Source: an uncultured Clostridia bacterium
Lineage (GTDB): Bacteria > Bacillota > Clostridia > Christensenellales > UBA1242
Length of the DNA stretch: 40,940 nt
Direction of reading: 5' to 3'
Assembly: GCA_947630405.1 (NCBI GenBank)
Contig: CANRHL010000006.1
Coordinates: forward strand, 1 to 40,940
The notes beneath the pieces are model-generated. The model did no database searches. It was given only the letters and a program-made list of their open reading frames with translations, and was not told the origin of the DNA. Shown piece after piece: positions 1-40,940 of this stretch. The translations under genes were made by a program, and so were the position numbers. Within the stretch, counting starts at the first letter, position 1. Each line of letters opens with the position of its first letter.

Positions 1-3000
1 AAGTTATCTGTTTTAGTGCCGGTGTAGTTGCCTGTACCTTCTATTGTTATGTGGTAATCGCCAACTGTTGTAAAGCCTTCGTCTTTTGGAGAATAATTAA
101 ATTCGGTAATTTCAACTAAGTCCTGCCCAGCATATGTTAAAACTGGCATTAATTTTTGGCCAACATAAACTTGCGTGCCGTTGCCTTCATATTGTTTTCC
201 CTTAACGCCGCCTTCTACATAATAGTAGGTTATTGTAACATCTTTATCTGTGATGTCCTTTGGTTTAATGGTGTAAATTGCTGAAGCACTGCCGGTAAAG
301 TTTTTGTTATCGCCGGTTACTATAACCTTTATTTTGCCCGCTTTAATTAAATCAGTTGTGTTTTCAGTAAAGGTGTCTGAGCCAGCATCTCTATAATATG
401 CCACACTATACCCGTTGTCTTCCTCATTTAGTGTTAAGCCGTTTTGGGTGGTTACTGTGGCTATTTCTATTGTTTTAGCCTCCCTATTGTATGTGCTTTC
501 AGTTGCCTTTAAGCTTACGCCATCTATTATTGCTTTATTAATTGTAAATGTATCGGTTTGGCTACCAGTAAAGTTGCCTTTCTCCACTGCGGTTACGGTT
601 ACAGTGTAATCTCCTGCGTCTTTAGTTTCTGCCTGAACTTCTGCTTTAGTGAAAGTTGCAGTATATTCATCGGCAGTTAATTCAAGCGTTCCCGCCATAA
701 CTTTTAGGGTTATCTTTTGTACTGTGCGGTTATATGTGTATTCCCCTTGAACTTCTGCGCTTGTTATGGTTGCTTGTTTAATGTTAAACTCTGTAGTTCT
801 TGTTCCGCCATAGTTGCCTTGCCCGGTTATTGTTATGGTTGCTTTTCCCGCATCGGTGTTGGCAGAATAACTAACCTTATATTCCGTTTCAATAGTTAAT
901 TCCCTATTTATTGTAGCCAACTCATCGGTTAGGGTTAAGTTTTCTTGTGTTTGGGCTAATCTATTGTAGGTTTTATCCTCAACTCCAGTTATTTTAATTT
1001 GAGCGTCCCCAATATCTCTTGGAGTAACCGAATAGTTAAGTGTTAGGTCTATTACAACACTGCTGCCCTCGTTGCTCGTTATGTGCAATGTCTTTTGCCC
1101 GACATTTATTAGGTCATCTGCTGGCTGGTAATCCACACTAAAGGCGGTTATATTATGCCCGTTATATGTAATTGTTACTGATGGCTTAATTGCTGCACCC
1201 GTGTACGCAACTGAGCTTTCATATTTAACCATTTCGGCAACATTATCTTTTGTTAATGTGAATGGATCTATATTAAAGTTAACTGTTGTGTTGCCCGTGT
1301 AGTTGCCATCCTCGTTGGCATTAATTGTAATAGTATATTCGCCTTTCTCTATTGCGTTTTGTGGATAGCTTAAAGTGTAATCCGTTCCCACACTTAATAC
1401 CTTTGTGGCCCCGGCAATTTGGTCGGATACAACAACATTAGGCTGAATTAGATTGCCCGTGTAGGTTTGGTTTGCTATTTTGTCTACTGTAACTAGGCTA
1501 ATTTTCTTTTTCTCTATTTTAAACTCTTCTTCTACTGTGCCGGTGTAGTTGCCGTGTCCTGAAAGGGTAATGGTGTAATCGCCAGCATTAATTATTTCAC
1601 TCTTTACACTTCCGCCTTGCTTATATTCTACTGTATAGTCTGTTACTTCGTTTAGGCTTACTCCGCCATAGGTTATTGTTAGGCTTGGTTTGTTCGCCAC
1701 ACCATTATATGTGGTGTTGCCCACAACAATGCTTACTCCATCATTTAAGTTCCTAGCAAGGATATCGAACTTAACAACCTTTGTTCCGCCATAGTTGCCA
1801 ATACCTTTGAATGTGGCTACCGCTTGGTTATCTTGAGTGGTTGCGTTCCTATTATTAGAAAAGGTTACTTCATAATCTTTTCCTACTTGTAGTGTATACG
1901 ATCCATCAGGTATGGTTATTTTTGGAGTTAGGTCCTTCCCCGTGTAGGTTGGAGATTCAATAACCGGATTTAATAGGGCTATATCTTTACCATAAACTTT
2001 AAACTCCCTCTCTATTATGCCAGAATAGTTATCTTTACCTGTAATGCGCACATAATATGTGCCGTGTTCAACTGGTTTATATGGGTCAGGAAGTGGAACT
2101 GAATAAGCATCATCGGAAAAATATGCTACAGTATAGTCTGTATCCTTAACTAATTTTTCACTTCTTTCTAAATCGGTTATTGTTATAGCTGCATCAACTG
2201 GCTCGCCCTCATATTCCACATCGTTTACTTCTATTTTAAGCTTGGTTATATCCTTTGCCGTGATGCTATATGTTACTGTTCGGCTGCCCGTGTAGTTACC
2301 ATTCTCTTTACCCGTTATTGTAATGGTATAGTCGCCCTTATTTGTTTGGGTTGTATCGCCAGATAGTGTGTAATCCACATTCACTGTTAGTGGTTGAGAT
2401 TTTCCTGCAATTTTGTCGGTTACCACCACAGTTGGCGTGTAGGCACTGCCTGTATAGGTTATATTTGGAATTGCATCCACTGTAATGCTGGTGTCTGCTA
2501 TGTTCTTTGGATTTATCTTAAATGCTTTATCTGCCACTGTGCCTGTGTAGTTGCCTGTACCTGTTATGGTTACAGTGTAATCGCCTGCATTAATTATCTC
2601 AGCCATTGCGCTTGTGCCTTGCTTATATGTTAATGTGTAGTCTGTTACTTCAACAAGGCCCACTCCGCCATAGGTGATTGTTAGGCTTGGTTTATTTGCT
2701 ACGCCATTATATGTGGTGTTGCCCACCGTTATACTTACGTCTGTTAAGTCCCTAGCAAGAATTGTAAAGTCCACAACCTTCGTTCCGCCATAGTTGCCTC
2801 GCCCTGTTATTGTGGCTTTGGCAAGGTTACCTGGCTTGGTTGCATTCCTATTATTAGAATAGCTTACCTCATAGTCCTTATGTAATTCAAGTGTGTATGC
2901 TCCGTCTTTTATTACTACGGCTGGAGTTAAATCTTGCCCGGTGTAGGTTGGTGAGGCTATGGTTACATCTGTTAATGTGCTAACATCTTTACCAACAACT

Positions 3001-6000
3001 TCAAACGACCTATCTATTGTGCCAGAATAGTTAGCTCTACCAGTAATTCTCACATAATATGTGCCGTGCTCTATTGGTGTGGTAGGGGTTGTATAACCCG
3101 CGTCGGAAAAATATGCTACAGTATAGTCTGTACCTTTAGCCAATGTTGCGTCTCTATCTAAATCTTTAATTGTTATATTAGCGTCAACGGCACTGCCCGT
3201 GTAGGTAACATCCCCCACGTTAATGCTTAGGTTGGTTATGCCCTTTGCCGTTATGTTATATGTTACTGTTCGGCTGCCAGTGTAGTTGCCGCCCTCTTTA
3301 CCTGTAATTGTAATAGTGTATTGTTTTACATTAGTGCCAGAAAGGTCGCCAGATAATGTGTAATCTACATCCACCTTTAATGTTTGAGATTTTCCTGCAA
3401 TTTTGTCGGTTACCACCACGGTTGGCGTGTAGGCACTGCCTGTATAGATTTTATTTGGAATTGCATCCACCGTAACTAAGGTGATGCTCTTTGCTAGAAT
3501 TGTAAATTCTTTCTCGGTTGCGCTATTAAAGTTGCCCAGACCTTCTATCTTAACAACGTATCCTCCCGCCGCAATTGGGCTAGCAGCCACTCCTTTTTGT
3601 AAGTAGCTTAGCTTATAGTCCGTGGTCTCTTTTAACGCCGTGCCTTTATATGTAATGGCTACGGTTGGCTTGTTTACTTCGCCATTATATGTTGGGTTGG
3701 TTATGCTTATGTTTATATCTCCATCCGTAATGGCGCGTGGAAGGATATCGAAATGTTCTGTTCTTGTGCCACTATAGTTGCCTTTACCGGATATTATTAG
3801 GTCGGCTTGTCCGGCTGCAGTGTTGTTTGCATACGATACGCCATAGTCTGTACTCGTCAGCGCCTTGCCGTTGTCTGTAATAGTGAATGTTACGTTGGTT
3901 ATTGCGCTGCCTGTGTAGGTGTAGGTTCCAGTTATTTTCACCACAACAGTGCTGCCGTCTATGTTCTTGCCCGTAATCTTAAATTGCGTGCGGATGTTCC
4001 CGTTATAGTTGCCCGTACCTGTTATAAGCACATAGTAGGTGCCATTGCCTAGCGGTGTTACTGTTGAGCCGCTATAGCTATTTGTCGAATAATACGCAAC
4101 ATTGTAGTCCGAGCCTTTGGCTAATGTAACACCCCTATCCTCGTCTGTAACCGTTAGGGTTGGCTCAATCGCGCTGCCCGTGTATATCATATCCGAAATG
4201 CTCACTTTTAGGCCGGATATGCTCTTCTGTGTTATACTAAAGCTCAACACTTTGCTGCCCGTGTAGTTGCCTTTACCTGTTATGGTCACCTTGCCGCCGG
4301 TGGAAACATTCGTGTTGGTGTCGTAGGTTATGTCGTAATCCTTGCCCGATGCCAATGTGCCAACACTATCTCGCACCGTTATGCTTGGCTTAATTGGGCT
4401 GCCCGTGTAAACTTGGCTTGGAATAGGGTTAGGCATAAACTCCACATCCCCCGCCGTGCCAACATCTTTCTTGGTAATCTCAAGTGTGAAAGATAATGTA
4501 CCTGTATAATTGTATGTTTTAGGAGTAATTGTAACCGAATGGCTGCCCGCATCCTTAAAGTTGCCCGTGGTAGACATCGAAAGTTGGTAAGGATCTATAA
4601 AATCAAATTCATTTGGCAATTCTGAAATGTTTTTACTAATACAGAAACCTTCTATTGCATCATATTCCAACCATGAGATATCAAAAGGTTGCACTATTGA
4701 GTAGTTACCAGAAGATGGCTGCTCAATAGCTGGCTGAGACGATTTGCCATCATATTCTATTGTTATTTTGTCTGTTTTCTCAACTGATGTCGGTATTCCT
4801 TCTGCGGATACATTCATCTTATATAATGATCCATTTAAGAACAACCATCCAGCAACCATTTTTGCATCATCGACAGTCGTACCCCTAACAACCTGAATCA
4901 GTATAGACATTAATTTAGTTTGTTTAATAGTAAAGCTTTTAGTTAATGTTCCGGTGTAATTGCCCGTTCCTGTTACTTTAACTTGTGCTTGCTCGGTTGA
5001 GCTAGCACTAGTGTTGTTGCTATATTCTACTTTATAATTTCCGCTTGGTAAAACTGCGCCACCTAGATTTACAGTTACGGCCGGCTGGGCAGTAACTCCG
5101 CTTACATAACGGTCGGTCATATGCCCTGGGCCATCACTCCACTTATCTGCCACAGTCAGTGTGCCGCCAGTTATGCTTTTTGCCGTAATGCTAAAGTCCT
5201 TATCCTGGCTGCCGGTAAAGTTAGGCCCAATGCCCTCAAAGTGCGCCGTGTAGTTGCCCACATTTATGCAGTCACTTGAGTTGCCGCCCTTAACACGATA
5301 GGTCACATTATAGTCCGTGCCAGCAGTAAGTTTCTGCCCGTTATATTTAACCGTTCCCTCTGGTTTATGCGATGCCCCATCGTAAACAAAGGTTGTGTTG
5401 GCAAGCGTTATGTCGGTATTGCCAATGTTTCCTGCCGTTATGGTGTAGGAAATGCTTGCCGAGCCAACATAGTTGCCCTGGCCTTCCACCACCACATAAT
5501 ATGTGCCAGCCGAAACACTCTTAACCTTGCTGCCGTCAACCACCGTGCCGTTTGCCGTATCTTTATGGTAGGTAACCTTGTAATCGTCCTTGCCCAACGT
5601 CTTGCTCTTGCCATTTAATGTTATGGTCACGCTCTGCACCGCCGCCTTATGCTCGGCACCATCGTAGGCAAAAGAGGTTTTATCTAGTGTTATTGTTGTT
5701 CCATTGGTTATGCTCTTTTGGCTAATATACCAATTCTTACTTAATGAGCCAGTGTAGTTGCCAATACCTGTTACGTTCACTGTTGCATTGCCCGAATTCG
5801 TGTTGCTAACATAACTTACGTTATAGTCCACACCCTTAGTTAGTTTGCCTAGGGTTTTATCTGTTATAACCACGTCCGGAGTAATGGCCTCGCCCGTGTA
5901 AGGTGTGTCCGCAATCTCGCCAATCGTAGCATTCGTGCCAAGGTCGCGCGGATTAATGGTATATGGAATAGACCTCGTTCCCGTGTAGTTTCCACGGCCC

Positions 6001-8450
6001 GAAATGGTTACATTGTAATTGCCTGCCGCCGTTGCTCCCGTGCTGGTTATGGTGTAGTCCGTGCCTTTAACCAACTTCTTGCCCGTGCCGGTATCCGTTA
6101 TACTTACATCGCTCGGCTGGTGCGCACTGCCATCATAAGTGAACGGCGATATCGCCCCCACCGTGTAGCCCGTTGACGTCGATATGTCCTTAGGGTTGAC
6201 AGTTATCGTTATGGTTTTTATGAGGTCTCCCCCATCGCTCAATTTGAATTCAATACAATTAACCGTAACTGTATATTTTCCCACATTAACAATGCTAGAA
6301 ACTTCACTGTTTGAACTGTTTTTGATTGATGTTATCCAAATTTCTGATGGTTGTAATTGATAATAACCAGATGCACCACTTACATAAGGGCTATATAAAT
6401 TAAGTTTTGATTCCGAATTTTTGTCGAAAATTGTTGAGCCTGTATATGTGTAAGATTTTGTTGAGACATCCACCACATAATTGGACGCTCCATAACTTCC
6501 CGCATTGTTTCTTCTATCTACCGTGTAATAAACATAATATGAGCCTTGATAATTGCCTTTGCCATTAATTCTTATTCTGTGCTTACCGCTAAACAAACAG
6601 TTTGAATAGTTTGAAGAAGAACTCCCAGCAGGGTTGTAATATCCACTGGCAGATTCAGACATCCATCTGCCTTTATAGTAAACTTGAGGGTCATCCAATG
6701 TGTAATCCGAGCCTTTAGTGGGCTTGCTTCCATTATATGATAAATTGTTAATTATGTAATATGCTAAACTTTGTGGATAACCATCTGCCAAATAGTTACC
6801 ACCACCTGCACAATCTTGTAAAGACGAAAAAGTATGAAAACTATTTTGAGTGGATTGCCAAGACGAAAGTTTTGTGCCGCCAAGTGTTGCATCGCCAATG
6901 TCCTTTTCTTCTTCATAAATAACAATGTAACCTTTAAAGGTGGCATGCCCATCGGTATATTGATTATATGGACTGTGTTGAAGAAGGCCGGAAAGGTCCA
7001 CGTCAGCATACACTTCGCCAACACCTAGATTAGCGTTACCTACATAACAGCTGCTTACAACCGCGCTAGTTAATAAGGAAGTTACTTCTCTCCCAAACTG
7101 AAATAAGTAGTTACCGATACTTCCATAACATTGTTGACCCGTATATGGTTTCTCATTATATGGGGTTGTATATTCAACATTCCATTGTGTAGAGTATTGC
7201 CCCAACTCCGCTTGCACGTCAATGCATTGGTCCCAAAGGTCGTTAACATCAAAAGTAATACCATTCCCATAGCTATCATCTAGATTTAACTTATCCACGA
7301 TTGAAAGATTGGGCCACGCAGATGAGTTGCCAAAAAGCCACTGTCTAATATCCGCTGAATTTATATCTGGTAGACGTGTGCCATAATCGCAATCATATCT
7401 TTCCAGGAAAGCTTTTTGTGGATATATATAACCCTCATCACTACGCGGAATTCTATAAGTATACGGACTTCCAGAGTAGTCTGCAAGTTTTAACGCAATG
7501 CCGTTTATGGAAATCCAACCCGTGCTTCCAACTCTGTCTGTGGCCAATACATATGCGGCATCCTCAAACGGGTCAATCAATTCACCAATGGAAAAAGATT
7601 CTGGATTATCTTGTGTCACAGCACTCCACATGGCAGTTAGGCTCAAATTAATGCATGGGCGGATATAGTTTCCATAATCTCCCGGCCCGCCATCTCTCGT
7701 GGCGAAACCTCCATAGTCACCAAAATAATCAACCTCATACCGAGAGGGTATCCAAACTTTATCGTGAATCCACTGATTATAGACTGGGGAATACTTATCT
7801 CCCACAACCGCACCAAACACATCTGCATACGCATTAACTTCATAGTCCATAAGAAGTGGGTCAATTAACAAGTCTCTTATCGGACTAAGAGTTTCTAGTA
7901 GTGAATTTGGAGCCTGACATAAGGTATATCTAGCATCACTGAAGGAATAGGATTCAAAAGTTGTTTTCCCTAACTTATATTCTCCAATTGTTTCATGTTC
8001 CATCCTTAAATCGCAAGTTGCGCTAAAATCCATGTCAACGTAGCCTTGGGAGACATCCTCCTCCCCGCCGGCTGCTAAAGTTACAAAAGGAGTAAGGTCC
8101 TCTGATAAACCAAAAGACATAGCGGTCCACCGGTGGCCATCGATATTAAATACTGCGAGGTTAGTTAAACCATAATATCCCGGAGGCCCATCCATAATGC
8201 GAAAGTCCCCGTGAGAGAAACCATCTGTAAAGTCGTTATCATCAAAAAATTCCATTATGCTGGAGTAATCAAGTCCATATTCTTTGGCAGCTTCGGATGA
8301 AATTTTTTTGTTATTGCCCTTGAATAAAAAAAGTGTACCAAAAAGAGTGGCACACAAACAAATTACAAGTGCACTAATAACACCACATATTATTTTATTT
8401 TGAGTGCGGGTACCCCCCCCCCTACGGTTTTTTAAATTATCATTATTCAT
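1..8450 (-). CDS. Giant surface/secreted repeat protein, partial (C-terminus beyond window); N-terminal TM/signal anchor, DUF6273-like N-terminal region, then many GNYTGT-type Ig-like (MBG-like) repeats
   Basis: Reverse-strand translation from ATG at 8450 (MNNDNLKNRRGGGTRTQNKIICGVISALVICLCATLFGTLFLFKGNNKK...) stays open to base 1 with the repeat signature ...YTG..I.P.V...KGTDYTV.Y..N...G.Y.V.ITGKGNYTGT.T..F.I... SD-like AGGTGG upstream. N-terminal region with WIPSRYEV...YIRPCINLSL resembles DUF6273-type domains. Confidence 0.93.
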   Translation of the reverse strand, partial: MNNDNLKNRRGGGTRTQNKIICGVISALVICLCATLFGTLFLFKGNNKKISSEAAKEYGLDYSSIMEFFDDNDFTDGFSHGDFRIMDGPPGYYGLTNLAVFNIDGHRWTAMSFGLSEDLTPFVTLAAGGEEDVSQGYVDMDFSATCDLRMEHETIGEYKLGKTTFESYSFSDARYTLCQAPNSLLETLSPIRDLLIDPLLMDYEVNAYADVFGAVVGDKYSPVYNQWIHDKVWIPSRYEVDYFGDYGGFATRDGGPGDYGNYIRPCINLSLTAMWSAVTQDNPESFSIGELIDPFEDAAYVLATDRVGSTGWISINGIALKLADYSGSPYTYRIPRSDEGYIYPQKAFLERYDCDYGTRLPDINSADIRQWLFGNSSAWPNLSIVDKLNLDDSYGNGITFDVNDLWDQCIDVQAELGQYSTQWNVEYTTPYNEKPYTGQQCYGSIGNYLFQFGREVTSLLTSAVVSSCYVGNANLGVGEVYADVDLSGLLQHSPYNQYTDGHATFKGYIVIYEEEKDIGDATLGGTKLSSWQSTQNSFHTFSSLQDCAGGGNYLADGYPQSLAYYIINNLSYNGSKPTKGSDYTLDDPQVYYKGRWMSESASGYYNPAGSSSSNYSNCLFSGKHRIRINGKGNYQGSYYVYYTVDRRNNAGSYGASNYVVDVSTKSYTYTGSTIFDKNSESKLNLYSPYVSGASGYYQLQPSEIWITSIKNSSNSEVSSIVNVGKYTVTVNCIEFKLSDGGDLIKTITITVNPKDISTSTGYTVGAISPFTYDGSAHQPSDVSITDTGTGKKLVKGTDYTITSTGATAAGNYNVTISGRGNYTGTRSIPYTINPRDLGTNATIGEIADTPYTGEAITPDVVITDKTLGKLTKGVDYNVSYVSNTNSGNATVNVTGIGNYTGSLSKNWYISQKSITNGTTITLDKTSFAYDGAEHKAAVQSVTITLNGKSKTLGKDDYKVTYHKDTANGTVVDGSKVKSVSAGTYYVVVEGQGNYVGSASISYTITAGNIGNTDITLANTTFVYDGASHKPEGTVKYNGQKLTAGTDYNVTYRVKGGNSSDCINVGNYTAHFEGIGPNFTGSQDKDFSITAKSITGGTLTVADKWSDGPGHMTDRYVSGVTAQPAVTVNLGGAVLPSGNYKVEYSNNTSASSTEQAQVKVTGTGNYTGTLTKSFTIKQTKLMSILIQVVRGTTVDDAKMVAGWLFLNGSLYKMNVSAEGIPTSVEKTDKITIEYDGKSSQPAIEQPSSGNYSIVQPFDISWLEYDAIEGFCISKNISELPNEFDFIDPYQLSMSTTGNFKDAGSHSVTITPKTYNYTGTLSFTLEITKKDVGTAGDVEFMPNPIPSQVYTGSPIKPSITVRDSVGTLASGKDYDITYDTNTNVSTGGKVTITGKGNYTGSKVLSFSITQKSISGLKVSISDMIYTGSAIEPTLTVTDEDRGVTLAKGSDYNVAYYSTNSYSGSTVTPLGNGTYYVLITGTGNYNGNIRTQFKITGKNIDGSTVVVKITGTYTYTGSAITNVTFTITDNGKALTSTDYGVSYANNTAAGQADLIISGKGNYSGTRTEHFDILPRAITDGDINISITNPTYNGEVNKPTVAITYKGTALKETTDYKLSYLQKGVAASPIAAGGYVVKIEGLGNFNSATEKEFTILAKSITLVTVDAIPNKIYTGSAYTPTVVVTDKIAGKSQTLKVDVDYTLSGDLSGTNVKQYTITITGKEGGNYTGSRTVTYNITAKGITNLSINVGDVTYTGSAVDANITIKDLDRDATLAKGTDYTVAYFSDAGYTTPTTPIEHGTYYVRITGRANYSGTIDRSFEVVGKDVSTLTDVTIASPTYTGQDLTPAVVIKDGAYTLELHKDYEVSYSNNRNATKPGNLAKATITGRGNYGGTKVVDFTILARDLTDVSITVGNTTYNGVANKPSLTITYGGVGLVEVTDYTLTYKQGTSAMAEIINAGDYTVTITGTGNYTGTVADKAFKINPKNIADTSITVDAIPNITYTGSAYTPTVVVTDKIAGKSQPLTVNVDYTLSGDTTQTNKGDYTITITGKENGNYTGSRTVTYSITAKDITKLKIEVNDVEYEGEPVDAAITITDLERSEKLVKDTDYTVAYFSDDAYSVPLPDPYKPVEHGTYYVRITGKDNYSGIIEREFKVYGKDIALLNPVIESPTYTGKDLTPKITIPDGSYTLQVGKDYEVTFSNNRNATTQDNQAVATFKGIGNYGGTKVVKFDILARNLNDGVSIVVGNTTYNGVANKPSLTITYGGVSLNEVTDYTVEYKQGGSVKSEIINAGDYTITLSGHGNYTGTVEEEFKIEKKKISLVTVDKIANQTYTGNLIQPNVVVSDQIAGATKVLSVGTDYTLSYPQNAIEKGEYTITINANEDGNYTGNTTVNFNIDPFTLTKDNVAEMVKYESSVAYTGAAIKPSVTITYNGHNITAFSVDYQPADDLINVGQKTLHITSNEGSSVVIDLTLNYSVTPRDIGDAQIKITGVEDKTYNRLAQTQENLTLTDELATINRELTIETEYKVSYSANTDAGKATITITGQGNYGGTRTTEFNIKQATITSAEVQGEYTYNRTVQKITLKVMAGTLELTADEYTATFTKAEVQAETKDAGDYTVTVTAVEKGNFTGSQTDTFTINKAIIDGVSLKATESTYNREAKTIEIATVTTQNGLTLNEEDNGYSVAYYRDAGSDTFTENTTDLIKAGKIKVIVTGDNKNFTGSASAIYTIKPKDITDKDVTITYYYVEGGVKGKQYEGNGTQVYVGQKLMPVLTYAGQDLVEITEFNYSPKDEGFTTVGDYHITIEGTGNYTGTKTDN
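1470..4440 (-). repeat. Higher-order tandem repeat (about 1 kb period, ~4 Ig-like domains per unit) inside the giant ORF
   Basis: 2396-2457 and 3386-3447 match over 62 nt with one mismatch (offset 990); 1679.. and 2681.. share TTAGGCTTGGTTT...CCATTATATGTGGTGTTGCCCAC (offset ~1002). Domain order VDAIPN.., EHGTYYVRITG.., SPTYTG.DLTP.., TTYNGVANKPSLTITYGG.. recurs. Confidence 0.8.
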
Positions 8451-8501
8451 ATTAACTACCACCTTTTGCTTTTTATTTTCCCCTTGTGCATAGCATTATG
8501 T

Positions 8502-8530
8502 CACCCTGAGCCTGTCGAAGGGTCTCAACC
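8502..8530. repeat. Intergenic repeat of the CCCTGAGCCTGTCGAAGGG type
   Basis: tcaccctgagcctgtcgaagggtctcaacc; a motif recalled from many bacterial genomes, often mistranslated as CHPEPVEGS (as in the spurious ORF 8466..8810). Confidence 0.55.
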
Positions 8531-8576
8531 TTTTTTATTTTTGTTCCCCCCGAAAACGTCCCGAGTAAATCGGGGC

Positions 8577-8603
8577 CCCCGCAAGACGAATGTCAACGCG
8601 GGG
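8577..8603 (+). repeat. Structured repeat copy 1: CCCCGC-[AAGACGAATGTCAAC]-GCGGGG hairpin
   Basis: 6-bp stem, 15-nt loop; loop core AAGACGAATGTC identical to copy at 11011-11037 (opposite strand). Confidence 0.65.
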
Positions 8604-9026
8604 TTAAGGAGCAACCGAACACCAAGCCTATATTTGCAAAATGAAATGACGCAAATTGGCAATAGTGAGAGTTGCGACGTTTTTGTTAGTTTGTATTATT
8701 TTAAATTATTTTATAATAATTTGTCAAAGAAAAATCGACAAATTTTTAATTTTTTTTATAAAAATAATTTTTCAATAAAAATAAACCAATTTTTTATTTG
8801 TTATTTTTAATAATTTATTTTTTGTTAAAAATTAATAAAAAATCTATTTTTAATATAAAAATTCCTATTTTTTTGCGTTTTTTATTTAAAATTTATTAAT
8901 TTTACAAAAATTTTTATACATTTTTTTTTATTTTATGTTACAATTAAGCAGGAATTTATTATTCTAAATTCAAAGGTTGTAAGTTTACAATTTTTCATTA
9001 AAAGATAAAAAATAAAAGGATAAATT

Positions 9027-11009
9027 ATGGATTTTGTTAAAGTTAGGCCAGAGTTCCCTAAGCGGGCGGTGGTTACATCCGGCATGCCTTATGGCAACAA
9101 AACGCTACATTACGGCCATGTGGGCATGACATTGCGTGCCGATGTGTTTGCGCGCTTTTTACGGGATAGAATTGGCAGCGAGAATGTTATTTTTGTATCT
9201 GGCACGGATTGTTACGGCACCACTGCCATGGAAGGGTTTAGACAAGCGGGTGGCAAATTTAAGTCGTTAACCGAGTTTGTTTCCTTCTTTCACGAGCAAC
9301 AAAAGCAGGTTTTTGCCGATTATGAAATTGGTTTTAACTTTTTTGGTGCATCTGCTCTTCCGCCCGCAAATAAAACACATGAGGAGATGAGCCATTATTT
9401 TATAACCACTCTTAACAAAAACGGAATGCTTTCCACCCACGCATCATATCAGTTTTATGATAAAAAGCTCAACCTAATTTTAAACGGGCGGCAAGTTGTG
9501 GGCAAATGCCCGTTTGAGGGCTGCACAAGCGAACACGGCTATGCGGACGAGTGCAGTTTGGGCCACCAATATATGCCGGAGGATTTAATTGACCCCATCT
9601 CCGTTTTAACGGGGGAAAAGCCCGAGTTAATTAAGGTGCAAAACCACTATTTTAATTTGGAAGATTGCATTCCCGACCTTGAGAGATGGATTAATTCAAT
9701 TGAGCATGATGGGGACACCCCTCAATTTATGGTTAAAGAGTTAAGGGAGTTCTTTAAAAAGCCGGAAATCTACATTAAGCGCGAATATCTAGCAAAACTA
9801 AGTGAAATTAAGGCAGAATTGCCACCTTTTACTGACATAACTAAAAACGAAAAGCAGCCAAGTGTGACTTTGCAGTTTGAAAAATTGACCGACCGCGAGC
9901 GCGCGTGCGAAATTTTAAATAAGTATGAAATCCGCTACCGCACGGGCAAAACGCTAACTCCGTTTAGGCTAACCGCCAACATTGAGTGGGGCGTTCCGTG
10001 TGCGGACATTAACGGGCTTAAAAATCAAACCTTTTATGTGTGGCCGGAGAGTTTGTGGGCGCCAATTTCATTTACTAAAACCTATTTAAAAAGCCTAGGC
10101 AAGCCGGAAGATGAATGGAAAAAATATTGGTGCAGCAAAGAGGCGCAAGTTTACCAATTTATTGGCGAGGATAACCTTTATTTTTACGGACCAGCGCAGC
10201 AAGCCATGTTTATGTATATGAACGGCAAAAATCCAAGCGGCGAAGCAAAAGAGGGCGAACTTCAAAACACAAAAGTGCTGCCAATAAAATCCATTTTATA
10301 TATGAATCAAAAGGCAAGTTCATCGGGCGCGATTAAGCCGCCACAAGCAAGCGAGTTTTTAAAATATTACACGCCTGAGCAGTTTAGAATTCACTTTTTG
10401 GCAATGAATTTGGCCAACAACAATGTTAGCCTTAGCCCTAAGGCGTTTAACCCGAACGCAAAGCCAGAGGATGCCGACCCTATGGTATTAGAAGGCAACC
10501 TTTTAACAAATGTTTATAATCGAATTTTGAGAACGGTGTTCTACTCCACGCAAAATAATTTCGCCGGCGTTATTCCAACCGCAGAAATCAGCAGTGAAAC
10601 TCTTGATGCGTGCAAAAAGGCCATTTTGGACGTGGAACGCTTTATGGCAGATAAAAAATTCCACCAAGTTTACAACGCAATTGACGTTTTCATCCGCAAC
10701 ATCAACAAATTTTGGGTTAAAGAAGTTGCTAATGCGGACAATGAAAAATTAAAATGGCTAACCGCCAACACGCTGCAGATGATTGTAACCGCCAACACCT
10801 TGTTGCACCCGGTTGCGCCAAGCGGAACTGAAAATGTTGCCGACTATATTGGCCTTGATAAAACTAAATGCTTTAATTGGCTGTATATTTTTGATAATTT
10901 CTATACCTTATTAAATAAGGATAAGGGCGGCAAGTTAAAAGCCCTTAAAGAAAAGGAAGATTTTTTCCGCCGTAGCACCTGGCAACTTGAAGAAATGTTA
11001 AAAAAATAA
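9027..11009 (+). CDS. metG: Methionyl-tRNA synthetase-like class I aminoacyl-tRNA synthetase (divergent)
   Basis: MetRS-like architecture: VTSGMPYGNKTLHYGHVG..RADVFARF, SGTDCYG, Cys-rich knuckle CPFEGC..ECSLGH, EWGVPC..FYVWPES, FIGEDNLYFY, KASSS in KMSKS position. SD-like aaagga upstream. Confidence 0.85.
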   Translation: MDFVKVRPEFPKRAVVTSGMPYGNKTLHYGHVGMTLRADVFARFLRDRIGSENVIFVSGTDCYGTTAMEGFRQAGGKFKSLTEFVSFFHEQQKQVFADYEIGFNFFGASALPPANKTHEEMSHYFITTLNKNGMLSTHASYQFYDKKLNLILNGRQVVGKCPFEGCTSEHGYADECSLGHQYMPEDLIDPISVLTGEKPELIKVQNHYFNLEDCIPDLERWINSIEHDGDTPQFMVKELREFFKKPEIYIKREYLAKLSEIKAELPPFTDITKNEKQPSVTLQFEKLTDRERACEILNKYEIRYRTGKTLTPFRLTANIEWGVPCADINGLKNQTFYVWPESLWAPISFTKTYLKSLGKPEDEWKKYWCSKEAQVYQFIGEDNLYFYGPAQQAMFMYMNGKNPSGEAKEGELQNTKVLPIKSILYMNQKASSSGAIKPPQASEFLKYYTPEQFRIHFLAMNLANNNVSLSPKAFNPNAKPEDADPMVLEGNLLTNVYNRILRTVFYSTQNNFAGVIPTAEISSETLDACKKAILDVERFMADKKFHQVYNAIDVFIRNINKFWVKEVANADNEKLKWLTANTLQMIVTANTLLHPVAPSGTENVADYIGLDKTKCFNWLYIFDNFYTLLNKDKGGKLKALKEKEDFFRRSTWQLEEMLKK

Positions 11010-11010
11010 C

Positions 11011-11037
11011 CCCCATTGCGACATTCGTCTTATGGGG
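11011..11037 (-). repeat. Structured repeat copy 2: CCCCAT-[AAGACGAATGTCGCA]-ATGGGG hairpin (on minus strand)
   Basis: Same loop core and length as copy 1; stem bases differ in a compensatory way. Confidence 0.65.
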
Positions 11038-11115
11038 ACCCCGAAAGAATCTGCAAATTTTTAAATTTTTCAATTTTTGTTTTACTATAAAATTTTTATT
11101 GGTATAATTATTTTA

Positions 11116-11781
11116 ATGTATGGTTTTAGGCGTAGGTTAATTAACATTTTATCTAGCATTTTGGTCGTTATGACTATGTGCTTTGCTTTTTTGTCGCTTG
11201 TTCTCATTGTTTTTAATTTCACCTATATTAAAACCGATGTTTCAAATTATTCAATGTACCCCACCCTTAACGAGTTGGCAGCAAATAGCAAAGAGCAGTG
11301 CGATGTGGTTTACATTAACAAATATCGCCCGCTTCAAGTTGGGGACATTGTGGTTGCCAACGTAACATGGAACGAAAAGCCTGTGGTTAAGCGCCTGGTT
11401 GCCCGCCCGTTTGACACTATGCGTGTTGAGGATCTTGGAAATGAGTATGCGCTTTACATTAACGATAGCCTGCTTTACACCAAGGAAAAATTTATGTTGC
11501 ACCCCGATGATAACGGCAGATTATATGAGAGTTCAACTTACAATCATTATGTTGCCATAGTTAACTACATTAAGGCGCACTCAACCACCAACACAGTTAC
11601 AATGGGTGTGGACGAATATTTCCTATTGGGCGATAACTGGGCAGGCAGTGATGATAGCAGCAGGCACGGCACGGTAACGCGCAGCCAAATTATTGGTGCA
11701 TCTGATGTTGTAATTCACAAAGGCGACAACAAAATTAATGTTTTGCTAGGCACAATTTTAAAAGGGATATTTAGTTTTTAA
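11116..11781 (+). CDS. Signal peptidase I-like (S26 family) membrane protein
   Basis: N-terminal TM, NYSMYPTL catalytic Ser box, VVKRLVARPFD, GDNWAGSDDSSRHG. Start at ATG 11116 preferred over the TTG start at 11077 in the ORF track. Confidence 0.8.
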   Translation: MYGFRRRLINILSSILVVMTMCFAFLSLVLIVFNFTYIKTDVSNYSMYPTLNELAANSKEQCDVVYINKYRPLQVGDIVVANVTWNEKPVVKRLVARPFDTMRVEDLGNEYALYINDSLLYTKEKFMLHPDDNGRLYESSTYNHYVAIVNYIKAHSTTNTVTMGVDEYFLLGDNWAGSDDSSRHGTVTRSQIIGASDVVIHKGDNKINVLLGTILKGIFSF

Positions 11782-11841
11782 ATATCTTTTTTTATTGAAT
11801 AAAAATTGCTCTCTTACAAAAGATATGGTAAGGAGTTTTTT

Positions 11842-12987
11842 ATGAAGAAAAAATTTTTATCAATTTTAATTGTCCCTATTTTAATTTTGGCAGTTATATT
11901 AGTGCCAAACATTAAGTTGCACGCACAGGCAGTGCCAGAAATTGAGCATAAGGCAAGCGTGTTAATTGAGCGCAATTCGGGCAAGGTTTTGAGCGAGTTC
12001 AATAGCCGTGAACATTTGCCAATTGCAAGTGTTACAAAACTTATGACAATTTTGCTTACCCTTGAAAAAATTGACGCTGGCGAAATTGCTTTAACCGACA
12101 AAGTTATGGTTTCGCCTAACGCAAGTGGCATGGGTGGCAGCCAAATTTTCCTTGATGCCAACAACGAATATGAGTTGGGCGAATTGTTAAAATCGGTTGT
12201 TGTTGCCAGCGCTAACGATAGCAGTGTTGCCCTTGCCGAACACATTGCGGGCAGCGAAAATAATTTTGTTCGCCTTATGAACGAGCGCGCACATGAACTT
12301 GGGCTTAACGATACGAATTATGCCAACTGCACTGGGCTGCCAACGCCGGACGGCTACTCTTGCGCTTACGACCAAGCCGTGATTTTAAACAAGGTGTTGA
12401 ATTACGACATTTATCACGACTATTCATCAATTTGGCTTGAAGATTTTGTTCACCCATCTGGCCGCACCACCGTTATGACCAACACCAACAAATTAAGCCG
12501 TTTTTACTCGGGCTGCATTGGCGGAAAAACCGGCTCAACCAACCAAGCAAAATATTGTTTGGCAGTTGGTGCAAAGAGAAATGACACCGAGTTAATTTCG
12601 GTTGTTTTGGGTGCGGATAACAGTCAAAACCGCTTTAAACTTGCAAGCGACTTATTAAATTATGGCTTTGATAATTTTGAGGCTAAAACCATTTTCTCAT
12701 CTAGCGATTTAACCGATAAAACCATTAAAATTAAGGGCATGGATAGGGTCACTCACCTAAAAGCCGAACGCGATTACACCATGATTTGCAAGAAGGGTGA
12801 AGATGTTAATTTTAGCCTTAACTTTAACCTTCCTAATATGTTAAACAAGGTTAGCGAAAATGAGGTTGTTGGCAATGTTGAAATTGTGGTTGATGGCGTG
12901 GTTGTGGACACAATAAATCTGCTTTCAACCGAAACACACGAAGAAGCAAGTTTGTTCGACTATATGAAGGACATCATTAATAATTAG
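11842..12987 (+). CDS. dacA: D-alanyl-D-alanine carboxypeptidase (PBP5/DacA family)
   Basis: SVTKLMT (SxxK), SANDSS (SxN), GGKTGST (KTG), signal peptide; AAGGAG upstream of ATG 11842. Confidence 0.9.
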   Translation: MKKKFLSILIVPILILAVILVPNIKLHAQAVPEIEHKASVLIERNSGKVLSEFNSREHLPIASVTKLMTILLTLEKIDAGEIALTDKVMVSPNASGMGGSQIFLDANNEYELGELLKSVVVASANDSSVALAEHIAGSENNFVRLMNERAHELGLNDTNYANCTGLPTPDGYSCAYDQAVILNKVLNYDIYHDYSSIWLEDFVHPSGRTTVMTNTNKLSRFYSGCIGGKTGSTNQAKYCLAVGAKRNDTELISVVLGADNSQNRFKLASDLLNYGFDNFEAKTIFSSSDLTDKTIKIKGMDRVTHLKAERDYTMICKKGEDVNFSLNFNLPNMLNKVSENEVVGNVEIVVDGVVVDTINLLSTETHEEASLFDYMKDIINN

Positions 12988-13006
12988 TGAGCCATGCTCA
13001 CTTTTT
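12986..13006 (+). terminator. Rho-independent terminator after dacA
   Basis: AGTGAGC-CAT-GCTCACTTTTTA. Confidence 0.75.
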
Positions 13007-13084
13007 ATTATTTATTTAATAATTATATAAAAATATTTTATTTAACCTCTTGATTTTTAAATTTTTTTATGTTAATATACTCTC

Positions 13085-13198
13085 GCTTTAAAAATTTGCA
13101 GTTTTGCAAAGTGGGGGCTTTAAACCGCCTTTGGCGGTTAAGATATGCCCGCAGGGCATATCGCCCCACGCTACCGCGTGGGCAAAGCCCCTTAAAGC
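13085..13198 (+). other. Multibranched structured element in rpsF upstream region (candidate ncRNA/leader or inserted palindromic element)
   Basis: Outer stem GCTTTAA(13085-13091)/TTAAAGC(13192-13198); GGGGCTTT(13114-13121)/AAAGCCCC(13184-13191); hairpins AACCGCC-TTT-GGCGGTT, GATATGCCC-GCA-GGGCATATC, CCCACGC-TACC-GCGTGGG. Confidence 0.7.
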
Positions 13199-13274
13199 AA
13201 GCGCACTTAATAAGTCGAAATAAAAAAGTGCGTTCCTTACCTTGAAAAAGGTCATTAGTCCATAAGGAGGTTAT

Positions 13275-13556
13275 ATGAATAGTTACGAATTAATGTACAT
13301 CATACCAAGCCAATCGACAGATGAAGAAAAAGAAGCACTCATCGCTCAAGTTAATGGTATGATTGAAAAAGACGGCGGCACAATTGAATCCGTTGAGCGT
13401 GTTGGCAACAAAAAACTTGCTTACGAAATTCAAAACAAGCGCGAAGGTTACTATGTTCTTGTAAATTTCAAAACAAAGTCAACTAACCCAAACAAACTTG
13501 GTAAACTGCTTGCCATCACAAATAATATATTGCGTTATATAATTGTTGCAAAATAA
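13275..13556 (+). CDS. rpsF: 30S ribosomal protein S6
   Basis: MNSYELMYIIPSQSTDEEKEALI...RVGNKKLAYEIQNKREGYYVLVNF; AAGGAGG SD. Confidence 0.95.
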   Translation: MNSYELMYIIPSQSTDEEKEALIAQVNGMIEKDGGTIESVERVGNKKLAYEIQNKREGYYVLVNFKTKSTNPNKLGKLLAITNNILRYIIVAK

Positions 13557-13583
13557 TGTAAATTTGAATTTAGGAGAGTAATT

Positions 13584-14021
13584 ATGAACAAAGTTTATTT
13601 AATAGGCAATTTAACTAGGGACCCTGAACTTGCCACCACAAATAGCGGCGTTTCTGTGTGCAGATTTTCAATCGCAGTTTCACGCAGGTTCACCGCAGCA
13701 GACGGCAGCAGGGAAACCGATTTCTTTAATGTAACCGCATGGCGCGGCACGGCAGATAACTGTGCAAAGTTTTTGAAAAAAGGCAGCAAGGTTGCAGTTA
13801 CCGGCTCAATCCAAACCAGGAATTTTGAACGTCAAGATGGCACTAAAGGTTTTGCCGTTGACATCATCGCTGACGAAGTTGAATTTTTATCAACAAAAAA
13901 TGACGGAGGCAACGAAAGTGCGGGCGAAGGTGCACCGGCTGGCGGCTTTAGTGCGGGCGGCAGCAACAATTCTGCCCCAGTTGCAGACTTACAACCAGTT
14001 GACGACAATTTGCCGTTTTAA
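13584..14021 (+). CDS. ssb: Single-stranded DNA-binding protein
   Basis: MNKVYLIGNLTRDPEL..FSIAVSRRF...DFFNVTAWRGTADNCAKFLKKGSKVAVTGSIQTR; acidic C-terminus DDNLPF. Confidence 0.96.
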   Translation: MNKVYLIGNLTRDPELATTNSGVSVCRFSIAVSRRFTAADGSRETDFFNVTAWRGTADNCAKFLKKGSKVAVTGSIQTRNFERQDGTKGFAVDIIADEVEFLSTKNDGGNESAGEGAPAGGFSAGGSNNSAPVADLQPVDDNLPF

Positions 14022-14057
14022 TTAATTTAGTCCTTACGGGCAAGTAAAAAGGATTTT

Positions 14058-14252
14058 ATGACAGACGCAGATAGAAATAGAATTAATAGATTAAAAAAAG
14101 CATTAAAGAAAATGACCCTTCCTGAGAGGGTACGATATTTAAAAATTTTAGGTTATGATGCCTACGGCAAGGATGCCGATTTAGCAAAATATTTGGATAT
14201 CTTTGACGAAAAAGAACCTAAAAATGATAACGTCAAAAACGACAATATTTAA
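14058..14252 (+). CDS. Hypothetical 64 aa protein between ssb and rpsR
   Basis: MTDADRNRINRLKKALKKMTLPERVRYLKILGYDAYGKDADLAKYLDIFDEKEPK...; AAGGA upstream; in-operon position. Confidence 0.7.
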   Translation: MTDADRNRINRLKKALKKMTLPERVRYLKILGYDAYGKDADLAKYLDIFDEKEPKNDNVKNDNI

Positions 14253-14267
14253 TTAAAAGGAGAAATT

Positions 14268-14567
14268 ATGGAAGAAGAAAAAGTTGAAGCAAAAGCAGAA
14301 GTTAAAGAAACTAAACCTGCCACAACTGAAAAGAAAAAATACTTTAAACACAAACAACAAAACAAGAAAAAAGTTTGTGTTTTCTGCCAAGATAAAAATG
14401 CCGTAATAGATTATAAAGACGGCAACCGACTTAAAAAATTCATTGCCGAAGGCGGAAAGATTTTACCATCTCGCCAAACAGGCACTTGCGCAAGACATCA
14501 ACGCGAATTAACCGTTGCAATCAAGCGTGCAAGAAACATGGCAATTTTACCATTTATGGGCGAGTAA
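14268..14567 (+). CDS. rpsR: 30S ribosomal protein S18 (zinc-ribbon type, charged N-terminal extension)
   Basis: [68 protein letters not shown]. Confidence 0.95.
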
Positions 14568-14590
14568 GGTGCAAACTGCACTCTTTAATC

Positions 14591-14624
14591 ATTTGCGAAA
14601 TATAAAATTTCGCAAATTTTTTTA
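14591..14624 (+). terminator. Rho-independent terminator of rpsF-ssb-rpsR operon
   Basis: ATTTGCGAAAT/ATTTCGCAAAT followed by T-run. Confidence 0.85.
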
Positions 14625-14640
14625 TGTTTGTTTGCACCTT

Positions 14641-14694
14641 CTCTATGAGGGGGCACCGGCTTGCCGTTTCCCCCAGCATTACTCCCCCTCCATT
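14641..14694. repeat. Intergenic repeat copy A (CTCTATGAGGGGG...CATTACTCCCCCTCCATT)
   Basis: Shared ends with 14778-14936. Confidence 0.55.
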
Positions 14695-14732
14695 ATTTAA
14701 TGTGTTGGTTTTTAAATCACCTACTTTTATCA

Positions 14733-14760
14733 AAACCGCAAGTGTGCGGTTTTTTCTTTT
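14733..14760 (+). terminator. Terminator-like hairpin
   Basis: AAAACCGCA-AGTG-TGCGGTTTTTTCTTTT. Confidence 0.6.
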
Positions 14761-14777
14761 TTAGGCGTTTACTCGCC

Positions 14778-14936
14778 CTCTATGAGGGAACACCTGCGTT
14801 TGGGGGCCCTGTTAAGAAATTATTTCTTAATGGGGAGCGCAGCCCGCAAGTGTACATTGAGCAAGAGCAAACCCTTTTGCTCGGCGAAATCTTAACTTGC
14901 TAGGGTGAGCATTTCCCTCATTACTCCTTTTCCATT
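14778..14936. repeat. Intergenic repeat copy B with internal hairpins (CTCTATGAGGGAA...TTTCCCTCATTACTCC...TCCATT)
   Basis: Terminal motifs match copy A; contains a 14-pair hairpin 14807-14835 centred on TTAAGAAATTATTTCTTAA. Confidence 0.55.
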
Positions 14937-15084
14937 CTAAAGAGATATAATTTGAAATGCTCAATTTTTTTATTTATTTTTTAATTTTTAATGATTTTTT
15001 ATTAAAATTTTATTATTTTTTTAAATTTTTATTATTTTTTTATTTTATTTTTGTTTTAATCTTAATTTTTGTTATTATTTTATT

Positions 15085-15639
15085 ATGAATAGATGTTCTT
15101 GGTTAAATTTAAAAAATAATTTATATGTAAATTATCATGATAATGAGTGGGGGACGCCAACTCATGACGATAAACTTTTGTTTGAAATGCTTATTTTAGA
15201 GACATTTCAAGCGGGTTTAAGTTGGGAGTGCGTGTTAAATAAAAGAGCGGCATTCCGCGTTGCTTTTGATAATTTTAATATTAATAAAATAATTAAATAT
15301 GACGATAATAAAATTAATGAATTAATTAATAATAAAAATATAATAAGAAATAAATTAAAAATTAATGCCGCAATTAATAATAGCCGAATTTTTAAACAAA
15401 TTCAAACTGAATTTGGCAATTTTAATTCTTATATTTGGGGTTTTACAAATAATAAAATAATTTTTGAGCCTTATAATTTACGCACCACTTCTCCGCTATC
15501 TAATAAAATTTCTGCCGACCTAAAAGCGCGTGGCATGAAATTTGTGGGCTCAACCACCATTTACGCATATCTGCAATCAATTGGCATAATAAACGCCCAC
15601 GGCCCCGAGTGTTATTTATATAAAACGCAAAAACGTTAA
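15085..15639 (+). CDS. tag: DNA-3-methyladenine glycosylase I
   Basis: RCSWLNLKNNLYVNYHDNEWGTPTHDDKLLFEMLILETFQAGLSWECVLNKRAAFRVAFDNFN; family-typical. Confidence 0.92.
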   Translation: MNRCSWLNLKNNLYVNYHDNEWGTPTHDDKLLFEMLILETFQAGLSWECVLNKRAAFRVAFDNFNINKIIKYDDNKINELINNKNIIRNKLKINAAINNSRIFKQIQTEFGNFNSYIWGFTNNKIIFEPYNLRTTSPLSNKISADLKARGMKFVGSTTIYAYLQSIGIINAHGPECYLYKTQKR

Positions 15640-15681
15640 AAACATTTTGAATTTTAATTCGAGTTTGATATAATTATTTTT

Positions 15682-16782
15682 ATGAACATAGAAAACATTG
15701 GAGAAGAATTACAAGCGCTTGTTGAAAAGTTTGAGTTAACAAAAACTTGTTTGCACCTAGATGCGGAACAAGAAAAATTAAATTCGCTTTTAAAAGAGCG
15801 CGAGAGTTTAACATTTTGGAATAATTTGGATTACGCCATGCAAACGAACAAAGACATTAAAAGTTTGCAGGACCTTTTTGCCGAAGTGCAAAAACTTCAA
15901 AACGAAATTTCTGCCCTTATTGAAACGGTTAAGAGTTTGGAAACGGAAACCGACATTGACTTATTAAACTTGGCGTTTAACGAAATGTTGCAACTAAAAG
16001 ATAAGGTTGACGAACTTAACGTTCGCACTCTATTGGACGAAAAATATGATAACAACGATGCCATTTTAACAATCCACTCAGGTGCGGGCGGAACTGAAGC
16101 GCAAGATTGGGTTGTTATGCTTGCAAGAATGTATAAAATGTACTGCCAAAAAAATGGCTTTGAAATGAGCGTGGTGGATAAAGTTGACGGCAACGATGCC
16201 GGGCTAAAAACCGCAGTTTTATGGGTTAAAGGCGAATATGCCTACGGCAAACTAAAAGGAGAAATGGGTGTGCATCGCTTGGTGCGTATAAGCCCGTTTG
16301 ATAGCAACAAACGCCGCCACACAAGTTTTGCCTCAGTTGAAGTTGTGCCACAAATTAGTGGCGAAGGCGCGGTTAAAATTGCAAATGAAGATTTAAAAAT
16401 TGACACCTATCGAAGCAGCGGCGCGGGCGGGCAAAATGTGAACAAGGTTGAAACCGCCGTTCGCATAACACACATTCCAACCGGCTTGGTGGTAACCTGC
16501 CAAAACGAGCGCAGCCAACTTCAAAACCGCGAAAATGCAATGAAGATTTTAACAAGTAAATTGGCAGCCCTTGAAGAAGAAAAAAAGCGCCAAAATTTAA
16601 AAGATATTAAGGGCGAATTAAAGCCTATTGAGTGGGGCAGCCAAATAAGAAGTTACGTGTTCCAGCCATACACTATGGTTAAGGACCACCGCACCGATTA
16701 CGAAACGAGCGATGTTGAGGCAGTTATGGATGGCGAATTAACTCCGTTTATTAATGAATATTTAAAAAAATCTCACACATAA
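15682..16782 (+). CDS. prfB: Peptide chain release factor 2, uninterrupted frame
   Basis: SGAGGTEAQDW, SPFDSNKRRHTSFASVEV (SPF tripeptide), SSGAGGQNVNKVETAVRITHIPTG (GGQ). Confidence 0.93.
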   Translation: MNIENIGEELQALVEKFELTKTCLHLDAEQEKLNSLLKERESLTFWNNLDYAMQTNKDIKSLQDLFAEVQKLQNEISALIETVKSLETETDIDLLNLAFNEMLQLKDKVDELNVRTLLDEKYDNNDAILTIHSGAGGTEAQDWVVMLARMYKMYCQKNGFEMSVVDKVDGNDAGLKTAVLWVKGEYAYGKLKGEMGVHRLVRISPFDSNKRRHTSFASVEVVPQISGEGAVKIANEDLKIDTYRSSGAGGQNVNKVETAVRITHIPTGLVVTCQNERSQLQNRENAMKILTSKLAALEEEKKRQNLKDIKGELKPIEWGSQIRSYVFQPYTMVKDHRTDYETSDVEAVMDGELTPFINEYLKKSHT

Positions 16783-16810
16783 AAAAAGAGCAAACCGCTC
16801 TTTTTTATTT
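16782..16810. terminator. Bidirectional terminator between convergent prfB and alaS
   Basis: AAAAAAGAGC-AAACC-GCTCTTTTTT. Confidence 0.85.
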
Positions 16811-18630
16811 TATTCTAGAACTGCCTTTATTCTTCTTACGCCCGCCGAAACGGCCTCTTGTTTTGCAATTTTAAATTTAGATAATTCGCTTGTGTTTTTA
16901 ACGTGTGGGCCACCGCAAATTTGGAAGTCAACATCGCCAATTCTATAAATAGAAACAATTTCATCGTCCTCGGCTTTGTGTATGCCATAAGCACCTTGTG
17001 CCTTGGCAACTTTAAGCGGCAATTCTACGCGTTCGACCGCAATTTTGCGCGCAATGGCAAAGTTAACAAAATCTTCAAGTTGCTTAACTTCGTCGTCGGT
17101 AAGTTTGCGGTCGAAATTAAAGTCAAAGCGCAAGCGTTCGCTGGTTATGTTGCTGCCCTTTTGCTCAATGCCCGTGCCAAACATATGCCTTAATCCAGCA
17201 AGCAGCAGGTGGCAAGCAGTGTGAAGACGCGTTGTTAGCACGCCATCGTCAGCAAGCCCGCCCTTAAACACGCCCGCATTTGTGGTGCGCGCAAGTTCTT
17301 GGTGCGCCTTAAATGCCTCGTTAAAGCCATCTATATCCACCGTGTAACCGCGCTCGGTTGCCATTTCGCAAGTCAATTCAATTGGGAAGCCGAAAGTATC
17401 ATACAGTCTAAACGCAGATTTTCCGTTTATAACATTTTCCGCTTTAAAATCTGGGTTAGTGCGCATGAAGGCGTTTTTACGCTCGATGCCCGCAACAACC
17501 TTTTCAAACTCCTTGTTGCCGAGTTCAAGCGTTTTATTAAACTTGTCAATTTCCGCCTTAATGCTTTGCAAAATGTAGCTTTCCTTTTCCTTTAAAAGCG
17601 GATAGGCTTCGTCATACACTTTTTCAATGTAAATTTTGGCAATTTCGGTTAGTTCATCTGTAACTAAATTGATTTTTTTAGCGTGCCTAATTGCCCTACG
17701 CATAATGCGCCTTAAAATGTAGCCTGCGCCAACATTAGAAGGCAAAATGCCGTTAATATCGCCAATTAGCATAACGCTTGTGCGCATATGGTCGGCAATT
17801 ATTCGCAGAGATCTCGTCTCCTCCTCATTATCGCCATATTTAACATTTAACACCTTTTCCATATGTGCAATAACATCGGTAAACAAATCGGTTTTGTAGC
17901 CATCGGTTACGCCGTTTAAAAACATTAACATACGCTCAAAGCCAAAGCCGGTATCCACATTTTTGTTTGCAAGTGGCTCAAATTTTCCGCCCGGCAATTT
18001 TTTATATTGCATATAAACGTCATTGCCAATTTCAACATATCTCCCGCACTTGCAATTAATATCGCAAACTCCTGGGTGTGTTGGCTTATCCCAGCGCGGA
18101 TAAAACCACTCGTTATCCGGCCCGCACGGGGTGTTAACCGTGCCTTCAAGTTCCCACCAATTGTCCTTTAAATAGAAAATATTTTCCTTTTTAATGCCTA
18201 AATTTTCAAGCAATTTGGCAGTTTCCTCATCTTTAGGTGCACTCTCGTTGCCGGCAAAAACGGTGGAGCAAATTTTATTTTTATCTAGGCCAAAAACTTT
18301 GGTTAAAAGTTCAAAGGTCCATGCCGTTTTTTCCTTTTTAAAATAGTCGCCTAAACTCCAATTGCCCATCATTTCAAAAAATGTAAAATGCGTAGGGTCG
18401 CCAACCTCGTCAATGTCCACCGTGCGCATGCAACCCTGAACATTACATAGCCTTTTGCCCTTAGGGTGCGCTTTGCCCAACAAATATGGCATAAGCGGTT
18501 GCATACCAGCCACGTTAAACATAACGCCCGTTTCGCCATCGCCAATCAGCGAAACTGCGCCAATATCAACATGCCCCTTATCTTTATAAAAATCTAACCA
18601 TTTTTTTCTTAATTCTTTACTTGTTATCAT
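16810..18630 (-). CDS. alaS: Alanyl-tRNA synthetase, short form lacking an apparent C-Ala domain
   Basis: FNVAGMQPLMPYLLGKAHPKGKRLCNVQGCMRTVDIDEVGDPTHFTFFEMMGNWSLGDYFK; editing motifs HTACH and CGGPHV; 606 aa ending right after the editing domain. Confidence 0.93.
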   Translation of the reverse strand: MITSKELRKKWLDFYKDKGHVDIGAVSLIGDGETGVMFNVAGMQPLMPYLLGKAHPKGKRLCNVQGCMRTVDIDEVGDPTHFTFFEMMGNWSLGDYFKKEKTAWTFELLTKVFGLDKNKICSTVFAGNESAPKDEETAKLLENLGIKKENIFYLKDNWWELEGTVNTPCGPDNEWFYPRWDKPTHPGVCDINCKCGRYVEIGNDVYMQYKKLPGGKFEPLANKNVDTGFGFERMLMFLNGVTDGYKTDLFTDVIAHMEKVLNVKYGDNEEETRSLRIIADHMRTSVMLIGDINGILPSNVGAGYILRRIMRRAIRHAKKINLVTDELTEIAKIYIEKVYDEAYPLLKEKESYILQSIKAEIDKFNKTLELGNKEFEKVVAGIERKNAFMRTNPDFKAENVINGKSAFRLYDTFGFPIELTCEMATERGYTVDIDGFNEAFKAHQELARTTNAGVFKGGLADDGVLTTRLHTACHLLLAGLRHMFGTGIEQKGSNITSERLRFDFNFDRKLTDDEVKQLEDFVNFAIARKIAVERVELPLKVAKAQGAYGIHKAEDDEIVSIYRIGDVDFQICGGPHVKNTSELSKFKIAKQEAVSAGVRRIKAVLE

Positions 18631-18656
18631 AGTTTGTCCTTTTATTTTTTATTGTG

Positions 18657-19316
18657 TTACTTTGTTAAAATTGGTTTTAAAGCCTCAACAATTGAGTTAT
18701 GTATTTCATCAATCGATTTAATTTTGCCCGCCGCCGTGCAGTCTAATTTAACCCATTTAAATTTTTTTGCAACATATTCTGCCCGGTCGTGTGCGTGCTT
18801 TAGGTGGTTAATATCTTGCTCCAAAATATCTTTTTTTTGCTGATTTTTAAGTTCGCCTCTATCTCGCGCCAGCGCAAAACTAATTTCGGTTGGAACATCT
18901 AAAAACAGTGTTAAATCCGGCTTTGGCAGTTTAAGCAGTTTAAATTCAAAATCGTTCACCCATTTTAAAAACTTGTTTAGTTCGCACTTCTTTTCAAACC
19001 TTGTGGATTGATGAATCATGTTGCTATAAGTGTAGCGGTCCATAAGCACAAAGTCGTAGTCCAATAAATTTTCCTTCTTTATGGTAATAAGCCTATCAAC
19101 CGCAAACAATGTGCTTGCCTGATAGCCAGAAATATCCTTATTTTCGCCCAACTCGCCAGATAAATACATTTTAACCGGAGCGCTTGATGGACTATCGTAA
19201 TTAGGGAAACTTAAAATCTTGGTCTTTTTACCTAGCCCAACAAGATATTCATATAAAAGTTTGGTTTGGGTGGCCTTGCCTGAGCCGTCTGTTCCTTCAA
19301 TATCGATAATAAACAT
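18657..19316 (-). CDS. tmk: Thymidylate kinase (dTMP kinase)
   Basis: MFIIDIEGTDGSGKATQTKLLYEYL (P-loop), LMDRYTYSNMIHQ, LTLFLDVP. ATG at 19316 has AGGAG SD; the track start 19364 is less likely. Confidence 0.9.
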   Translation of the reverse strand: MFIIDIEGTDGSGKATQTKLLYEYLVGLGKKTKILSFPNYDSPSSAPVKMYLSGELGENKDISGYQASTLFAVDRLITIKKENLLDYDFVLMDRYTYSNMIHQSTRFEKKCELNKFLKWVNDFEFKLLKLPKPDLTLFLDVPTEISFALARDRGELKNQQKKDILEQDINHLKHAHDRAEYVAKKFKWVKLDCTAAGKIKSIDEIHNSIVEALKPILTK

Positions 19317-19387
19317 ACTAACACTCCTAATTTTTAGTATAGCAAAAACACATAAAAATAGCAAATAAAACTATTCAAATTTTTTTA

Positions 19388-19443
19388 TTTAACTAAAAGT
19401 TTAGTTAAAAATTATTGACAAACGCCTTAAATCATTATAAAAT
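19388..19443 (+). promoter_or_regulatory. Sigma-70-type promoter with upstream 22-bp palindrome (operator candidate)
   Basis: TTTAACTAAA-AG-TTTAGTTAAA (19388-19409); TTGACA 19415-19420, 17-bp spacer, TAAAAT 19438-19443; ATG at 19450. Confidence 0.75.
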
Positions 19444-19449
19444 AGAAAT

Positions 19450-20970
19450 ATGAAAAAATTTGGTAAGTATTTAATTATTACATTGTTGCTTCTACTTGGC
19501 TTGTGCTGCATTGGGGTTTTATATTTGTTTTTTGTGCCAAACTCTTCACTGTTTGGAATATGTTACATAAGCTTAAATTCGTCAACCGACTCACAGGTAT
19601 ATGCCCAAAGTCAATATGAAAGTTTGCACACCATAAGCCTAAATAGTGGCGCATACAATGTTGAAATTGTTCCAACAAGTGGAGAAACAATTTCGGTTTC
19701 GGTGTTCTCTAACTCGTTTGGCTTTGTGTTAAAGAAAAATAGCGTTACTTCAATTACAAGCAAAATTGAAAATGGCAGCCTAACCTTTAATGTTACCGAG
19801 CCAAACGGTGCGGCAATAAAAAATCGTTCTAAAATTTACCTTTATGTTCCGGCTGCTCTAAATAAAAACCTGCTTTTAACAAACAACTCTGCTGCCACCG
19901 GAATTGCTTTGTATGGCGGTGAAGAGGATTTATCTATTAACAATTTAACATACAAAACAAGTTCAGGCAATTTTACTTTATCTCACTGCAAGGTGGCTGG
20001 CGATTTAAGGCTGGAAATTGGCAGCGCAACCTTTACAATTGGCGATAATGTTAGTGCCGAAAATTCCACAATCTATTTAAGCATGACAAATGGCAGGTTT
20101 GAGTCCGCCGCCGCTTTAAACAATATTACTATTGAGAAAAATGATTATGGCACTGTTGATGTTAGCGAATGCACCAACTTAATTTCAGATAATTCCGATG
20201 CTGGTGGCAGGGTTAAAATTAACAAAGTTCACCACATTGCTTTAAAGGGTGGCGATACTAATGTCGAAATAAACACAATTGATAACGGCGGAATAGAACT
20301 TTCTAGAGCAGGCAGAATTAACATTGATACAGTTGAAACTTATTTAATTGCAACGACAAAATACGGCAACATTAACATCAATAAAACTAACGGTCCGGTT
20401 AGGTTATCTTCCGAAGATGGCAGCATTAATGTTGCGGCCGCTTATGGCAATGTTCAGGCAGACACCCCTAATGGCTCGGGCGACATTGATGTAACCTTTG
20501 CTGACGATGCCGCTAGTTATGCGGTAAATAAAGAGGCACGTTCGTTCGTATCAGAAACTGCAAATGGGAAAATAATTGTGCATGGCGCTGAGCGTGTAGA
20601 CGTTAAAATAACCGACCGTGGCAGAGCAGAAATATATATGGACAATGTGTATGGCGAAAATAAAGTTGACGGCGAAAATGGCGAAGTTTACATTTTTGTT
20701 AAAGAATTGGAAGCAACCGAAGCACCTGAAGGCTGGGCACATTACAAACTTTCCACCCATTCAGATAACGGGGACGTTAATGTGTATATGCATCAATTTG
20801 AACATGCAGAAAAGTCCGCCGATTTGTGCGATTATTATATTAACTCCCACTTTGAAGATTTTGACTTTGAAGCTGGCAGTTTCACTGAAGCGCCTTTTGC
20901 CAACTCATTAACCGCATCAACAAACAACGGCTCACTAAAAATTAGAGATGGCATAACTGTAGATATGTAA
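19450..20970 (+). CDS. Membrane-anchored DUF4097-like beta-helical/adhesin-type protein
   Basis: N-terminal TM then repeated short beta motifs (NGSLTFNV, SSGNFTLSHCKVAGDLRLEIGSATFTIG, KYGNININKTNGPVRLSSEDGSINVAAAYGNVQADTPNGSGDIDV). Confidence 0.65.
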   Translation: MKKFGKYLIITLLLLLGLCCIGVLYLFFVPNSSLFGICYISLNSSTDSQVYAQSQYESLHTISLNSGAYNVEIVPTSGETISVSVFSNSFGFVLKKNSVTSITSKIENGSLTFNVTEPNGAAIKNRSKIYLYVPAALNKNLLLTNNSAATGIALYGGEEDLSINNLTYKTSSGNFTLSHCKVAGDLRLEIGSATFTIGDNVSAENSTIYLSMTNGRFESAAALNNITIEKNDYGTVDVSECTNLISDNSDAGGRVKINKVHHIALKGGDTNVEINTIDNGGIELSRAGRINIDTVETYLIATTKYGNININKTNGPVRLSSEDGSINVAAAYGNVQADTPNGSGDIDVTFADDAASYAVNKEARSFVSETANGKIIVHGAERVDVKITDRGRAEIYMDNVYGENKVDGENGEVYIFVKELEATEAPEGWAHYKLSTHSDNGDVNVYMHQFEHAEKSADLCDYYINSHFEDFDFEAGSFTEAPFANSLTASTNNGSLKIRDGITVDM

Positions 20971-20994
20971 AAACACTCGTTTGAGTGTTTTTTA
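20969..20994. terminator. Bidirectional terminator between convergent genes
   Basis: AAAAACACTC-GTTT-GAGTGTTTTT. Confidence 0.85.
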
Positions 20995-21678
20995 TATTGC
21001 CTTGCCAAAATAAAGCATTAGCGCCGAGCAGATGGCGTCAATCATTTTGTTTTTATATTCCTCACTATTAAGTAAACTTTCTTCCTCCGGGTTGGATATA
21101 AACCCGCACTCTATAAGCACGGCGGTGTAATAACTGCTATTTAAAATGAAATAATCCCCCGCCTTGCCAAGTTTGTTTGGCACATTACAATAGGTGTTTA
21201 GCGAGGCTTGAATAAGGTTTGCAACCGTTTGGCTTGCCTCATCACCGACGCGATAGTAGGTGTTTGCCCCGCTTGCCGATTTATTCGGGAAACTGTTCAT
21301 ATGTATGCTAATAACCAAATTAGGATTGGTTTTTTTAATAATTTCAAGCCGCGCGTTCATGTCGCTAACCTTTTTGTTTTTTGCCAAATTGCTGTAAAGT
21401 CCATCATCGTTTTTTCTGGTTAACTCCACGCGATAGCCCGCCTTAACAAGCCTTTCCTTTAACGCAAGCGTGTAGGCCAAATTAATTTGCTTTTCAATTG
21501 TGCCGTTTACTCCCACGCTGCCACCATCTCGCCCGCCATGCCCAGCATCAAGCACAATTGTAATGCCGTTATACGTTTTGCTTGCCATAATAACCGCTTG
21601 GGATATTATTGTGGATAGCAATAAAAAAATTAAAACAATCACAAATAAAGTTAAATTCTTTTTAAAAAACTTTTTCAT
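20992..21678 (-). CDS. cwlD: N-acetylmuramoyl-L-alanine amidase (Amidase_3, CwlD-like)
   Basis: TIVLDAGHGGRDGGSVGVNGTIEKQINLAYTLALKERLVKAGYRVELTR...VISIHMNSFPNKSASGANTYY...VLIECGFISNPEEE. Confidence 0.88.
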   Translation of the reverse strand: MKKFFKKNLTLFVIVLIFLLLSTIISQAVIMASKTYNGITIVLDAGHGGRDGGSVGVNGTIEKQINLAYTLALKERLVKAGYRVELTRKNDDGLYSNLAKNKKVSDMNARLEIIKKTNPNLVISIHMNSFPNKSASGANTYYRVGDEASQTVANLIQASLNTYCNVPNKLGKAGDYFILNSSYYTAVLIECGFISNPEEESLLNSEEYKNKMIDAICSALMLYFGKAI

Positions 21679-21793
21679 ATTTAAATTTATGTTGAAATTC
21701 CGCTCGTTTATGCTTTTTAATCGTCAATTTTACTATTAAAAAATTTAGTTTTGCGCGCGCTATATATATTTATAATATATTTTAAATTATATA

Positions 21794-21822
21794 TTGACAA
21801 AATGCGCCAAGTTTGTTATACT
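21794..21822 (+). promoter_or_regulatory. Near-consensus promoter for the ABC/giant exoprotein operon
   Basis: TTGACA (21794-21799) - 17 bp - TATACT (21817-21822). Confidence 0.8.
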
Positions 21823-21843
21823 TATTAACAAGACGGGAGAAAT

Positions 21844-22563
21844 ATGTTAGTTATAAAAAATTTAAGCAAGAAATACAAAAATAGTGATAGGTTTTCAATA
21901 CAGGACTTAAGTTTAACCGTCAACGATGGCGAAATTTTTGGCTTTTTGGGCAAAAACGGTGCCGGCAAATCTACCACCATTAAGTGTATAACCGGGATTA
22001 TCCCGTTTGAAAAAGGCGAGGTTATTGTTTGCGGACACGATATTAAAAAGGATTCAATTGCCGCAAAGTCTAACATCGGCTATGTGCCGGACGATCATGC
22101 GGTTTACGATAGCCTAACTGGGCGCGAGTATGCCACTTTTATGGGCAATGTGTATGGTGTTAAACAGGATTTACTTGAAATGAGAATAAAAATGTTTGCC
22201 GCTCGCTTTTCAATGACACACGCACTAGATAAACAAATCCGCTCGTACTCACACGGTATGAAGCAAAAAATTTGCATAATTGCGGCGCTAATTCACAATC
22301 CAAAACTTTGGGTGTTGGATGAGCCTCTTGTTGGGCTGGACCCACAAAGCATTGCCGAAATTAAGGACTATATGGTTGAGCATAAGAAAAAGGGCAATGC
22401 GGTGTTGTTTTCATCACACAACATAGATATGGTGGAAAAATTATGTGATAGGGTTGCAATAATTAATAACGGACATCTATTAGAAATTATTGATGTTAAA
22501 CAATTTCAAAAATCTGGTAAATCGCTAGAAGAACATTTCTTAAGATTAACACAATCAAGGTAA
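21844..22563 (+). CDS. ABC transporter ATP-binding protein
   Basis: Walker A GKNGAGKST, signature SHGMKQK, Walker B LWVLDEP, H-loop SSHN. Confidence 0.96.
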   Translation: MLVIKNLSKKYKNSDRFSIQDLSLTVNDGEIFGFLGKNGAGKSTTIKCITGIIPFEKGEVIVCGHDIKKDSIAAKSNIGYVPDDHAVYDSLTGREYATFMGNVYGVKQDLLEMRIKMFAARFSMTHALDKQIRSYSHGMKQKICIIAALIHNPKLWVLDEPLVGLDPQSIAEIKDYMVEHKKKGNAVLFSSHNIDMVEKLCDRVAIINNGHLLEIIDVKQFQKSGKSLEEHFLRLTQSR

Positions 22564-22572
22564 GGAGAAAAG

Positions 22573-24171
22573 TTGACCAAGTTTCAAGCGCTGCTTAAAT
22601 TTGAATTAATGACAAACTCTTCGCGTTATAAGGACGAAGGCTTTTTCTTTCGCTTTAAAAAAGCCCTTGTAACAATTGTTGGCGGCGGTGCGCTTGCGTT
22701 AATTTTCCTTTATGCAATCAACATGGTTATGGGCGTGTTTATTGAGGCCGACCTGCAACATGAGTTTATTACAATATTTTCAGCATTAATGATGTTGTTG
22801 CACTTGATTGTTGGTGTTATAACCGCCACCAAAATTCTATTTACCAAGGTGGATTTATCCATTTTAAAACTGCCGGTTGGCGGGCTTGACATTTTCCTTG
22901 CTAAATTCTTATATGTATATATAAAGCAACTGGGCTTTGCGCTGCTTATTAGTTTGCCAACCTTTGTTCTTTTTGGAATTAAAACCATGCAAACCGCACT
23001 ATTTTACGTTTTGCTTTTGCCAAATGTTTTGTTTTTGCCAATTATTCCTGTTTTGTTGGCAGTTTTGTTATCTGTGCCTGTAATGTGGTTAATTCGTGTG
23101 TTTAAAAATAAATTTATAATTTTGCTTTTATTCTATACTCTACTTCTTGTTGCCGGATTTATGACATACATTTACGTTTTAAAATTTGTGTTAAACATTT
23201 TTGAATCGGGTCACTTTTCGTTTGATGCTGCCACAATTTATTCAATAAGGCAATTTTCAACTTATTTGTATTTGCCAATTTTGTTTAAAAATCTTTTGCT
23301 TTTGTATAACTATCTTAAAAGCCTAACAATTCTGCTAACGGCGGTTTTGGTGTTGGCAGCATTTGTTTATTTATTTGCAAAATATTCTTATTTCTCACTA
23401 TTAATTTCAAGCAAAAATCAGCGCGCTTTTTCTAAGAAAACAAAAATAAAATATCACAAACCAACCACGGCATTTGTGCAAAAGGAGTTTAAAACAATTT
23501 TCCGCTCAACTAACTACGCTTTCCAATATTTGACAATTGTTTTCACCACTCCGCTTATGGTTTACTTTTCAAGTGAAATTGTATCCAACATTAGCACGCC
23601 AACGCTTGGCTCAAGTGTGTTGCCGGGCATTGTTGTGCTAGTGCTAATTATGTTTTTAAGCATGGGGACATCCTTCTCTGCAACGTCAATAACAAGAGAG
23701 GGCAACAACTTCTTTTTAACAAAAATAATTCCGGTTAGTTACACAAAACAAATAACCGTTAAATTTTTAATATATCTATTAATTTCAATTCCAGCAATAT
23801 TTATCTCTTGCCTTGTGCTTGCAATTGCCAACTTTATAACCTACCCTGCCGCGCTTATTATTGCCTGCGCACTTTCGTTTGTTATAACGGGCAACATATC
23901 TAACTCAATCAGCATGGATATTAAGCGCCCACAATTTGAATATATTGAAAATGGCGAACTTTCTTCCAACACAAAAAACACAACGGCCTCAATCGGCATT
24001 GGGTTCACCATTTCGTTTATTATGGGCGTTGCGGGAATTGTGCTTTCGCTATTTGTTAGCGTGCCTTCAATGTATCTTGTTCTATATGGCTTTGGCGTGC
24101 CGTTTGCGCTTATTGAACTATTTAGGCTATTCCACAAACTAGAACGAAAATACGAAAGGATTGAGGTGTAG
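22573..24171 (+). CDS. ABC transporter permease (ABC-2-like, multi-TM)
   Basis: Multiple hydrophobic segments, TTG start 9 bp after the ATPase stop with AAGGAG SD. Confidence 0.85.
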   Translation: MTKFQALLKFELMTNSSRYKDEGFFFRFKKALVTIVGGGALALIFLYAINMVMGVFIEADLQHEFITIFSALMMLLHLIVGVITATKILFTKVDLSILKLPVGGLDIFLAKFLYVYIKQLGFALLISLPTFVLFGIKTMQTALFYVLLLPNVLFLPIIPVLLAVLLSVPVMWLIRVFKNKFIILLLFYTLLLVAGFMTYIYVLKFVLNIFESGHFSFDAATIYSIRQFSTYLYLPILFKNLLLLYNYLKSLTILLTAVLVLAAFVYLFAKYSYFSLLISSKNQRAFSKKTKIKYHKPTTAFVQKEFKTIFRSTNYAFQYLTIVFTTPLMVYFSSEIVSNISTPTLGSSVLPGIVVLVLIMFLSMGTSFSATSITREGNNFFLTKIIPVSYTKQITVKFLIYLLISIPAIFISCLVLAIANFITYPAALIIACALSFVITGNISNSISMDIKRPQFEYIENGELSSNTKNTTASIGIGFTISFIMGVAGIVLSLFVSVPSMYLVLYGFGVPFALIELFRLFHKLERKYERIEV

Positions 24172-24172
24172 C

Positions 24173-27100
24173 ATGAAAAAATTATTAGTCTTTTTAATGC
24201 TAGCCATTCCAATACTTGCAATTGTAATTGTAAAACTCACTTCAACAGTAGCGCTTGGTGATGTGTTTATTTCGGTGGAAAACATTGTTTTAAGTGAAGA
24301 TGATATTAAAGCAAAAGTTGGCGATAGCATCGACTTAAAATATGTAATTTACCCTGAATATGCCACCAATCAAGAAGTTATTTTCGCCAGCAGCGATGAA
24401 CAGGCAGCAATTGTTGATGAAAAGGGCCATGTTGATTTCGTTGGTACAGGCAGTGGCTACATTTCTGTTACCACTAAGGAAGGCAGCAAACACTCTTATT
24501 GTTCGTTCTACGTTAGCGATACAAAAGTGCATCGCGTGCAACTAAATTATGAATCCACCCGCCTGCACGTTGGTGGCGAAATGCTTATATCTGCCACTGT
24601 TTTGCCAGACGAGGCTTTAAATAAAGAGGTTGTTTTCACCTCAAGCAATGAAGAGATTGCCAAGGTTGAATTTGGTTCAGTTCACGGGCTAAAAGTTGGG
24701 CGTGTTACAATAACCGCAACATCGGTTGACGGCGGATATAGCGATTCGGTTGACCTAGATATTATTAATCCGGTAACTTCACTTTATGTTGCCAGTGAAA
24801 ATGAAACAATTGTAACGGCAAACAAAAATGAATTTGTTGAATATTATGTTCTTCCAGAAGATGCAACAATAAAACAAGTTCACTGTTCGCTAGATAATCC
24901 GGAAGTGGCAGAAATTACCGATGAAGGCTACATAACCTTTTTAAAACCGGGCGAAGTTAATATTACGCTAACCACCGAAGATGGCGGCTTTACAAAAACT
25001 GTTAAATACATCTACACGGCAAATTTCGTTTACGATATTATTGTAACCACGCCATCAATAACCATGAACATTGATGACGAGCCAATAATTATAGCCTACG
25101 AAACTCTGCCAGAAAATTGTGATGTGGAAATTGTTTCGGAAGATGAAAACATTGCCTATGTTCGTTCGGGCTGCTTGTATCCTGTTAAGGGTGGCAGCAC
25201 AACACTAACATTAAAAGCATATAAAAACGAAAACGAAGTTGTTATTAAAACAATTTTCGTCTACATTACTAGTCCGGCAACAGACATTGAAATTGAGGAT
25301 TCAATTACTGCAGAAAAAACATTTAAACTTAATCCAATTTCATTGCCAGAAGGCTCCACCAATAGCACATATTTTTATGAGATTATTAATGGAGTTGATT
25401 TTGCAACAATCACTCAAGATGGGCTTATAACATTTAACACTTTAACCGCGTCCACAATTAAAGTTCGAGTTTGGGCAAACGAAAATAAAAGCGTTTTTAA
25501 AGACGTTAACATAACCTACACCGCCGGCAAGCCATATTCGTTTGAACTGATAGATGATAAGTTAACTTTAAATTATAACGAAACTGCGCTAATTAATTAC
25601 AATATTTTGCCGGCAAGTGCAAGAGATATTCTCCCTAAACTAGAAATTGTTGAAGGTCAAGAGATAGTTGAAATTTTACCTGATGGCAGAATTCGTGCCA
25701 TTGCGGGCGGCAAAGCAAAAGTTAAAGTTAGCTTTAGTTTATATAATGGGCAAGTTGTTGAGGATTATTGCAACATTATCGTAATCCGCACCGCTGAGCA
25801 AATTGAAATTAATGTGGATTTAGATTATTATGCCAATCAAAATCAATATGTAACCTCTAAATCGGCAGTGCAATTCTCTGGCACTGTTTTGCCAGCCGAC
25901 ACTACGGATAAAAACATTACATGGTCGGTTAGCGATAGCAACATTGCCTTTATTGATAACAACACGCTAAGGTTTAACCAAGTTGGTGCGGTTACCCTAA
26001 CTGCAACCTCTAATAAGGCAACCAAATCAATTGAAATTTATTATGCAGGTTCCAACCCTGTTTATGCCGAAGTTCAAGCTGAAATTGGCGGCGTTAAACA
26101 AGACATGCCAACCAGCATAAATGTTGAAGAAACATTCAATGTTTCAATTTCAAAATTAATTCCTAGCTATGACACTTTGCCAGAACTCTATTTGGAAGTT
26201 GAAAATGCAAAAACTTCTTCTCCGCTTGGCAAGGTGCTTACAATTGAAGGCAACACTGTTAGTGCGGTTGCTGGCGGAACTGCCACCCTAGTTGTGCGCA
26301 TTTCAAACTCAATTAAAATAAACTATTCAATAACTGTTGTGCGTCAGCCAAAAAGCATAACTGTAATGCAAGCAAATAGCAAAATAACCACAAGTTCAAT
26401 TAAACTTATTGCCGAAATTTTGCCAATTGATACAACAAACAAAAATGTTAAATTTGTTGTAAATAATCCATCTATTGCAACCGTGGATGGCACAACACTA
26501 ACCTTTAACACCAACGGCATTGCAAACATAACCGCAATTTCACTTGCTGACGAACGCGTTAGATGCAATTTCACAATTGAAAAAATTGAAAAAGACACTA
26601 TTCTTGCTTCGGTGCAACAAAATTCAATAAGTTTTAACAAGGGTGAGCTATTAACCTTTAATGACGTTGAAAACTTTGCAATTTCTGTTGAAAGTGAAAC
26701 CCCAACTATTGCGGGCGAAAAAGTTGTTAGAGTGGAAAATGAAAGATATTTGCGCGCAGTATCAAGCGGGCAAGCAAAAATAAAAGTTACAACTTCAACT
26801 GGCAGTTATGAAATTGAAATTTCGGTTAAACAACCTGTTGAAAATGTAATTTTAAGTTCTAATATCGATTTCTATAACGATGAATATGTTGTGGCAAGCC
26901 GTGTAGTATCACTTAACTTTAACGTTTTGCCAGCCCACGCATCTAATAAAGGCGTTACGGCAAGCATTAAACTTACAGGTGGCGAGCGAATTGCAACAAT
27001 AAACAACAATAGAATAACCTTTATTAAAGCGGGCGTGGTAACACTTGAAATTAAATCGGACGATGGCAACTATGCTTCCATGATTAACTTGCGTTACACG

Positions 27101-30100
27101 GGCGGCGTTGCGGTTGATGCCGAGTTAAATGTTGGCAGCCGCATTGTTATGAACATTGGCGATAAAGTTACAATTGATGTTAAAAAATGGATTCCAAACG
27201 ATGTTGTTGACCCTCGCTTCCTGTTCAAAGAAATAATTTCAAGTTCGGGCAAAAAGATTATTGACATCAACGATAAAACCCGCACCATCACGGCAGTTGA
27301 GGGTGGCGAGGCAAGGCTTATTCTTGAACTTTCTAGCGGCATAATTAAAGAAATTGAAATTGTGTGCATAAACAAAGTTAAAGATATTAATGTAGAGCAA
27401 AATGTTTTAATTTCGGGTGCATCTTACACCATTGAAGCCGAAGTTGAGCCAAGCAATGCAACAAACTCCGCTCTTGAATTTGAACTTGCACCAACTGATA
27501 TTGCAACAATTAAAGAAAACGTGGTAACCTTTAAAAAGGCAGGCACAATAACTGTTTATGTTCGCTCAGTTGATGACCCTAATGTTCAAAAGGCGGTTAC
27601 AATAACCAGCACGTTAGGATATTTGCATCACCTTGAATTGAACGAAACCAACATCACAATTTTAAAAGGCGAAATGCACCGAATTTTTGTGGATGGTTAC
27701 CCTACCGATGCAAAGAACAACCAAATTAAATATAAAATTTTAACTGAATCTGCTTACGACAAAAAATCTAAAGTTATAACCTTAAGCGATGATGGTCAAA
27801 TTGAAGCCCTGTGCGCAGGCACTGCCACGGTTAGAGTTTACGCGTTAGACTATTATAACAACGAAGTTTATGCCGATTGCATAGTAACCGTGCGTTCACC
27901 GCTAATGTCAATTGATGTTCAGTTTGAAAGCACACTTGAAAATTATCAAAACAAAACCACCTTTATAACAAGCAAAAATGTTGTTCCGTTTAAAATTGTT
28001 TATGAGCCAATTGATGCCGAAATAGAAAATTATTCTTATAACATCAGTAACGATAGCGTTGCAAAAATTGAAGATGGCAAAATAATTTTCTTAAAAACTG
28101 ACCGAGTTTCAATAACCTTTATTTGCACCGATTTTGAAACAACAAAATCAATAACCTATTCATTCTATTATGTCGGCGACCGTTTGCACGAGGCAACCTT
28201 AAACAAAACAGGTTTTGAAAATAATGTTATAAACAAATTGGCGGGCGAAACTGTTACATTTAGTTTATCAAAAGCCGTTCCAAGCGACAACACTAATTTA
28301 GAGTTTACAATTACTAACATTGCCGAAAAGCGTAACGACCCAAATAAACAAGTTGCTACATTTAAAAATGGCGTGCTATATGCCGAAAATGGCGGAAGCT
28401 TTAGTTTCACATTATGGGTTAACGGTTATAAACTAGAAAATTTAACTCTTGTTGTAACTAAGAACGCAGTAGGCATTGAAGTTGTTGATGGCGACAATTT
28501 CTATGTTGGAATTCCATCCTTCTCAATTGACGCACACGTTTTGGAAACGGATGCAAGCCAAACAAAACTTGGATATCGCGTTAAAGAAACGGGCATTGCA
28601 TCAGTTAACCAAAATGGCGATGTAACCTTTAATAAATTCGGTGTTTGCCATGTGGAAATTTACATTGTTGAAATTCCAAGCATTACAAAAACAATAACAA
28701 TAACTTACACCAAAGAAGTGCAAAGCATTGTGTTCAATCAAATGCGAGATAATATTTACACAACCGATTATTTCGATTTTGGAATTTCTTCCGTTCCGCT
28801 AGACGCTGAGAAGTTTAGTGTTGATGTAACAATCGACAATGAAGAGATTGCGTCGTTAGTAAAGAAAGATGATATCTATCGATTAATTCCTATTAAAAGC
28901 GGAAAAGTAACTATCACCGCAACAGTGGTGGGCAAAGATATTAAGGCCACAAAAACAATTGAAATCTTTGACAAAATTTCCGATATTAAACTTTCACTAG
29001 ATAAAACGACCGATGCTCACGGTCATGGCGAATATAGAATTTTTGGCAACACATTCTTTAACGAGAAAAACGAGTTAATTAACACTTACAAAATGGGCGT
29101 AACGATTATACCTGCAGATTTATCCACAAGTTTGCTTGAATGGTCCTCAAGTAATGAACAAATTGCAACGGTTGATGCTTCTGGCGTGGTAACATTCCTA
29201 ACCGCAGGCAAAGTAACCATCACTGTTAAGCAAAAAGTGCCTTACCCTGGTGCGCCTGTTGCAATTGATAGTTACGAATTTAACATAGTTGAAGGCATAA
29301 ATGTATCTAGCCCTGCTCAGTTCAACCTCGCCAACGCAAAACTAACCGAAATTAACAAGTCAAGAACGGAAAATCTTGCCTCCATGGTGTTAAATGCAGA
29401 CATTTTAATTGATAAAGGCATTAACTCTCTACTTCTTAACTATAGCATTTATGGTAATGGATATATGTTAAACTTTTCTAACTCAATTAGCACGTGGGAA
29501 CACTTTATTATAAGAAGAAACAATGTTGTAATTGATAACGCAGTGTTGCGGGCAGTTGCAATTTCTAGCGGGCAAGAATTGCGCAATGCTGGCGTGGTGC
29601 TGATGATTGAGAACTGCAACGGCATACTTGTTTACAACACAATAATTGAACATGGCGAAACCGGCATAAGGTTGCAGTGTGCACAAGTTGATGTTGTTGG
29701 CTGCATAATAAGAAATTGCTTGTCGGCCGGCATAAAAGTTGCGCGAAGTGCTACCGTTGCCTGCAACCTACGAGTTAAAGATACCGTGTTCACATCAAGT
29801 TATTGCGGCATTCTTTACACCGCCGATAAATTTGCAACACCAAACCTTAATACTGTAACGTTGGAAGGCGAAGTGTGGTTCTACAACTATTCAACTGTCG
29901 ACCAACTTGAAAAGGGGTTGGATTTAAACAAAATTTTAAGAGATGCAGGATTATCCCTCGCTGCAAATGAAATTATTAGCCAACTAGAAAAAATTGTTGC
30001 CGACAAAGGCGGAAGTTACGCTTGCGAATATAACGGCGAAAAATATTATAACTTTGGCATTCTTCAATTCAGTGCCGATATTCGTATTGCCGGCATAACA

Positions 30101-30316
30101 TTTGATAGTTTTGGCATTTTGAATAAAACTGCATTAAATTCAACCTGCAATTATACGATTTTTGATTGTGTGGGTGCTTTGGATATGACTTTAACCACCG
30201 TTCCTATAAAATGTAATATTCTTTCAATTCAAGCCAAAGGTGCATTTATTAAGCCGGGCGAAAGTTATGTTGATAATCCAAATTTTTGGAAAATAAAACA
30301 ACCTTGTAGATTTTAA
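24173..30316 (+). CDS. Giant exoprotein with tandem bacterial Ig-like (Big_2-type) domains and C-terminal parallel beta-helix-like region
   Basis: N-terminal TM/signal, repeated motifs (VFTSSNEEIAKVE...GRVTITATS; ITWSVSDSNIAFIDNNTLRFNQVGAVTLTATS; LEWSSSNEQIATVDASGVVTFLTAGKVTIT). C-terminal region GNGYMLNF..IIRRNNVVIDNAVLR..IENCNGILVYNTIIEHGETGIRLQCAQVDVVGCIIRNC. ATG at 24173 preferred over TTG 24161. Confidence 0.9.
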   Translation: MKKLLVFLMLAIPILAIVIVKLTSTVALGDVFISVENIVLSEDDIKAKVGDSIDLKYVIYPEYATNQEVIFASSDEQAAIVDEKGHVDFVGTGSGYISVTTKEGSKHSYCSFYVSDTKVHRVQLNYESTRLHVGGEMLISATVLPDEALNKEVVFTSSNEEIAKVEFGSVHGLKVGRVTITATSVDGGYSDSVDLDIINPVTSLYVASENETIVTANKNEFVEYYVLPEDATIKQVHCSLDNPEVAEITDEGYITFLKPGEVNITLTTEDGGFTKTVKYIYTANFVYDIIVTTPSITMNIDDEPIIIAYETLPENCDVEIVSEDENIAYVRSGCLYPVKGGSTTLTLKAYKNENEVVIKTIFVYITSPATDIEIEDSITAEKTFKLNPISLPEGSTNSTYFYEIINGVDFATITQDGLITFNTLTASTIKVRVWANENKSVFKDVNITYTAGKPYSFELIDDKLTLNYNETALINYNILPASARDILPKLEIVEGQEIVEILPDGRIRAIAGGKAKVKVSFSLYNGQVVEDYCNIIVIRTAEQIEINVDLDYYANQNQYVTSKSAVQFSGTVLPADTTDKNITWSVSDSNIAFIDNNTLRFNQVGAVTLTATSNKATKSIEIYYAGSNPVYAEVQAEIGGVKQDMPTSINVEETFNVSISKLIPSYDTLPELYLEVENAKTSSPLGKVLTIEGNTVSAVAGGTATLVVRISNSIKINYSITVVRQPKSITVMQANSKITTSSIKLIAEILPIDTTNKNVKFVVNNPSIATVDGTTLTFNTNGIANITAISLADERVRCNFTIEKIEKDTILASVQQNSISFNKGELLTFNDVENFAISVESETPTIAGEKVVRVENERYLRAVSSGQAKIKVTTSTGSYEIEISVKQPVENVILSSNIDFYNDEYVVASRVVSLNFNVLPAHASNKGVTASIKLTGGERIATINNNRITFIKAGVVTLEIKSDDGNYASMINLRYTGGVAVDAELNVGSRIVMNIGDKVTIDVKKWIPNDVVDPRFLFKEIISSSGKKIIDINDKTRTITAVEGGEARLILELSSGIIKEIEIVCINKVKDINVEQNVLISGASYTIEAEVEPSNATNSALEFELAPTDIATIKENVVTFKKAGTITVYVRSVDDPNVQKAVTITSTLGYLHHLELNETNITILKGEMHRIFVDGYPTDAKNNQIKYKILTESAYDKKSKVITLSDDGQIEALCAGTATVRVYALDYYNNEVYADCIVTVRSPLMSIDVQFESTLENYQNKTTFITSKNVVPFKIVYEPIDAEIENYSYNISNDSVAKIEDGKIIFLKTDRVSITFICTDFETTKSITYSFYYVGDRLHEATLNKTGFENNVINKLAGETVTFSLSKAVPSDNTNLEFTITNIAEKRNDPNKQVATFKNGVLYAENGGSFSFTLWVNGYKLENLTLVVTKNAVGIEVVDGDNFYVGIPSFSIDAHVLETDASQTKLGYRVKETGIASVNQNGDVTFNKFGVCHVEIYIVEIPSITKTITITYTKEVQSIVFNQMRDNIYTTDYFDFGISSVPLDAEKFSVDVTIDNEEIASLVKKDDIYRLIPIKSGKVTITATVVGKDIKATKTIEIFDKISDIKLSLDKTTDAHGHGEYRIFGNTFFNEKNELINTYKMGVTIIPADLSTSLLEWSSSNEQIATVDASGVVTFLTAGKVTITVKQKVPYPGAPVAIDSYEFNIVEGINVSSPAQFNLANAKLTEINKSRTENLASMVLNADILIDKGINSLLLNYSIYGNGYMLNFSNSISTWEHFIIRRNNVVIDNAVLRAVAISSGQELRNAGVVLMIENCNGILVYNTIIEHGETGIRLQCAQVDVVGCIIRNCLSAGIKVARSATVACNLRVKDTVFTSSYCGILYTADKFATPNLNTVTLEGEVWFYNYSTVDQLEKGLDLNKILRDAGLSLAANEIISQLEKIVADKGGSYACEYNGEKYYNFGILQFSADIRIAGITFDSFGILNKTALNSTCNYTIFDCVGALDMTLTTVPIKCNILSIQAKGAFIKPGESYVDNPNFWKIKQPCRF

Positions 30317-30328
30317 AAAAGGAGAAAT

Positions 30329-33300
30329 ATGGCAAAACATATTAACAAAATCTTAATAGTTTTAGTTGTGTTAGCATGTGCTTGCCTATTTTTCCCTATT
30401 AAAAATTTAACATCAGAGGCGGTGGCAATTGACGGAGTTTCGGGCAACAAAATTGTGTTTGTTGGCCTAACGGGCAAAACCCCATTCCATTATTTTGTTG
30501 ACGATAACGATAAAAGCACTCTTATTAACGCCACAACAAAAGACACCGCTAAAAAATATTATTCAATTGTGCCTTCCGGCAGGGGCGATAGTTCGGGTTA
30601 TGGCGAATTTATGCCAACAAACGATATGTATTCATTTATTGAAAAAGGTATATTATATGCCACCGCCAGCGCACAAGTTGTTTGCGGAAATGGCACTCAA
30701 ATGACCCTAACGATTTCTGCCGGCGAACATCAACAACAAATAATTGGCACGGGCAACCTTTCCACCCCAATGCTTAAAATTGAAAATATTAGCGACATAT
30801 TAAAAATTTCATTTAACGCAACCAGCCCATCGGGCAGATGCGATTATGTTATGGATGAGCCAACAATTCATCTATACACGATTATTGACTCAGTAACCCT
30901 TAACACAGAAAATCAAACTGTATCCCCTGGTCAGCTTGTTAAGATAGATGCTTATAACGATGTAACCAGCATGTCCGGTCCATCGGGCAACTTTAAGAGT
31001 TTTTCTAAAATTAACCACCAAATTGAATTTCTATTTAAGGCAGAAGATAGCACTGAATTTGTTACTAGCCTAGATTATGTTGAAGTGGTTGGCTACAACC
31101 TTTACATCTTGCCAACGGCACCTAGCACGACTGTAACCTTTAAAGTGCGTTGTAAGAAAAACTCATTTTCGGATGAAAAAATTGAATCCACAAATACGGT
31201 AACACTAACTATCGCCACCGAAAAAGTTAATGTGCAAGTTTTAACCGATTTTAAAACCTCGCCACCGGCAAAATTCGTTGGTGAAGGCAGTTATGGTGTT
31301 GGCAAGGGGCTAAATCTAATTCAACGGCCAAACGCAGACTTTAAATTTGTTGGTTGGTATGTGGATGGCGAATATAAGGGAAATAGCAACACTCTGCATT
31401 TAAACGCCACCTTTGGCCAACAAATTTATGCAAAATATATTAAGAGCATTTCGGTTGAAAGCATAACCGTTGCCAGCAAAAAATATGACGGAACAACCTC
31501 TATTGATTTAGAAAATGTTTTGGTTAAATTTAGCGGCATAGAACCTGGCCACGATGTTGGTTTGGCCGGTGTAACCTATGCGTACGATTCTCCTAACGCA
31601 AAGAAAAATAACACAATTACTCCAACTGTATCGAGCTTAACACTAACGGGCGAAAATGCAGATATCTACACATTAAAAACTCAAGTTTTGCCAAGCATAA
31701 CGGGCGAAATTTTAAAAAGAGATGCCTACATTACTCCAGAAGCCAACCAAAAAGAATATGGCTATGGCGACCCTAACTTTGCATTTACGGCAAGCAATCT
31801 TGTTGCTAATGAAAGCCTTTCTGGCGGCATATCCCGTGAGGAAGGCGAGGCCATTTCTAAATACAACTTTACCTTGGGCGATTTAAACGATAAAAACCCA
31901 AACTACACTTTCACTTTAATTAATAACGGCGCTCAATTTGAAATAACTCAGCGAACATTGTTCCTCACAAACGTGTCGGTTAGCGAAAAGGTTTATGACG
32001 GCACAACCAGTGCCAGAATAACGGCCGAGTTAAACAACGTTTTCAACAACGAAGATGTGTCGGTTCAAATTGTTGGCAATTATAATGATAAGAATGTTGG
32101 AAATAATAAGCAAGTTACTCTTGTTAGCACCAATTTAATTGGTCGGGATAAAAACAACTATGTTTTGTCAAAATACACTGAAACGCTTTATGGCTCTATT
32201 TCGCCTCGTCCAGTAACGGTTAAGGCGGAAAATTACACTTGTGTTTATGGCGACAAAATTACACTAACTTACACTGCCAATTTATTGGCGGGCGACACGC
32301 TTGATGGCGAACTTGCAATCGATAACACAAACGCGGGCAACCACGAAATTAAACTTGGCACGCTCAATAACCCTAACTATGAAATTTCGTTTGAAAGTGC
32401 AACCTGCACAATAAAAAAACGCACCGCCAAGGTTGTTGCCGATGCGCAAACTAAGCCTTATGGCGAAAGTGATCCTGAACTAACATATTCTGCCACCAAT
32501 CTTGTTATAGGCGATAGTTTTAGTGGCGAACTAAAACGTGAAGGTGGCGAAGATGTTGGCAGTTACAAAATTAATGTGGGCAACTTATATAATCAAAACT
32601 ATGAAATTGACTTTAAAGAAAATTATTTAGAAATTAAAAAGCGCAAAATTGATGCGTTAATCACGTTTTTAAATAAAGTTTACGATGGCACAAAAAATGT
32701 CGAATATAGTGTAACCTATATCGAAAACATTAAAAATGAAAATTTTGAGTTGGAAGTATCCGCCGAATTGTCCGATTCAAATTGTGGCATTGTTGATGTA
32801 AATTTAAAATCCAGCCAAGTTGTTGGCAACAATTGGGGGAACTATCAATTTACCTACCTACCTCAAAACACGCAAATAGAAATTTCAAAACGCACGGCCA
32901 ATGTGTTTGTGGATAGTTCATCAAAAACTTATGGCGATGTGGACCCAGCATTCTCTTACACAACAACTGGCCTAGTTGGCGATGATGTATTAGATATTAC
33001 AATCTCTCGAGTTGCAGGCGAAGATGTTAATAAATATGAATTTTATTTACCTGATCAAGAGGCTGCAAACATTAGAAATTATAAGATTGAACTTGCCGAA
33101 GGCTTCTTCGAAATTGTGCCAAAAGTAATTCGCCTTTCAATTGCAACTCAATCCAAAACGTTTGGCGACCCTAATCCAAAAATTGAATTTTCTCTTATGG
33201 ACGAATTGTGTTTTAACGACACTGCCGAAAGCATTTTAACAGGCAAAATCACGCGTGAAGTTGGCGAAAGAGTTGCAATTTATGAATATATTGTTTCCAC

Positions 33301-35476
33301 CGTTTCAAATTCTAAAAACTACACATTTGTTAACGGGGAAGATAGTCATTTCTTAATCAACAAAAGGCCGGTTACTGTTATAATTTCGGATGCAACCAAA
33401 GTTTACGGCAGTGAAGACCCAACCTACGAATATGAAGTGGAAAACGACATTGAAGGCGAGCGCCTTAGCGCTCAAATTGTGCGCAACTTGGGCGAAAATG
33501 TTGGTTCTTACACTCTTATGTGCAACACCGAACAAGATTCGCCTTACATAATTACATATAAATCGGCAAATTTAATTATAACCCCTTATCACCTCTCAAT
33601 TGGTGCGGAGAATAAAGTTAAAATTTATGGCAACGAAGACCCTGCATTCAGCATTGCAATAACATCGGGCTATTTAAAAAATAATGATAGATTGGAAAAC
33701 ATTGTAAGCGGCACATTAATTCGTGATGAAGGCGAAGAAGCTAACATGTTTTACACAATCCGCGCAAACGACATTTCACTTGGCAACAATTACATAATTG
33801 ACGAGTTCAAAACAGGCACTCTTGAAATTATTAAGCGCAACATCACAATTGCGGCAAATTACACAACCAAAACTTATGGCGAGCCAGACCCAGAAATTAA
33901 ATATACGCTAATAGATAGTTCGCTTGCCTTTAATGATGCAATTCAAGGCGTGCTATCTCGTAAGCCGGGCGCAAATGTGGATAGTTACGAAATAACTTTG
34001 GGCAGCATTTCCTTAAATGATAATTACAACATTAATTTCATTTCCAACACTTTTGAAATTACACAAAAGCAAATTGAAATTGTGCCAATTTCTGCCTACA
34101 AATTCTATGGCGAGTTAGATGCCGAAATTAAATACACCATTGTTGGCAATTTAATTGATGGCGATACCCTACAAGGCAACCTTTATCGAGATAAAGATAA
34201 TTCATTAATTGAGAAAGCGGGCAAATATAAAATTCACTGCGATTTATCTAACCACAACTACGACATCGTTTTTGGCGAGTGGTATTTTGAAATTAAACCA
34301 AGAGAAATTGAAATAACGGCAGATAGTTATGAAATTACCTATGGAGAAACTGAGCCTAAATTAACTTATAAAGTAACGGCGGGTGAAATTTTAAATGGCG
34401 ATAAAATTCAAGGCACGTTAACGAAAAAAGCGGGCATTAACGCCGGCGTTTACGATATTGTAAGCACACTTTATTTGGGCAGAAACTATAGCATTAATTA
34501 CATTAAAGGCACGGTTACAATTAAGCCAAAAGAACTTGTTATTAAAACAACCAACTACACAAAAACCTATGGTCAGCCAGACCCTAACTTTAATTATACA
34601 ATTGTTGAAGGTACATTGATTAATAACGATATCCTCTACGGTGCAGTTTCGCGTGAAAAGGGCGAGGATGTTGGCAGTTATAATCTCGTTGCCAGCGTGT
34701 ATAACGCCAACTATCATGTAACATTGCAACCAGCCACATTAACAATTCAAAAGAAGGATGTTTACATGGTAACCGGCGTTTACAATAAAGTGTTCGATGG
34801 CACAACGGTTGCCTATTTAAAGAACCCTTACATATCTGGAATTATTGATGACGTTTATTTAAGTTATGCGCGCGATAACAGTGCCGAATTTGCTAGTTCA
34901 TCTGTTGGTGTAAACATTCCAGTTAGCGTACATGATATAACCATTGTTGGCATGGGGGCACAAAACTATAATTTAATTTTGCCTAACAATTTAACGGCAG
35001 ATATAACGTTAAAAGAAATCGTCAACCACAATGTTAGTGTTTCGGCAAAAGACCCTGTTTTATATGAGGATTGCGCACTTAATGTTTCTTTAGAAAATGT
35101 AATGCAAAATACTAAAATTCAAAATCACAACGTAGTGCTTAAATATAACATTTGGATTGAAGGCGGAAGTGAAGGCGGTGAGTTAGATAGCGTTTATACA
35201 ATTAAATTTGATGTGCCAAACAAAATATCCAGCAGGAACAACATTTATGTTTATCAAAAGTTGGAGGATGGGAATTTATTGCTAATTCAATGTCAAAAAC
35301 TTGCCAACGGAAGTTTGGTTGTTACATCATCTAATTTGGGCGAATTTTACATAACGGTTGAGGACGAAACTTGGCTGGATTATGCAACATATATATCGCT
35401 AAACATCATTGCAATCTTGTTAATTATCATCTGTTTTGTGGTTATTGTAAAATATCGAAATAAAAACAAAAAATAA
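30329..35476 (+). CDS. Giant surface protein with MBG and YDG repeats, C-terminal TM anchor
   Basis: Signal peptide; ~4 YDG-like units (KKYDGTTSIDL, KVYDGTTSARI, KVYDGTKNVEY, KVFDGTTVAYL) and ~11 MBG-like units (TYGEPDPEIKYT, TYGQPDPNFNYT, FGDPNPKIEF, etc.); C-terminal SLNIIAILLIIICFVVIVKYRNKNKK; no LPXTG seen. AAGGAG SD. Confidence 0.92.
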   Translation: MAKHINKILIVLVVLACACLFFPIKNLTSEAVAIDGVSGNKIVFVGLTGKTPFHYFVDDNDKSTLINATTKDTAKKYYSIVPSGRGDSSGYGEFMPTNDMYSFIEKGILYATASAQVVCGNGTQMTLTISAGEHQQQIIGTGNLSTPMLKIENISDILKISFNATSPSGRCDYVMDEPTIHLYTIIDSVTLNTENQTVSPGQLVKIDAYNDVTSMSGPSGNFKSFSKINHQIEFLFKAEDSTEFVTSLDYVEVVGYNLYILPTAPSTTVTFKVRCKKNSFSDEKIESTNTVTLTIATEKVNVQVLTDFKTSPPAKFVGEGSYGVGKGLNLIQRPNADFKFVGWYVDGEYKGNSNTLHLNATFGQQIYAKYIKSISVESITVASKKYDGTTSIDLENVLVKFSGIEPGHDVGLAGVTYAYDSPNAKKNNTITPTVSSLTLTGENADIYTLKTQVLPSITGEILKRDAYITPEANQKEYGYGDPNFAFTASNLVANESLSGGISREEGEAISKYNFTLGDLNDKNPNYTFTLINNGAQFEITQRTLFLTNVSVSEKVYDGTTSARITAELNNVFNNEDVSVQIVGNYNDKNVGNNKQVTLVSTNLIGRDKNNYVLSKYTETLYGSISPRPVTVKAENYTCVYGDKITLTYTANLLAGDTLDGELAIDNTNAGNHEIKLGTLNNPNYEISFESATCTIKKRTAKVVADAQTKPYGESDPELTYSATNLVIGDSFSGELKREGGEDVGSYKINVGNLYNQNYEIDFKENYLEIKKRKIDALITFLNKVYDGTKNVEYSVTYIENIKNENFELEVSAELSDSNCGIVDVNLKSSQVVGNNWGNYQFTYLPQNTQIEISKRTANVFVDSSSKTYGDVDPAFSYTTTGLVGDDVLDITISRVAGEDVNKYEFYLPDQEAANIRNYKIELAEGFFEIVPKVIRLSIATQSKTFGDPNPKIEFSLMDELCFNDTAESILTGKITREVGERVAIYEYIVSTVSNSKNYTFVNGEDSHFLINKRPVTVIISDATKVYGSEDPTYEYEVENDIEGERLSAQIVRNLGENVGSYTLMCNTEQDSPYIITYKSANLIITPYHLSIGAENKVKIYGNEDPAFSIAITSGYLKNNDRLENIVSGTLIRDEGEEANMFYTIRANDISLGNNYIIDEFKTGTLEIIKRNITIAANYTTKTYGEPDPEIKYTLIDSSLAFNDAIQGVLSRKPGANVDSYEITLGSISLNDNYNINFISNTFEITQKQIEIVPISAYKFYGELDAEIKYTIVGNLIDGDTLQGNLYRDKDNSLIEKAGKYKIHCDLSNHNYDIVFGEWYFEIKPREIEITADSYEITYGETEPKLTYKVTAGEILNGDKIQGTLTKKAGINAGVYDIVSTLYLGRNYSINYIKGTVTIKPKELVIKTTNYTKTYGQPDPNFNYTIVEGTLINNDILYGAVSREKGEDVGSYNLVASVYNANYHVTLQPATLTIQKKDVYMVTGVYNKVFDGTTVAYLKNPYISGIIDDVYLSYARDNSAEFASSSVGVNIPVSVHDITIVGMGAQNYNLILPNNLTADITLKEIVNHNVSVSAKDPVLYEDCALNVSLENVMQNTKIQNHNVVLKYNIWIEGGSEGGELDSVYTIKFDVPNKISSRNNIYVYQKLEDGNLLLIQCQKLANGSLVVTSSNLGEFYITVEDETWLDYATYISLNIIAILLIIICFVVIVKYRNKNKK

Positions 35477-35511
35477 ACATTAAAAATTTAAACAAAACTA
35501 AAACAAAAATA

Positions 35512-35538
35512 AAAAACTCTTCGTAATGAAGAGTTTTT
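35512..35538. terminator. Bidirectional terminator
   Basis: AAAAACTCTTC-GTAAT-GAAGAGTTTTT. Confidence 0.85.
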
Positions 35539-36589
35539 AATTTTCCAAATTTGTTTCTTCGGTTTTAAGCAATTTTTCACGTAAGATATTCATTGCTTTT
35601 TGTATGTTCGCACTCTTTACAAATTGCATGTCTGAAAATTCAATTTTATCTGAGTTATCGTCTTTAAGTTTTAATTGGTATTTTTTCAATTCTTCAATAG
35701 CGCTTTTATCATATCTATCAACAGTGGAACAAATTGTGCAATAAACCGTTCCTTCTCCGTTTGCATTATAAACAGGAATAAAATAACATTCATCGCCAGA
35801 TTCTTTATATCCCCAAAACGCGTTGCCCACCGCCTCAACATTATCATCAAAGCAGCCATCAAAAAACGCCAAATTGTCCGTTATGTTTTCGCACGAAAGT
35901 ATTGAGCAATCACTATATAAGTAATTAATAAAATCCGCAAAATAATCTTTGGAGGCTTCCGCACCGCTTTCAAAATCTGCACCGGTTAAATAATGCAATT
36001 CAAACAAATTCCCCTCTTCGTTTTCAAACAAAATTGAGAGCAAATATTTATCATATTCGTTACTGCCCTCAAGCATGTTGCACGGAATAAGTGAAAACGA
36101 AATAAGTTTATCAATCTGCCCCACTTCTGTTTCGCATCGAGAAATGGCATCTTCTTCAATGTTGCCAAAAAAGCTTTCAGTTAAAACCTTTATTTCGGCA
36201 TCGGTAATTGTGTCAGTTATAATTTGGCTATCATCTCCAAAACTAAAATCGTTGCCGTTAGCATCAAACACATCTTCCGCAGTGTGTGGGGAGCCGCTTG
36301 GCAATGTGCCATTATATTCGTTTGCTAACATTTTGTTATACGCTAAATAGCCAATAAGGCCACCAGCAAGCACAATTGAAAGGCATTTTAAAAGTGTGCG
36401 CGGCTTTTTCGAAGTTGGCAATTTTTTATTCATCTTTTTTCTTTGCTTTTTTGCGTGTTTGTTTGTCCACACATCATCTGGGAAAAAACCGCCAACCTCA
36501 ATCTGTTGGTTTTGTTCGTTTTCTGGTTCACTTTCAACACCCTGTTGATTATTAATCAATTCTATGGCGGTTTCTACTTTTTGTTTCAT
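35537..36589 (-). CDS. Hypothetical single-TM protein with acidic ectodomain
   Basis: ORF with basic stretch KKQRKKMNKKLPTSKKPRTLLK then TM CLSIVLAGGLIGYLAYNKML. ATG 36589 preferred; minus-strand TTGACA (36626-36621)-17-TAAATA (36603-36598). Confidence 0.75.
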   Translation of the reverse strand: MKQKVETAIELINNQQGVESEPENEQNQQIEVGGFFPDDVWTNKHAKKQRKKMNKKLPTSKKPRTLLKCLSIVLAGGLIGYLAYNKMLANEYNGTLPSGSPHTAEDVFDANGNDFSFGDDSQIITDTITDAEIKVLTESFFGNIEEDAISRCETEVGQIDKLISFSLIPCNMLEGSNEYDKYLLSILFENEEGNLFELHYLTGADFESGAEASKDYFADFINYLYSDCSILSCENITDNLAFFDGCFDDNVEAVGNAFWGYKESGDECYFIPVYNANGEGTVYCTICSTVDRYDKSAIEELKKYQLKLKDDNSDKIEFSDMQFVKSANIQKAMNILREKLLKTEETNLEN

Positions 36590-36838
36590 ACATATATTAT
36601 TTACCACAATTTTGAGCTTTTGTCAATATGGTTTTGAAATTTTTTTGTTTTTTTGTAGAACCTGTGACAAAACAAAAAATTATTAAAATAAAAAATTAAA
36701 ATAGATAGCAACAATAAATATTGCAAATTATTTTATATTTTCTTAACATCTTAATATTATTAATTTTTATATTTTTTTATTTATTTAATTAAATTTTTTC
36801 ATTTTATATTTTAATTTTTTAATAATTTTTAGTTAAAT

Positions 36839-36904
36839 TTTTCCACAGTTTGTCCACAACATATCCACAAGTTATCCACATACTTTTCCACCAAATGTGG
36901 ATAA
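36839..36904. other. oriC: Candidate replication origin (oriC): DnaA-box cluster
   Basis: Box starts at 36839 TTTTCCACA, 36850 TTGTCCACA, 36861 ATATCCACA, 36872 TTATCCACA, 36884 TTTTCCACC, plus inverted TGTGGATAA 36896-36904; AT-rich flanks. Confidence 0.8.
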
Positions 36905-36985
36905 ATTTGCCTTAAAATTTAAAAAAACCGCTAAAATAGGTGCGTTTTTGCTATTTTTTAAAAATTTTTATGTTATAATTTTTAT

Positions 36986-37966
36986 ATGAAAAAATATAAT
37001 TTAGAAAAAATAACGGCCGCTAAATCAATCTGTTTAATTGCTCATATCGACCCAGATGTAGATGCAATTTGTAGCATGGTGGTTTTTAAAAAATTTTTAA
37101 TGGACACATTTAATAAAAATAAAATTGATATTTTTGCTGAATGTGATAGCTTGCCAAAAGATTATTTACCATTGCTAGACGGCTGCAAATTTAATCCAAA
37201 GCCGGGTAAATACGATTGTGCAATTATAATGGATTGCCCCAATAGAGATAGAATTGGCATATATCAGCCGCTTTACAATAACGCAAAAATTAAGGGAGTG
37301 ATTGACCACCACGCCACTAACGATTTGCACCCCGACCTTAGAATTGTTGAAATTGTAAGTTCCACTTGCGAAATTTTATACTCTATATTTAAGAAATATA
37401 AATACACTTTAAATGCAAAAATTTGTTCTCGCCTTTATGCCGGATTAATTACCGACACCAACAATTTTTCTGTAGGCGCAATAACAAAAAGAAGTTTTGA
37501 ATTGGCTAGCGCATGCATAAAACACATAAATCCAGTTAATATTTATGATTACTTCTTTTTAAATATCTCATTAAAAAGCCGTATTTTATTTGCTAAGGCA
37601 ATAAACAACATTAATTCATATGAAAATGGCAAAATATTAATTTCTCATATTTCCAAAATAGAGAGCAAAAAACTTAATCTTGTAGATAGTGATTATACAG
37701 GAATAAGTAACCAAATTGCAGGAACAGAAGGCAACAAAATCATTTGCTTTATTCATCCTAAGGGCAATAATTATTATGTCAGCATGCGAGCAAAACCACC
37801 ATATAGTGTTGCAGAAATTGCCAAAAAGCATGGCGGGGGCGGACATGTTGGCGCAGCGGCATATTTATCTAGCGCCAAACCCGAAATTATTGAGCAAGAA
37901 ATCTTAAAAGAATTAACGAAAGAATTACACTCAAAAAAAGAAGGGTCAGAAAGCAATTTATTCTAA
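36986..37966 (+). CDS. DHH/DHHA1 phosphoesterase, NrnA-like (oligoribonuclease/PAP phosphatase family)
   Basis: AHIDPDVDAICS, IMDCPNRDRIG, GVIDHHATND, LYAGLITDTNNF, GGGGHVGAAAY. Confidence 0.87.
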   Translation: MKKYNLEKITAAKSICLIAHIDPDVDAICSMVVFKKFLMDTFNKNKIDIFAECDSLPKDYLPLLDGCKFNPKPGKYDCAIIMDCPNRDRIGIYQPLYNNAKIKGVIDHHATNDLHPDLRIVEIVSSTCEILYSIFKKYKYTLNAKICSRLYAGLITDTNNFSVGAITKRSFELASACIKHINPVNIYDYFFLNISLKSRILFAKAINNINSYENGKILISHISKIESKKLNLVDSDYTGISNQIAGTEGNKIICFIHPKGNNYYVSMRAKPPYSVAEIAKKHGGGGHVGAAAYLSSAKPEIIEQEILKELTKELHSKKEGSESNLF

Positions 37967-37978
37967 CCCTTTTTTATT
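37941..37978 (+). terminator. Rho-independent terminator after nrnA-like gene
   Basis: AAGGGTCAGAA/TTCTAACCCTT then T-run. Confidence 0.75.
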
Positions 37979-38086
37979 TTAATATTTTATATTTATTTAA
38001 CTCAATATTATTTAGTTAATTATATTATAAAACCAAATTATATTATAAAATTTAAGTAAATTATATTTTTCTATATAATTTATTTT

Positions 38087-38974
38087 TTATTTTAAGATTA
38101 TATCATAAATTCTATCTAAATCATCTTGAGTGTAATAGTCTATGTAAATTCTTCCCTTTTTGTTGTTACCAATTAGGTTGACCTTTGTTCCCAATTTCCT
38201 TTGAAGTTGATTTACAAATTCTTTTAGTTCATCGGTTGTGGTTGGTTTCGCCTTTTTCTTTTTGCCTTTGCCTAAATAACTTTCAACCTCTCGTTCCAAA
38301 TCTCTAACAGTAAGTTTATCTTTTGCCACCTTTTTAGCCAACATCAATTGTGTTGCGTAGTCACTTACGGCCACCAGCACCTTAGCATGTCCGAATGAAA
38401 CTTTGCCTTTTTCAACAAGTTCAATAACTTCTGGATATAAGGTTAAAATTCTAATAGAATTGGCAATGGCAGAACGGGATTTACCCAACCTTTCAGCCGT
38501 TTTCTCTTGTGTTAAGCCATATTCATCCATCAGCCTTTTAATTCCTTTTGCCATTTCAATAGGGTTTAAATCCTCTCTTTGCAAGTTTTCAATTAAGGCA
38601 ATTTCGGCAATTTGTTTGTTGGTGTATTTCTTAATTATAACATTTACCTTATCTAGCCCCGCCAATTTGCATGCACGGTACCTTCTTTCGCCTGCAATAA
38701 TCATGTAACCCTTATCGGTTTCGTTAACAATAAGTGGTTGAATAAGGCCGTGAATTTTAATACTCTCTGCCAATTCATTTAAGGCTTCACTATCAAAACT
38801 TTTTCTTGGCTGATTAGGGTTTGCATAAATTTTATTTATGTCCACCATCACATCCTCTTTTGAAGTTTCCACTGTTGCTGGTTTTTTACCAGCAGATTTC
38901 ATTTCAGTTTCCTCAATTTCTCTATCATACGATTTTAATAGGCTATCAAGCCCCCTACCCAATCCTGGTTTCAT
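38087..38974 (-). CDS. parB: Chromosome-partitioning protein ParB/Spo0J
   Basis: MKPGLGRGLDSLL, INKIYANPNQPRKSFDSEALNELAESIKIHGLIQPLIV, GERRYRACKLAGL, ENLQREDLNPIE. AGGAGG before ATG 38974. Confidence 0.96.
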   Translation of the reverse strand: MKPGLGRGLDSLLKSYDREIEETEMKSAGKKPATVETSKEDVMVDINKIYANPNQPRKSFDSEALNELAESIKIHGLIQPLIVNETDKGYMIIAGERRYRACKLAGLDKVNVIIKKYTNKQIAEIALIENLQREDLNPIEMAKGIKRLMDEYGLTQEKTAERLGKSRSAIANSIRILTLYPEVIELVEKGKVSFGHAKVLVAVSDYATQLMLAKKVAKDKLTVRDLEREVESYLGKGKKKKAKPTTTDELKEFVNQLQRKLGTKVNLIGNNKKGRIYIDYYTQDDLDRIYDIILK

Positions 38975-38985
38975 CTTTCCTCCTT

Positions 38986-39001
38986 TGTTCCACATGGAAC
39001 A
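38986..39001. promoter_or_regulatory. parS: parS-like site
   Basis: TGTTCCACATGGAACA, near match to TGTTNCACGTGAAACA. Confidence 0.8.
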
Positions 39002-39056
39002 TTTAACTAAATTATAATTTAAAAACTTTAAGTTGTCAAACAAATTAAAATAAAAA

Positions 39057-39072
39057 AGTTCCACATGGAACA
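39057..39072. promoter_or_regulatory. parS: parS-like site (second copy)
   Basis: AGTTCCACATGGAACA, 15/16 identical to first copy. Confidence 0.75.
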
Positions 39073-39079
39073 TTTTTTA

Positions 39080-39841
39080 TTATTGTTTTTTCAAAAACTC
39101 CTCACATAAAGCCCGATATGCTTGCGCACCTTTGCTTTTGTCGTCATATAAAATGATAGGTTTGCCGTGACTAGGACTTTCGGCCAGTCTGATGTTTCGC
39201 GGAATAACGGTATCGTAAACCTTTGGCCCAAAATATTTTCTTATTTCCTCAGCCACCTGAGCAACAAGGTTACTACGGTTATCTTTCATAGTCAGCAACA
39301 CCCCTTCAATTTCTATTTGAGGATTAAGATGTTTTTTTATAAGCCTAATAGTGTTCATAAGTTGTCCTAAGCCAACCAAAGCAAAATACTCACATTGAAT
39401 AGGGATCATAACATTGTCGGTGGCCGTTAAGGCATTAACCGTGAGCAAGCCCAAAGATGGAGGACAATCGATAAATACATAATCGTACTTGGTTTTTAGG
39501 TCTTTTAATGCCTCTTTTAGCACATATTCGCGCTTGTCCATATAAACCAAATCTACCTCTGCGCCCGCCAAATCTACGTTGCTTGGGACAACATCCAAAC
39601 CCTTTAAAACGCTAGGGTAAACGGCCTCTTCCAGCTTAATGTCGCCTAGCAAAACATCGTAAACCGAGTCTTTGTCCTTATCAACATCCACGCCAAGGCT
39701 GGTGCAAGCGTTACCTTGTGGGTCCATATCAATTAAAAGCACACGTTTTCCCTTATCTGCCAAATAACTTGCAAGGTTCACACATGTGGTGGTTTTGCCA
39801 ACGCCGCCCTTTTGGTTGGCAACTGATATAACTTTTACCAT
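39080..39841 (-). CDS. parA: Chromosome-partitioning ATPase ParA/Soj
   Basis: ISVANQKGGVGKTTTCVNLASYLA, DMDPQGNACTSLG, FIDCPPSLGLLTVNAL; AGGAG SD. Confidence 0.97.
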   Translation of the reverse strand: MVKVISVANQKGGVGKTTTCVNLASYLADKGKRVLLIDMDPQGNACTSLGVDVDKDKDSVYDVLLGDIKLEEAVYPSVLKGLDVVPSNVDLAGAEVDLVYMDKREYVLKEALKDLKTKYDYVFIDCPPSLGLLTVNALTATDNVMIPIQCEYFALVGLGQLMNTIRLIKKHLNPQIEIEGVLLTMKDNRSNLVAQVAEEIRKYFGPKVYDTVIPRNIRLAESPSHGKPIILYDDKSKGAQAYRALCEEFLKKQ

Positions 39842-39985
39842 AAACTTCTCCTAACAATATAATACTTAATTTTTAAAAAAATTGCAATTATTTATTGAAA
39901 AATTACCGATTTTTAACAAAATTAAGCCAATTTTTAATAAATTTTAATGAAATTTTTTAAATTTTGCAATTCAATTTTTATTTTC

Positions 39986-40014
39986 TTGACAAAACCCGGA
40001 TTGTTTTTTATTAT
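39986..40014 (+). promoter_or_regulatory. Near-consensus promoter
   Basis: TTGACA-17-TATTAT. Confidence 0.7.
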
Positions 40015-40061
40015 AAAAATACACTATAATAAAATTTGTTAATTAATAGTAAAATATATTT

Positions 40062-40703
40062 ATGACCGAGTTTTTAAACAATCTATTTGCCAACGTTTTC
40101 GGCGAAAACATAATTTTGGCAACAATATTAATTTCAATGGTTCCAATAATAGAGTTGCGCGGAGCCATTCCTTTTGCAACCAGCACGGGCTTTTGGGGTA
40201 ATATTGCAATGGACAATTGGACGGCGTTTGGCTGGAGCCTACTCGGCAGTTCGTTAATTGTGCCGCTTGTTGCTTTAATATTTATTCCTATAATAAATTG
40301 GCTAAAGAAAATTAAACTATTTAAAAAGTTGGCGCTAGCAATTGAAAATAGGGTAAAGAGCAAAAGCGAAAAAATAAACGGCGCAGATGAAAATATTAAA
40401 AAGTTTTCTTTGGCGTGGTGGAAAATGGTGCTTGCCGTGTTCGCGTTTGTTGCCGTGCCGCTGCCTTTCACGGGCGTGTGGACGGGCACTTGCGTTGCCG
40501 TGTTCCTCGGGCTAGACTATGTGACCACATGTTTATCGGTAATTTCCGGCAATTTTGTTGCGGGCATTTTAATAACATTAATTTTGCAATTTTTCCCGTG
40601 GTTAAATGATTATTTATTTTACATTTTTATAATTTTGATTTTTGTAATTATAATTGTTGAAATTATTAGGCATTTTGTTAAGAAAAAGAAAGGCAATAAT
40701 TAA
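40062..40703 (+). CDS. Small multidrug export-type membrane protein (COG2426-like)
   Basis: ILISMVPIIELRGAIPFATSTGFWGN..., VPLPFTGVWTGTCVAVFLGL, multiple TM segments. Confidence 0.82.
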   Translation: MTEFLNNLFANVFGENIILATILISMVPIIELRGAIPFATSTGFWGNIAMDNWTAFGWSLLGSSLIVPLVALIFIPIINWLKKIKLFKKLALAIENRVKSKSEKINGADENIKKFSLAWWKMVLAVFAFVAVPLPFTGVWTGTCVAVFLGLDYVTTCLSVISGNFVAGILITLILQFFPWLNDYLFYIFIILIFVIIIVEIIRHFVKKKKGNN

Positions 40704-40716
40704 CCTTTCTTTTTAT
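40683..40716. terminator. Bidirectional terminator between convergent genes
   Basis: AAAAAGAAAGG/CCTTTCTTTTT. Confidence 0.75.
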
Positions 40717-40940
40717 TTTATTGGGTCGGTTTTGGGTTTGTTTTGTGCGCGCGGATAAACCTTCGGCGTTGGCTTAATTTTTTTAATAACAATAATGTTG
40801 CGCTCGCCCGTATCATCTGGCAAATTATATTGAAGCGTTTTTTCAAATTTTCCGCCTAAAATTTCAATTGATTTTTTTGCCTCAAGCAATTCATCATTAA
40901 AATTATTCCCCTTATAAGCAAGCACAACTCCACCAACTTT
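40713..40940 (-). CDS. rsmG: 16S rRNA (guanine-N7) methyltransferase RsmG/GidB, C-terminal part (start beyond window)
   Basis: VLAYKGNNFNDELLEAKKSIEILGGKFEKTLQYNLPDDTGERNIIVIKKIKPTPKVYPRAQNKPKTDPI matches the RsmG C-terminal pattern; frame open to window edge; synteny with parAB. Confidence 0.85.
   Translation of the reverse strand, partial: KVGGVVLAYKGNNFNDELLEAKKSIEILGGKFEKTLQYNLPDDTGERNIIVIKKIKPTPKVYPRAQNKPKTDPIK

Follow-up and report, generated by a model that had tools for sequence, protein, structure and literature searches.

In mucosal Gram-negative bacteria and in Treponema, poly-G contingency loci are a textbook subject. Does a run of ten G residues near the 5' end of a giant gene from an uncultured member of the Clostridia operate as such a switch? 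The run lies in what we refer to as the window, the whole stretch of 40,940 nucleotides analyzed here, which is the entire contig C6 of a 949-kb genome assembled in 43 contigs. Judged from its sequence, it is very probably a translational phase-variation (contingency) switch and part of a broader poly-G phasome; the reading as a slip-prone switch builds on a sister gene found in the OFF state and on similar G runs in surface-protein genes and promoters of the genus.

The first-pass annotation had reported ten G residues in codons 10-13 of an open reading frame of more than 2800 codons, and both statements hold. The minus strand carries exactly G10 at positions 8413-8422, the coding strand of a predicted surface-protein gene whose ATG start codon occupies 8448-8450. 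This strand begins with ATG AAT AAT GAT AAT TTA AAA AAC CGT AGG GGG GGG GGT ACC, so that nine codons precede the run and codons 10-13 read AGG GGG GGG GGT. A Shine-Dalgarno-like sequence, AAAGGTGGT (minus strand, 8458-8466; eight of nine positions match AAAGGAGGT), is present directly upstream of the ATG. The reading frame (minus strand, 3-8450) comprises 2816 codons and is cut on its 3' side by the contig end; since it is still open there, the C-terminus of the protein is missing. Downstream of the tract, residues ~19-43 (minus strand, 8322-8396) form the single hydrophobic segment found by hydropathy, a putative signal peptide or membrane anchor. A probable sigma70 promoter without a G tract (TTGACA-18-TAAAAT; 11 of 12 matches) is located at 8698-8727 on the minus strand, in a scan that found seven sites in total versus 4.1 expected. 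The upstream region also contains a palindrome-like sequence, TCACCCTGAGCCTGTCGAAGGGT (8501-8523), approximately 50 bp in front of the gene; its core has one exact copy in the genome, and a related sequence adjoins an intergenic G9 tract on contig C3 (L009).

What would a change in tract length do to the product? With G10, translation yields at least 2816 amino acids, while G8, G9, G11 and G12 give products of 17, 19, 18 and 20 amino acids, respectively, all of which stop short of the hydrophobic segment or just at its edge. Hence, a slip of a single base loses the membrane segment and everything downstream of it, as had been proposed for +1 and -1 slippage. During replication, slipped-strand mispairing would add or remove one G in the tract. 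The ON frame corresponds to 3n+1 G residues, so that tracts of 10, 7 or 13 G would permit synthesis of the full protein with its short basic N-terminus, its membrane or signal segment and a long array of Ig-like domains, whereas translation of all other lengths would terminate after 17-20 residues. As this stop lies ahead of the export segment, such a cell would be left without the protein.

The protein itself had been annotated as a giant adhesin. Degenerate repeats of ~84 amino acids, delineated by motif spacing and alignment and resembling MBG/Ig-like beta domains, extend over residues ~836-2642 (minus strand, 525-5945); there are ~20 of them, with 21 motif copies at ~84-amino-acid spacing. 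One repeat, modeled by AlphaFold, is predicted to be all beta (pLDDT 91), and its nearest folds in Foldseek are Big_3/bacterial Ig-like, Rib and Sap S-layer domains at E 0.02 or weaker, none of the Foldseek matches reaching an E-value below 0.001. The curated Pfam cut-off for MBG domains was not reached (MBG_3, 20.6 bits versus 25; best E-value of single repeats 8.5e-6), a profile search of the PDB with the repeats returned nothing significant, and NCBIfam offers no name for these surface proteins. The motif spacing, the model and the nearest folds support tandem beta-sandwich (Ig-like) repeats, and to describe the product as a surface protein whose stalk consists of Ig-like repeats is fairly well founded. 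The N-terminal hydrophobic segment together with the repeat array points to a surface or host-interaction gene as the target of the putative switch, and the protein would be displayed on the cell surface. Matches below the curated cut-offs argue only weakly for the original label; an adhesin function is plausible but unproven.

The tract stands out from its surroundings. No other homopolymer in the window (62% A+T), whatever its base, is as long: G/C runs of length 6 and length 10 occur once each, runs of 7-9 are absent and the longest A/T run measures nine. Matches to G9 in the window number two, against 0.05 expected from dinucleotide-preserving shuffles. Across the 949 kb of the genome, pattern searches and fetched stretches revealed eight runs of nine or more G, compared with ~1.2 extrapolated from the window shuffles (Poisson P ~4e-5). 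The window gene uses GGG for 32 of its 279 glycine codons. Three of the eight runs reside in leaders of paralogous genes, three in the spacers between -35 and -10 promoter hexamers, while a glycosyltransferase gene and an intergenic region hold one each.

A search for similar tracts in paralogues, suggested in the first-pass annotation, uncovered two further genes that share the leader and carry the tract at an identical codon position; one has G10 and is ON, the other has G11 and is OFF. The near-identical leader MNNDNLKNRRGGGT, followed by the membrane segment, which is conserved in all copies, is found on contigs C6 (the window gene; G10, ON), C40 (890-899; G10, ON) and C9 (2089-2099; G11, OFF by frameshift). 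The C40 paralogue also has the same promoter hexamers and spacing as the window gene (TTGACA-18-TAAAAT). In the C9 copy, the frame of the ATG stops after 17 codons, and 695 codons are open in the shifted frame, where an ATG preceded by a fair ribosome site is not encountered before approximately residue 99. These ON and OFF assignments are consensus states of a metagenome-assembled genome (MAG), and the OFF state of the C9 copy, which depends on one consensus base, might in principle reflect an error in the assembly. As in a contingency gene, a 5' homopolymer beyond chance, truncation by a single unit, and copies in both the ON and the OFF state are found together. Searches with the leader profile A1 found strong scores in this genome and no strong relatives outside it; we count this restriction of the leader family against the switch reading.

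One could argue that selection acts on the protein instead, the run merely encoding a Gly-rich linker (RRGGGT) ahead of the membrane segment, with incidental G-rich codons and no switching. Gly-Gly-Gly is indeed kept in all three paralogues. However, read in the open frame, the four tract codons show no difference in any paralogue pair, while the codons around them have accumulated 4-7 synonymous and 8-19 non-synonymous changes, which indicates that the DNA run itself has been kept. An identical, unbroken G run in three paralogues, despite changes at neighboring synonymous sites, is not what a linker calls for; moreover, the run frameshifts one of these paralogues, runs of equal length occupy non-coding promoter spacers in the same genome and in the genus, and runs of 7-8 G are nearly missing. 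We therefore regard the linker explanation as very unlikely.

The three promoter tracts of the genome each lie between TTGACA and a -10 hexamer: on C8, G9 in an 18-nucleotide spacer precedes a gene whose product has a membrane segment at its N-terminus; on C22, G13 in a 22-nucleotide spacer precedes a gene for a predicted lipoprotein; and at C4:34054, G10 between TTGACA and the -10 hexamer precedes a gene for an uncharacterized 305-amino-acid protein. The tract in the GT2 glycosyltransferase gene is in frame within the coding sequence, and the G9 tract on C3 is intergenic and has no obvious role. The C22 promoter (G000:C22:9293-9326; ~5294-5327 of L014) is predicted to be weak with its 22-nucleotide spacer, and a second promoter without a tract (TTGACA-17-TAAACT) comes after it; in G012 and in G007, the homologous regions contain G10. 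If the three leader genes, the GT2 glycosyltransferase gene and the three promoter-spacer tracts switched independently of each other, many combinations of surface components would result.

Is this arrangement peculiar to one genome? G runs of at least 9 are present in 27 of the 34 species-level genomes of the genus (164 runs in total). We classified 141 runs, drawn from 127 stretches fetched from congeners and from the eight runs of the present genome. Fifty-four of the 141 are positioned between TTGACA and TATAAT hexamers (up to two mismatches), compared with three in a flank-reversed control (P ~1e-15), and the spacers of these tract promoters have a modal length of 18-19; in a pattern search for tract promoters, the reversed control gave none. 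Across the fetched DNA (474 kb), the density of G/C runs falls from 206.9 per Mb at length 5 to 14.8 per Mb at length 6; runs of 7 are absent and those of 8 occur twice, while runs of 9-14 amount to 4.8 per Mb genus-wide, those of 9-11 being common. The length distribution is hence bimodal, and the gap at 7-8 G sets the long tracts apart as a separate population rather than the tail of a random distribution. An N-terminal hydrophobic segment is encoded by 35 of the 47 genes behind promoter tracts versus 143 of 366 baseline open reading frames. The targets of coding tracts include acyltransferases, GtrII- and PMT-type glycosyltransferases, BspA-type LRR proteins and an EcoRI-type methylase. Tract genes in the genus further encode predicted lipoproteins, membrane-anchored repeat proteins and an asparagine-synthase-like protein. 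Over compared stretches of 3.0-4.0 kb, three congeners show 100% identity to public MAG records labeled 'uncultured Clostridia bacterium', namely G008 to CANDFN01, G032 to CANPWT01 and G012 to CANQHS01; in the latter two, isolate names start with 'Lapin', a hint at rabbit.

Several individual loci deserve mention. At G025:C5:28267 (L258, tract 1995-2006), G12 puts a gene for an EcoRI-type adenine methylase out of frame (OFF); its downstream part matches PF13651 (E 1e-93), which makes it a candidate phase-variable methylase (phasevarion). A third type of placement, in which the tract ends one base 5' of the ATG of a surface gene (..catG9tATGCGT..), was seen in L311 (5389-5397 and 1999-2011), L349 and L353; here a change in length could affect the ribosome site or the early transcript, or could act on an alternative start. 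Near-identical tract promoter cassettes are positioned 5' of genes for paralogous membrane-anchored proteins in G005, G008, G014 and G028 (L262-L271, L276-L280, L331-L343 and L250-L254), so that promoter and switch seem to have been copied along with the gene family. Similar poly-G promoters occur, among the matches listed, in gut Bacilli, other Clostridia, Streptobacillus and others; these matches include Streptobacillus notomytis LJRV01, rabbit Bacilli MAGs and Erysipelotrichaceae SVBA01, and among them some species outside the genus have several poly-G promoter spacers per genome. The phenomenon is thus broader than the genus.

Draft assemblies do contain poly-G artefacts, and one might attribute the runs to poly-G miscalls or to wrong homopolymer lengths in a MAG. 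The very long or clustered poly-G stretches near the contig ends of G046:C5, G049:C12 and G008:C98 resemble sequencing artefacts of this kind and should be filtered from any census. The run in the window, in contrast, is internal, with the frame intact on both sides at G10, and tracts of the same length class recur at functional positions in independent loci and in independently assembled genomes. A length error of one base would change an ON or OFF call but not the existence of the tract. Of the explanations weighed here, we hold an artefact to be the least probable.

Homologous tracts with alignable flanks differ in length in 27 of 40 pairs within a genome and in 9 of 18 pairs between species. 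Four near-identical promoters of G005 contain G10, G11, G11 and G13; six of G014 measure 10, 11, 11, 12, 10 and 11, and another three 10, 11 and 10; promoter copies of G028 and G008 likewise vary in tract length. A pair of coding paralogues in G003 comprises a G9 copy that is OFF and a G11 copy that is ON, the latter encoding a BspA-type LRR protein. Between the related species G013 and G021, five orthologous tracts do not differ in length, and this counts against switching. Slippage might alternatively take place during expression. RNA polymerase can slip on homopolymers of such length, and slippage by it or by the ribosome would furnish every cell with a fixed mixture of full-length and truncated protein, which would allow the G11 paralogue to make some product. 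Yet this process leaves unexplained both the tracts in non-transcribed promoter spacers and the differences in DNA length between near-identical copies. It could act in addition to mutation; as the explanation for the tracts, it strikes us as highly improbable. The contingency switch originally suspected from the G tract is thus supported by the states of the paralogues, by the tracts of the genus and by the varying lengths of near-identical copies. The tract, its consequence for the frame, the OFF paralogue and these length differences can be read directly from the DNA; a live rate of switching and a benefit to the cell are what we infer.

Loss of mismatch repair was considered as a cause of the tracts and rejected, as every one of the 34 genomes, whether or not it has tracts, contains MutS and MutL. 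Their presence should slow slippage, a point that counts against switching; with mismatch repair retained throughout, the switching rate may be modest.

Slipped-strand phase variation is already well known as a mechanism. In the Campylobacter phasome (PhasomeIt survey, PMC6321876), modal tract lengths are 9-10 and 77% of the tracts lie in open reading frames; Campylobacter jejuni and other Campylobacter resemble the present case in having several intragenic coding-strand poly-G tracts per genome in surface-structure genes (PMC6321876). The differences are the host lineage, uncultured Clostridia, the many promoter-spacer tracts, MutS and MutL in all genomes searched, and an unrelated target family (MBG/Ig-like repeats). 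The Neisseria phasome (PMC5953494), again with modal lengths of 9-10, comprises genic G/C tracts (nalP, lgtA) and a promoter-spacer tract (porA); as here, the genic frameshift route and the -35/-10 spacer route coexist in one genome, with tracts of 9-14 nucleotides affecting surface proteins and glycan enzymes (PMC5953494). Our organism belongs to another phylum and has a genome of ~1 Mb, and in contrast to Neisseria, the promoter tract of its relatives G005, G014 and G008 has been duplicated along with families of paralogous surface genes. Among tested models, Treponema pallidum comes closest to the promoter tracts of this genome; there, poly-G tracts of tp0126 and tprE/G/J/L are found between -35 and -10 or beside the transcription start site, with length-dependent promoter activity and length variation in vivo (PMC7864442); according to the summary given in that paper, tp0126 is optimal at 17 nucleotides and tprE/G/J are permissive at up to 8 G, and together with porA they provide a tested model for the promoter class (PMC7864442). 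The window switch would be a coding rather than a promoter switch. The 5' poly(A) tract of Listeria monocytogenes inlA likewise concerns a Gram-positive surface gene in which slippage shortens the product to a few residues (PMC2831843), but that case involves poly(A) and a single gene, as opposed to poly(G) and paralogues in different states (PMC2831843). The literature searched on phase variation in Christensenellales, uncultured lineages, MAGs and gut Clostridia yielded no description of this lineage; the novelty lies in a poly-G phasome among uncultured gut Clostridia that have small genomes and keep both MutS and MutL.

Collectively, it seems fairly likely that this genus, with genomes of ~1 Mb, runs much of its cell surface through a dense poly-G phasome, which uses coding tracts, promoter cassettes that have multiplied with lineage-specific surface families and, in one species, a phase-variable DNA methylase, with mismatch repair retained. 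If real, slippage-switched surface genes would affect encounters with host antibodies, phages and mucus, and frameshifted genes in such MAGs would not simply be pseudogenes. Bacteria known only as MAGs would then constantly reshuffle their surface, each MAG freezing one combination.

Follow-up and report, generated by a model that had tools for sequence, protein, structure and literature searches.

The window analysed here, a contig (C6) of 40,940 nucleotides taken in its entirety, carries a real array of DnaA boxes that is conserved across its host genus, Candidatus Onthoplasma. These are gut bacteria of the Christensenellales with reduced genomes of ~1 Mb, and the genus has been assigned to the family UBA1242 of that order (PMC12306168). 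The array is probably not the chromosomal origin of replication, oriC. On sequence comparison, it is best read as an oriC1-like site near oriC, displaced or re-evolved, at which DnaA would be captured.

The array consists of five tandem boxes on the forward strand followed by one inverted box (36839..36904), and was defined by a box scan, a simulation and the recurrence of the same frame in relatives. Numbered relative to the inverted box, TTTTCCACA (36839..36847, frame -57), TTGTCCACA (36850..36858, frame -46) and ATATCCACA (36861..36869, frame -35) each have one mismatch, TTATCCACA (36872..36880, frame -24) is perfect, and TTTTCCACC (36884..36892, frame -12) has two mismatches at a position where relatives usually have TTATCCACA. 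The inverted box (36896..36904, reverse strand) is also a perfect TTATCCACA, and no element of the array is better conserved. The original prediction had placed all six boxes correctly and had recognised the exact 11-bp steps between the first four; the two steps after these measure 12 bp (11, 11, 11, 12 and 12 bp in order). Six boxes with at most two mismatches fall within 66 bp, against no more than three when the window was simulated 200 times with an order-3 Markov model, so the cluster far exceeds chance, as a cluster at oriC would. In the 949-kb draft genome, the pattern TCCACA-N5-TCCACA-N5-TCCACA is unique to the array, with two overlapping matches there and none for a reversed control. 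No Rfam families were found in the window.

A box cluster in the same frame was identified in 32 of 34 Onthoplasma genomes, at a single place in each, and was missing in the other two (G001 and G011). The relatives found through DnaA include Candidatus Onthoplasma faecipullorum and Ca. O. faecigallinarum. An alignment anchored on the convergent box pair, comprising 31 of the 32 cluster-bearing genomes, yielded a common frame of boxes at -46, -35, -24, -12 and 0 (the inverted box), with an extra box at -67 in most relatives and at -57 in G012 and the window's own genome (G000). The outer boxes deviate in some members, and the divergent genomes G003, G022 and G027 retain mainly the core. Information content reaches 1.3–1.9 bits per base between -30 and +10 and is about 0.24–0.5 in the outer flanks, which are not conserved among Onthoplasma genomes; by the same measure the AT-rich left flank in the window (36608..36838), faced by no array box, is non-conserved. 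The AT-rich setting and ~11-bp pitch had been described correctly, and conservation of the phasing, proposed at the time as a check, holds in the relatives' alignment, where the pitch has been kept in evolution. In ten genomes from other genera of the same family, the core motif of the array was not found at ≤3 mismatches, so the array is not essential family-wide.

To the right of the array lie, in order, a gene for an NrnA-like DHH/DHHA1 phosphoesterase that falls under the NCBIfam cut-off for NrnA (36986..37966, forward strand), parB (38087..39073, reverse strand), parA (39080..39841, reverse strand), a small exporter-like gene and the C-terminal part of rsmG (40713..40940, reverse strand), which corresponds to residues 151–224 of a relative. 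The left neighbour (35537..36607, reverse strand) encodes a predicted protein of unknown family at a place where relatives mostly have a CwlD-like amidase. A search of the DHH protein against the genome contigs gave no match. The remainder of RsmG is on another contig, C1, whose left end opens with residues 1–143 (C1:2-430) and so adjoins the right end of C6, making these two contigs neighbours. Contig C1 also carries dnaA and dnaN at about 60–63 kb, and the encoded DnaA is a full TIGR00362 member. The original prediction was therefore accurate in stating that dnaA is absent from the window and that parAB and rsmG are nearby, with parB, parA and the rsmG end all inside 4.1 kb. For parS, the window's genome has two relaxed matches only (38986 and 39057), whereas relatives feature clusters of exact sites between parB and parA (e.g. 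G019 C1:70677-71336). The window also contains three giant open frames (3-8495, reverse strand; 24161-30316 and 30329-35476, forward strand) of >2800, 2051 and 1715 aa, respectively, whose repeat-rich, surface-protein-like sequence is unusual for a ~1 Mb genome.

The usual place of the array is between the CwlD-like amidase gene and the nrnA-like gene, 128–360 bp ahead of the latter in most genomes and with the two genes divergent. DnaA is known to act as a transcription factor (PMC4447404), and with cwlD and nrnA usually so close the array may yet have a transcriptional role, as a DnaA-responsive control region of one or both of the flanking genes, the nrnA-like gene and its divergent neighbour. 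We consider this unlikely, given how the array behaves where the neighbourhood is altered. It is intact in G018, where the adjacent nrnA-like gene is without its middle part (around 71295-71902 of contig C6 in that genome), it lies beside tmk in G009 with the nrnA-like gene elsewhere, and in G033 the two are separated by an inserted 303-aa reading frame. In G032, the array is found past the amidase gene and lies upstream of dnaA by 2.1 kb, and its left neighbour varies between genomes, the window included. Some of these altered neighbourhoods could be effects of draft assembly, but all point the same way. Promoter-like matches were not commoner than in shuffles. The array is thus kept despite breakage or relocation of the nrnA-like gene, or an insert between the two, and is not simply that gene's operator; an operator as its sole role was rejected on G018, G009, G033 and G032.

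The original interpretation was that the array is a candidate oriC, where DnaA would load on the boxes and an AT-rich flank would melt. The dense boxes, AT-rich surroundings, nearby parAB, parS-like sites and rsmG, and the occurrence of the core layout at dnaA in other families all speak for this. However, a ~180-bp block just upstream of dnaN is conserved across the genus and is likely to be the real oriC, of the oriC2 type. In the window's own genome this block occupies C1:61647-61834 (L003 5648-5835), ~66 kb from the array. It opens with TTTTTGATAGTGATTTTTTTATTA, followed by the box pair TGTGGAAAAGTGGATAA, a tandem pair directed at a conserved AT-rich stretch; no regular DnaA-trio run was recognised there by eye. 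The block keeps to dnaN whether dnaA is divergent, co-directional (G029 and G002, where the block lies between the two genes) or separated from dnaN by 5 kb (G032, L240 7781-16369). The boxes of the array, in contrast, are all directed inwards, and none points outwards into the AT-rich flank (cf. PMC6669920). The arrangement of a basal unwinding system, with a box or boxes facing an adjacent AT-rich unwinding element, is therefore seen at the dnaN block and not at the array, and the proposal that the AT-rich flanks serve as a DNA unwinding element was not supported.

GC skew gave a second means of comparing the two loci. Gene strand dominates raw cumulative skew, which is noisy, so it was dropped for strand-corrected fourfold-site GC skew, modelled with a term for gene strand and a single switch point, and the block and the array were compared in this model. 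The dnaN block was favoured as the switch in 12 of 13 genomes, with a summed log-likelihood difference of 127. Bootstrap intervals were clear of zero for G006, G033, G029, G030, G020, G025 and G018, and in G006, G030, G033 and G029 the best switch was no more than about 1 kb away from the block. The interval for G019 just touches zero, while G014, G021, G031, G002 and the window's own genome are not informative by themselves. In the own genome the preference for the dnaN block is weak (+2.9, bootstrap -1.9 to 8.6), a point on the side of the array as oriC, so the case against it rests on the genus. The skew check that had been proposed for the array thus places the switch (minimum) elsewhere in relatives, beside dnaN, at a second and longer origin-like conserved element. 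Together with the inward-facing boxes, the unconserved flanks and a block that remains at dnaN though dnaA has moved, this makes it highly improbable that the array is oriC: the phased DnaA-box array in an AT-rich stretch stands, but its reading as an origin of replication is not supported.

A relationship to part of an origin was suggested by comparisons within the order. Just upstream of dnaA, the place of oriC1 in Bacillota, eleven genomes of other families carry a pair of boxes and an inverted one at 12-bp pitch, on the rnpA side of dnaA where rnpA is in view. The array has this same ++- layout and pitch in its core, which it shares with the oriC1 (incA/incB type) of bipartite Bacillota origins. 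Unlike oriC1, it does not lie directly upstream of dnaA, G032 being the nearest case; its usual place is at cwlD/nrnA, with tens of kb between it and the unwinding block. Its distance from that block ranges from 10 to 66 kb, on either side and in either orientation: 10–38 kb in twelve relatives and about 66 kb in the own genome, with one further relative in which the array is about 2 kb from dnaA. No dense box cluster was present in the dnaA regions of two genomes of the same family. Since the core motif occurs at dnaA in other families and is missing in sister genera, the array may be either a displaced oriC1 or a convergent gain.

This shared core raises the possibility that the array is the remote half of a bipartite origin, where bound DnaA would contact the dnaN unwinding block through a DNA loop, a contact needed for initiation. 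Origins with two box clusters are found in B. subtilis and C. difficile (PMC5295017, PMC7561715), and few boxes lie directly upstream of dnaA in G029 and G002, which have kept the co-directional dnaA-dnaN arrangement. Such a role is decidedly unlikely, as the side, orientation and distance of the array all vary, and the spacings tested in B. subtilis were far shorter at 132–462 bp (PMC6669920). A split of the bipartite origin, in which an oriC1-like loading half would still be needed and act remotely from tens of kb away, is at best similarly doubtful. A further proposal is that the array alters the nucleotide state of DnaA, as E. coli datA does through ATP hydrolysis or DARS through reactivation. 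Its close, oriented boxes include a convergent pair, two HU/IHF-family proteins are encoded in the genome, and no match to YabA was found in the draft, but such activities are not established in Bacillota (PMC5295017) and we regard this as very unlikely.

With no skew switch and no facing unwinding element at the array, DnaA capture near oriC is the best supported reading, and we assign a probability of about 0.5 to the array being a putative capture site outside the origin. Its sequence, its conservation, its independence from neighbouring genes and a skew switch elsewhere were all observed; from these we infer DnaA binding, co-operativity, an effect on initiation and possible descent from oriC1. 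The strong boxes at 36872 and 36896 (inverted) are predicted to anchor DnaA, which would spread co-operatively onto the weaker boxes that lie in helical phase between these anchors and behind them, to build a short convergent oligomer. A comparable process is known from E. coli oriC, whose weak sites, spaced 2 bp apart, fill co-operatively starting at strong anchors (PMC6727663). Both arrays combine nine-base sites with 2-bp gaps, giving an 11-bp pitch, and strong sites that anchor weaker ones, but the E. coli arrays are parts of an origin, whereas the skew switch in Onthoplasma lies away from the array. As a single-copy element close to oriC, the array would be duplicated early, soon after each initiation, and could then hold surplus DnaA off oriC and so damp re-initiation, a principle that also underlies the DnaA-box clusters of B. 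subtilis and titration in E. coli. ParA is present in the own genome, and its B. subtilis counterpart Soj regulates DnaA (PMC5295017). Against capture, six array sites may be few beside the other boxes of the chromosome, of which 44 in the draft genome are perfect. Single-box density near dnaA was also not clearly raised (3.2–4.0 vs 2.8–3.6 per 10 kb on four contigs), so the array was seen but a general titration region was not.

Clusters of DnaA boxes away from the origin have been studied in depth in E. coli and to a lesser degree in B. subtilis. Precedents are described in PMC5295017 and PMC12371093, and the array is probably a variant of this known class with a fixed genus-wide frame. As reviewed in PMC5295017, removal of all six oriC-proximal DnaA-box clusters (DBCs) of B. 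subtilis led to early initiation (Okumura 2012), and these clusters have been proposed to capture DnaA near oriC. The Onthoplasma array is similarly a box cluster outside but near oriC on a Bacillota chromosome; it differs in that there is one array per genome with its frame fixed box by box throughout the genus. Titration of DnaA has been reported in general for E. coli, and the array resembles datA, DARS and the high-density box region near oriC (PMC12371093) as predicted non-origin DnaA-binding DNA with a conserved place and a titration logic, but it has no homology to these and a different box layout.

These results advise caution in calling oriC by box density alone, as the densest cluster lay off the skew switch on most contigs examined. 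The value of the array as a test case lies in its being free of gene context yet usually within tens of kb of oriC. A single array that keeps a base-by-base frame in about 30 species of a lineage with reduced genomes provides a natural test of titration versus remote-origin models.
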